From Owenia fusiformis (Eukaryota > Annelida > Polychaeta > Sabellida > Oweniidae), in assembly GCA_903813345.2 (NCBI GenBank), contig CAIIXF020000003.1, positions 21,840,931 to 21,904,930 on the forward strand: DNA of 64,000 bases. The letters are read 5' to 3'. The notes beneath the pieces were generated by a model, which made no database searches, was not told where the DNA came from, and saw only the letters and a program-made list of their open reading frames with translations. The position numbers and the translations under genes were made by a program. Positions 1 to 64,000 of this stretch are shown here, piece by piece. The number at the start of each line of letters is the position of its first letter. Positions within the stretch are counted from its first letter, which is position 1.

Positions 1-1279
1 ATGATTTTGCAAGTCACCTAGCTAGTTCCAACCCACACGAATTGAAAAATCTGCATTCTTTGCTTTTAGACAACGTTCACATTGAGTATTGTGCTTTAAA
101 CCAGGGATCAGAACCTACAACCTCATGCGTACAAACCTATATTATCAAAGAGGCCCCCCGAGAAGCCGTTCATGACATCATTGACGTAGAGGCTTTATGT
201 TCTACCCGTAGATTACATTTCAGATTTTATCCATTCAGTAATATCAAATGCCTAAGCATAAAATCTACATTTGTAACATGTCAAAATCTGAATGAGTGAA
301 TTTTTGACCCGTTGCCATTAACATTAACGAAATCAACCAGCCAAAACAATAAACAGATACGTACTCAACAGGCACCCTTGGTTCACACCGCTTAATGCCA
401 AAACTACATATGATCATGATAGTACGATACCATTGAAGTATACAGTATTCATGATCATTACATATGGAGTATCTAGCTACTGTAGTGCAAGCACATGTAT
501 CCATGAATGTATAGGTAGCTACTTGTACAAGATACTTATCATTCCAGAAACATGTCTGAGAAGATTTCTATCACAAATGTTGGCAATGTTGAATATTTTA
601 AATATTTCTCAACAAATAATATTCACCTGGATCTTTTGACGCTTTACCTACCGATTTAAAACGATTTATAAAAAATCAGTTGCATTAACATTTGCAATAC
701 ATAATCAGTAATTTAAAGTACATAACCCTGAGATCCAGAGAATGGCAATCAGATGAAGCTCCCTTTGAAAGGGAAAGTAAAGTATTAGAAAGGGCATTTA
801 CTATACCAAGCTATACTTTTGCAATAAAACTACAAAGGTCTGATTTCCGCTTTCGTGCTACATTAAAAAGAGCAATACTAAAACATTAGCCGGTGAGTGC
901 TATAAACCTGTTAAACTGAGGAAAACATAAACTTTAATGACTTTAACATGTTAATATAGGTGAGGTAAACATAAAGCAAACGCAGTCACTTTTATATACT
1001 GGAGAATAAATGCTTACACTCTTTCAAAAAGCATTTCATTATAAAAATTCATTTGTGATTTTGTCATGTATTTAAATATTTTTCTTTGAGTTTCTGGCTT
1101 TTAACTTATACCATGCAAAACGACCTAGTGAAATAAAACGATTATTAAGCCATTATGTTATTATTTGGGCAAGGCTCTTTTTATTAATCCTTTTCAAAGA
1201 ACAACGTAACAAAGTACAAGAGACTCCATTGAGCATTGAATACCATGAATTAATAACGCTTAAACATTGTATGTTTCAG
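1..1279. other. Upstream sequence of the TPR gene; no supported exon
   Basis: AT-rich sequence with only short open frames and no recognisable domain. It ends in a good splice acceptor (TGTATGTTTCAG, ending at 1279), so it is most likely intron, with the first exon(s) of the downstream TPR gene either hidden here or left of the window. Confidence 0.5.
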
Positions 1280-4200
1280 TTGAAGAGGCGATAGCTAACG
1301 ATATACAACACAGTGACCCAGTTGATGTAGATGACAAAATTCAAAGCAGATTGACAATGGACGACCCTCAGACCGCAATCGATGAGTCTGACGTTCCAGA
1401 GACACCTGAATTATCACGGAAGATAGAATACGAAGGGGATATATCTTCCAGTGAATGTGGATCTATAAGGGTTGTAAACAAATCGCTTCCTCCAAGACGC
1501 CCTCTAAACTACGAATCCGATAGCTCCAGTGATGGAGGGAGTATGAGACTAAAGGGGCCAAAAACTCCTGAAATGACTCGCAAAGTGGAAGAATATTTTG
1601 CAGCCGCTCTTGAGATGCATAATTTAACTGACAGTGAATATGAAACCACCGGTGATGGCGATGAAGCAGTCACTCTAGGCAGAAATGCGATACAGGGGAT
1701 ACTCAATTCACGTAATACTGAGATAGCCTGCAGTGAAATAGATGGATATACAACATTGACTGAGGAAGAAAGAAAACTAATCATGAAGACGATGATTGAA
1801 AAGCTTAAAGCCGATAAGGAAGACGACACGATGGTGAGTGATGACGAACAAAATCATGAGGAAGATATCAGTGCAATGGTTGAAAGTGAGGAAATGACAG
1901 TGAATTTAAATGAAAATGCTGACAACTTGCCTGAATCGGATCAAAATCTTGCCACAACCTCTTCAGATGACCTATCATCAAATCCTTCTAACAATGATGC
2001 AGAAGTTATAAACGAATCAAATAAGGAATCAGCTTGTGAAGTTGAGGAAATCATTATGGATTTATCAGCTCAACAAGTTAATGTTAATGATACTGCTGGA
2101 GGAAACGCAGAGGCGATTATGAACATTTCTGAGAGTTCAGACACTGAGTCGATACCTCAGCCACAACATGACTCTGGTGCCGAACTCTCATCTAACGTAG
2201 AAGAGGAGAATAAAGAAACACTGCCTGTCACTAGTGAGGTCGTTTATGAAGTATCTCAGATTGTGGAAAACACAACTCTAGCTAGTGATATAACTGACAC
2301 TGATGATAAGTTAAATAGTAAGACGGGAACCCGATCTGTAGAGAAAACGAAGGAATCCAGTGAGACTATGGATACTAAAATACATAAAACAGATGATGAA
2401 AGGACATTAAATGGTGCTAGTAACACAGCTGATGAAAATACTCAAAATAAAATCCCCGAAACAGATGCAACAAGTTCAAGTGATGATGAATTCCAAGACA
2501 CTGTTGAAGATATATCCGAAGAATCAAATAATACAAAAACTAGTACCAGTGTGAACAATATTCCATCTGTTAATGATGAAACCACCAACGACATCCAGAC
2601 TAATGCAAGCAATATTGTGAATAGTGATGAAGTATCTGATACAATAGATGAAAACATTAATGATCCAGTTGAAGAGATAGAACAGTTAGCCCGTGACCTA
2701 GACAATAACAATCTTAGTGACGAGGCAAAAGACACAGTATCCGAATCTATACAAGTGAAAAAACAACCTTATTATAGTGTGTCATATGATAATAAACAAG
2801 ATGACACTGACCAAGATCAGTTACCAGAAACAACAGACATTCCTATTGTTGATGGAACGCTAAAAAGTGACGTAGTACAAAACGATGCACCTACCTCTAA
2901 AGCTGAAACTAAAAGAAGCGTGATATTAACTGATCAGTTATCAGAAAGTAGCCAAAAAGAAATGAACAATAATACCAAACGGTATGAGGATTCAGTTCTG
3001 TCTAAACTTGATGCTAAGTCGTTGGAACAATACAAAGAACTGGAAGATAAAGAGGCCAACTGTGTGAAACAGTTGAAGGATATGTTATGTAAAGGTGACA
3101 CTGATTTAAACTATCAGGCGAAGATACTTCAACGAATAGGAGATATACATCTAGAACGGGGCAGCTTGTTAAAATCTCCAGATTCGTTTATCAACACTGC
3201 TGCCCTCTATAACGCTGCATTGGTTCGACACGGAGACGAATACCAAGAGGATAAAATACGAACAGCATTAGAAAACCTAGAGACAATATTCCTTACACAA
3301 TTTGCTCAACGAGATTCAAACCTGTTGGAATTTGACATTGACTTTAGTAGCTTCCATATGAAAATGTTACAGCTTATACGAGAGCATGCCCAAGTAGAAG
3401 TCAGGAGTATTACACAACTATGGGACTCTGAAGTAGATAACGATTTAGAAAGTATAAGACATCGTGAGATCATAATTGCTGAGAAAATCCGAGGTTTGTA
3501 TAGCCAGATTACAAAAGATATGACCCATTTTATCAGACAGCTTATTTTTGAATGTTTCAAAACGCTTGGAAGCGCCCCTTGTAGGTATGCAATACTTGGT
3601 TGTGGTGACATAGCTAGGAATGAAATGACGCCGTTCTCTGACTTTGAGTATGGGATCCTGTTGGAAGAAGACGGTAATATTGAAGAACACCGGGAATTCT
3701 TCAGGAACCTCGCTAGATTGTTCAACATGAAGATGATGAGCCTTGGAGAGACTGTTATACCAGTTCTGGGTATAACCAGTTTGAACCGGTACGACCAGCA
3801 CGATAATGACTGGTTCTATGATACGATCACGCCAAATGGTTTACGAGTCAGTGGCAACATGCCATGGGAGGGAAGAAATCCTCTCGGAATTCGTGGGGCG
3901 TCCGGTAGGCGGAGCTTTGAACTAATCAAAACCCCCCGAGAGCTAGCATTCCTGCAGACTCAGAATAATCTTAGACAGAACTTCGAGACGGCCAAATCTT
4001 TGAGTACAGTGAGTCTGCTGGAAGGTGACGAGGCACTGTTCAGAGAATATGAAACCACCCTTGCAGAATTCTTCACCCAGATGTCAGGAAAAAATATTTC
4101 ATCTGAAGCAGTTGCAAGAGGACAAAAACTACTCTATCACGAGGTCGATCAGTACAACATGAACCTGGAGTCCTCAACGTTCAGAACTACGGGTGATCTA

Positions 4201-6855
4201 TTAGAGGTGAAGAAAGAAATCTACACCTTACCAAGTAATATCTTGAACAGTCTGAAACACATCCACAGGTTGGTTTCCAAGAACCCCTGGGACATCATAG
4301 ATGAGATGTTACAAAAGAGGCTACTGAACGATGAAGGAGCTCACAACCTGAAGCTAGCCACCAGTATCTCGCTATTTTTGAGGCTGAGGACATATGTGCA
4401 CAATGAAGAAAAGCGGGAAGTTGTTGACTACCAGGGTTCAGAGGAAATTGATATTGCGTCAGTGTTGCTAGGGGAACGTCAGGAGATATTGAGGCGGTTC
4501 TACTTCACCATGCAGCCGCTACTCACGACGTTAGCCTACAGCCGTGTCAGTAATGAAATCCCCCAGCTGAGACATGGAATTTTCTACGATGACACCCACT
4601 ATAGCGCGGGGCTGGCCAACAGGAAATTGTTCCATTATGACAAGGCTATTGGTCATCTTGAGAATGGTCTTAGGAACTCTACAGAAGAGGACGCTGAACG
4701 CTACTTCCTGTTTCATTCCTCAGCTGTGACGTATGACCAGGTAGGGAGGCACAGAGAGGCTGTGGTCAACTATGAACACGCTCTTGAGCTGAGACACAAA
4801 ATAGTTGGGAAACCATTAGGGAATCTACAGATTGCTTCAACATTATGTAACCTTGGTTACGCGTTTATCAGATTGAGGAAGGCCCAGCAGGCGATCACGT
4901 GCTTGGAGGAATCCCAGGAGATGATACAACAGATGAAGAGTCATTTCCCAGATGCCAATGAAGCCTGTTTATCGGTGGATGCTCTATCACTCAACAACCT
5001 AGGCCTGGCGTATGAAAGTCTCAGGAACTTCCAACGTTCAATGGAGTATTATGAGGACGCCTGTAGGAAGTACAAGGATGCCTTCTTTTTCAACAGCAAT
5101 CTGGATATTGCTTCGAATCTCGACAATCTGGCTAGAATATATGGGAAGCTTGAATACTACATCGAAAGTATCCCGTTTCTGGAAAAAGCATTGAAGATCA
5201 GAAAGAGAGTATTTGGCTATGATACTGCACGACCAGAGATTGTGGAATCCCTCAACAATCTAGGATGGACATACCAGAATCTCAACAACTTCCCCAAGGC
5301 AATAGCTTACTACATGCAGTCCCTGATCCTCACAAGGCAGATATATGGTACACAGAGTGCAAGTCCAGAACTTGCCCAGACCTTGCATAATCTGGGTAGA
5401 TCCTACCTCAGTATTTCCAACTATGATCGCTCCCTTGTGTTCTTTGAAGAAGCAAGAGATATCTACAAGAAAATCTACGGGAATGATCGGTCCAGTGCAG
5501 AATTCGCTCACCTGCTTGGTAACTTAGGTGCAGCATACATTGGAAAAGGTATGCACAAAAAAGCGATGGAATGCTTTGAGCAAAGCTTAGAGGCGGATCT
5601 GAAGTTCTTCGGAGTTGACACCGCACAGCCGAACATCTCACTGACGTTGAACAACTTGGGCAACCTTTACTTCATCCTCAGCTTCTACGAGAACGCTCTG
5701 AAGTGCTACGAACAGTCGCTGTCGATCATCAGGAACGTCCACAGTATGTCAGAGTGTCGCCCGGCCTCTTACTGTCTCACCCTCTGCCAAGTGGTCTGCG
5801 TTCTCCTCAGCATGGAAAAACACCAACTAGCCAAACAATACGGGGAAGATCTGAAAGAGGAAGCGGCGCATCTGCTCGACCACCAGAAAGCTAACCCTGA
5901 GCTCTGCATGGCTTTATCAAATGTTGGCTACCTGCATGTGTGTATTAACGAGACCAAAGACGCCATCTTGTATTACCAACTAGCACACAAGTTGTATGTG
6001 CAGGTTGATAGCCAGGATCCATCCCAAAAACATGACGATGATATCATGAGCTGTTTAGATTGTTTGGGAGACTGCTTTAGGGTGATTGGGGACACTGGAG
6101 GCGCCATTGAGAAGTATCAGGAGAGCCTAGACATGAAGACAAAACTCTACGGTGATGAACCTAATCCAGAGGTAGCTGCAGTAAATAGCAATATTGGAGA
6201 CCTTCACATGGGAAATCACAACTTTGACAAAGCAAAGGCCTGTTTTGAGGAGACATATAAGGTCTGTAAGAAGCTTTATGAAGGAAAGCCACATCCAGAT
6301 GTAAGTTCCGCCTTGTCCAGTTTAGGGTTTGTTCACATGATGCAAGGGGTCAACGAGTCAGCCCTTGACTACTACCAACAGTCCATAGACATGAGTAAAT
6401 CATACTACGGAGAAAAGAGCGCACATCCCGATATAACATCATGTCTGGATAGCAAGGGGAACGTATACGAGACCCTAGGAGACAACGATAATGCATTAGC
6501 ATGCTATGCAGAATCTCTGGAGCTAAAGCGATATATGTACGCTGGAAGTTACTGTGCAGATCTGGACTCATCTCTGAAGGCACTCGCAAGGGTATGTTGG
6601 GCCATGCAGGATTATGGGAAAGCTTCGGCTTATCAAAATGAAATTGTAAAACTCAAACAAGAATCAGAAATCCACGATAAGACAGAAATCCAAAATGCAA
6701 TTGATGGTCCACACGATACGATCGAGATTGACACCAAGCAAAAACTCGATGATGAATCGCACGCTGTTAATGGCGATACCGATATTGATGATAAAGAGGA
6801 AAAGAATGGTGTAAATGAAAATGGCGAAGATGAACCATCTGAATCACAGTGCTAG
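1280..6855 (+). CDS. Large DUF294-like nucleotidyltransferase / TPR repeat protein, single giant exon (5' partial)
   Basis: One uninterrupted frame of about 1,860 codons ending at TAG 6853-6855. The open frame begins with a TTG inside a splice acceptor, so I start the exon at 1280 (entry phase 1); the first in-frame ATG is at 1357 and would give 1,832 aa. Roughly the first 560 residues are acidic, Ser/Thr-rich and probably disordered, with two similar TPE(L/M)(S/T)RK motifs. Around 3590-3660 lies a nucleotidyltransferase-like block (GCGDIARNEMTPFSDFEYG) resembling the DUF294 / GlnD-type N-terminal domain; the Dh[DE]h metal-binding pattern is kept as D-F-E. From about 4560 to 6640 come more than ten TPR units at about 42-residue spacing, with NNLG, A..YYE.AL and kinesin-light-chain/nephrocystin-3-like features. 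The C-terminus is again acidic. TPR scaffolds bind proteins; the substrate of the putative transferase domain is unknown. An AATAAA lies at 6889. Confidence 0.85.
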
Positions 6856-9065
6856 ATGATTATACACTAGAGAAGTGCAATGTCCTAAAATAAAAATTGT
6901 TCGGAATCAAATATTCCAACGGAAGTGAAAAGCAAGACAGATATATAATATATACAAATATAGTTTTGAAATTAAGAAATATATAATCATAAATTGATAA
7001 CGCTCTGTGGACGATACTTTCAGCCCATTCTGTATGTTGGCCCCGAAACATCAGTTTTCGGATCACCCTACATAAAATTGCAAATCATGATTTATGCCTA
7101 TGATAGAGATCTAATTGAACGTGAAATGTAAGTTACGATAAGTTTAGATCAAATCATAAAATCGTTGCAAACCGCTCATCTATCAATGTTTAAACGTTCA
7201 ACGTGTGTTTAAAATAGAAAAGTTCACCAACATCGAATGTATAATCGGAGTTCCATTAAGGATTATGCATAACAATTTGACAAATATCCAATGTCAGGTT
7301 TTTAAGATTGTAGATAAAATGTATTTATATAATATGTAATATATACTAAGTAGACTAAAGATAATATACTACTAGATGATATGATGGTGTGAGATCCAAA
7401 AAGTGTTCGTTATATAAGGTGCAATACGCGTTCGTTTTTTGGTTGAACGTTATATTCTACGAGGGCTGTACAAAAATGACGAATCATATTCAAAATAAAA
7501 TTGTTGATACCTCGCAGTATACGAGTTGAAATTTCTGAAGGGGTAACTTTGACAACTCTCCTATCACGGGCGTGCCTATATCAAAGATGTCAGTCCTCGC
7601 GATCACTACCATGAAGCCATTACCGTTTTTCGTCAATAAACTATTGTATATAAAAGCGTTGAACACGTGTCGTGTATAAAAAGCGTTGAACTTTGAAAAT
7701 ACAATTATTTTTGGTCCACTTGTGTAAAAGTTACATAAATGAGACAGGTTATCGCCTACATGTTTGAATCACATCATCTGTAAATGGTGCTTAAACCGCA
7801 AAGAAGTGACATAAGTATATCAGTAAATCAAGTTGTAAATATTACCATGTACAGAATCTGAAAAATACACCTGAACAAATTTGATGTTAGTCGATGGAAG
7901 GTGTCCCTTACATAAGACAGGGAAGAACGGTCGTGGTGCCAATCACAATGGTATAGTAGCACGCTTGTCCACTCTGCTATGAGATGTAATGGGGATCAAG
8001 ATGTATGGCATTATTGTATAAGATTACTATAAAATACGCTGACTGCAAAACTTGGCAACTGTTCCACGATTTTCATTATCAGATTATTTCTAGCAGCAAG
8101 CACTCCTAAGGAGACAAGCAAATAGGAAAATAGATGAAAATAATCTCAAATAAGTCCACTCCTCACCCTCTACCATTAAATACAATTGAAAATGAAAGCC
8201 ATATTGGGTGCAAGATGAAATAATAGAGAATGGAATGCACCAAGTCTTGTACCCAAGTTTCTGGGGTGACGGGTGAGCAGAGGGGATTTGGAAATGCAAG
8301 AATTTTGATGTGTGATCATGATGAGATAAATATGTCTGATTGAATATTATTAGCCTCTTCATGCTATACAATAACGAGATGAACGCCATGGTACTGAATA
8401 CAAATATCAAAATATAAAGAAATAGTAAAAATTATATATTATAATCGCAACTCCATTTCTATGTATTTAGCTTTCCTTTAGCATACAAACATTTTACATG
8501 TGTATTATCATCAAAGAATAAGTAAAGTTTGAAAGTATATATACATTATACGTGCGACATAGGTACATTTAATATACCTGTAATCTTAGTAGCCATATCC
8601 ACACGAAGGGCTCGTCACAAAGATAAGCAATAAATCTGGAAATATTCGACATTCCCTCTTTAGGTATGGACGAAGGCATTCTAAATGTCTTCGGCAAAAT
8701 GATCATTGACCTTGTATTTTGTAACTGAATATACCTGATTTTGTATTCCAATGTTCCAAGATAACTCTCTCGGAGTAACGAAGAGATATTGGGTATACTA
8801 AGTACATTTTCTCTCAGTAAATATCTAGTTCTGTCCACCGAATGAGCTAAATAAACGAAGTTATTTTTGGATCGGAGTTACTGCTTATCTTTGATGAGCC
8901 ATTTATTAATATATCCATAGAATGATACAAAACTTGTATATGACTAATTGTATTCAATATTCATATATTTTATACTGGACATGTAACTTTCCATATTTTA
9001 TATCTTTGACTAATTATCACTCAGTACAGAGTGATACACAAATGTATCTACATTTCCTCTGCTGC
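6856..9065. other. Intergenic, no gene seen
   Basis: AT-rich, with only short non-conserved open frames. It contains the 3' UTR of the TPR gene, with a possible AATAAA at 6889-6894. No domain, RNA gene or clear repeat was recognised. Confidence 0.5.
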
Positions 9066-9067
9066 TA

Positions 9068-9522
9068 CAGGGTGTTCAAAAAGTATCGTCACTTAGTGAT
9101 GGGTTGTGTAAGAGAAATGTACAATTCAATTGACATAGGACAATTGTACAGGAAGAAATAATCTGGATTTTCACACAAAATGTAGTATTTTAAATTGTTT
9201 ATCAACTTTGAAATTTTAATTTTACTTCTAGTTCAGGTAAACTTCCCAGAGACTGATATAGCCCATGTTATAAAATCATTTAGTGGAAATGTATTTAACA
9301 GACATGTTTCTTTAATAGGACAGCTTTTAAACGGCATAATTAATACAATCAATAAATAGGTTAGATGAAAATTGGTCCACTACATGTACTTATTATTCAC
9401 TTCTAGGGGTACCTTTTGCATATGTGCAATGTTTTCTGACCCAAGTTAGCCACCTTGTGGTGGAACTAGGAACTACCTACTGGCACTTCCACTGGAGGTT
9501 ATTAGACTTTTTGGACACCATG
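9068..9522. mobile_element. Mariner-type MITE with TA target site
   Basis: The left end CAGGGTGTTCAAAAAGTA follows TA (9066-9067). The right end, read on the other strand, is CATGGTGTCCAAAAAGTC and is followed by TA (9523-9524). The roughly 18-bp imperfect terminal inverted repeats of the GGTGT(T/C)CAAAAAG type with a TA duplication fit a non-autonomous Tc1/mariner derivative of 455 bp. No transposase frame is present. Confidence 0.7.
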
Positions 9523-9524
9523 TA

Positions 9525-10810
9525 GCATGTAACTAAAATTGTTCAATTAGTTGAATGCAAACATTAATAAAAGGTTATCTGTATTCATGTAGTATATATT
9601 TTATCTTAAAGCTTTTGCATAAGTTATATACAATAAAATTATATATTTACATGATCTAGTTTTCAATGTTTTCTTTGACAAGCTTCACAAAAATTGTCCA
9701 TTTGTGCAGAACATATTTTGAGAATATACATGTATCTATATCTTCCTGGTAGGGATTAGATAACGATTGTATCCAAATATATCTCTCAGAGACTCCCAAC
9801 TGCTTCAGCAATCAACACATTTTAATATACAACCAATTTGCTGGGAGTGAGATTTGAAATAAAATTTCAACATCTTTTTACAATTAAAAATAAAAACAAA
9901 TTTCACCCTCCATCATCTAAGCACTTATAACAATGTATCCAATTTTACCATTGTATCCATTAACCCCCCCCCCTGTATTTGAGTCAATGAATGGATTGCA
10001 TTTACAATTTCATTTCATAAATCTTGAGAGGAAAATCAGGAAATTACAATCTAAAATAAATAGCATTTGTTCCTATGCCAATCCTTTATAAACCATGCAA
10101 TATTTACAATATTTCCACAAAGGTATCAACAGTTTTAATTCCTATGTGCACATTTGTTATTCTTAGTGCACATTTCTTTAACTTCAATGCTGCCATCTTT
10201 CAAACAATACGGTATATAAAACTACATTGTGATATATGTTTTCTACAATACTTCATATCACATTCAAGCTGCTTGGGAATTCCAACCAACATCCGACTCA
10301 TCATCATATGTCAATGGAATTCAAATGAGTCATTAAATTAACCATATATTGTCTATATCAATATATCTTGGGATTTTTTCTGTCCATTTGAGAAATTCTG
10401 AATATCCCAACTTGTGTCCTCAGGCCCATTACCAGCTTTTGCCAAGGGGGGTTCATTTTTCAGAAAATTTCCAGGGGGGATCACTTTGACAAATTTGGCC
10501 CAAAATCACATGTAAAGCTAAAAAGTGTGAAAAATTGTATTACCTTTAAGAAATGTTTGGCTAGAGGGGGTCCCCTTGTTGAACCCCCCTGGCTACTGGC
10601 CTGGTCCTGCACTGCATAACATACAGAATACCACTATGTTATCTACACACTCTAGTATTCATTGCACAAACTACTAAATAGTAATGATCACTTTTAGTAG
10701 TTTTTGTCACACAGGCTTGACATTGGACATTTTTACTAATGACGCAATATGCTATTATACCAACATAACCAGCCAAGTGTAAAAATGTCCAATCTCTAGC
10801 CATTGTTTTT
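9525..10810. other. Non-coding 3' flank of the RIPK1-like gene
   Basis: No coding region seen. It includes a C-rich stretch near 9965 and a GGGGG/CCCCC-flanked dispersed repeat at about 10420-10610, whose 'ggctactggcctg' end recurs near 30550. It probably contains the 3' UTR of the minus-strand kinase gene. Confidence 0.4.
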
Positions 10811-11094
10811 TTACTTTTCATTGGGGTCTTTAGGGATTTTGAGAGCAACATCGGCCTTCTGTACTGCATTCAGAGTTTTAGCAAGAAGACCTGCAGTAGC
10901 CTGGCCACTTTTCTTGGATCTCCAATCGCGCAACATCTGATATATCATTTCATACATCGACTGGGAATTGTCGTGTTCAAAATTATCCAATTGTCCGTCA
11001 CTATATCCAAGCTCTCTACCAAGCTTCTTCCAATATTTCCCAGTATGCCTTGCACAGATATCTATGTCGTTATTTGTTATTTTACGCTGTGATT
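10811..11094 (-). CDS. RIPK1-like: Exon 13 of the RIPK1-like gene: death domain and stop
   Basis: The acceptor TTTTCCATTCCAG precedes 11094. The exon encodes a six-helix death-domain signature: GKYWKKLGRELGYS, then QLDNFEHDN, MYEMIYQMLRDW and GLLAKTL. These align position by position with the C-terminal death domain of vertebrate RIPK1 (GK.WK...R.LG, QI/QLD, VYQML..W, LA..L). In RIPK1 this domain recruits FADD, TRADD and TNFR1. The frame ends in TAA at 10813-10811, a few residues beyond the domain, as in RIPK1. Confidence 0.93.
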
Positions 11095-14000
11095 CTGGAA
11101 TGGAAAATGTTCTCTTTTCTCTGAATCTTCCACAAAAGCTGGGTGTTAATTTTTGATTTGTGTATACATGATATCATTGATAATGAGTTAATTAGCCAAA
11201 TTACTAATTCAAATCAACAAATTAAAGTTTATCAAACACTTTGCAGTGGTCTCCCCAGCATTAAAGCAAGTGGGCGCAGCACTCACCTAAGATCATGAAA
11301 ACAGCCTTGCACCCACCTGAAAAATCCATTTGCACCCACTTGAAAATGAGAAAAATCATGAAAAATTGGCATATTTTGACAAATTTTGGCCTGAGTTGTG
11401 AAAATGAGAATTTTGCACCCACTCGAGAAAAAATCCTGAGGAGATCACTGCTTTGTAATATCAAAAAAACTTACTGGTTATCGTTCCCTTTATAACTTTC
11501 GGTGGTTTCCTTCCACCCAAGTTAATATTTGTTCCTTGAATGTTGATGTTCCCACTGTGTATATCAATACCACTAGAATTCAATGCCCCAGACACTGTAC
11601 TCTGAACATCACGCATGATGTCACCAACATTCAGATCAACCACCCCATCAGGATTGCCGACAACCATGAAGTTGTTATTCCCAATCTGAATGTTTCCAGC
11701 TCCACCAGCATTGTAGATACGTGTCTCTGCTCCAGATTCTAGAAAAGTTGATGTTTATTCAACTACTGTACATATGTGCACATGTATATAATAATATGAG
11801 GGTTATTCAATAAACACTGTGAAAATGCATTTTCATGTTCATTAAGGAAAAGAATTAATTTAATTTTTCAATGTTTGAAGATGTGCAAATGTAAAAAGTA
11901 TAACTTGATTCCATTATAAACATTGGATATGTGAACATTTTTATTGAATTACCCTTGTGCATGTACAGTACATGTTCAATATGAACATGATCCTGCAGAA
12001 ACTTATAGTAGCTATTTGTGCATAGGTAAAACTTATTTTTGCCCAAGCTTGCTGATATTCAGAATTTGTGAAATCATAACCAATCAAAATAAAACGTTGA
12101 CAAAATGTTTCGTTCTTTAAATAGCGAGATCAATAGTGCAACAAAAGGTAACAAATCGATTAAAATATAAGTTTTTCTTTCTCACATATTACAAATATTC
12201 ATATTAAAAGTCTAATATTTAAAGTCATACAAGTAGTCATACATACTGTGTTTATGGACAATGTCTGGATTACGCTCCCCACCTGACCTTTGACTCTGAA
12301 ATAACATGATTCACTTATTGAATGATGCAAACCTTACAGAACACTCGTTATAGTCATATTCATGTTATAATAATGTACTCCTGATATATTACTTGTGATG
12401 TGTACATGCAAGTCATGATATTCATACAGTACAATGTTTAACCTTTATCACTTTTCAAAATTTCCTAAAATGATTCCATAGAGCTTAATTTAGTGGATAA
12501 CATTAAATATGAGCTTACATTGATTATATGAGAACCATAAATAGTCCAGTAATTAATATTTTCCTGAAAAGTGGTTATCTCCTCACCTTTTTCTTTGCCT
12601 CTTCCTTCTCTTTGTGAATGCTGTCATCCTCCATATCCTCATCTACATAATCGGGAAGGTCATCCACAGGTGTTCCACGTGTGTGGCGAGGCTCAAGTTT
12701 CACTCCTACACACCGGTACAATATAAACATTAATACATGCAAGGTATTTAACAGTATTAGTATGTCAATGAGACCACATAATTTTGGAAGTGGACAGGTA
12801 TACCATAAAACAGAACAAAATAACATCGCTGCTATGGTCCTGATTCATCATATATTAGATGTTATAGATGAATAGACAACCATTCTGGAGGAAGAATACT
12901 CTAACCAATGGAGTAAATGAAATACAAAGACTTGATAGGGAAACATTACATGATATTTAATGTCATATGATGCATTTTTCAACCCATCACCGAATAAGAA
13001 ACATGAAAGAGATTTTATAGTGAAACCTATTTTACCGAAAGGTCCTAACTCTGGTTCTGGCTGTGTTTCTTGCATACTCTTGTATTTATTGCTGTTATCT
13101 TCTCTCATTTCTACATCTGAAGCAAAACAAATAATACACTGTTCACTTGGAATACAGTTAGGCACATAGCCGGAGGGTTTGAGCGAAAAATTCTTTCAAA
13201 AACCTGGGTTTTTCACCAATCTTTCGGCTAAACTTGTCAAAAGTAAATCCTCTTGGAATTTTATAAAAAGTCAATCCTGGCTACGGTGCCTGATAGTGTA
13301 CACTATACTGTACAGTACATGAATGTATATCCTACACATGAGCTACAGGGTGTACTTCAGAAAAATATAGGGATAGACCAAGCGCTGACAAACTATATAA
13401 CCTCATACAATTAAATGTACAGTTTTGTATTGAACATAAATGCAGCATCTCTCTGGGTTGTTTTCTATTTGCTGGTGTCATACAGGAAACAATTAGCCTA
13501 CTTAAATTAACATGTAACAATTCAAGCTAACATCAGAACAGTAGCTACTATGGTACCCTTGCTCTAACCATGGTAAATCACTGAGTTCACATCATTTAAA
13601 TCTGAATAATGTCATGTATTGCAGCTGTAGTTTATGAAAACCACTAATGTGAATAAACATGATATTAAGTCTTTTCAGAATATTTATACAAGAACACAAA
13701 TGTGTACAATATGTCCCCACCAATGGGTGATCCCGTCAAAAGGTTATCCTGAAAATGAGTAGACAAGACTTTACTGTTACAATTTTCGGGTGGTAAATGC
13801 AAAATGGCCACCTTAAAATTTACCCAGAATGCCAAAAAATTAGTCAGCTCTAGATATTTTCATACTAAGAACCAACCCTGAAAATTTGAAATTGATCCAT
13901 CAAACAGTTAACCAGAAAACGCGGTAAACAAGACTTTACAGACTGACGGAAAAATCCAAAATGGCTGCCTTGACATTTGCCCAGAATGCAAAAAACTTAC

Positions 14001-17000
14001 CAGTTCTAGATTTTCGTACTAAGAATCATCCCTGAAAATTTGAAAATGATCTACCAAACAGTTCACCTGAAAACGCGTAGACAAGACTTTACAGACAAGA
14101 TTTTGACGGGTGATCCTGTCAAATGGTTAATCCCTGAGTAGACAATCCAAAATGGCCGACAATAAAAAAGTGATTATTAGTTTTAGCTGATTTCTTTTTA
14201 CAAAATTATCACATAAATACTGTAAACAATAACATAGGCTTTTACAACAAAGTACACCAGAAATTATTTATAAAGCTACGTAGTTAAAGTATGAAAACTC
14301 AAAAACAACGTTCAATATGATACAAAGTATTATAGCGTGCTAACTTTTCTTAAGACATTCAAAATGGCTGCCATGACTGAGCTAACAGGTCTTAGACCTA
14401 ATCAGATGTAGAATGAAGTGAGCTGAACAAGATTTTAAAGTTTTACAAGCAACCATGAAACCATTTTTCTTAATGTTTGCAGAAAGAGGAGGGAAAGCCC
14501 CAGAGTTTCAAGATGACAGACATAATTACCTCTCTTGCTTACCACCTTCGTTCGTTCGAATTTTCATCGGCTAGTTATAAAATACTACACTTCGATGGGA
14601 TGTTATAATTGATATAGGCATATTCCGTACACCTTTCTTTATCTTGATGTGAAATGAGAAGCTATGATATTGGTTAACATGCCAGAAATGAACATAATAT
14701 TATTCGAAGCGTATTTCGAAAATTTTGAAACCGCCATTGATGACGTCATTTGTTTGTCGACTTTTGACCAATCAGCGACCGTGTCATCTCAATACAGATT
14801 TACATTATAAGCGTATGTCATCTTTGAACCCTGGTGTTTCTCCCCCTCTGGTTTGCAGACAAGGATTTTAGCATTTGACTTCAAAATGGCCGACAGGAAG
14901 TAGGTATCAAGCTAAAAATTTTCGTTCACATCTGTATGTACTCATAAGTTATCCCTGAAAATTTATCTGTAGAGGTTTTGAAGAAAAGTGCCGGACCTAC
15001 GGACGGACGGACAGATGGACAGACAGATGCGCCTAGGCCGACAATATGGTCCCACACTATGTGAGGGGGGACATAAAAAATGGAGTAATTACAGTTAAAT
15101 TAACCTATAATACTGATTTTACATTATCTCACCTGGAGCATCCCTTCGAACATTTCGTGGTAGGTTGCTTTTTGGTCTGGCCCCTCCGTTTTGCACACCG
15201 TCCTCAACATCCATATTCTCAGGTAGTGTAGCAAGCCCAATGTCATAGTGCATCCCTCCAGTAACCCTTAAGGCGGCAGCTTCCATGTTTTTTATTGTGT
15301 TTTCAGGTCGGGCCCGGATACCATGGTTACCAGTATTAGTGGCGCCACCTGGTGAGTTTAATGACATTGGGGTTGATTCAGGGGCAGCACCTCTGACATC
15401 TCGAGGCTGAAGAAAAATTTCTCGTGGATTTTCATTTTCTTGGGGCAAAGGCTTTGAGTTGTTCACCTCATCATGAACAACAAGATCATTAGTTGGCACA
15501 TAGGGCTGTGGAGGTTGATTCCGTACTTGTTGCCGTGGTTGAGGTGAAATACCATCCCACTGTATTGCTTCCTTTGGAGTAAGACTCCTTGTAGCAACAT
15601 CTCCAGGTTCCAATATTCCCCTCTGTTGACCAGATATTGGAGGTCTCTGGTTGCTACCTATTAGAGACTCATCCTGTTCCTCTGGTTGCCTCTTTGTTGA
15701 ACCTGCAAAAAGTGAAGGCTCAATTTGTTCAATAATTATTGGGTCTCAGGTTTTCATGAATTTGAAAATAAGCAAAGTCAGGTTTTCTAACTTCTATGAA
15801 ACATATATTTCATGTACAAGACAAACATAAAAACTATGAACTTATCATAGTATGGTCACTCATTTGTTGTGACTTTATGAGCAATTCAGTATAACAAAGA
15901 AATCCTTAAAACTCAAATATATATTATATGTACACTGTATGTTGCTTCTTCTGCTCTCCCTAATGTTTTAAAGATACATGTTGATATAAGACAAACATAG
16001 AAAAATGGGATTAAATGTACCTCCATGAAGTCCCTTAGCTGCACCATCTGTACGAAGACCTCCTCTAGGTAACTGCTGATCACCTGATGCTACCATGTAA
16101 TCTAGAAATTCAGGCACAGGTGCATTGCCAGCCCTGGCAGCCTGTTCTTGGTAGTTTTGCTGAACTTGCTGTTGATTTTGCTGCTGTGCTACTGACTGCG
16201 ATTGTTGAGGCTGTATATGCCTGCCCTGTAACACATAAGTTCAGATAAATCCCATATTATCAAGATTACCATCAAAATGGTCAAACAAACAGAATTCTAC
16301 AAAGTACATGAAAAGCAAATAAAATTTATGAACTGTACCGATACAATGTACATTTTGATATGTTTGTTATATATTGTCACACTGTGATTGTTTATTTTTG
16401 AACTAGAACAGAGCATCTCCATGGAGTAGCAAATCCCAACAAAACATGTAAAGATAAATAGCAATGATCTTGAAAATTTCTTCTAGAACAGAGCTTCATT
16501 CCCCTTTTATGTAGTTACACTCATATGAAATTTAAATCAAATCCATCAGTGGTAATTGAAAATTACGAAAAATACCCATTTCGAAACTCAGCTGCCATCT
16601 TGAAAATTTCTTTGCACCATGCAGGGCTCATTTGTCCCTAGGCATGGTCATATAAATAAAATTTGGACAGAATCCCCTCACTGGGCATTTGAGTTACATA
16701 AATGGTGGCCATTTTGAAATTAAGCTGTCAACTTGAAAATTTCTTCTCAAGCAGTGCTTCTTTGTCCCTAGGCATCAGCATATAAAATAGGAACCAAATC
16801 CGTACACTGGTATTTGAGTTATCTACGTAGGAACAAGTATTTTATGAAAAATGGCAGCCATTTTGAAATTCAGTTGCTATTTTGAAAGTTTCTTCTTGAG
16901 CAGTGCTCCTTTGTCCCTTTGGGCACCAGCATATAAAATTTTAAGCTAATCAGTCAACTGATATTTTGTTTATCTAAGATTACATTCTTTTACAAAAAAT

Positions 17001-20000
17001 GGTGGCCATTTTGAAGTTCAGCTGCCATTTCGAAAAGATTTCTTGAGCAGAACTCCTGTGTCCGTCAACGAGTATTCGAAATATCAAAGATTACATTTTT
17101 ACAAAAAATCGTGGCCATTTTGAATTTAGCGGCCATATTAAAAATTCTTTCTCAAGCAGAGGTCCTACATCCATAAGATATAACCCTGTAAAGTTTGAAT
17201 CAAATTTGTCAACCAGTATTTGTGTTATCGCCTGGATAAACAGACATACAAACTGACAGCTTCTATATGTCCCTCAAACTTCGTTCAGTGGGATTCTGTT
17301 TGAAAATAAATGAATTGAATATGGGGTTGTACCATTTCCTGTAGCAACTGCACTGTAGCTATGTGCTGTGCATCCTCTGTCATGTACTCTGTCATACCCT
17401 TTTCTATGAAGTTCTTCAAAGCTGAAAAAGTGTTTCAATTTAATATATCATATATATTATGAGGTTATATAAATGGTTGATTCCGTATATCGTGTTTATA
17501 CTCAAGTGAGTATATGATATACAGGAACGAGTGAATATATCATATACTCACGAGAGTATAAGGATATACAGAATCAACCATTATAGCGATCTTATTATCC
17601 CACAGCGACGAATCTTTAATCAATAGAAGGTTAATCTAAATTCAGCAGTTGTATATCAAGTCGAGGAGTTGTATACGTTGCCGAGGAGTTGCATACGCTA
17701 TCCCGGAGTTGTATATCGTTTTCAAGAGTTATATACGATGAGTGTTGGTTTTATATTGCAGTTATACAATGCTATTATACAATCATATAACATGCCTTAC
17801 CTTCAAATGTTGGTCGTGTCTCGGGATTTGGACTCCACGATGCCATCATCATGTCACACAAGAACTCTGGGAAGTTATTAGTAATGGATACCATATTTGG
17901 TCTTTCACCTCCTGTTACCATCCTTGTTACCTCAAATGCATTTCGGCCTGAAATATTCATCAGTTCCATTATATCATGTGGGGATTTTCTAAGTCAACAG
18001 GTAAGGCGTGATCAAAAAAGAATTTATGCTTTAAATTGACCTAAATGGTAATTTGAAACAATATTTTGAAAATATTTTGAAACAATAATTTGAAAAACAT
18101 ATCATGAATCTTTTTTTTAATAGGTTTTTAATTTCAAGGAGGGAAAAAGTATTAATTTAAAAAATCTAATATGACTGAATAAACTCATACGAATAGTGAC
18201 CTGACAGATTGAATGGTTTACCTTGGTATGGCTGTTTCCCATTAGACCCTATCTCCCATAGGGTTATCCCGAATGCATAGACATCATGGTATTTCTCTGG
18301 AGGGCCTTGTAAGTTACGCCATCTTTCAGGTGATGTGTGGGTGAATGAACCAAACTTGTTGAGCTCTGCACTCAATCTTGTGCTATGGCGTTGCGTGTAT
18401 GTCTTCCACTGGGAGAGACCAAAATCCGCAATCTGAAAATATGGTTTTGAAAAGCATTGTTTTACAATTTACTATGCCATATTTAGTGAGAAGTGGTTTA
18501 GACGCATGTTTTATGCTGTACATATGTGCATAATAAATCTGTTACGTGGTTTTCCAGGAATCGCAATGACAAGAAAGTGAGATGCCACCTGCCCACCCGT
18601 CAAGCTGACGACAATATCGTACCTTTTTAGGTACGATAAAAAGAATCATGATTATTGCTATCTCACCTTATTTATTTCTCAATGGGATGATAATTTACAT
18701 GTCAATCCTAATTTTTTTATATTTTGGTCAAATATGTACATATTTTATCCTTTTAGTAAAGGAGAAATAGATTTTCACCAAACTTATTTCGCTTGTGAAT
18801 ATGTGAATCCTTATTTTAATTTATGGGGCCAGGTCTTGCATCATTTTTACTGATGCCAATATCAAGTGGGTTTAACAAAAAACTGAATATCGGAACACCT
18901 CTCTAATCGGAACACCTCTCAATGTGAACACTTTTTGGTTAAATATTTTGATCTGCTGCAGACTTTCATGTTAAAGAAACCTTGAAAAGTGTCCATCTGC
19001 CAATGCCAATCTGAACACTTTTGGTTGATGGTCCCAGTGGCATTCGGTTAAGACAGGTTTTACTGTACTTTAATTAATAATGAAAAACAGTGATATACTG
19101 AACTGGCCCCTATTATAATACATACCTTTATGTCAAAAGCATCAGTAACCAACAAGTTGGCAGCTCTGAGATCCCGATGACAAATAGTAGGTACATTCGT
19201 GTGAAGGTAATTCATTCCCAATATTGTCTTATACACAAACTTCACTATGATTGGCAGAGGAACTTGACGCTTCTTCAAAAAGCTATCCAATGATCCGTTT
19301 GCGATGTATTCAAACAAAATAGCATACATTCCTGGTTCCATGATGACACCAAGAATACGTAAGATGTTTTCATGCTGCAGCTTCGCCATCTTTTCTGCTT
19401 CATTAAGTAACTTCTTTTTCTCACTGGAAATTCATAAATATTCAATCATCATAAATCTTGAGTCATCTTGGTCTTAACACTATGATGTCATAAGGGAATA
19501 CCTACATGTAGTATTGAAACTAGGAGTCCCGAGATTAATCGAATTAATCGATAAATCGGCTCGTTTTGTAGCGATCCGAGTGAATCAATCTTGTGGCTAT
19601 AATATCGCTGATATCGATTATCGTTCTGAAAGAGATTTAAGTCTATACATGCCTTATTTTGGTCTAGAAATGGAGAAAATGTCAGCTGTCGAACAGTTTG
19701 TTTATTTTTTTCTGGATCTATGACACGCCGCATATCAAAATACGAGCGTCGCCTTAATTTAGATTTCTGGTCAATTCCCAACACCGAAAAAAATGCGAAC
19801 ATTAAACTAATTTATTAATATCTTCAACAAACAGGGATTAAAATAAGCCAGCTTTACTTTTTGACATTTTAGTAGCGAAGTAAGAGACCAAGCTATATAA
19901 ACATCCGTATTCTGCCATTTTTAATTAGTTCGAAATGTTCATTTTTTATTTTCATTGCCGTTCAACAAATTACCGAAATTGTGTTGGTGGAGTTGTGTAT

Positions 20001-22146
20001 ATTTCAGTCAAATTCGCGTACAGTATTATTTTAATATTGACTTCCTTGCTTTATGAATTGAATCGAATCATTAATCGAATCGTTAGGTAAATATCGAGAT
20101 TTGAATCGAATCGGTGAAAAATGAATCTTGGGACCCCAAATTGAAACCATAAAGAGTAAGACATAGTATACTATTTACTATTAAAGGTTAAATCTTGAGT
20201 CATCTTGGTCTTAAAACTATGAGGTCATAAGGGAATACCTACTGTAGTATTGAAACCATTAAGAGTAAGACATACAGGGTGTCCAATAAATAAAGTGAAA
20301 GATATTGTAACTTTCTTAATAATGTACCAATCTTGATTTTTACCTTTAGTCTGTGAATTTAAAGCGTCTTCTATTTGATTGGCCAGAGTTGTGGTTGCTA
20401 TACTATAGCAACTGAAACAACAAAAAGGTGGGGCAAGTTTGTTCACGTCACAACTTTCCAAAACATATTTATTCTTTCTGATAGTTTTATTCATACTCCC
20501 AGGTCTATTACTACCACAAATACAATATAAAACAGTCCTAAAGTCCCATTGTTATGAAAATAAGCTATTCAACATAATGTCCATCTCTAGCTATACACTT
20601 CTTATGCCTATTCACCCACTCTCTAAACACACTTTCAAACCCATTCTTGCCCATTTCCTGAAGTTTTGATACAACATGTGATCTGAGTTCATCAGTGCTT
20701 CCAAATTTATTTCCTCTCAAGTCACACTTGAGTTCTGCAATAAGTAATAATCATTGTGTGCAAGGTCTGGGGAATATGGAGGGTGTGCAAGTAGGGGTAG
20801 CCCCAGTGCCCTAATAAATTCACTAGTGAGCATAGCTGTGTGTGAACTCAGCAGATCACATGTCTTAGCAAGACTTCAGAAAATGGGCAAGAATGGGTTT
20901 GAAAGTGTGTTTAGAGAGTGGGTGAATAGGCATAAGAAGTGAATAGCTAGAGATGGACATTATATATGTTGAATAGCTTATTTTTATAACAATGGGACTT
21001 TAGGACTGTTTTTATATTGTATTTGTGGTAGTAATAGACCTGGGAGTATGAATAAAGCTATCAGAAAGAATAAATATGTTTTGGAAAGTTGTGACGTAAA
21101 CAAACTTGCCCCGCCTTTTTGTTGTTTCAGATGCTATAGCAATCACAACTCTGGCCAATCAAATAGAAGACGCTTTAGATTCACAGAATAAAGGTAAAAA
21201 CGTTTGGGCTAAAAACTCTGAAAATTTCATCAAGATTGGTGCAATATTAAGAAAGTTACAATATCTTTTACCTTATTTATTGGACACCCTGTAGAATACT
21301 ACATATTTACATTCAGACTGAACAGCTACATAGATAGTAAAACAATGTAGATATCCAATGCAGTCCATAATGAATGAGACAATAGAGATTCAGACTTACT
21401 CTTCAGATATTTGTTGAGCATCTTTTAGAACTTTAATAGCTTTCATTCCCCATTGTTTATGTTTTACCTAAAAAATAAAGATGTTTGTCACTTTATTTAT
21501 CAATGCTGTTTTGGAAAATGATGATCCACTCCTAGGTTTTTTGAGGTTTAACAAGTGCTATAGTTTTGCAACAAATGTTTAAAAATATAGATGTTACAGC
21601 TAATCTTAAGGCGCTGATAACCTTTAAAGCTTTATCAGAAATGATTAGTACTCTGTCTCCATCACAGGTTAAATGCATGAGTGTGCCAAGGGAAGACATT
21701 ATGTTGAAAAAGTAACTATAACAGTAACTATAGGGCACAGTTTATTAGGAAGTTATCATTAAATAATCAAACAATGTAGTTTAAATTATACTGCAGTTCA
21801 TCTGTAGGTACACTGTATCTTGAAAAAAGATAGAATTAAAAAAATTATACAGGAATATGTACATTTAATTTAACATAACTTTCAAATTGGCAATGTAGGA
21901 ATATGAATGTACTGTTCATGCTAGTGCATATCGTCCTATTAATCCAACATTATTTCTATTCAAAAGAACAAGCCACAAAACTTCAAAGGAACTACATGTA
22001 TTAACGTAACAAGTAATACTCTCAGGAAACTGACTTACCTTGAATACAGTGCCAAATCCTCCCTGTCCAAGTTTATCATCATCTGTATATGTGTCCAAAT
22101 CTGACCTCTTCACTATTGCAAAATGATGTTGTCTTTCGGCTGGCAT
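10811..22146 (-). CDS. RIPK1-like: RIPK1-like receptor-interacting protein kinase (kinase, RHIM, death domain), 13 coding exons
   Basis: Coding exons in gene order: 22146-22039, 21467-21400, 19423-19126, 18432-18222, 17947-17801, 17421-17333, 16225-16021, 15702-15133, 13116-13036, 12705-12587, 12295-12247, 11738-11475, 11094-10811. All have GT-AG junctions and every phase joins, giving 2,493 nt (830 aa plus TAA). The kinase lobe covers about residues 10-280: glycine loop LGQGGFG at 26-32, lysine of AIK at 48, probable helix-C Glu67, HRD 141-143, DFG 161-163 and an SPE in place of APE. A Gln/Pro-rich linker follows. The RHIM core IQIGNNNFM is at 665-673 and a death domain fills about 745-825. 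In vertebrates this order defines RIPK1, which switches between NF-kB signalling, apoptosis and necroptosis by RHIM amyloid and death-domain assembly. Human RIPK1 is 671 aa; the extra length lies mainly in the linker. The catalytic loop HRDLRAAN is Src-like. Orthology is inferred from the architecture and from RHIM and death-domain similarity. Confidence 0.93.
11244..11450. mobile_element. Short TIR element (hAT-like ends) in the last intron of the RIPK1-like gene
   Basis: Inverted ends CAGTGGTCTCC and (opposite strand) CAGTGATCTCC are flanked by an exact 5-bp direct repeat CTTTG (11239-11243 and 11451-11455). The 207-bp body repeats the phrase 'tgcacccac' three times. The CAGTGGT end resembles hAT-type ends, but hAT normally makes 8-bp duplications, so the superfamily is uncertain. 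Confidence 0.7.
11475..11738 (-). CDS. RIPK1-like: Exon 12 of the RIPK1-like gene: RHIM
   Basis: This exon encodes the RIP homotypic interaction motif. The key tetrad is I-Q-I-G at residues 665-668 within NIQIGNNNFMVVG, preceded by IYN as in vertebrate RIPK1. RHIMs stack into amyloid-like filaments joining RIPK1, RIPK3, TRIF and ZBP1. About 50 residues later a related Gly/Asn/Ile-rich stretch (GNINIQGTNINLGG) could extend the amyloid core, though it lacks the tetrad. Acceptor TTTTCTAG and donor GTAAG are both present. Confidence 0.9.
12587..13116 (-). CDS. RIPK1-like: Exons 9-10 of the RIPK1-like gene: acidic linker
   Basis: Two short exons (13116-13036 and 12705-12587) encode a charged, low-complexity linker between the kinase and the RHIM. 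No domain was recognised. The second exon is acidic and then Lys-rich (DDLPDYVDEDMEDD followed by KEKEEAKKK). Phases of 1 in and 1 out, then 0, match the neighbours exactly. Exon 11 (12295-12247, 49 nt) follows. Confidence 0.8.
13725..14160. repeat. Three-copy degenerate tandem repeat, unit about 160 bp
   Basis: The phrase GTAGACAAGACTTTA recurs at about 13760, 13923 and 14078. Each copy also carries 'aaaatggc', a 'cagaatgc.aaaaa' segment and 'ccctgaaaatttgaaa'. It lies in the 2-kb intron between exons 9 and 8 of the RIPK1-like gene. Confidence 0.75.
14480..15065. repeat. Dispersed repeat family A, copy 1
   Basis: This segment ('agagtttcaagatgacagacataattacctctcttgc...' in sense) recurs in diverged form at about 40620-40925 and 47530-47800 (+) and, as a short inverted piece, at 28080-28155. 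Shared landmarks include a 'cgtatgtc(a/t)tctttgaa' block and an 'aataatattattcgaagcgt' block. It ends in a GGAC-rich run (gacggacggacag) and 'ccgacaatatggtcccac', common at ends of dispersed repeats in marine invertebrates. No coding capacity was found. Confidence 0.7.
15133..16225 (-). CDS. RIPK1-like: Exons 7-8 of the RIPK1-like gene: Gln/Pro-rich intermediate region
   Basis: Exon 7 (16225-16021) is Gln-rich (QQQNQQQVQQN). Exon 8 (15702-15133, 570 nt) is Pro/Asn-rich with no recognised domain. In vertebrate RIPK1 the equivalent intermediate region carries ubiquitination and caspase-8 cleavage sites; I cannot identify equivalents here. This region accounts for most of the extra length over human RIPK1. 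Acceptors TTTTTGCAG and GTGTTACAG and the donors are clear. Confidence 0.85.
16440..17260. repeat. Degenerate tandem repeat, unit about 140 bp, family B
   Basis: About five diverged units, each with 'tggc(c)attttgaa', 'ttcttcttgagcag', 'tttgtccctaggca', 'cagcatataaaatt' and 'gtatttgagttatc' segments. It is located between exons 7 and 6 of the RIPK1-like gene. The same family occurs in opposite orientation at 47870-48470. Confidence 0.8.
17470..17584. repeat. Near-perfect palindrome in the RIPK1-like gene
   Basis: 'aatggttgattccgtatatc' on the left is mirrored by 'gatatacagaatcaaccatt' on the right, with 'gagtatatgatata' and 'tatatcatatactc' around the centre near 17530. The arms are about 55 bp, enough for a long hairpin in the intron between exons 6 and 5. 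Confidence 0.85.
17645..17744. repeat. Five-copy 20-bp tandem repeat
   Basis: Units of the type 'gagttgtatacgttgccgag' follow directly after the palindrome, five imperfect copies in about 100 bp, each with GAGTTGTATA or a close variant. Confidence 0.75.
17801..18432 (-). CDS. RIPK1-like: Exons 4-5 of the RIPK1-like gene: kinase activation segment and C-lobe
   Basis: Exon 4 (18432-18222) opens with IADFGLSQW, then HTSPERW as the APE-equivalent and DVYAFGITLWEI, the F-helix Asp motif. Exon 5 (17947-17801) has ERPNM, then FLCDMMMASWSPNPETRPTF, the conserved C-lobe W.xxP..RPTF motif with its helix-I arginine. All elements of an active kinase C-lobe are present. Confidence 0.93.
18535..18645 (-). 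repeat. Dispersed repeat C, inverted copy
   Basis: The stretch containing 'gacaagaaagtgaga', 'gtcaagctgacgacaatatc' and 'gtaccttttt.aggtac' is the reverse complement of 40935-41050. It ends in a small hairpin (ttatcgtacctaaaaa/gtacgat). It sits in an intron of the RIPK1-like gene. Confidence 0.7.
18885..19070. repeat. Repeat with a CAGTAAAACCTG-type end
   Basis: Contains 'cggaacacctctc', 'gaacacttttggtt' and the terminal 'aagacaggttttactgta'. This is the same family as the complete short element at 37409-37569 and the fragment at about 35640-35710. Confidence 0.6.
19126..19423 (-). CDS. RIPK1-like: Exon 3 of the RIPK1-like gene: kinase core with HRDLRAAN loop
   Basis: Encodes helix C (E67 in NEAEKMAKLQHENILR), the hinge (ILFEYIANGSLDSFL) and the catalytic loop HRDLRAANLL. 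The catalytic Asp143 and the Asn148 magnesium ligand are present. The Lys normally two residues after the Asp in Ser/Thr kinases is replaced by RAA, as in Src-type tyrosine kinases. Vertebrate RIPK1 instead has a Lys-Pro-Glu-Asn loop. Confidence 0.93.
19446..20273. repeat. Local direct duplication of about 85 bp, one copy split by the hAT-like MITE
   Basis: 'aaatcttgagtcatcttggt...gggaatacctac...tagtattgaaacc...aagagtaagacata' occurs once as 19446-19520 plus 20140-20166 (interrupted by the element) and again, intact, at 20190-20273. The duplication is therefore visible on both sides of the insertion. Confidence 0.75.
19521..20139. mobile_element. hAT-like MITE with 8-bp target duplication
   Basis: An exact 8-bp direct repeat ATTGAAAC (19513-19520 and 20140-20147) flanks inverted ends TAGGAGTCCCGAGATT and (opposite strand) TTGGGGTCCCAAGATT, 13 of 16 matching. 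The interior holds inverted runs of 'attaatcga'/'tcgattaat'. An 8-bp duplication is the hAT-superfamily signature. The copy is 619 bp and has no transposase. The flanking host sequence is itself duplicated (next repeat entry). Confidence 0.8.
20275..21291. mobile_element. Palindromic mariner derivative with transposase fragments
   Basis: The 1,017-bp element is bounded by TA (20273-20274 and 21292-21293) and by perfect inverted ends CAGGGTGTCCAATAAATAA. The arms pair over about 430 bp. Both encode the transposase C-terminus (FESVFREWVNRHKKCIARDG): the left arm on the minus strand (about 20690-20575) and the right arm on the plus strand (about 20870-20942). The minus strand near 20790-20735 also has PYSPDLAHNDYYL, the mariner motif holding the third catalytic Asp. 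It is a foldback derivative, non-autonomous, located in an intron of the RIPK1-like gene. Confidence 0.85.
21400..22146 (-). CDS. RIPK1-like: Exons 1-2 of the RIPK1-like gene: start codon and kinase N-lobe
   Basis: The ATG at 22146-22144 is the first in the exon and is preceded by an A-rich leader. Exon 1 (22146-22039) encodes 36 residues ending in LGQGGFGTVFK, the glycine loop, and then donor GTAAGT. Exon 2 (21467-21400) encodes VKHKQWGMKAIKVLKDAQ, including the ATP-binding Lys48. No signal peptide is present, consistent with a cytosolic kinase. Confidence 0.9.
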
Positions 22147-25100
22147 TTTGTTTTTCTTTCAAATGTTAATGCAACTGTAGTTGTTTTTGGTGTAAGCTGG
22201 AAAATACAGGTTAAAGCAAATATATTACAGGTAAATACAGCAAGGGATTTTTCCTAAGAACTATGAGCAATAGGAGAACAATATAAACTGCTGAGCTTTA
22301 TGATAAGAAGTACATTATATAATATTATCTGAGATTTTTACATGTAAAGTGATCCAGGTCAGATAGACTTACATTACAAATACAATCAAGAAAATGTGAA
22401 ACTCAGTAGACATTTAATACAAATATTCGTTCTATCTAGAAATTACATAATTCAACTACATGTATGGCGAATTTAGAAGCTTGGTTTTACTAAAATGAGC
22501 AACAATGTACATGTACTTCAAAGGACGAGTGATCCATAAGACGCATTTTACTTTTACTCCATCATATTTTGTGACACATAAGGTTGTTGTGTACACAATG
22601 AGCACAGACACTTATAAGGGAATAGCTGTCATTGTGATCTTCCATTTTGTACTACATATTGATGCTTTCGACCCCCTCTAGACAGAGAACAACAGTCATT
22701 TATACATTATTTATATTCACACATGCATGGGTGTCCGAGGGGAGGTTGTGTGTATTGGGTGTACTAGCATCCCCCCTTTTTGAGCCAATTATTTTGAGTT
22801 AATTTTCCCTGGGGATTTTGTTTGTGTTGCCAAGGAGAAAGAGACTCAGAGGAAAGAAGAACTACTGTACTGTATGAGCTTTGGAGAAAGAGCTGTAGAA
22901 GAGCTGGATTCAAGTGCAAGCTAAAACTACAAATGTACATGTTTGATGATGAGGACGGTTTCTTTGTTTTTAGATGTATTGGTATCCCACTTGGCAAAAT
23001 CCTGGATATACCCCTGAGTGGCATACAGTGTGTCTAATGACAAAATTCAGACAGCCAGTCTCCTGTTTGTAAACATACTAGCCAATGATAATTTAGAAAT
23101 GATAAGAAATGCATTGGTTGGTTGAGTAATGGCTATAAATGTAGTATACATGTACATTGTAGTGTTCACTTATCGCGTGACCGAACGCAATCTTTTGCCT
23201 GTACGATTACAACTTGGGAGAACTATCTCAGGGCCGTCAGATGGGGGGGTGCGATGGGTGCGACCGCACCCCCCTTTGTCACCCCCCCAAAATAAATTTG
23301 AAAAAAAAATTGTGAAAAAAATTTTTTTTTTTGAAAAATATTTTTTTTGTAATTTTTTTTCATTGACTCATACACTTTGAAAGTACCCAGAAAGCACCAA
23401 ATAGCATCTTAAAATTGTAAAATTTTCTAGGGGCATTGGCCACCCCTCACACCCCCCACAAAACAATGGAAAAGTTCTAAATTCATTTTAGTGTTTTGTC
23501 TCAGACACTTTCAAAGTGCCCAGACATCATCAAATAGCTCCTTGATATAGTAAGTGTTTCTGGGGGACTTGCTCCCCCTCTTGCATCTTGCACTTGCATA
23601 ACCCCCCTCCCTCTGGCGCCCCCCCCCCCCCTTGACCCCCTCCCCCCCAAAAAATTGTGATTTTCTCAAATTCTTTAATTGACTCATACACTTTGAAAGT
23701 GCCCAGAAAGCACCAAATAGCGTCGTAAAATTGTAAAATCTTCTAGGGGGAGTGGGCCACCCCTCACACCCCAAACAAAACAATGGAAAAGTTCTGATTT
23801 TGTTTTATGTATTGACACTTTTAAATTGCCCAGACATCATCAAATAGCTCCTTGATAAAGTTAATGATTCTGGAAGACTAACACTTACTCGCCCTCTGGC
23901 ATCCCCACTCCACCTCCCCCTCTGGCAGCCCCCCCCCCCTAACACCCCCTTTGAAAGTGCCCAGAAAGCACCAAATAGCACCTTAAAATTGTAAAATTTT
24001 CTTGGGAAATAGGCACTTTTAGGCACAGACACTTTTAAAGTGCCCAAACTTCATCGAATAGCATCTTGATATTGTAAATGTTGATATGGTGGACAAACAC
24101 TTGCTCCCCTCTGGCACCCCAGCCCCACCTCCCCCTCTGGCACCCCCCCCCCCCCCCCCCCCATTGACAACCCCAAAATTTGATGTGCTTGTTTTTCAAT
24201 GTTTTTATTGACTAATACACTTTAAAAGTGTCCAGAAGCACCAAATATCATCTTTAAATTGTAAAATTTTCTAGGAGAGTTAGCCACACCTCAGATCCCC
24301 CACAAAACAAAAGAAAATATTCCTTGCTCCCCTACTGGCCCCCACCCCACTTCACCCTCTCATCCTCTTTGACACCCCCAAAAGAATTTGAAAAAAAATT
24401 CACATTTTTCTTATTGACTCATAACGCACAGGCGTACCAGATGGTTGCAAATTCGCTCCAAATACAACCAAATTTCAACCCCCCTGAATGCTCGGTTTTT
24501 ATTTACTCAACTCTTATTCCGTGGTGGTGGCGTACTACTTGGAAACTTACACTTTGAAAGTGCCCAGAAAGCACCAAATAGCATCTCAAAACTGTAAAAT
24601 TTTCTTATTCCCGTGGTGGTGGCGTACTACTTGGAAACTTACACTTTGAAAGTGCCCAGAAAGCACCAAATAGCATCTCAAAACTGTAAAATTTTCTAGG
24701 GGGAGTGGACCACTCGTCACGACCCCCACAAAACAATTGGAACGTTTGGAAGTTGCATTTGTTAATTCCAAACCAATATAGAGAGTAACTGAGCCCCCCC
24801 CCCCCCCCCATCTGACTTACGCGATTTGATTTACGCGGCAAAAAATTGACAATTTTATATTCTCTTTAGTAAGCTAAAAACCGCACCCCCCTTGGAGAAA
24901 AGTGTCTTACGGGCCTGTATCTACGCCCGTTACACTTAAGATACCTACTTCAATAGATTCCTTGGTATTTTAGCATTATTTTCGTGTAGTTGAATCCACA
25001 ATTGTCTGGGTAGCCTACATGTCTTACTATCGTCAAACAAAATATTTTCTTATTTTGTTTTTAGAGTTTTTAAATAGAAGAAAATCAATGAAACGGCCTA

Positions 25101-25508
25101 AGCTTACCTTATAATATTGTCTCAGTAAATTGCGTTGATAAAATCTTCATATTCTAACTTGGTTCATGTCGTTATCGCTCCCAATTTACTTAACTTTGAC
25201 ATGGGCAATTCATTTGTTTTTATTTCTGGGAAATTCCAAAAGTTAAAAATGGGGAATCCCCTTTCGATTTTTAGAAAACTTCCAAATTTTCATCATAGTT
25301 TTGATAAACAGCTGGATGAAAATCAGTCCAAAATGATCACCAATCAAATCAGTACATCGATAGTTGAGTTTTACTAACACAAACACGTTCATATACCGGT
25401 AATTTGACAATCAATACAAAAGCAAAAGTTTTCAATTTTGCTGACCTACTTTCTAAAACGAGGCTTATCAAAACGAGGATGGAATTTCCCACTAGGTATT
25501 TCCCAAGC
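22147..25508. promoter_or_regulatory. Intergenic region between divergent RIPK1-like and NUDCD1 genes
   Basis: The two start codons face away from each other across 3.36 kb, so promoters and 5' UTR exons of both genes should lie here. I cannot place either transcription start. Much of the middle (23230-24830) is a degenerate repeat array, described separately. Confidence 0.5.
23230..24830. repeat. Degenerate C-rich repeat array with CACTTTGAAAGTG palindromes
   Basis: At least six diverged copies of a segment beginning CACTTTGAAAGTGCCCAGAA and continuing 'agcaccaaatagcatcttaaaattgtaaaattttctaggg' in pieces (about 23372, 23689, 23950, 24215, 24548 and 24640). They are separated by C-runs of up to about 18 bases. 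A recent, nearly exact 90-bp direct duplication lies at about 24514-24603 and 24605-24694. No coding capacity was seen. Confidence 0.8.
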
Positions 25509-25620
25509 ATGGATTTCCAAGTTGAACTAAAAGTTAACAGAAACCTTTTAGATCCAAATTTTGACGGTTATAAGCTGTCATTGGAAGCACTTCCAACTTA
25601 TGAAGTCCCTCTGGAAAGCA
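25509..25620 (+). CDS. NUDCD1: NUDCD1 exon 1
   Basis: Encodes MDFQVELKVNRNLLDP then FDGYKLSLEALPTYEVPLES, matching the N-terminus of the family. Donor AGCA|GTAAGT. It is separated from exon 2 by 7.8 kb of transposon-rich intron, so it is easily missed by gene finders. Confidence 0.9.
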
Positions 25621-28600
25621 GTAAGTACAATTTGGTTATCAAAATAGATAAAATAATTGTAAATCTTGTCGACAAGTTATGATTTTTTATTTGTGCTGAG
25701 GTTATTTTCTTCAATGATGACGAAACAAACTTCCACGTCCCCAGTTCTTCAAGAGGGGGATTAACCCCAGAGTTCAAAGATGACATACGACAATTGTCGG
25801 TACTGGAGATTGTACAGTGGGTTACTTCCTGCGAAAGCTATTTGGATTTTGATATAATAGCTTTCCCACGGAGCATTTGGACAGCTCAGTGATCGTGACC
25901 TTTGAAATCGAATTAAGTCGATCCGCGGCTTCATTTTGGTCTCTAACTGTGTCTTACATCAGTATCATCAATCCGTGTAAGTATTGGAGCGCTGGAGTAC
26001 TTCTTTTTCGATCAAGACTTGTAATTCGTTAGTCGAGTGAATCGTTTTACTGCCAAATTCCAATATGGCGGTTTCTGCTCGGACATTTTCGTAAATCTCC
26101 GGAGGTTGTCTGAACCTAACTAATTCTCAAAATTCATTTCGTTCGTTGCGTATCTCGCACCTAGCAAACCGCCATATTGGAAATAGGTCTGTAAAACTTT
26201 AACTCGATGAACAATTTACAAGTCTTGATCGAAAAAGAAGTACTCCAGCGCTCCACTACTTACACGGATTGATGATACTGATGTAAGACAAAGTTAGAGA
26301 CCAAAAGTAAGCCGCGGATCGACTTAATTCAATTTCAAAGGTCACTATTGATCAGCTGTTCACTTCTCCGTTTGAGAGCCATAAGTTTCAAAATCTAACA
26401 TGGCTCTCGAAGTGAGTAAACAGTGGGTATTTGCTGGGGTACCGACAATTGTCAATTGCAATTTTCAGTAGTAAACATCGATGCACATCGCGATGTACAT
26501 CGAGAAAAAGTTCGAGAAAAGTGCACTGAAATACCAAACGCTAATGCACTAAAATACCGAACAGAACAAATTAATAAGAGTACGCTGGTACATCCGGGAA
26601 CTTCTAGTAACGGTGAAATGAAAGTAAATTAAATCTTTTTAGATTAATGGTTCATTTCGACTAGCTAAAACAGTTTTAAAGCGAAAGAATATCAGAAAAT
26701 GAAATAAGACATGAAAAAAGGCAAGCAATTTGCGTCAAAATAAGATAAGAAAGGGCGATTTTTAGCAAATTAAATGTATATCGCGATGTATCGATTAATC
26801 GCGACAACACTAATTTGCTAGAGAGCCGACAATTTCAAAAATCAATCCACTACTTTTACTTAAAATTTCCACATCGCTGGTAGCCTAGTGGTTAGTCCAA
26901 CAACATTAGACCTAGCCTGGGCCTCGTTTCTTATCTGACATGTCTTATGGCCCGGCTAGGTCTAACCTCCATGATTATTTTGCCCTTGATGCTTTAATTT
27001 AATCGTTCCGCAGGTTTCGACAAGCGGAACTAATTAAACCCTGAAACCATGGTAATATTACACAAAGAATGTGATTCAAGCATGCATACATACCTGTTAT
27101 CCTCAAAATTTATCTTTTTATGCCGAGTAATCGTGATAATAATTTCCAATCTATTTGACAACAATTTCGTTTCGCTAGTAGTTTAATTTTACGATCCGGT
27201 ACACTCGGACGAACAGACACAATGACGGACATGCCGAAATGTCATTTTAGAGATTGGTAAGTGTAGCCTCATTTTACTAGTATAAATGAACATTCGCTTG
27301 GTGTTACATGTATGTGTTTTTATATTACTGTCAAGTATCAATTGCATGTTATCGCAGCAAAATGGTTTCGATGGATCCAGAACTTGCATCAAAGGAAAGA
27401 AAAGTAAAGAGTTTAAACTCAATAACGGCCACAAGAAAATTCCTAATAGTAAAGAACGCCATTATTGAGTTTAGCGACGTTGAACTACCTAGTGGTTAGC
27501 GAGCGCGACTCGTACATACTTGGTACCGAGTTCGAATCCTGTCATACATAATGTATACCTCCTTTTTTTTGAGGGGGGCATAGTGCTTCTTTCGCGGGAT
27601 GGAATCGTGCAGGCATTAACTTATAGTTAGCCATAATATATTTCGACAAAAATTGATGCAACTTCCATCAAAATTGTCCAAACAAAACACAATTACTAGA
27701 AATAATGTATACCAGTAGATTTTATTCTTCATTTGTTCCATTAATTTATCCACGTTACTCAGGAAAATACACAGTTTTGAATTCGCGATTTTGATTCAGG
27801 CAAATAAAGGCGAAATCACTTAGCATGTTTTACAGCATTTAGCAGACCCACAGACCAATCAGTTCTCTATTAGATCCTATTAGGAGAGGCTTCAGTGCCG
27901 ACATTTGGTTCTTTAGCATTTCCTACTAGATTACTAGCTAAAGTACATGTACCAACATTTTAATTGTCGGTCCTCTAGCGTGTCAACACAGCAAAGTCTC
28001 CCGTACCGACAATTTATTTGTCGGTCCTCTAGCGTGTCGACACAGCAAAGTCTAGAGTAAGAACAATTGTCGAAATTAACTGGTGAGAATTTGCGCAAAC
28101 AAAGGTGGTACGCAAGAGACGTATTATGTCAGTCATCGCTAAAGCTCTGGGACTTTTCATCCTCTTCAGTTCTTTGGTGTTAGCATAATCTACTTGTATG
28201 TTTCCTTTTCATGAATAATTTTGGATAAATTTCATGAACATGTATGCTCTTGTAAAATGTGAATACTGTACTTGTAGATCAGACCACCTACATGTACAGG
28301 TACATGTGCATATAAGTGTTGTCGCAAAAACATGTAAACGATATATCGATACATTGCAAAATTGATTGTGGCGATGCATTGATATCTGAAACAAAGCAAT
28401 GATGTTTTAAAAATCACACCTTTTTCACGCAAATTTCTTAGCTTTCTCATTCCTCACATGTACAGAGTGGTAAAAAAACGGTAACCCTGTCACTATCTTC
28501 ACCATTTCTTCATCATTTTAGGAAATTTCCTGATATTTGGCACAAATGTACATCATTCTATTTTCTACTGGCTTACCATATTTCATGACCATCAGATTGA

Positions 28601-31600
28601 TACAGTAGTCACAATTTTACAGCACAACATGCTCTAGTGGCCACTAATATTTGGCTCACACAGTGAGCCTATGGGATCGACCAGGCGTCCGTCCGTCCGT
28701 TGGTCCGCCCGTCCGTCAACATTGGCCGCACAAATTAAAATTGCTATTCGGATTGACCCTTATAAAAAACTCAACCTTGAAAATCCGAATTTAAACTGTT
28801 GCACAATCATTGTACAATCATTGATCCGATCATTTATGCAACCATGCCAACCGTTACGATGCAACCATTGCAGTTTTGGTTGTAAACTCATTGAAAATGT
28901 TTCAATCATATGTAACCATTGTAAACGCTTGACAATTTTGGTTGCATTTCTTGCAACCGTTTCAATTGAATGCAACCCTTTAAAACTATGGCAATATTAT
29001 CTCAATACAACATAAAATAATTATCTCGCTCTTTAAAAAATATATTTCAAATGTATGTATTTCATGCATACATGTCAGAATTTAAATGGTTTGATCAAAA
29101 AGATATTTAAACTACTGAAATAGTTGAGTAAACTTGTCTTGTGAATGAAAATATATTGAACCAATTTTAATCTAACTTTGAAGGATGGTGATTGTCCCAC
29201 TCACATGTATATTATCTAGATAATAGCAATGCTAAGGCATGGCAAATCCCCTCGGTGTCATGACTATCATTTTAAAAAAATCCCTTCACAACTTTATAAG
29301 TTATTGCAAAAACATTTAAAAAAATTTTGATTGGGTCAAGTCTTGGATTTTACTCTTCACCTTGCAATCATCACAATTATAAAGGAAGGAAGATGTGTCT
29401 GGAAGTAAGAAATCCTTCAATCGGAAAATAATCTGTTTATTGATTTGATATTTTAGATTTGATAGAGAAAATGCAATCAGACATTACAGGATGTGTTTTA
29501 AATAATTAAGTCAATAAGCATAACTTAAAAAACTCTGATTACAGTTAGACTCAGTCTCTCTAGTTTGATTAGAGTCTGCTTTGAAGGATGTGTCTAAAGA
29601 AAATTTATTAATCCATTAATCCATAAACAAAACAAAAATAATTCGGCAAGGCAAAACAAACCTTATTACAGAGAGACTCTCAGTTTGATTAGAGTCTGCT
29701 ATAAAGGAAGCATCCTATGTAATTAAATTAGTCCATACACAGAACTTGATAAATAATTTGCCAGAGAAAATCTCCCAGATTTAGATTTTTCCAAGTTTAG
29801 AGTTTGAAAAATAAACCCTGTTTTGGTTTTTATTTTTTAATCATTAACACATATTATTTAAACTGAAAACACTTTTCAGTACAAATGCTCTGCCCTAGTG
29901 AATACAGTAAAACCAGGGACTTTCAATCTATTGAATGCCCATGGTAAAACAAACTAAATAAAAATGAAATAAAAAATCCTGAAAATATTATTTGCAGTTT
30001 CATATACTTGCTATTTGAGGTTTCTCAGCACTTATTGAAGTAATTGAATAAAGAAATAAACCCTCAAAAATCTGAAAACACTTTTTAAATTGTTACCCCC
30101 CCCCTCTGCATGAAATAGAGAATAAAAATAAATATACAGTATAACACAAGATGGAAATAGCTATAACAGAAACTAGGACTATGAACCCTTTTTCTGGTCA
30201 AGCATCTTAATTAGCCATTCAACCGTTTTAATTAGCTGTTCAACCGTTTTAATTACATGTAGCTGTTCAACTGTTTTAATTGGCTGTTCAAGCATTTTGA
30301 TTTGCCTAAACCCATGAGAATATCAATACTGTATGTAGTTGGCATTGTTGTGTTGAGCATTGTTATAAAAAATATTTGCCAAGAAAGAACATGGTAATTA
30401 AATCTGTTGTGAATAATGTGTTTCACACATAATATACAGTCAATATCAAAATAGTTCTCTTGTTTGTATTTTTAAATTTTAATGAGTCTTGATATTAGGT
30501 GTTAACTACACATATATGGAAACATTTGAAGACCCATTTTGCTGAGGGGGCTGGCTACTGGCCTGTTCATTGTATATAAACTTTTGCGGGGGTCCTAAGC
30601 TAAACCCTCCGATATCAGTATGTGCCCATACCAATCTATTTATATATCATGGGTGTAGCTATAATTCATCTACCTTGACAAAATTTTACTGAAATTATTA
30701 ATTCAGATGTTTTCCAATTGAAACTGTGAAAATTAAGTCTGCTGCCTGAATGCATTATTGCTATAAAAACATTTCCACTAAATAAAGCAATCAACTTGTG
30801 ATTACATATGTTTGTATTATTTTGTACATCATATCCTGCTACTTTTGATCATATATCAGTCTAATCATGAACAAAAACAATTGTGTCTAATCTTGTGATT
30901 TTGTTAAGTTTAAAGGAAATCTTAAGATTTTCCTTTGTCAATTTCTTAACAAAATTGGAATTTTGCTCAATTCTTTTCATAATAACATTAAAGATACATG
31001 TACATCATTTTGGCAATATCAGATAAAGGGAATTAGACACTAGATATGGTACTTCTAATTGTGTAAATAATTTAAATGACAGAGAACATAAATTATCATA
31101 TGCCATTGAGTGGAAAACTAGTCTGGTATCGCATTCCTAAATCCATACTGGAGAAAGAAACATATGAACATGATTTAGTAATTTACTATAATAAACATGC
31201 ATGTATGCTTGCAGAAAAAATATCCTAATATACTGTTGTTGAATAGAGGTAAATTCAAATCCTTACTTTAAGATAATTTTAATTTCAGGTAAAATGATTA
31301 TTTTTTGGAATGATACTAATTCAGGATGGTTGCAGGGGTTGAACTATGTAATCATTGAACAAAGCATATTGCAACCATTTACATTTCAATGTGAAATGGT
31401 TGCAGTTTACAATGGTTGCAGATTACAATGATTGTATAGAAATGGTTGCACAGTCGTTGAAAAAGAGTTGACTTTGCTTGGTTGAATGCAATGATTGCAC
31501 AATGATTGCTTATCATCGTACAATGGTTTTTCCTTTGATTTTAGTACATTTTAGTTGAAACAATCAGTATTCAATGATTGATGGAAACGGTTTAAATTCG

Positions 31601-34600
31601 GACTTTCAAGGTTGAATTTTTTATAAGGGCAGTCATATCCACAGTCTTTTTATGCATATCCATAATGCCTATTTGAACTATCATCGCCCGGTTTCCGAGA
31701 AATTGCTGATTTCGACGTCAAAAAGTCAAATTTTCTGTAAATACTAGACACTTTGTTGTAGTAGAACTTTCAAATAACTTGTAGTAGTTGCTGTATATGC
31801 AACTTATGTCCTCTGAAGATTTCAAAACTCTTGGAATTACAGTTTTTGGTGTTTACTCTATAAAATTTGACAAAAAGTAGGACATGTCATTTTCAGGAAA
31901 CTTTCTTATGTATAAAGTCAATGGCAGGTTTTGTGATTGACAAGTTTCTCAAAGTTTGCCTTATACTTGATCATATCTTGCAATGAATTACATCATAACT
32001 AGATTTATGCATTCCCTACATATTGCTCAATATATGTCAGCATCAAATTTTTACCGTTTTTGAGATATTTGACGTCAAAAAACAGTAAAAATAAGTTATT
32101 TTTCAACTTGCTTCAATTTGACCAAATTTTTTTTGAAAATCATCTACAAGTTACCAGGAGTTCAAATCTGACATTAGTTTTAGGATTTGACCTTTACTTG
32201 ACCTTCAGTGACCTTTCAAATTGATTCTTGGATGTAAATTTTGGTCAGCTTAATCACAAAAGACCTTACTGAGCTCTAAATAAGTAAAATTTTCAAGGTT
32301 AAAATTTCATCAGACTAGGTCACACAACTGTGCTGTCTAAGTTTCTCAAAGTTCGAGACTACAAATCCAAATCAATATTTTTGTTTGAAAGTCAGGATAC
32401 ACATTCCTCTGAAGGTTCCAAACTGTGTGAGCACAGGACCGTGGGTCCTATTTTGTGCTGTAGGCAAACCTGCACACATTGTCCAAAATGTCCGTACCTG
32501 ACTTCTACCTGTGGGGATATATACCAAATATAGAGTGTACAAGAATGACCTCAGGACAATTGCAGACCTCAAACGGGAGATCATCCATGTCTTTCAGGCC
32601 ATACCTGCTGAGGAATGCAGTCGGGTTATTGACAACTTGTGCAGGTTTGCTTACAGCGCGATGATGGCTATACCTAGGGCATGTTGTTGAAGGTGCTGTA
32701 ACATTGTGACTATCAGTTTGATGATCATGAAATATGGTAGGAAATTGAACGATGTGCAAATGTGCCAAAATAACAGGGTGTAAATCCTTTAAATAGATAT
32801 GAGGAAAATGCAGGGTTGCCATTTTTGTCCCACCCTGTACATGTAGTTCATTTTTCAATGTTCTCTGATACATTTATGCTTTCACTTAAAAATGTTTTAG
32901 TCTAAATTTTTACATTATTACTGGAAGTATTACTTATTTGTTGCATTCAGTGTTTTAGTGTAATTATTTAACAGTGGCAAATATTTACAGTGTACACGTT
33001 CCTATCATTCTGATACTCAGACCATCTCTGCTATGCACAAGAATCTAGAAGGACACTGAGAGAAGGCTGTGATATCTCACGATGCGTTCCTATAGTAATA
33101 CATTTACTTGTAGTGGGGGTTACTGAGTTCCCCATGATACACAGATGTGACCTAAATCTTAGGATTTTGGTGCATTGTATAAGAATGCCCCAAAATATTT
33201 GCCATGCCATGCCAGTAGTTGGATCTTTCTGCTTTCTCACAATAGAATGGTCATGGACTGTTTTATTGATATGATAAATTATTTTATTCCATACTATATT
33301 ACATGAATTATTTAGAAGTTATTTTTATGAACAAGCCAACCATATCTGTATTGAAAGAGAATAAATTGCAATTCTAGATTTAGATGAGACCAAGTTGACT
33401 ACTGACCAGTATTCCTACCAACATATCAAGGCATATGGACTTCACAACCATATATACGTGGACCAGCACAACACCTCTACTGTATATTTTGTTGATGACA
33501 AATGGAGGGTGATGCGGCTATGTGTGCAGCTGGTAAGATCATTTTCACATGTATCTGATGATTGAAGGCAGAATCAGAGCTTCGTATATGGTGGGGGGGG
33601 GGGTCAGGGGGTGACAAAATTGCAAGCAATATCAGGCCGTTCAACTGTCCTGCAATTTGCGTATTTGTGACACATTTGCTGGAAAATGTGAAGTCACGCC
33701 AGTTTTTTTTGCAAAAAAACAAAAGCCGAAAAAAATGAATGCATTTCTTTTGGACTTTTCACGTGGATACTGTATATGTCACACATTTTCTATGACTTCA
33801 GACTATTATCTCAATAAGTATAAAGTATTGATTTATCTGATTTTTCAGTTACAAAATCACAGTTAAATTAAAGAACCACAGAAAATTAAGCCAAAGGGTC
33901 AAGATGAATTTTCAAAGTAGCAAAAGCCAAATCAAGACCTTTATTTTGTTAAAGATGGACAAGTAGATAAGGAAATAGTTGTTACCAACAAAAACATATT
34001 TCACATTAGTGTCATCTATTTCAGGAGAGCAGCTTTGACCCTCCAACTGTGATATTTGAAATCCCAGATGCAAGAGATGTTAAACAGCATGAGGACAGGT
34101 GTGATTGCTCCATCTATCTGCCCTCTCCCGAACTAGCAGTGTTGTCTGATGGGGCTGGCAATATTTACATCTTAGAGACTGGAGACAGGGCGAGTTCCAT
34201 TGAAACCTGGAAGGTAATTGTTTTGATAATGCACTTTGTCGAGATACATGTACTGAAATCTGATTGGTTCTAAGCATATAAAGAAATTATACTATATTTT
34301 TCGGACAACTTGATTCCTTCACAAAGAAGAGTGCCTGGCTTGAAATGTTAATGTGAAGAAAAGTTATATTACACATTGCAATGAACCACCCTTGGCAAAT
34401 GCTAGTCATGGGCCTGGACACTGTGCTGCAAGTAACTAACTATATCATGAAATTGTGAATGATTGAATAACACCATGATTTGCTAGATGTAAGTTGAAAA
34501 GCTACTGTATGGAAATAACTTAATTGTTCATAACTAAATACAAGGAGTTTTTTTTGTGCAGATAATTCACAAACACAACATTAACACGGATGATGACTGT

Positions 34601-37600
34601 GACTATGATGACATCACTTCCCCCAACACAGTGACACCTATAGTGCTCCAGCATGCCCTGTTATATAAGGAGGACACCCTACAGAAACTGGAACTGCTGT
34701 TAGTTGAAGTGAAACCAAACCCTACTGAAGATGATCATAGAAAGCAGCCATTTGTAACTGTTCTCAAGTGGCTTACACTGTCCTCAGGTGAGAAGGAGTA
34801 CATGTTATATACACACGGTTCTCACCAGGAAATTTTTAGACCATGGATTTTTAGCCGTATTGTGACTACTTTTTCTTCTTAAGATTATCTTGCTATTTTT
34901 ATCCCAATTTTTATTTCTAAAAGGTTTCTGACTCCCTATTCCTTGTTTATACCCAGTTTTATGTATTTTCTCAAAGAGTTTTACCGCAAATAATGTGACA
35001 AAAATGTAAAATTAGAGTTCGGAAAAAACACTTCAGACTCCGGAAAAGCTATTAGACTCTGGAGCAAGAGGATTTTAAGACATTAGACTCCGGAGAATCT
35101 AAAGTCTAAAAGCCTAGTGAGAACCCTGATACGGATAGACAAGTGAATTTGGATAAGATTCATAACTTTTGTGGCATGGTGTGTCAGACAAACATTTTCT
35201 GAAATGTTGTGACATGTCATGTGAGTTGGAAAGTTCACAAAATAAATTGTCTTTTCAGTCATACAGTGGCTAGCTATTTGTGCCTTTATATTTAAAAAAT
35301 CATATTTCAATAAAACCTGTGTTATCAAATCACATTCATGTATGGTAACTCAAAATAGTGTTTACTGTATAACATGTATTAAATCCGGGTGCTTTATTTT
35401 CCGAATTGGATTAAAATTGTTATTGCCGAATAAAAGTTTACCGACCTGACACCCCTAAATCAGTAAATCCAAATAAAATATTGCTAAGCTGACACCTATA
35501 ATATAATTTTGATTTACAACTGAATTTTAATCACCTTCATTCTCAGAAAACCTGACATCCTGACATTATGAGTATCTTGTATCTTGTGAGAAGAACCTAT
35601 TATAAAGGTTCATTTTAGACAAAACTTATTGTCACACAGGACTAAGAAGTGTTCAACTTATTGAAGTGCTCAACTTACGGAAGTGTTCCAACTATCAGGT
35701 TTTACTGTACTGTTATATTCAATATATAATTCAATATATTATTCTAGGAGGCCAGGGTCACTGGTGGCTAGAGAGAACCAGATACATAGAGGGGTTCAGT
35801 GCTGCAGACTACAGCTGCGTGGACTACAATGGGGCAGGTGTATATGTAGGTAGTGAGAAACCTTTCAAGATGACATATGACTCCCTCCACCCTATTGTAG
35901 AGAAGAAGCCTGACACAGAGCAACATATACCAGGTATACTCAGTTTAGTATAAGTTCAGTTCAGGTTCAATTAACAGTGGCTGTTTAACACATTTTGATA
36001 ATTAGATGCAGAGCTACAGTACTCATGTTTACACAGCATGCTCAGTCTGTTTTCATAGAAACAACTTTCAAAATGACATCATAAATAGCTTTTATACTGA
36101 TACAGTCACCAACAGTTTTCAAAGTGACATCAAGCACAAGCAGCTTTCAAACTGACATTCACAAATCATTCACAGATGACTCCCTATATATTGACATTAT
36201 ATTCAATACACAAACAGGTGCTATGTCATTAAACAATTTACCAATCTTTCACTGACATGTATCGCAAAAATCTAATTGTTACATGCGTTTCAAAGCTTTA
36301 TATAATTATGTCGTCACCAAAAAGTGGTGACATACATGTATTGTTATGGTCTCCTTTTTGTGATGGCGGTTGGCGTCTGTAACAAATTCTTACAACTTCC
36401 AATAACTTAACAAATACTGTTAAGACTTACTTCAATATTTTTCAAAATCTTTACAAGTTTTGAGAAGTTCAAATCTTACTTTATATTTAAGATTTGACCT
36501 TCAATAACCTTTTCAAGGTCCAAATAGGTTAAAAATGTCAAAAAGGTCTTTTTTCAACTTGCTTCAAATTGACCAAATGTCTTTTCAAAATCATCTACAA
36601 GTTATCAGAAGTTCAAATCTGACTTTAGATTTGAGATTTCATCTTCAATGACCTTCTCAGGGTCAGAAAAGGTCTTTTTTCAACTTGGTTCAAATTGACC
36701 AATTTTTTTTCAAAATCATCTACAAGTTCTCAGAAATTCAAATCTGACTTAGGATTGAACTCATAATATTGTGAGCAACTAGATGGTGACATATTGTCAT
36801 GTCAATGCCTTGTTGTGACATGAATCACAACTCTAATGTGATTTTCAGCTATCTTTTACAATCTTAAAAAAATCGTTAAATATACATGTACCTGTATAAT
36901 GGCAAAGTGCTTTGAATAATTCAAATATTTCAGATATTTTATATCTATTTATAGCCCCACCCCCAGCATACACCTGGAGCCAGACAGAGGAGGATGTGAC
37001 CCTCACATTTACCTTACCCCCAGGAACAAACAAACCTGATGTATATTATAAGCTGTCACGGGGACGTATAGAGCTTGGAATTAAAAATGGGGAAGAGTTA
37101 CTTGTTGGAGATCTACATGACGCTGTTGATATAGATGGCAGCACATGGACTCTTGAAGGACAGAGGTAAATGGTATCTTCTTTGTTAATAATGGAATAGC
37201 ATTATTATGTCTGACAGTCAGGTATATACATGTGAAGAACATCTTTACAGTAAAAATATTCACTGGATTTACTTCCATTTCATTTATGTCATAATTTTCT
37301 TGTACTGTTATTGATTTTAGTTTAACTACTCCTTTTTAGCTTGAAGTTAGTCATTAATTAAAAAGGATAATAATAGATGATGTAATACCAGCTAATTAAA
37401 AATAAATTCAGTAAAACCTGAAAAGTGGAACACCCCTGTGAGTGGAACACTGTTCACAGTTCCAGGACTAACTGACTTACTTTTATATAAACCTGTATAA
37501 GTGAAACACTTCCCAACTGGAACACTTTTCAGAGGTTCCAAATGTGTTTCATTTACACATGTTTTACTGTAATAATATACGTTTTTGAAATTAATCATAG

Positions 37601-39541
37601 ATTGGAGGTGACCCTAGCTAAGTCAGAAGGTGTACAATGGCCAGGGGTTGTACCAACAGATAAGCGTGGTGAGATGGTATTCGACCCAGCTCAAGTGGCA
37701 GAGATACATGAACGTCTAGCACATCTCACTTCCGACCAATGGGTATGTACATTATTTATGTAAACTTTGCACACTGTTTGCCAGACTTATTGTTGTTCTT
37801 GTAGAGGCAATTTGAGAGTTGCGAAATTTTTTATGCTTTTTATGTCACCAATACAAGTGGTGCCATATAGTTATAGTCTCAACTTTTTTTTGGACACTTG
37901 CGATTGGCGGTTGGTTTTTCAGCGTCTGTAGCAAATGGCAGGTGGTGACATTTTGCATGTTAATGCCTTGTTTAAAATATTTTATGCTCTCTTCATTCTA
38001 TTTCATGCCTATTTTCTAAAAGGTCATGATCCATCGAGTGATAAGGTTATCTGGCAAAAAATTAAAAAGGAGATGCCCCTCTTTAATTGAAACAGATTTT
38101 ATAATTTCACTCCATCTTCAATAGTAATAGTATATAATTTGAATATTTGATCTGAAATATCAGAAAAGGATTGTAAGGAAAACATTGGCATGCACTTTGA
38201 AAAGACCGCTTGCAACATGTTACACTTTCATTGTCTTCTAATTCTACTCTCTCAAGCCGAAGATTATTTGGGCAACATTTAAGGGCCATTTTCTAGAAAA
38301 ATTCCTATTGAACAACACATGAGTGTGTTGATTAAATACAGATGGTCTATATCGTAGATTAACATGATAGTATATTATTTATTCCTAGAACCCAGACCCT
38401 CAGCCAGGGAAAGAAAAAGCATACAACTCAGAACAGCTAGAGGATTGCGATTCATTCCCAGAGGATAGTGCATGTCTCCAAAGGATAGATGGAGAGAGCC
38501 ATGAAGTATCTCATCAGGTATTGTATATTAATTACATGGATGTTTCTTGGTATGATAGTTAAAAACTGATCAACTAAGATTTGCAGTATTGCAAACCGTT
38601 TTGAAAACTTTCACCAAATTGCCAGTATTGACAAAAAGTGGATGGATTTACATCATCAAAAAATGATGATCATTTATCAAAGAAAAATTATCAAGTGTTC
38701 AACAGTTTGTCTTTGAATAGATATTACACAACTCAATCATTTTTTCCCAAATATGGTCTTAATGGCACAACCAGAAGTAGTGACATATTGTTATAGTCTC
38801 CAACCTTTTTATGGACGGTGTTGGGTGTCTGTAACAAATAGCAGGTGGGACATTTTGCATGTTATTACCTTGTTCAATTCGTTCATGATATCTATGGTAA
38901 AAATATTTACCTGTAGTTACTGCTTATATCACTTAATTGAGCCTCCATTAAAATGCTATACAGATCTTATATCTTGTTCCATCAACAAACAAAAACTGTT
39001 TATGAATAATTGATTTGTATTTACATTTTTTCATGATCAATTTAATATTATTTATGTTTTATATCCAATGTTTTTGCAGGCTAATTTGGGAACACACCAA
39101 TGGCTCTTCCAGGCCTGGACACACCCCCTTCGCCTTCCATCTCTGTGTCTCAGACATGATGTAGATGGGTTACTATGGCAACCCAAGGACAAAGTTGAGA
39201 CTGGTGAATCTCCATGGAAACACACTGGTACATTTAATGCACTGGGTTATGTCCAGGCATCAAAGAGAGACAAGAAATATGTAGTTTGCTCCCCGAATAT
39301 GTCATACGCTGTAATATCGGATTGTGTGCGTCATATTTACATCTACCGTCAACCTACTTCTACCCTTTCCCCATTGAGGAACCGTAAAACGGGACAGGAA
39401 GTTTCAACTGTTTCCAAGCAACAAATGGTCAGCATAGCGTCAACAGAGAATATACTTGGTCTCCAGGCAACCAACAATCGTCTGTTTGTCTGCACAAAAT
39501 CAAAGATGTACATCATTAAAGTACTCACTGATGAGGATTAA
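25509..39541 (+). CDS. NUDCD1: NudC domain-containing protein 1 (NUDCD1), 9 coding exons
   Basis: Exons: 25509-25620, 33378-33532, 34025-34213, 34562-34787, 35748-35933, 36955-37165, 37601-37742, 38389-38517, 39080-39541. All junctions are GT-AG and in phase, giving 1,812 nt (603 aa plus TAA); human NUDCD1 is about 583 aa. Recognisable landmarks are LLDPNFDGYKLSLE near the N-terminus, LSDGAGNIYI, a CS/NudC (p23-like) domain at about residues 292-375 starting YTWSQTEEDVTL, and the highly conserved C-terminus with CLRHDVDGLLWQP, ALGYVQASKRDKK and IYRQP. NUDCD1 (CML66) is an Hsp90-linked NudC-family co-chaperone whose N- and C-terminal parts form a beta-propeller-like domain. In-frame ATGs also occur upstream at 25479 and 25404; I chose 25509 because the protein then begins where NUDCD1 proteins do. 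Confidence 0.95.
25790..26452. mobile_element. Foldback (long inverted repeat) element in NUDCD1 intron 1
   Basis: The ends are exact inverted copies (ACAATTGTCGGTAC at 25790-25803 and its complement at 26439-26452). Within them are arms of about 130 bp with more than 90% identity (about 25890-26025 against 26216-26346) and inner arms around 'aaaccgccatattggaa'. Total 663 bp with no coding capacity. The class is unknown and a target duplication is not obvious. It starts 170 bp after exon 1. Confidence 0.8.
27484..27570 (+). repeat. tRNA-like sequence / possible SINE head
   Basis: Contains an A-box-like 'tacctagtggttagcg' and, 35 bp later, a B-box-like GAGTTCGAATCC, then a T8 run (27563-27570), the arrangement of a Pol III internal promoter and terminator. 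The stems of a functional tRNA do not fold well, so I read it as a degenerate tRNA-derived SINE or tRNA relic rather than a working tRNA. Confidence 0.45.
27960..28160. repeat. Short direct repeat plus inverted fragment of family A
   Basis: 'ttgtcggtcctctagcgtgt(c)(a/g)acacagcaaagtct' occurs twice (about 27966 and 28019). It is followed at 28080-28155 by the reverse complement of the family A start (compare 47530-47605). Confidence 0.6.
28757..31629. mobile_element. Nested TIR element with subterminal GCAACCAT repeats
   Basis: Roughly 43-bp inverted ends begin CCCTTATAAAAAACTCAACC on the left and CCCTTATAAAAAATTCAACC on the right (opposite strand), both running into a 'tccgaatttaaac' segment. 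Inside each end are many copies of GCAACCAT/ATGGTTGC (left 28800-28990, right 31320-31520), in opposite orientation. The middle is AT-rich without a transposase. Subterminal motif clusters are typical of transposase-binding sites. The class is undetermined. Confidence 0.75.
31700..32330. repeat. Dispersed repeat D, copy 1
   Basis: Contains 'ttttcaacttgcttcaa(t/a)ttgacc', 'aaaatcatctacaagtta' and 'ttgaccttcagtgacctt', which recur as two or three units at 36350-36830 in NUDCD1 intron 5. No coding capacity was seen. Confidence 0.65.
33378..34787 (+). CDS. NUDCD1: NUDCD1 exons 2-4
   Basis: Exon 2 (33378-33532) encodes AYGLHNHIYVDQ then TVYFVDDKWRVMRL. Exon 3 (34025-34213) encodes ELAVLSDGAGNIYILETGDR. 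Exon 4 (34562-34787) encodes LLLVEVKP then FVTVLKWLTLSS. These are the first propeller-like strands of the family. Phases 1/0, 0/0 and 0/1 are consistent. Confidence 0.92.
35748..35933 (+). CDS. NUDCD1: NUDCD1 exon 5
   Basis: Acceptor TATTATTCTAG and donor CCAG|GTATAC. Encodes HWWLERTRYIEGFSAADY and GAGVYVGSEKPFKM, the segment that precedes the CS domain in the family. Entry and exit phase are both 1, joining cleanly with exons 4 and 6. Confidence 0.88.
36310..36830. repeat. Dispersed repeat D/E in NUDCD1 intron 5
   Basis: Starts with 'gtcaccaaaaagtggtgacata...tctgtaacaaattc' (family E, also at 37840-37970 and 38762-38875) and continues with two or three units of family D ('ttttcaacttgcttcaaattgacc', 'tctacaagtta'). 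The 'gtggtgacatattgtcatg...aatgccttgtt' end closes it. Confidence 0.65.
36955..37742 (+). CDS. NUDCD1: NUDCD1 exons 6-7: CS/NudC domain
   Basis: Exon 6 (36955-37165) and exon 7 (37601-37742) together encode the CS domain: YTWSQTEEDVTLTFTLPP, DVYYKLSRGRIELGIKNG, STWTLEGQRLEVTLAKSEG and then W.G. CS domains are p23/Hsp20-like beta-sandwiches used in Hsp90-linked chaperoning. The exit phase of exon 6 (2) matches the entry of exon 7. Confidence 0.93.
37409..37569. mobile_element. Short CAGTAAAAC-ended MITE in NUDCD1 intron 6
   Basis: Ends CAGTAAAACCTG and (opposite strand) CAGTAAAACATG bound 161 bp with internal 'gtggaacac' repeats in both orientations. Related ends are at about 19060 and 35700. 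No coding capacity; the target duplication is unclear. Confidence 0.6.
37840..37975. repeat. Dispersed repeat E, copy in NUDCD1 intron 7
   Basis: Shares 'atagttatagtctc.aac', 'ggcgtctgtaacaaat' and 'gacattttgcatgttaatgccttgtt' with 38762-38875 (intron 8) and the start of 36310-36400 (intron 5). Confidence 0.6.
38389..39541 (+). CDS. NUDCD1: NUDCD1 exons 8-9 and stop
   Basis: Exon 8 (38389-38517) encodes NPDPQPGKEKAYN then EQLEDCD. Exon 9 (39080-39541) encodes the most conserved part of the protein (CLRHDVDGLLWQP, FNALGYVQASKRDKKYVVC, IYIYRQP, QATNNRLFV) and ends TAA at 39539-39541. Intron 8 carries another copy of repeat E (38762-38875). Confidence 0.95.
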
Positions 39542-42500
39542 TCTAAAAGATTTCATATTCAGCAAAGGAGTGGTATCAATATGGTGAACATTTTGAACAC
39601 GCGTTTCTCTTAAATCAGTCATCAAAACATTCTGAAAATGTTACACATCGTCACTTAAATGGTCATCTTTTGAATGGCAACATTATAATTTGAAATATAT
39701 AAATACTTTTCTCTATATTGTTTTATTTTGTTCTTGGTATCATATGTTCGGAATGAAATGAAACATCTATCCGAGCCTCATTGGAACAAAACAACATAAA
39801 CACAACGTGTTTAGGTCTCTCAATATTGTAATTGTACAAAGGAAAGTTTGGTTGATTTTAAAAAAGTATCTTGTTAATGAAATAATGATTTATCTTAATT
39901 GTTATCTATTTTAGGGGGTTTTATTTTAAGTTTTTTGCATACTTTTTGTTCTATCAACCAAAATTTCCTTTGTACAACTATAATCTTTAGAGGTCTAAGA
40001 AAATGTTGTATATGCTACTATGTTCCAACAAGGTTTGGAAAGACATTTTATGTCAATCTCAAGAATTGGTAGAAAGGAACAAAAAACAATTGCACTAAAA
40101 AACAAAAAATGTTAACAAAAACAGTTATATAAAATATATATAAATATTTTTTGCATTAAATTGTCGCCAATCAGTCAACATTACATAAAGGACCGTGTTT
40201 TTTTACAGAATGTTTTTTGGTTTAAGAGAAAAACATTGTTGAATTCAGTTCACCATATTGATACCTATCGTTTACTAATGTCATTCATCCATACACATTC
40301 TAATTATTTTAATAAGACATATTTCAATATACCCCCATCGCTCACACTCTTGGTATGGTGACCATATATTGACTAAGATAACACATAACAACACTTCTTT
40401 TGAAATTGACCAGTCATAATGCCATGAATTTCATCCCAATCTGCGTCAAATATTCATTCTTGAAATATCAATCAAAGAATACCAATACATGATACACTGT
40501 CTGTATGTAATGCGAATTTACATGAACACAATAAGATATAAGATATTTATCTAATTGTTAATAATTCTCAAAAGTAGTAACTCTGTAGAGACTGTGTTGA
40601 TGAAGTACGAATACGATTAAACGAGTTAAGAGGGGGAAAAGAGAGATGACATAATTACTTCTCTTGCTTACATGTAAAATGTACCATGTTCGTTTGTTCG
40701 AACACGGTTAGTTTCCAAATACTACACTTTCATGTGATGTTTAAATCGATGTACTAGGCATAATATTCTGTACACCTTTTTTATCTTTGAAAATTTTGAA
40801 GCCGCCAATGATTAAGTCATTTGTTTGGTGGATTTTGATCAATCAGAGATGTATGTATTCTTACATGTTTACATTATAAGCGTATGTCTTCTTTGAATTC
40901 TGTGATTATTCCCCTGTTCACCCTCTTACAGGTATGAGGTTTTTTATCGTACCTAAAAAAAGTACGATATTGTCGTCAGCTTGACGGGCGGCGAGCGGGG
41001 GGCGTCGTCTCACTTTCTTGTCATCATGATTCCACAAAGTTCTAGAGCTGATTAAATTTTCGACAGTCATCTTGCATTCTGGCGGCCATCTTGGAAGTTT
41101 TTAGATAAATCTTGTCATCGCGATTCCAGGAAAACCACTGAACGGATTTACTCCAAATTTTTACAAAAGTTACATGGTAAGAAGTTCAAGAACTGATTAA
41201 CTTTTTGGTGGCCATCTTGCTTTTTTGGTCATCAAGCCCACATTGCTAGTTTTAGGTACGATAATGTTCACCCTGTGCCTTGTTATCCAACAAAGCCGCA
41301 GATACTGTACATGCAGATGCACTATAGATAGTTTATATAATTTTGAAATGGACTTTCTATGTATTCCCATATATTTAGATAGACGTGTAGGGGTAAGATG
41401 GTTCTCAAAACACAATGACATGTACATGTACATTTAAGGTACACATTTATGTGATTTTCAGTGTAGCCATTGATAATTGATAAGATAATCCTCAACCAAA
41501 ACAAATACATGTTTTTTTGTCCTTTGTATAACCAATGTCAAAGTTTTTGGAGTAAGATGCTTTAAGTGGTGTGAGACCCAGACTGTTATTGACAGAATTG
41601 ATAAGTAATGAAATAACTTTATAATTCAACGAACAAGTTCACTATCAGTAATCATATCAATAAAACAGTTTCCAAGCACTCACAAGTGTTTGATATACAA
41701 TTCAAATGAATTCTTTACAGCATTGTTTTGAACATCTTATATGCCCTTTGAAATCAAGTGCTTATTTTCGTTTTGTTTTGGCAATTCCTTAAATCCGACG
41801 GGAATGATAGGCCAACTTTATGCTGATCACGTCTGACAACTCCTAATGACACTTATGTTTTATGACACCACACTTATATTGACAGTTGGTAGATGATTAA
41901 TCATTACCTTTATTTCTTATTATTGATATTCACTTTTGTAGCGATGGTGCACATCGAAGGGATGATATAAGAATATCACGCATACAAATACTATCGAGTT
42001 TCATTTGTCATGATATTTATTTTGACATTAAGCTATATTATTTTTAATTCTTCTGTTCGTTACTATAGGTATCTACCCTTAACCTGGAGTTTAGACATAC
42101 TACTGAAGAAGTGGAAACTCTACCGAGATGAAACTAAACAAAATTGCCTTTAAATTAGTAAACTATATCATTTTTCTTGTAAAATGTTTACTTAGAAAGT
42201 TAAGGTTTCATACGGACCCCAAAAAACATTTAAGGGTCAAAGTCAAATGCAAGATCAAGTCTGTTATCTAATGTCCTAACTGAACACCAGTTTGGCCATC
42301 CTTCTCTTGTAAGCCCATGGTTTGACCTGTCTAGTTATGTACTATGATGTTCATACTGAATTTAGAAATCAATGAAAATTAGGAAATGAACAAATGAAAT
42401 GAAAGTTACCTTTCAAGAAACCCCTTTCATTTTTTTGAAGTGATCCCTTGGGTAGATACCTTCGGCTTTGATAAACAGAATTTTTATTATTCATATTTAA

Positions 42501-42637
42501 AAATCTCCACCAACTTAACGGATTGTTATATCAACTGAGATAAGACATGTTCTATCTTATATGTCCTTAAGGGACGAAACGTTGATATCTTAAGCGACGA
42601 AATCTTAAGAGATCAATTTAAAATATCGTGGAACATC
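39542..42637. other. Intergenic between NUDCD1 and the TRP gene
   Basis: No gene seen. It contains dispersed repeats at 40620-41260 (families A and C) and is otherwise AT-rich. Open frames here are short and unconserved. Confidence 0.5.
40620..41260 (+). repeat. Dispersed repeats A and C, adjacent
   Basis: 40620-40925 is a diverged copy of family A (compare 14480-14850: 'cattataagcgtatgtc'). 40935-41260 is family C ('atcgtacctaaaaaaagtacgat', 'gtcgtcagcttgacgggcgg'), whose inverted copy lies at 18535-18645. Confidence 0.7.
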
Positions 42638-43477
42638 ATGTTTTTGAACTCAATCAATAAACTTCATGGCTCTCTTACGATTCTTTGCCAAAGGAAAGAT
42701 TCTACAACTGAAGGGATTGCATTGAAACAAGAAAAACAATATAACGAAACCGTGGAAAAGAAGATTGCTGTCGAGAGTGAAAAGTTGATAACATTCGGAA
42801 TACAGAAAGGTTTGATTGATGCCATCAGTAAATTTAAAGAAGAGGTCGACAAAAAAAGAGAATTTGAAAATCCCCAAGATAAGAATACTAACGCTCAAAC
42901 TACTCAAAATGTGGATGAGAATAAAGATACAATAAAGATGGTGGCTGTCAAGGCCGAAGGGTCACAACTGATGACAATTGTGAATCCATATGATAAAGAA
43001 GAAGATGATTTGTATGATGCGCTAGGAGAAAACGAGAAAGCAATGGAGACGACGGGAATCAAAATAAAAACGCACCAAGAAAAGGACGTGGTAAAAAGTG
43101 ATAGTGCATTTGATAAAGAAAACAACAGCATGCATTTTACCTCAGATGTAACACGGGGTGCGGTAGAACCGAAAGAAGTTAAAATTGAGAAACAGCAAAA
43201 AGAGGAGGTGCTAAAAGTTGAAAGTGAACTTGATCAAACGACCAAAAGCACGGTCGATACATCAGAGGTAGATATGGGCACAGTAGAACAAACAGAAATC
43301 AAAATTGATACTCAAGAAGAAATGGTGCAACATGATAGTATACAAGACGAAATATATGAGGTACCTACGTCGCCAAAGAATAAGACACCTGAACCGCCAA
43401 TTGAGAATTCAAGTCAGATGAAAGTGCACAAAAAAGAAAGAGGACTTCATGAAAGATTTCTCCATGATATAATGAAG
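42638..43477 (+). CDS. Putative first exon of the TRP gene (charged low-complexity)
   Basis: 280 codons from ATG to the donor AAG|GTACGT. Acidic and Lys-rich with repeated KIE/EVKIE-type motifs (VEPKEVKIEKQ, VEQTEIKIDTQ) and a C-terminal ERGLHERFLHDIMK. No homologue was recognised. The frame is long and the donor and the 52-nt exon that follows fit in phase, which supports joining to the channel, but there is no direct evidence that they are one transcript. Confidence 0.55.
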
Positions 43478-45679
43478 GTACGTAGTATGATTGTAAGAGG
43501 ATTGTAAATCTCGCTGTGACAATTAATCTTGGATTACCAAGGTTTGAAACTGGTTAGCGAGATTGTGACAATTAATGTTAGTTGAACGGTATATAATAAA
43601 TTCAACAAACTACGCCCAGCCCCTTTTAAAAGTTAAATAAAAACGTTTAGAAACAACGTTTTACCAATCAATTTTTGTTTTATTTTGTATCGAAATTATG
43701 ATCTTATACTGCTTTTTTAGCCGAAAAAAGAAGCCACAGAGTTTGACCAGGGAGGCAAAAAAGTATGGCTTGGTAAGTAAATCATATGACGTCATATGAC
43801 GGTAACCTAGTCCTTTCATTTGACTTATCACGCCCTCAGAATTGCATACATCACAAATCTGAAGTTTATTAACTTAGTTTATTAATTTTCAATTGCATGA
43901 TTGTTGGATTTAAGCGATATATCGAAACAAGCAAATTTTGTATAATGATCTTCTAACTCAAGTGAAAAACATATCATTTTATAATCATTCTCCCCTATAA
44001 AAATTGGGAAAATCGAGGTTCTCTTCTTTCCAATTTGGTCAACATCCTTCTTAAGATCCTTTGTAAATATGTATCTTATCACATGTACAGGTGTGTGCAA
44101 GAAACTGTTAGAATATGGTGCCTTACCTCACAAAGAGAATTCTGATGGTGTAACACCATATAAAGATGTCGTAGATGAGAAAAATGAGGAATTTGATGAA
44201 CTGGGTGCTCTTTTACTCACACATATGCCAAACGATGAAGCTAGAAAGATTCATATGAGACATAGGGACAAAGGTGGAAATATACAGGAAGCCGAGATAA
44301 CAATCGAGAAGCTGCTTGAAGCAGACATGGTAAAAACTGTAAGAGCTCTTCTCGACTGTCTCATTGATAAACAACCTGGTGAAGAAGATGCATTAATACA
44401 TTTTGACCTACTTGATGCCGACTCTAATGGCTATACTCCCGATGAGGAAGACGACTTTGACTACAAGGCAAAATCAGGACTACATGAACTGACATATTAT
44501 GGAGATATGGACTTACTATATCATGACGCTGTCAGGCTATTCATAGACTACAAATGGAAAGCATTTGGGAGAAGTAGGATTATTCGGGAAGCGGTAGTAT
44601 ATATCATATCCATATTTTTTCTGACTTTCTCTGTTGGAGTTGCATGTCAAGCCCCTGATCCACTGGTCTATGACACTCCTTTACAAGTTACCCGGGCTGT
44701 TTTTGAGGTTTGTACGATTATTTTTGTACTGTACCACCTTTTGTCTGAAATCAAAGAGATGACGAGAAACAAATTGGGCTACTGGAAAAGTTTTGAGAAT
44801 TTTTTTGATTTGCTGAGTATTTGTCTTCTTCTGATTGTCATTCCGCTCAGACTGTCAGCCGTCAATGCACAGTGGTATTCCTATGCTCTTGGATACATCT
44901 GTTGGATAATGCGAATTCTCAAATATGCACCTTTGTCAAGGCGAGCTGGCGTGTATGTTCACACTCTTTGGGTGATTATCACACGAGATATTGTTCGATT
45001 CATCATACTGTTTACCATCATCTTACTTGCATTCAGTGGCAGTTTTCAGTTGTCTCTTCGTGGCGAAGGAAAATTGGCAAAACTTAACTACACGATGTCA
45101 GTGTTCGGATATATGTTCATAGGGATACGTACACTGGTCGAACAACAACCAGTCATTGACTACACACATGAGACTAATAACTCAAATAACGTCCTCTCAA
45201 TTCTTATTATGGTTCTCTACCTTAGTGCCTGTGTCATTGTTCTTCTCAATCTGCTTATAGCACAGATGAACAATCGCTTCAATTGCATTCAGTATCAATG
45301 CCAGCGAGATTTGGAGCTTAGTCGAGCAAAGATTATATCACGGATTGAGCAAAACGCGACTTTTTCATGCTACTACAGATCGTGGTGCTACAAGAAAACT
45401 GTTAAGAATAATAACTACAAAAAAGAATTGTTGAAGTGGGAAGATCCCCCGCTGGACTCTAATGAACGAAATGTGCAGGAGGTTAGAGATACGGTCAATG
45501 AAATTCGTGATTGTATGCACCATTCAAAAGCCGATTGCAGCATTCGAAACCTTAATGCTCAACTAGAAAGTATGAATGAAAGAATGAGGGAGATTGAGAA
45601 GTTGCTTAAGCGGCAAGGATCCACAAGTGCTCTACGCGAAAGAGGTGTTAGATATCAGTCTAACAGTAGCGTCTGTTAA
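42638..45679 (+). CDS. TRP-type cation channel with charged N-terminus and ankyrin remnant, 3 exons
   Basis: Exons 42638-43477, 43721-43772 and 44091-45679 join in phase to about 826 aa. Residues 1-280 are Lys/Glu-rich with no recognised domain. Exon 3 enters inside an ankyrin repeat (VCKKLLEYGALPHKENSDGVTP), leaving one to two repeats. It continues to a pre-S1 helix (VRLFIDYKWKAFG), six membrane segments (S1 about 465-483, S6 about 664-690), a pore region with FGYMFIGIRTLVEQQP and, after S6, LLNLLIAQMNNRF. The membrane part is typical of ankyrin-bearing TRP channels (TRPV/TRPA-like); I cannot fix the subfamily. A short helical C-terminus ends at TAA 45679. Most ankyrin-TRP proteins carry six or more repeats, so the N-terminal ankyrin domain is largely missing here; the exon 1 start (ATG 42638) is provisional. 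Confidence 0.75.
44091..45679 (+). CDS. TRP channel exon 3: ankyrin remnant, six TM segments, pore
   Basis: Acceptor CATGTACAG. Membrane segments in order: VVYIISIFFLTFSVGVAC (S1), VCTIIFVLYHLL (S2), FFDLLSICLLLIVIPLRL (S3), YALGYICWIMRILKYAPLSR (S4), FIILFTIILLAFSGSF (S5), pore loop, then LIMVLYLSACVIVLLNLLIA (S6). A soluble tail with RIEQNATF and a final helix follows. No frameshift is seen. Confidence 0.9.
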
Positions 45680-45700
45680 TTTCATCATATAAGATACACT

Positions 45701-47333
45701 CATTCTTTGCTACTAAAAAAACTTGAATCTTATGGAATTGGCCCAAGTATTCTATCACGTTTAGCATCATATCTCTTTAAAAGACAAGCAAAAGTTATCC
45801 TTGATGGTCAAGAGTCTGTTTTGAGCGATAAGGATTATATAAATGCTGGTGTTCCACAAGGCTCTATTCTTGGACCACTACTCTTCCTGATATATATAAA
45901 TGATCTCCCTGAAACCTTATCCAGCAAATGCTATATTTATGCAGATGACACATCTCTATACCAACCATATTCCAAATCAAATCTCATTGAAAGTAACACA
46001 ATTTTACAATCTGATCTTAATTCAATTTTCCAATGGTCCCAGACATGGAAAATGAACTTCAAGGCCTCTAAAAGCAAAGACATAATTTTCTCAAATCCAA
46101 GGAAATGTGAATATAACGTTCCTGACCTCAAAATTGGTAATGATGTTCTACCTCGAGTTGATCATCATAAACATTTAGGCCTCATACTAGACAAACACCT
46201 AACGTTTGACCAACACATCACAGACCTCACCAAAAGGATCGATAAACTATAAAACCCACTTAAATCTCTAAGCAACAAATTAAATGGAAAACACCTGGAA
46301 TTAATCTTCAAATCTTACATACTTCCAATTTTCGACTATTGCGATATTCTTTATGGTTGTGCAAATATAAGTAAATCAAAATCCATTGATCAATTATACT
46401 ACAAAGCAGCCTGCATTTGCTCAGGTGTACTACATGGAACATCTTCAACAAAAGTCCTTAACTGCTTAAATTGGCCAAAGCTATCTGATAGAAGACAAAT
46501 GCATAGACTTTTCCTAAATTAATGTACCGAGCTTATAACAATAAACTTCCATCCTACGTTTTGAGCATTTTTAATCAATATCGTAGAAATCTTCCATCAA
46601 TAACTCGAAGAAGTCGTGACTACCAAATTCCAATCAAAACCTCAACATTTTCAAATAGATCATGCGTATTTAAATCCATCATTGACTGGGAGTCTCTCCC
46701 ACCCGAAATTAAAGAATCACCAAATCTAAATATTTTTAAATCGAATGTAAAGAAAAAATTAATGACTACTTATATCATTAATTCCTCTGAGATCTCCTTG
46801 ACAAGGAGCCAAGAAATTTCTCTGAACAAGGTGCGCTGTGATCTGATCTTCCAGTCCCATTTTTACGCCCACAATTTTACTTAAATGTACCATCCCCTAC
46901 ATGCAAATTTGGGTATAGCAATGAAACATCCATTCATGTCATGTTCTCTTGTAACCTTAGATCACAATATCTTAAAGATTTAGAGGATGCACTTACTCTT
47001 CTAAATTTTAATTACCCAGCATTTAAAAACCAGCAAGACAAATTATCATTGTTTTTGTATGGAGACAGAAGTCTGCCAAAAGAAGTTAATATTGAACTTT
47101 TAAGGCTCATCTCAGCTTTTATTCAAAGGTGTGCAAGCGTGTAAGTATTTCTTCCACCACCAACTGTATCATTTTGTACACAATAATTCTTTTGTTTATT
47201 ACAAATCCATTGTCATACTTTCTTTTTTAAATCTTGTTATTATTCAATTGTGGCTTATAATGCTCCATTGCAAAGCCGCAACATGTGTATGTAATAATTC
47301 TATTTTACTATGAAATAAATCACATATAAAAAA
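45701..47333 (+). mobile_element. 5'-truncated, decayed non-LTR retrotransposon with 10-bp target duplication
   Basis: The exact direct repeat AAGATACACT (45691-45700 and 47334-47343) flanks 1.63 kb that starts inside a reverse transcriptase domain (LLLKKLESYGIGPS) and includes GVPQGSILGPLLFLIYINDL and YADDTSL. An in-frame stop near 46250 and a frameshift near 46520 break it. The 3' part has further fragments (46522-46884). It ends in an A-rich tail with AATAAA at 47314-47319. The RT motifs fit the Jockey/CR1/L2-like group; the clade is not resolved. Truncation at the 5' end, the tail and the target duplication show target-primed insertion, 12 bp after the TRP stop codon. Confidence 0.92.
45707..46884 (+). 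pseudogene. Reverse transcriptase fragment, disrupted
   Basis: Two consecutive open stretches (45707-46252 and 46522-46884), with a bridging in-frame segment after a stop, encode the RT palm/thumb region: GVPQGSILGP, YADDTSL, then ILDKHLTFDQHI and ILPIFDYCD. The thumb-side 'SYILPIFDYCDILYG' and the following 'MYRAYNNKLPSYVLSIF' are standard for this retrotransposon type. The stop at 46250 and the frameshift make it non-functional. Confidence 0.9.
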
Positions 47334-47529
47334 AAGATACACTAGCATGCATGAACATCTCATATTTCTGTGTAGTCTTACTCTTGTTTAACCAATGTAT
47401 TCTTTGGCCTCCCAAGGTTTGACGAACTGGTATATATTGCCACCCTTATTCACATCCACCAAGTATTTTATGGACCTGAACATGTTCAGTTACGAAAATG
47501 TGGCAAACTTCGTCCTAGGTTCCAATACA

Positions 47530-47830
47530 CCAAGATGAAGGGAACCCCAGAGCTTTAGCGATGACAGACATATTACGTCTCTTGCGTACCACCTTCGTTT
47601 GCACAAATTCTAACCAGTTAGTGTTTTGAATATAAGACGTCGTTGTGATGTTTCAATCGATGTAAGCACAGTCCTTACATATTTCTTTATCTTGATGTGA
47701 AATACATGTAACAGGCTATGATATTGGTTAACAAACCTGAAATAAACATAATATTATTCGAAGCGTTATCAGAAAATGTTGAATCCGCCATTTTTACCCC
47801 ACTGATTGGAGTTCGAGGGGGATATAGGAA
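47530..47830 (+). repeat. Dispersed repeat family A, copy 3
   Basis: 'gggaaccccagagctttagcgatgacagacatattacgtctcttgc' in part, then 'tatcttgatgtgaaat', 'gctatgatattggttaaca' and 'aataatattattcgaagcgt', closely matching 14500-14740. It ends with a GTCC-rich run (47833-47853). Confidence 0.75.
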
Positions 47831-47869
47831 AGCCGTCCGTCGGTCCGTCCGTCTACCCAGGCAATAACT

Positions 47870-48470
47870 CAAATACCGATGGACGGATTTGATTCAAATT
47901 GTATGGGCTATTGCCTTATGGGTGTAGGACCTCTGCTCGAGGTGGAATTTTCAATATGGACGCTCGATTCAAAATAGCCGCCATTTTCGTAAAAAATGTA
48001 ATCTATTATAACTTAATATCTAGTGGACGGATTTGGTTCCAATTTTATATGCTGATGCTTTCTTTCAAGGCTGACGCCTAGGGACACAGTTGCTCTGTTC
48101 GAGAACACTTTTTCAAGATGGCGGATGAATTTCAAAATGGCTGCCATTTTATCGTTAAAAACGAAATAATTTATAACCAAAAAACCAGTGAATGGATTTA
48201 GTTCAAATTTTATATGCTGAAGCCAAGGGACACTGATGCTCTGTTCGAGAATCAATTTTCATAATGGCATTTGAATTTCAAATTGGCCGCCACTTTTCCC
48301 CCAGAAAGCTAATCTTTCATTACTCAAGTTCCAGTAAACGGATTTTGTTCAAAATTTATATCCTGATGCCTAGGGACATAGTAGCCCTGTTCGAGAAAGT
48401 GTTTTCAAGATGGCAGCTGAATTTCAAAATGTCTGCCATTTTTTGTAAAAAACCTTATTGTATTGTATTG
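47870..48470 (+). repeat. Degenerate tandem repeat, unit about 150 bp, family B (opposite orientation to 16440-17260)
   Basis: Units keyed on 'gcctagggacacagttgctctgttcgagaa' in diverged form at about 48067, 48223 and 48366. Each contains 'aagatggc(g/a)g(a/c)tgaatttcaaaatgg' and 'cagtgaatggatttagttcaa'. The reverse complement of the RIPK1-like intron array gives the same phrases. Confidence 0.8.
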
Positions 48471-48590
48471 TATTTTGTTTACCACCAATGAAGGTGAGCA
48501 ATACCTCTTGAGTGTATCCCGTATATATACGGTCGTAATTTACGTAATCAACCTGGAGGATAGACCCAGAAACCCCTCCTTGAATGGAAT

Positions 48591-49031
48591 GGAAGCCCGA
48601 AACGAAAGAAAAACTGATAATGTAAATGGATATGTACCTTAACTCTATTCTCTATATTTCAGGAAATTTTCAATTAAATCTTTCTATTACAATAGGTCAA
48701 ACATTGAAATGATTTTGACTTTCGAGACTCATAACTTTGTAAAACCTGGAGAAACAAATCAATTTTTTGTTGTAGACAAGTTAGCAAATTCATGTGTCTA
48801 TTTACAGTCCATATTTGAGAGCAATTGAATTGATGGATACTTTCTAATATGACTTTTAACCATTTTCCATTGGATTACATGGGTTCTGTCATTTTTTAAT
48901 TTTCGTCAAATGACATCAATTTTTGACACATTGTAACGGAAATATTGAAATTAAAATTTTCTGAAATATAGAAATAAGAGTCAACGTGCATATCCATTTA
49001 CATTATCAGTTTTTCTTTCGTTCCAGGCTTT
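48591..49031. mobile_element. MITE-like element with about 90-bp inverted ends
   Basis: 'cgaaagaaaaactgataatg' near the left end is repeated in reverse complement near 49020 ('cattatcagtttttctttcg'). The arms continue inward for about 90 bp to 'ctatatttcag'. Total about 440 bp, no coding capacity, target duplication unclear. Confidence 0.75.
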
Positions 49032-50023
49032 GAAAATAAGAGTTCAAACAGACATGGGGTTTAACATGTAAACCTTTGAGGAAAATGATTGGTCCTTAAG
49101 ATTTTTTGAGGAGTATATGTATCACTGAAAACCGGCTAATAACTATCAATGGCATATTACACAATGATGTGCAGTCTAAGTAACGGACTCAATAAATAAT
49201 GTAATCAAACGATTGTTTATGTGAAAAAACTACATGCACTTGTATAGGGCGATTTATATGTACAGGTTTCCGCTTCGATTTTATATGCACTAGCAATCTA
49301 CCAGTTCGAGTTGGCCACCAAGGGTCACAACAGCCCCAACGTGGCAGGAGGCCCAATAAAATGCTAAATACCTGTATATTGATCCTTTGACCTTGACTAA
49401 TTCTTGAATTGAGGTGAACATGTCCAATGGCCTCAAAATGCCAAATACCTAGATACGACCTTGCTATACATTGGCTCATAAACATTGACTTTGACCACAG
49501 GTCACCTAATTATTCTTCAAGTGCCTTAAAACGTCAAATCTGACATTGAGATGACCTTGACCAATAGACATTGACCTTGACAGACGGAGAGACGGACACT
49601 CTTCACTTGTAGCCTAATGTGGATTATCAATGCACTACACTTCGCATTCGTTACACTTAGCTTCTTCAAAGAAGTCTTCTGCAGCAAGGGTAGCATTGGC
49701 AAAACATCCCTAATTCACGTCTCCATGCAAGTCAATGGGCAAAATGGCAAACGTCTTATTTTTTATTTTGAGTTATGGATAGTTTTACCCTGCGTGCAGA
49801 GTCTAGTTAAACTACAAGACGAAGCTCTCTTTTAAGAAGTAAAGTCAAACGAATGCAAAGGGTAGGATAGTTTTGACCCAACTGCTGGCTAGGTTTTATT
49901 TACCACGGAACAAATACCTTTGCACTGGTATGCCCATTTCCACGAGATAATACACGTGAAAGAAAAGAGGAACTATATCTTTAAATGTCATCAAAAAGGC
50001 CATTTCGCACTACCTTTGTTATA
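49032..50023. other. Non-coding, with several TGACCTTGAC motifs
   Basis: No gene seen. Between 49384 and 49585 the motif TGACCTTGAC, an extended nuclear-receptor half-site (SF-1/ERR type), occurs about three times within a repeat-like segment that ends in a 'gacggagagacggac' run. Confidence 0.35.
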
Positions 50024-50229
50024 AATGTACCGTATGACAGCAGTGAAAATGAAATCGTTGGATATTGAATGATAGATGTCATCAATGTACCGTATGGCAG
50101 CAGTGAAAATGAAATGGTTGAATATTGAATGAAAGATGTCATCAATGTATCGGATGGCAGCAGTGAAAATGAAATTGTTGAATATTGAATGATAGATGTC
50201 ATCAATGTACCGTATGACAGCAGTGAAAA
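50024..50229. repeat. 60-bp tandem repeat, about 3.4 copies
   Basis: The unit starts 'aatgtaccgtatgacagcag' and continues 'tgaaaatgaaat.gttg.atattgaatgatagatgtcatc'. The copies line up exactly every 60 bases and differ at only a few positions. It is open on the minus strand only because 60 is divisible by three. Confidence 0.9.
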
Positions 50230-51990
50230 GTAATGAAAATATTTTATATTCAATGAGATAGATAATAGATGCCACCTTTGACTCTCCTATTATGATGATT
50301 TCTCATCGAAAATGTTTTGTGTAAATAAGTTATAATTTTTACATTAGGACATAAACGATGTTGATAATTCACATTCCTAAAAACATATTGTCAACGTGGC
50401 ATATCCCTTGAATCAGTTATGATATTTACATAATAAGGCCTTCGGTATAATACAGTTGTAATTATACCATATATTACCCCTGCCACATACTTTATAACGT
50501 CCTTTCTTTTATTTTAGAGTTCTGGGCTCCATGGGTACAAAGAGATTTCATCCATTGTACCACGCTCGGATAAAACCCTGACATTGAAGTTACATCCCCC
50601 TCGCTCTGCTGCCCCTTGTTTTATATAAGGTGAACAGCTCAGTTTCATGGGAACAATAAAGTTACATCCCTTGTATATATCATGAACACAATATCTCTCG
50701 TATATCTAACATAAACAAAAATAAATTGAGAGTAAACAAAGTGGCATCCTAGAATAAACGCCATGTTGGGCCAATATTACACAACCAGCTCATCTAAAGC
50801 CCTTACATATTAGACGCATATTTAAAGGGCTTGTTTCTTAATTCCGCAACATACATTGTTTATCTATTTCTTGTCCTTTCGGGATGTTTTTTTTTTATTT
50901 GAGTCGTCATTATTTGTCTTTTTATGAAGATAAAAATTAAGTAATGATTTGATACAAACTTGAGCAAAATATTAACCTGTACGGGGATCTCTGACGTCTG
51001 TCTCGTCTTTTACCAAATTATATATTGTCGTGGCAATCACCATTTAAACTTAAAAGAGGAAAAGGAATATGATATCAATAAAGTAAATGTGATTACAAAT
51101 AAAGTTCATATTCCATATTGTACAGATATATAAAAATGTCAATCACTTCATTCATAATTGTTAGAAAAGTTATAAGAAATGCGCATGATGTGAAATTTAC
51201 ATTTTGGGTATCTACAATCAGATATCACATGATCATAGATGATTTCAGAAAATAGAAGCGCAGGTTGATCCAAGCCAGAACTTGCCAATTAAAGCATTAT
51301 CTATCTGTTAATTGTTTAATGAGACATATCCCGTTAAATATACTATGACAAATACAGGTTCACCAAGAAATATAAACCATGGGAACGTCAGAAATCAGGG
51401 CTAGAGCGAAGTGAATATTCCTTATGAATTCCTTTATACTGTAGTTTTAGGGACAGTCTTTTGTTTGCAATATATATGACGACCTTCGTGTCGAGTTTAA
51501 ATTCAAGTGCCCAAGAAAAATTTAATTTGAAATACAACTTTTGACTTATGCACTCAAAAAGGCCTTAAGTTAAGAAAATGGGGTTTAATATGTAAAAAAA
51601 CGCAAATAATTTTAATGTGGACATATGGGTTTGCATACCCCTTCTCAATGAACTAATACTAAAATGTGGTGATATCTTGCAAAATAAAGAATATTCACGA
51701 GTAGACATTGGAACTGACAAGAGGAGGGGGATGTGCAAACTGATATAATAATCATGAACATTTCTCATGTAAAGTAAATTGATGAGTGGAGTTATTCAAA
51801 GGTCAGAAAGTCTTTATGTAAGTCTAAACTCAACGAGATTTATATAGTAAAAAATGTTTGATCATAACTTAAAAGACAAAGTTACAAATTGAACCCAGAT
51901 CTTAGCAATAAATTAATCGTCATCTGTTCATGATCTAAATTTGCACTCAATTATTTGCCTGCCTATTCCTCGTGTAACATTTCTTAATTT
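50230..51990. other. Non-coding, nothing recognised
   Basis: AT-rich with short unconserved frames. No repeat or gene was recognised. Confidence 0.4.
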
Positions 51991-51993
51991 CTT

Positions 51994-52235
51994 TTGTCAT
52001 CATGAAACATTGCTGGTCATCTTTAAACATTCCTGGTCATCACGAACTATTCTTGGTCATCATGAACCATTCTAGGTCATCATGAATTATTCTTGGTCAT
52101 TATGAACCATTCCTTGTCATCATGAAAGATTTCTTTGTCATCATGAAAAATTCTGGTCCCATCCTGAAAAACTTCTAGTCATCATGAAAGATTCTTGGTC
52201 ATCATGGAAGATTCTTTAAATGGTCAACATGAAGT
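51994..52235. repeat. 20-bp degenerate tandem repeat, about 12 copies
   Basis: Units of the form 'gtcatcatgaaccattcttg' repeat with substitutions across about 240 bp. Confidence 0.8.
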
Positions 52236-53540
52236 GTCATGTATATCCCTAGTTATTATTGGTCTTCAAGACATATTCCCTGGTATTATGCAACTTAATT
52301 GGTCATTCTGGAACATTTGGGTACATGTTCATTAATGACCTTTCAGAGCATTTTAGTGTAAAATGGAGGAAAGTAAAACGGTTGCCAATCCTTGCAATCA
52401 TTGTATTACCATTGCAATGTTTTTACTTATTGAATATATCACTTAGTTTTGTCGGTTGAGAACTCTAGCAATCGAGGTTCATTAATTTGTGATCCACTCG
52501 ACTCGTTTATGACTCTGTGTGTCAATTACACTAATTGTCCGAGAGATCTATTAATAATTATACTATGTACACGCTATTAATGAAATGAATTGTCTTTTTT
52601 GTCTTCTCTCTGATCTGATATTTTATGTGAGTTTTAATCATTAAAATATAACTTAAATATTGTTTTATCACCTTTATACTTCATATTTGATTGCTGGATG
52701 TGTTTGTACATCGCCCGAATTACGGAGTAACAGCTTGTGTTTTGACCACTTTTTGCCTCATAATGCCCGATATGCGGTTAGCAAATTCAAACAGTATATT
52801 AATATATATTATTTTAATTGCGGCTTAATGCTTTTATGTACTTGAAAGAATTAGACGAGACTCAATCTTGATTTTTCAGAACAGACGTTTCTGTCACTTT
52901 TGTCAAGTTTTTAAGATGTATACTAATATTTGCCGATACTCCTTCCAACCCTGCTTCTCCACAAAATAGCTTGGTAATATTTTCATGTATGTTTACCTTA
53001 ATTACTTTGGACAAATTGGATGTTTCTTAAAACTGTCTAATTGGTCTTGGTGAACCTTTTGAGGGGAGTGAAAGAATGCATAGACAAATTAAATTTTTCC
53101 TTACGAAGTCCCATACAGTTATACTGTATTTAATTCCCAAATTAACAATAAGCTAATTATATTTTTTGCAGGAAACTGAAGCGATTTGTTTACAGCTACA
53201 GTTATGCCAGAGAATTCCACAACAACACCCCTACCAAACAAGATGTGGATAGGCTAACCCTTGAATAAACTGTCCCTTGTTAACCGCATTCAATTCAAGC
53301 AATTGCTTTAATCAGTCTACGGAGAAAGGAATACAGTGAAGAAACGCATCATATTAACAATTTGTTAGGAAAACCAGAAGTTATGTCCATTTCTTTTACA
53401 TTTCAGGGAGAAATAGAGGGAAATATGCATGAGCAGTTGATATTAATAGCATATGTGTATTTGGAATCTGCAACTTGCACCTGTTTGAATTTGTTGAAAA
53501 TGCCATCGTCGAGGGGTGGTAATAACATAAGCATAGTCAG
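52236..53540. other. Non-coding, with one doubtful terminal exon
   Basis: No confident gene. A possible terminal exon (53170-53268) is listed separately. Confidence 0.35.
53170..53268 (+). CDS. Possible short terminal exon, unassigned
   Basis: After an acceptor-like TATTTTTTGCAG, a frame reads KLKRFVYSYSYAREFHNN then TPTKQDVDRLTLE and stops. The composition is protein-like, but I recognise no family and no partner exon, so this may be chance. Confidence 0.2.
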   Translation, partial: RKLKRFVYSYSYAREFHNNTPTKQDVDRLTLE

Positions 53541-55300
53541 TGAGACAAATTGGACAAGATTTCTCACAGTGTGGTTCCTTTCCCTGCTTTGGGTGGGACA
53601 AATTGGGCAAGAATTCACACAGAGTGTGGTTCCTTTCCCTGCTTTGGGTGGGACAAATTGAGCAAGAATTCACACAGCGTGTGGTTCCTTTCCCTCCTTT
53701 GGGTGGGACAAATTGGGCAAGAATTCTCACAGAGTGTGGTTCCTTTCCCTGCTTTGGGTGGGACAAATTGGGCAAGAATTCTCACAGAGTGTGGTTCCTT
53801 TCCCTGCTTCGGGGTTGGACACATTGGGCAAGATTTCTCACAGAGCGTGGCTCCTTTTCCTACTTTGGGTGGGACAAATTGGGCAAGAATTCTCACAGAG
53901 TGTGGTCCTTTCCCTACGTTTGGGTGGGACAAATTGGGCAAGAATTCTCACAGAGCGTGGTTCCTTTCCCTGCTTTGGGTTGGACACATTGGGCAAGAAT
54001 TCTCACAGAGTGTAGTTCCTTTCCCTGCTTTGGGTTGGACACATTGGGCAAGAATTCTCACAGAGTGTAGTTCCTTTCCCTGCTTTGGGTTGGACACATT
54101 GGGCAAGAATTCTCACAGAGTGTGGTCCTTTCCCTACGTTTGGGTGGGACAAATTGGGCAAGAATTCTCACAGAGCGTGGTTCCTTTCCCTGCTTTGGGT
54201 TGGACACATTGGGCAAGAATTCTCACAGAGTGTAGTTCCTTTCCCTGCTTTGGGTTGGACACATTGGGCAAAAATTCTCACAGAGTGTAGTTCCTTTCCC
54301 TGCTTTGGGTTGGACACATTGGGCAAGAATTCTCACAGAGTGTAGTTCCTTTCCCTGCTGTGGGTTGGACACATTGGGCAAGAATTCTCACAGAGTGTGG
54401 TCCTTTCCCTATGTTTGGGTGGGACAAATTGGGCAAGAATTCTCACAGAGCGTGGTTCCATTCCCTGCTTTGGGTTGGACACATTGGGCAAGAATTCTCA
54501 CAGAGTGTAGTTCCTTTCCCTGCTTTGGGTTGGACACATTGGGCAAGAATTCTCACAGAGTGTAGTTCCTTTCCCTGCTTTGGATTGGACACATTGGGCA
54601 AGAATTCTCACAGAGTGTAGTTCCTTTCCCTGCTTTGGGTTGGACACATTGGGCAAGAATTCTCACAGAGTGTAGTTCCTTTCCCTGCTTTGGGTTGGAC
54701 ACATTGGGCAAGAATTCTCACAGAGTGTGGTTCCTTTCCCTGCTTTGGGTTGGACACATTGGGCAAGAATTCTCACATAGTGTGGTTCCTTTCCCTGCTT
54801 TGGGTTGGACACATTGGGCAAGAATTCTCACAGAGTGTAGTTCCTTTCCCTGCTTTGGGTTGGACACATTGGGCAAGAATTCTCACAGAGTGTAGTTCCT
54901 TTCCCTGCTTTGGGTTGGACACATTGGGCAAGAATTCTCACAGAATGTAGTTCCTTTCCCTGCTTTGGGTTGGACACATTGGGCAAGAATTCTCACAGAG
55001 TGTAGTTCCTTTCCCTGCTTTGGGTTGGACACATTGGGCAAGAATTCTCACAGAGTATGGTTCCTTTCCCTGCTTTGGGTTGGACACATTGGGCAAGAAT
55101 TCTCACAGAGCGTGGCTCCTTTTCCTACTTTGGGTGGGACAAATTGGGCAAGAATTCTCACAGAGTGTAGTTCCTTTCCCTGCTTTGGGTTGGACACATT
55201 GGGCAAGAATTCTCACAGAGTGTAGTTCCTTTCCCTGCTTTGGGTTGGACACATTGGGCAAGAATTCTCACAGAGTATGGTTCCTTTCCCTGCTTTGGGT
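53541..55300 (+). repeat. 55-bp minisatellite, 32 copies
   Basis: 1,760 bp of a 55-bp unit ('gtggttcctttccctgcttt', 'gggttggacacattgggcaa', 'gaattctcacaga'). Two main variants alternate: GGGTGGGACAAATTGGG and GGGTTGGACACATTGGG. A third (TGTGGTCCTTTCCCTACGTTTGGG, one base lost and one gained so the unit stays 55) recurs near 53898, 54119 and 54395, four and five units apart, showing higher-order copying. Every unit has GAATTC. Open frames of up to 246 codons arise because the unit lacks stops and cycles frames (55 = 3x18+1); I do not read them as genes. Confidence 0.97.
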
Positions 55301-56090
55301 GATGTGGATGAAGTTTTGAAAATGAAAAATAAAATGCAGAGGCCGACAAAATAATGAGGGCTTTTCGAAAATGGGTCTAATATTTTGGGTGTTGATGGTT
55401 TTTGAAAAAATTGCCAATTTGTAAATTTTAGGTCCCTCTGTCGTGTTGTACAATGTTATGTTATCATAGAAATATAAACATAAACATGTTATCGATCGCA
55501 CTGTATGATACAATATTACATAATTGTATGATATAATGCTAATCATTGTATAATACATTACGTTATTGTATGATACAAAATCATGTTATTGTATGGTATT
55601 GTGCAATATTACGTTATTGTATAAGGCGTATTATATGATGTCATGTTATTGTACATTATTGATACTATTTGACGACACTGAACGGTATGAAACAATATAA
55701 TATTTATTACATTATACTATTTTAACAAGCTATTGTATGATACTATGATATGTTATTGCATGATACTATGTCATGTTATTGTATGGTATTGTACAATATT
55801 ACGTTATTGTTTAGCGTATTATATGATGTAATGTTATTGTATGATACTTTTTGACGACAATGTATGGAATGAAACAATGTAATATTTATTGCATGATACT
55901 ATTTTAAGCTATTATATTGCATGAAACAATGTCATGTTATTGTATTATATGGTACAATATTACGTTATTGTATACTCTGATGTTATGTTATTGCATGCTA
56001 CTATGTGTCGCCCCTGTTGAAACAATAGTTATTGCATTGTACGATGTTGAGCTGTTGTATAATACAATGTTTTGAAAAAACATGCTTCAT
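55301..56090. repeat. AT-rich degenerate simple repeat (TGTTATTGTATGATA type)
   Basis: Many imperfect copies of 'atgttattgtatgata' and 'caatattacgttattgtat' between about 55450 and 56070, directly after the minisatellite. A longer period of about 190 bp is suggested by the repeated 'gtatggtattgt(g/a)caatattacgttattgtat' blocks (about 55590 and 55780). Confidence 0.7.
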
Positions 56091-59000
56091 CGTTGCAATG
56101 GTTCCTCGTTGGGGCCATCTTTGAGATTATTAGGTAGGACTGTTGGACTTTGAGTCTCTGCTTGTTTGAATCATAATACTTCACTTTATCTTCAGCAGTC
56201 TAGTTGAACTATTCAATATTTACTTCATCATGTTCTTATATTCAACGAGGTGCAATATAGCTGTCAACCAAACTCATCATGATAGATAATTTGTTGAAAG
56301 TTACCATAAACCATAACACTATCCACGGCTGAAATATCACGACGCTCAGGCTTTTGAATCTAAAATAAAGCAAGAAATAATGAAATGCTAAATAAATTGA
56401 GTATATGCTAATGATGTTGATAATCTAAATTGTAAGGCAATTCTGAAGATGAAACTTTTTATTCAAATTTTGGACGGCAATTGAGAAAAAATGGAAGAAC
56501 GCAGACGATAGTTACATCAGGGGTATTTTAGACCTAGGCTTTATCAACTGCAAGCTGTAATTCAGCCATTAGTCTTGTCAACACACCACGTGTGAAATTG
56601 GAAAAAGGAAGCACATTCCAGAAACACTCAATCTGGTCTTATTTATTTCATGAGATTCCTCCCTAGGATTTGATGCGACCAAATCTCTTAAATTTCAAAC
56701 AACCTAAAACACGATACGCACGTTAAAACTAATTCTTTTCGAGGTCCACCGTTTTTTCTTGCGCAAAAATTAAAGAAAGAGCTCCACATCTGATTTAGAT
56801 CATGTAACAGGATACTTAGTAATTGTTTCCTTGTACATTTTGAACTTGAACGTACACTATCACAAATTATTGAGACCCTGTCAGCCGTCATATTTGCTAA
56901 ACGTTTGGCTGGCAGTTCAGAAACGGTTCGTGATACAATTTCTTCTAAACATTCTCTCAAATAATTCATGCGAGCACTCAACCTGGACCACATAGTGAGA
57001 TGACAGGGGTTTCCATTTTCAAAAATAAGGATTTGTTATTAAATCGTTGAGATCACTTGAAACAATGAGGTATTAAAATATCAAACAATTCAAATATACA
57101 TGTATTTCCTGATTATCTGATATTCTTACATATTAATAACATTTCGCGGGATTTTGTTTATTTTTGTTTTTATTCTAAGTGATCTGTTTTTTCTCAAACG
57201 TGTACAGTTTAAAACTGTTTAATAAAAGGATATTTACTGGATTTTCGTGGATTTTTAGCTCATTGTTGGCTTCATGCTCTTTTAAGATCATGTGTTATTA
57301 AAAATATTTAAATTTTAGTACTATTGCAAAATGCCAGCCCCTGTCTGAAAATAAAACAAAATAAGTTATAATTTTGTATGAAGCTCGCTACGTGCAAATT
57401 TCTTGACGTACGGAAGACAATCATGTCCATGAAACGGCTATTTCGCCAAATGTTTGTAAAAAAATTAAATAATCGGATCTACATGTAGACGTAGATTTTA
57501 GGGAGTTACGACGGGAAGAATGTTCTTAGGTTCTAACTACACAGGTAAGTGCAAAGTCAGGATGCGTATGTCTTGTTTAGGAGAGAGAGTAGCAGCTGCA
57601 CTCGTGGTAGAACAAATTGAGCTGTTTAGCACTACATACCACATGGGCACCGTTCGTCAATTTGACGTGTAGGTCAAAGGTCACATGTCAAATACATCAC
57701 GAAAGTTATGAGCTACGCGGTTTGAAGATCATCAGAGTCAAACATGACTATTATTTGCATCATAAATACGATAAGAACAAAATTGAGAGATATTTTTAAA
57801 AGTTGTTTACAGAATGAGTTCAAGAAATAGATTCAATTGAAAAATACGCATTGGCTTTGTTAGATCGGTTGTTAGATCAAAAATGTATTCAATTTCATTG
57901 CACTGTATTCATTGTATTGTATTGTGCAGTGTATGGTATTGTATTATATTTTGGCTACCGCTATATTTATGGTATACTTATTAAGGAGCGGACTTCCTGA
58001 TGGCGAATTAAAACAATTATTACAGTTATATATAAAAATATAGCACTGTTTTCCCGGGACTTCGTTTCGCTTAAGCTCACCATCGGGTACAGAAATAAAA
58101 AAAACTGATCATTGTCCCGCCAGAGCTAGGCCTATATGTCAACATTTAAAAGTGATAATATTCAAATCGCTTCATTAAAAAGGGGTAATCTTCATATTTG
58201 TACCTCAATACTCTGTTTTTTAAACCTGCCATCGTCATTGCGTCAGATAAGTTCCCTTAGATTGCAATTACAAAAAATTACAAAAAAGGATATTTTTGTG
58301 ACACTTGGTTCCGCAATATGTAAAGTAAATCAAGTTTCTGTGCAAATGCTTTGGGGTGAATGACTATTTGAATTTAGGCTTCTGGTGGAAAGATATCATA
58401 TTTGCCACGAGGAACATCTCGTTCTTCACATAGTCATCGCTTGTCCGCCAAGCATGTTTCGGTTTTCACCGATATGAAGTTAATCATACTTCCTATCGGC
58501 GATACATATTTCCTAAATACCTTCTTTAAAGTACGGTCTGTGAAACTAATATCTCACTTTTCTGATAAAGAATGGTGGTCAGGTTTTCGGTCGTTTTTTT
58601 TATTTGAGTGAACACCCGTACTTTTCATATGGTTATAGTGTACCGACACAACTATCAATCGCGATCGAACAATGTTAGTTGTGAACTGTGTGTCTGCAAA
58701 TGCTTAACATTTCTATATACTTATCCTTAACATTTCTATATACTTATCCCATTCCAACAATTGTAAGCACGGACTCACCAAAACTCGAAAAGACAAGAAC
58801 GTTATCCAAGGCCCAACTAAGACCCTAACCAGTCATGCATAGGGAATCCCCAATATCTAGAACGACGATCTAATGCATAAATAAATGATGTCTTATGCAT
58901 CTCCCCCACATATCGAGGACTCCGAATCACGATTTAAAGACAAAAGAACATTTCATTCATACTGCAGTAAGGACAATGCTCAAAAACAACTAGACTAGAT

Positions 59001-59134
59001 ACTAGGATAAAGTCATAAAGTTTTTAAATGTATGTTAACTGCTTTGATATTGCAAGTAATCATTGTATGATTTAAAGACTGAGAGCGGGTATAAAAGGCA
59101 GATGGAACAGCCCACAAAAGCCAAATATGGCAGT
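56091..59134. other. Non-coding, nothing confident
   Basis: AT-rich. A minus-strand open frame at 56993-56688 (101 codons, helical, with SELPAKRLANMTADRVSIICD) has protein-like composition but no recognised family. A 23-bp unit ('ttaacatttctatatacttatcc') is exactly duplicated at about 58703-58749. Confidence 0.4.
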
Positions 59135-59138
59135 TTAA

Positions 59139-59534
59139 AGGTCCAGTTCAAACAAAATGAGAAAATTTTCAAACTTTCTGCTATAACAAGATTGTTATGA
59201 TGAGTTACAAGCTCTTTTTTGTTACAGTGGTTCATGAATCTATAATGACTATAAATTTCAAATCAAATTCTGAAAATGTTGTTTAGTTTTTGTGAAATAA
59301 GACAATTTCTTTTTGTAAATATGCTCATTAGCATAACTGACAGTTTAAATTTCAGCCAATGGGCATCTCTTATCCGTCTAGAAGTAAACAAACATAGCAT
59401 AAGGCTGTATCTCACTTGTAGCAGACCATGTGTTTCTGTTTATGCTGGACATTTAAACTGACCACATTAGCACTGATTGGCTGAGCTGTGACAGCTTGAT
59501 TAATAGCTTCACCCGGGTCCAAATCTCTGGGCCT
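59139..59534. mobile_element. TTAA-flanked MITE (element 1 of a pair)
   Basis: TTAA (59135-59138), then AGGTCCAG at the left end; the right end, opposite strand, is AGGCCCAG, followed by TTAA (59535-59538). 396 bp, no coding capacity. TTAA target duplication is the piggyBac signature; the ends are short, so the class is tentative. Confidence 0.6.
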
Positions 59535-59538
59535 TTAA

Positions 59539-60294
59539 GGTGCCATGGAAGTTAACAGGAAATGACAAAACAGGAAGTGACAAAGCCATGCTGGATTTTG
59601 AAAATTTTTTGAAGCAAGATATCAGAGTTCTGTTTGGACCTCTAGTCAGTTTTACTAGTTCCACATATCATTTACATGACTGGGAACACAATGGAAATGG
59701 TCAGAATGACCATAAAAATGATGAAATAACCTTTTCAGCCCTCTGAAAATGTGACTGAAAAATAGCTAAAAGTAGGTGCTCAGGAAAGGTCACTGAACAG
59801 AATCTTTCGATTTCTTCAGAAAACGTGTCCAATATATTGCTCTAAATGATACAATCTTTGAAATTTTAAAAAATTGTCTGAGACAATAATGGCTGTAGTA
59901 AAAAGGTAAATCGATCAATTTTCGATTCTTTTTTTTTCATTTTTTTCTTTTTCTAAGAATGATATCAATTTTTTTTAAATTGTATCATTTTAAGCAATAT
60001 ATTGGGCAGATTTTCTGAAAAAGTCAAAAGATTCTGTTCAGTGACCTTTCCTGAGCACCTACTCTTAGCTGTTTTTCAGGCACATTTTCAGAGGGCTGAA
60101 AAGGTTATTTCATCATTTTTATGGTCATTCTTACCATTTCCGTTGTGTTCCTGGTCATGTAAATGATATGTGGAACTAGTTAAACTGACTGGAGGTCCAA
60201 ACAGAACTCTGTTATCTTGGTTCAAAAAATTTTCAAAATCCAGCATGGCTTTTCACTTCCTGTTTTGTCATTTCCTGTTAACTTCCATAGCACC
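59539..60294. mobile_element. TTAA-flanked foldback element (element 2 of a pair)
   Basis: TTAA (59535-59538) and TTAA (60295-60298) bound 756 bp. The two arms of about 330 bp are inverted copies with roughly 90% identity, beginning GGTGCCATGGAAGTTAACAG and (opposite strand) GGTGCTATGGAAGTTAACAG, with an AT-rich loop near 59900-59960. No coding capacity. Its left TTAA is shared with the neighbouring element. Confidence 0.8.
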
Positions 60295-60298
60295 TTAA

Positions 60299-63200
60299 GA
60301 ACACATCTACGTTCTGAGGCAATTATTTCTCATATGTTGCATTGTACGCTGTTTATATCTGCAATTAATAGAGGGCGTAGCGATTGATGCAGACATCATA
60401 TGAGAAATGATAATAATTCTCTAATGAATATAAGACCATTTATTTACATTCCCATTAGAAAAAATAATAACGTTCGCTTTTTAAAATGATATTTCAAACA
60501 AAAACATAAGAGGAACGAGAAATAAGAGGGAATAAGCATGAACTCAACACTCTTGATTGTACAAAAATACCAAAATAGCATACTTTTTATCCAAACTTTT
60601 AAGAGAAATGGCGGGAAATAAACATGGGCAGACGACATTTAAAACCTTGGTTAAGTCTTTGCTCCTCTCATTGAAACATTGTTATCGCCACCTTAAACCT
60701 CGATGATTAAACGAAAATTACTTGAAAGAATTTCTGAATCTGTAAAGTTTCTTTAGTTGTCTGATATGTTTTCTTTGACGATAAACGTGCGGTAGGATAG
60801 TAGGAATAATCAAAAATGAAACTTCTACATTTCATGTACTACATAAGTATCGGTGTTTCGCTAGGAAAAACAAATTACAAGCAAAATAAATAAGCAAAAG
60901 ATTCGGGCTTTAAGCGGGGTAAGTCAAAACGATGTGGTGTAACTCGAAATTAAAGACCGAGGCAAGGAGGAGTGAACGTGAACGAAAATAATCAAAAAGC
61001 TCTTTTAGCATCATCAGTTGGGAAAACATCAACACTGGGAAAAGGTAACAAAAACATTCGAAGAGTAACTGTTTTATTTTCTTAGGGCTCGATTGCCAGT
61101 AGCTGGCGAGGACCATGACAAAGTAAGGCGCATAAACCAGATACTCTCATTTGTTTGAAAAATACAAAACAGCGTATATGTTTGGTGTGATTTCAATGAG
61201 AAAAACATATGTTTCTCGTTGAGCGAAACATGGAGCTATTGCTTCAACCATTAAACAGTTTCCGATATTCTGTCATTTTTGAATCGTTCAGATCAAACAA
61301 AGTAGAACTATCTCCAACAGGTTATCAATTTTCCCTGACCTGTTACTGTGTGTGCAATTACCCGAGACTATCATATGACCCTCAACAATTTTGAATAATT
61401 CAAAACAATTCAAAATGTAATCGCATTCCGTTGAGTAAAATTCGAAATTGCGCAAAATGGCCACGACTAGGAAAAGTGTTGAAACCCCTAGCGTTGTTAA
61501 TTTCTCGTATTACATGGTGTTCCCATAACTCAATATATCCAGGGGCATGTTTACACTTCAAAAATGTATGAAATAAAATTTTATGACCGCGAAATAAAAT
61601 ACATAGAAAAGTAGAGTTTGCTTTCAAACACTTGGAAATGCAAAAAGATCAGACACTTCAGTCAGATTTTAAAAGTAATGGGCGAAGAAAGAAACAGGCA
61701 GGCGATATTTCGTTCACAGGAAGGTGTACTGGAAACTGGTCTCTAGCGAGGTTTAATGGGATCCAGCTGTCTGCTTCTAAAAACCACGTGTGTCTGAAAC
61801 GGGCATCCTCCAATTACTTAACTTTTAATTGGAGCGGTTAATTGCAGACGACCAATTAGCGCCAACCGAACGAGTGTTCTTCTGAATTCCGGAACAGTCT
61901 TCTGGTATTTCTACAAGCTAAAACTGGTCTAAGCAATCCTGGTGTCATAAACATAAGGAATATCACTCCCAAAATCCAGAGTGATTTTGGGCTGTGGATT
62001 TGTTGGGGTTAACGTTTAAGAAAATGTGCAAACAGAGCATTCCAGAGTTGGAATCCCGCTGGGCTGGTGAAATTGCGCGCAGAGCAAGCCCGTCTTGAAA
62101 CCTTCACCAAGCATGTTTCGGATCCAATTAGTGCGATATATACTGCCTGATTTCTGCTCGGGAATCATTTCTGAACTATTAAATGTAAAGCTTATTAGTT
62201 AGAAGGGGGCTGGTATACACATAAAAGCTCGAAAAACCAGCGTGGAGCTACCGAAACGTCATAACATGGGATGGGAAAGTGAGAATGGAGAAACAGAAAC
62301 CAGCTTGTGAAATTCAAGATATTGCGACTAATCAGTTCAGAACTCGCAGCTGCCCGATATCGCTTTAATTCAACGGGAAGGCAAGAAGTGAAGAAACCTG
62401 TGGCCAAATTACCGCCAGCTCTTGTTTATTCCTTGCACTTTCTCCCTTAAAAATATTCTGCAACCTCTCTTTCTTACAATATGTTACAATTTAAAGTCTA
62501 TACTACAAGACTGGCAATTATGTTTTCAATATTTTGAATGCTGCTTGATATGGTTGACACTTCAAATAAGACTGGGTGATGTTTCATTCGTGATATTTCA
62601 CACATTGTCTAAATAAGTTTAATTGAAATGTTCTGTGGATTCCAACTGCGAAAAGAGGAAGTATTTTGTTTACCCAATCTCGCTATATGTATAAAATGAT
62701 AACTTGAACTCTCACTTTTGACCAAAACGAAAACCGATACAGATCAATTCGATTACAAGCTTCAACTAAGGCAGAAACATGCTACATAAACACAACAAAA
62801 TAGTGGCACGATTTATTGAAATCAACCATTCCACAGTAAATGTCAGCGCTATTGAGCCATTTTGTTTTTATTTTGAGTCCTACCACTTATATGTGATTTA
62901 TGACTTTGGGTAATCAAATATGGCATAAACCGGTGTAAAGATAGCGACTACAAATGATCCATATTGAACTCGCGCGTTGGCGAGATGTTATCTCGATAGC
63001 TGCTCTTCATCGTTAATAAATTGCTGTACAGTAAAATATCTTAATTTGTGAAAGCGAAATTCCCATGACAGCTGCGAGGTTGATTGCAGGCGGTTGCAAA
63101 GGTCATTAGAAATGAGCAAAAACGCTGATAAAATACAGTTTAGCCTAGCATCGCTTGTATATGTGATTCTAGTAAGACTTCCAAGAGAGATTCTTCAGTT

Positions 63201-64000
63201 AGAAGTGCATCTGCTGATTTCTATTTCCCTCCTTTTCCTTCGAAATATTTAAACGATGCTTCTTGTTTATGCCAATGCATTTTATGTTAAGTTGGTGTTT
63301 GTATATTCAGATTTCGATCATTCAAATTTTCCATGTTATTTGCATTTTCAAAACACGATCATTATATGACATGTTTAGAATATTTTATTTGTATTTAGGT
63401 GTCTCAGTTACAACTTACAGTTTTAATTTCTGTCAAAACAGCGACGTCTAGGCATGATAGCCAACGCGCATTCAATCCGATTTGTAGTCTTAGTTGTCGA
63501 CTAGGAATAACGAGAACATGCGAGCACTTATCGAGGACATTCTGATATATGAGGCCATCACTGAAGTTGATCTCTGAAATGTAGAATACAATCAAACGTA
63601 TCATCAAACAATTGAAGAGAATTTTAAAAAATGAGATTACACCCGACCGAACAAACAACATCGGCAACACACTCTTTCAAATCTTTAAGTAGCTCTACGG
63701 AGTTGAGATAATTTGAGCTAAGGCATCAAATCTTTGAATGATAAGTAAAAACAAACAAATCCATGTAATTAATCCGATTAGGAAAACAAGACAAGTTCAT
63801 GTTTATATTATAATCACATCGACCCCAAGATAAAGAATGGGGGAACTGTTTTTCTGGGAATACGAGCCCTGATTGCTATGACAACCAATAGCTCTGTGAA
63901 AAAATCTTGTAACTTTCTAACCGCCTCCTTAAATACGACTAATTGTTTCCAATAAACATGTTTGTATGGACTGTAATTTTACTGAAACTTTGAATTGGTA
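60299..64000. other. Non-coding, nothing recognised
   Basis: Short hairpin 'attatttctcatatg'/'catatgagaaatgata' at about 60322-60412. Otherwise AT-rich with short unconserved frames. No gene, RNA or repeat array was recognised to the window end. Confidence 0.4.

Follow-up and report, generated by a model that had tools for sequence, protein, structure and literature searches.

The window analysed here, a stretch of 64,000 nucleotides from the genome of the annelid worm Owenia fusiformis (C3:21840931-21904930), probably holds a homologue of RIPK1. On its minus strand, from 22146 to 10811 (C3:21851741-21863076), exons for a protein kinase are followed by an exon with a full RHIM tetrad (IQIG) and an exon for a C-terminal death domain, in the order of RIPK1. 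An earlier note, made from the letters alone, had proposed this arrangement, and our searches confirm it. Each of the three parts, taken separately, matches RIPK1 first in the PDB (the kinase among the best 60 of 1654 matches). The further claim that a RIPK1-like three-part protein predates the vertebrates is supported by the Pfam, PDB and Foldseek matches given below and, in the available part of PMC12119088, is already in print. Since such genes have been reported in mussels, brachiopods and lancelets, the annelid gene is a further case and no surprise. Among the papers that our literature searches listed, none was a dedicated report on annelid RIPK1; the supplementary spiralians of PMC12119088 may already include an annelid.

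Gene model

Eleven exons (A-K) of 68-570 nt each were identified, all of them open. They are listed here from the 5' end of the gene, with the two gaps that interrupt the model.

22039..22146, minus strand: exon A, N-terminus with the start codon, followed by the glycine-rich loop GQGGFG; donor GTAAGT; Pfam kinase
21400..21467, minus strand: exon B, beta-3 lysine (MKAIKVL); top-scoring frame-fitting candidate of its gap
19126..19423, minus strand: exon C, alpha-C glutamate, hinge and catalytic loop HRDLRAAN
18222..18432, minus strand: exon D, DFG motif, activation segment (SPE instead of APE) and C-lobe
17801..17947, minus strand: exon E, end of the kinase domain (ETRPTFE)
17333..17421, minus strand: exon F, C-terminal extension of the kinase; weak donor GTACAA, score -2.1
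16021..16225, minus strand: exon G, intermediate region, glutamine-rich
15133..15702, minus strand: exon H, intermediate region; end phase 1
12587..12705, minus strand: exon I, intermediate region, acidic/lysine-rich; end phase 0; no direct join to exon J
11739..12586, minus strand: gap I-J, phase mismatch; 6 short candidate exons fit, none supported
11475..11738, minus strand: exon J, putative RHIM (IYNAGGAGNIQIGNNNFM) and glycine/asparagine-rich tail; start phase 1, end phase 1
11121..11474, minus strand: gap J-K, phases do not match; both top-ranking short candidates begin within a 17-nt direct repeat
10811..11120, minus strand: exon K, C-terminal death domain and stop codon; start phase 2

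The earlier note had described thirteen exons whose phases all join. Nine of them, exons A-I, do join in phase with GT-AG borders and yield 605 aa without a stop, but eleven were identified in all, and two junctions do not fit. At I-J, an end in phase 0 meets a start in phase 1. At J-K, an end in phase 1 meets a start in phase 2, whichever of the two best acceptors of exon K is used, 11120 (score -3.3) or 11126 (score -3.2). A thirteen-exon model therefore needs one short exon in each gap. When the splice-score thresholds were set at the weakest accepted sites of the model, six frame-fitting short exons were obtained per gap, so that no candidate can be selected with confidence; the direct repeat that holds the starts of the two best J-K candidates is present in three copies. 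Because of the mismatches at I-J and J-K, a single transcript for kinase, RHIM and death domain is a prediction. The identified exons encode 605 + 87 + 102 = 794 residues and further pieces would lie in the two gaps, which makes the previously suggested length of about 830 aa plausible. Judged by phase, skipping of exon I would leave exon H in frame with exon J.

Two alternative sites that would mend the J-K phase were considered. A donor of exon J at 11471 was rejected (score -8.9), and an acceptor of exon K at 11118, whose score of -6.0 is below those of 11120 and 11126 given above, was passed over as the less likely one. An Rfam search of the window gave no matches. Within the intron between exons B and C, identical peptide stretches (e.g. 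GFESVFREWVNRHKK) are read on both strands at 20225-21191, which suggests an inverted, transposon-like insert.

Kinase, RHIM and death domain

Of the Pfam checks proposed in the earlier note, two gave strong matches: the kinase domain was matched by PF07714 (PK_Tyr_Ser-Thr; E 6.7e-54, 183.3 bits) and also by PF00069 (E 2.2e-40), and the C-terminal domain by Death (E 1.2e-15, 57.9 bits). The RHIM profile (PF12721), in contrast, stayed under its cut-off of 20 bits, with 16.8 bits, E 0.005 and 10 of 22 positions matched.

The catalytic motifs of the kinase are intact, namely GQGGFG, the beta-3 lysine in AIK, the alpha-C glutamate, HRD and DFG. Among the best 60 of 1654 PDB matches, RIPK1 comes first (3e-42, 148.1 bits), with RIPK4 (1.5e-41, 145.9 bits), RIPK2 (1.9e-39, 138.9 bits) and RIPK3 (3.4e-32, 115.1 bits) also ranking above Src (1.7e-31, 112.8 bits); an EGFR entry reaches 147.5 bits over two matched stretches. 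The ranking of the four RIPKs above Src indicates that the kinase is RIPK-type, and in these sequence scores RIPK1 and RIPK4 are nearly tied, 2 bits apart. The catalytic loop reads HRDLRAAN, against HKDLKPEN in RIPK1 in the PDB alignment, and we take it to resemble that of Src-family tyrosine kinases.

The RHIM tetrad IQIG lies in exon J, between kinase and death domain, with the flanks IYN...NNNFM; the surrounding sequence is TRIYNAGGAGNIQIGNNNFMVVG. A 28-residue query around it found two PDB matches up to E 10, both of them RIPK1 RHIM fibrils at E 0.3, and one of these alignments has a three-residue gap upstream of IQIG. When the whole of exon J was the query, three matches up to E 10 were returned, none of them to a RHIM protein. 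When the 407-residue region was shuffled 20000 times, the bare tetrad arose in 1620 of the shuffles and so is no evidence; together with RIPK1-type flanks it arose in none, this pattern having been picked after viewing the sequence. At the level of sequence, we therefore take the tetrad with its flanks, and not the tetrad alone, as evidence for a RHIM. We rejected another RHIM-like repeat in the exon J tail (SGNINIQGTNINLGG), since 1324 of 5000 shuffles align equally well.

All genome searches covered an assembly of 498.26 Mb in 525 contigs, in which COX1 gave no matches. Of five candidates scored with exon J as query, two were matches: one is the locus itself, the other has E 6.8. No second RHIM was found with this exon-by-exon query, a weak negative. 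The Pfam RHIM profile gave no matches at E 0.001 over the whole genome; this search is uninformative, because its controls were silent and the RHIM of the window was missed too.

In a phmmer search of the PDB, the death domain matched RIPK1 at 1.5e-11, FADD at 2.9e-7 and ankyrin-3 at 1.3e-6. An AlphaFold2 model of this domain, for which the input was six aligned death domains, all from the O. fusiformis genome, had a mean pLDDT of 77.9. Foldseek placed human RIPK1 death domains at ranks 1 and 2 (5.3e-4 and 5.5e-4) and ankyrin G at rank 3 (6.1e-4). The VIA-align Z values of FADD (15.1), RIPK1 (14.9), ankyrin G (14.5) and TRADD (14.4) are less than 1 apart and by the rule of that tool count as a tie. 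Pfam, phmmer and Foldseek thus point to a RIPK1-type C-terminal death domain, with VIA-align tied.

Two further death-domain exons are located at C3:19.28-19.30 Mb (L009:3018-3305 and L010:2866-3155), about 2.5 Mb from the RIPK1-like gene. They share 78% DNA identity with each other, and their death domains are 37 and 28% identical, respectively, to that of the RIPK1-like gene. The two loci can be aligned only around this exon, and a possible coiled-coil exon lies upstream of the one in L009. L009 also has an IQIG frame (L009:4762-4995) not far from its RIPK1-like death domain; it was taken as chance, since no convincing splice signals were seen and the similarity of the two loci is confined to the death-domain exon.

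Identity of the gene

The part order of the annelid gene is that of vertebrate RIPK1, from which it differs in several details. Human RIPK1 has HKD and DLG where the annelid kinase has HRD and DFG, and the annelid RHIM has about three extra residues before the tetrad. At 794 aa or more, the annelid protein is also larger than human RIPK1, which has 671 (length from the available part of PMC9573974), and the annelid intermediate region is longer and Q-rich. RIPK3 combines kinase and RHIM as the annelid gene does, but has no death domain, and its kinase match is 33 bits below that of RIPK1 (best 60 of 1654 PDB matches).

It is unlikely that two adjacent genes have been misread as one, the first for a RIPK-like kinase whose tail is Q-rich, the second for an IMD-like adaptor with RHIM and death domain. 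In flies, IMD has a RHIM-like motif and lacks a kinase. The death domain is common to IMD and the annelid gene, but in the latter the kinase exons stand in line with the RHIM and death-domain exons, on the same strand, and are probably linked to them. The kinase block of exons A-I does join internally and not to the RHIM exon; however, the RHIM exon also fails to join the death-domain exon, and because J-K mismatches as well as I-J, a phase mismatch is no specific sign of a gene border. Moreover, the join from exon H to exon J is in frame, the death domain is most like that of RIPK1, and the parts share both the strand and the RIPK1 order.

We consider it distinctly improbable that exon shuffling assembled kinase, RHIM and death domain independently, into a protein that works like RIPK1 and is not its orthologue. 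The similar kinase scores of RIPK1 and RIPK4 (best 60 of 1654 PDB matches), the unusual HRDLRAAN and SPE motifs and the RHIM insertion relative to RIPK1 would agree with such an origin, but each of the three parts finds RIPK1 first in the PDB (the kinase among the same best 60), and homologues with the same three parts are described for mussel, Lingula and lancelets in the available text of PMC12119088. A decaying RIPK1 copy is very improbable, for although two junctions are out of phase and the donor of exon F is weak, all eleven exons are open, the catalytic motifs and the RHIM core are intact, and the genome search with the RHIM exon brought up no convincing further copy (two matches, of which one is the locus and the other is at E 6.8). 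A RIPK1 homologue is therefore the reading that we retain.

In the part of PMC12119088 that was available, RIPK1 homologues with kinase, RHIM tetrad and death domain are published for lancelets and for several spiralians, among them Lingula and the zebra mussel (XP_052232845.1). The C-terminus of the zebra mussel protein activates NF-kB there in a RHIM-dependent manner. Compared by description in that part, the zebra mussel (Dreissena), Lingula and lancelet proteins share with the annelid gene an N-terminal RIPK kinase, a V/I-Q-V/I-G tetrad and a C-terminal death domain; the mussel and Lingula are spiralians, as annelids are. Other papers, each within the portion of text available, give further records of these domains: an earlier SMART survey placed the RHIM in vertebrates only (PMC9573974), no RHIM was seen in amphioxus and starfish RIPK1 (PMC11507063), and RHIM proteins are mentioned for Drosophila and Branchiostoma (PMC9444067). 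For nemerteans, no RHIM was found in a transcriptome or genome, and a DEATH-domain Imd was reported in Lineus ruber (both in the available part of PMC9835746).

Candidate partners in the same genome

The search for signalling partners that the earlier note had called for was successful in part: a FADD-like gene and a DED-DED-caspase stretch were found, but a RIPK3-like kinase was not, which is a weak negative. The FADD-like gene lies on C7, with a DED (3.3e-12) and a death domain (5.5e-16) about 0.9 kb apart; in the PDB its death domain is closest to FADD (1.1e-11), with RIPK1 at 3.9e-9. The DED-DED-caspase stretch, also on C7, carries SHGE and QACRG, and its parts are linked by order and strand alone. 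Counted exon by exon, the genome has 67 death-domain matches (the RIPK1-like gene included), 37 caspase-domain, 14 TNF-domain and 12 DED matches. One cluster at C6:35.60-35.92 Mb consists of interleaved death-domain and caspase-domain exons.

The query for paralogues ran from the DFG motif to the C-terminus of the protein (639 residues), with the kinase N-lobe outside it. Of 50 scored candidates 19 were matches, made up of eight within the RIPK1-like gene itself, three other death domains and eight kinase segments of 29-36% identity; this exon-by-exon search revealed no second RIPK1 and no RIPK3-like kinase among the 19, again a weak negative. The profile of the MLKL N-domain (MLKL_N) gave no genome matches, likewise a weak negative, as its control was silent.

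Two Z-alpha matches occur within 3 kb on C6, where an open frame (C6:3515433-3518146, L033) was read over 728 aa and contains three z-alpha stretches. It was rejected as ZBP1, since the part read has no RHIM at E 0.05. The end of this part resembles an ADAR dsRNA-binding motif, and the frame probably belongs to an ADAR-like gene that has more than one Z-alpha domain.

Proposed mechanism and significance

We propose a series of steps, which we infer from RIPK1 biology and the mussel experiment. The death domain would dock the protein on death-domain receptors or on FADD, and the resulting crowding would allow the RHIMs of several copies of the protein to polymerise into a scaffold of amyloid type. 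Scaffold and intermediate region may then recruit the NF-kB machinery, and the kinase could tune signalling from the scaffold by autophosphorylation. A branch through FADD and a DED-caspase would lead to caspase activation and could limit the scaffold. Homotypic assembly is likelier than a RIPK1-RIPK3 pairing because no second RHIM protein was found in our genome searches. The earlier note had suggested RHIM-based death or NF-kB signalling in this lineage; an NF-kB or FADD/caspase output fits the gene content, but necroptosis is not supported, as no close RIPK paralogue, second RHIM or MLKL N-domain was found in these searches, all of them weak negatives. NF-kB or caspase-8-type signalling is thus a better guess than necroptosis.

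A more specific picture can be offered only tentatively, and we regard it as rather doubtful. The annelid RIPK1 may be a stand-alone platform of RHIM homo-amyloid serving NF-kB and FADD/caspase, without RIPK3 and MLKL, with a kinase shifted towards tyrosine or dual specificity (HRDLRAAN), and with exon I and its adjacent short exon as an alternative cassette. The cassette is suggested because exon H, too, joins the RHIM exon in frame.

With the present gene, an annelid joins the molluscs, brachiopods and lancelets for which the available part of PMC12119088 describes RIPK1 homologues. The annelid case fits a bilaterian ancestor that already had the three-part protein, with later loss in a number of lineages. 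Genome and developmental transcriptomes of O. fusiformis are published, according to the accessible text of PMC9977687, and RHIM signalling could be studied in this species without a detected RIPK3/MLKL arm.

Other features of the window and the genome

On the plus strand of the window, a single open frame of 1863 codons (1264-6855) encodes TPR repeats and a DUF294 nucleotidyltransferase domain; the repeats match the Nephrocystin-3 TPR profile weakly, below its cut-off. At 43985-46252, also on the plus strand, a reverse-transcriptase fragment (RVT_1, 6.4e-15) comes immediately after an ion-channel exon (Ion_trans, 2.6e-14). A tandem repeat array at 53284-55319 has long open frames on both strands, with units such as WARILTECGSFPCFGWDKLGKNSHRV.

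Elsewhere in the genome, phosphagen kinases gave 19 matches, which as a marker of the phylum are not decisive. For one of these genes (L016), arginine kinase and taurocyamine kinase lead the PDB matches. Two others, at C1:48609719-48611518 and C10:18524507 (L014 and L015), are near-identical single open frames, which by resemblance we take to be mitochondrial creatine kinases and which are possibly retrocopies; a second, partial copy lies alongside the one on C1. The C-domain of the erythrocruorin linker, a family not known from outside the annelids, has three genome matches above its cut-off. One of them adjoins an open frame that we read as an LDL-A module; up to E 0.01, the only PDB entry matched by this frame is hemoglobin linker 1, at E 0.0025.
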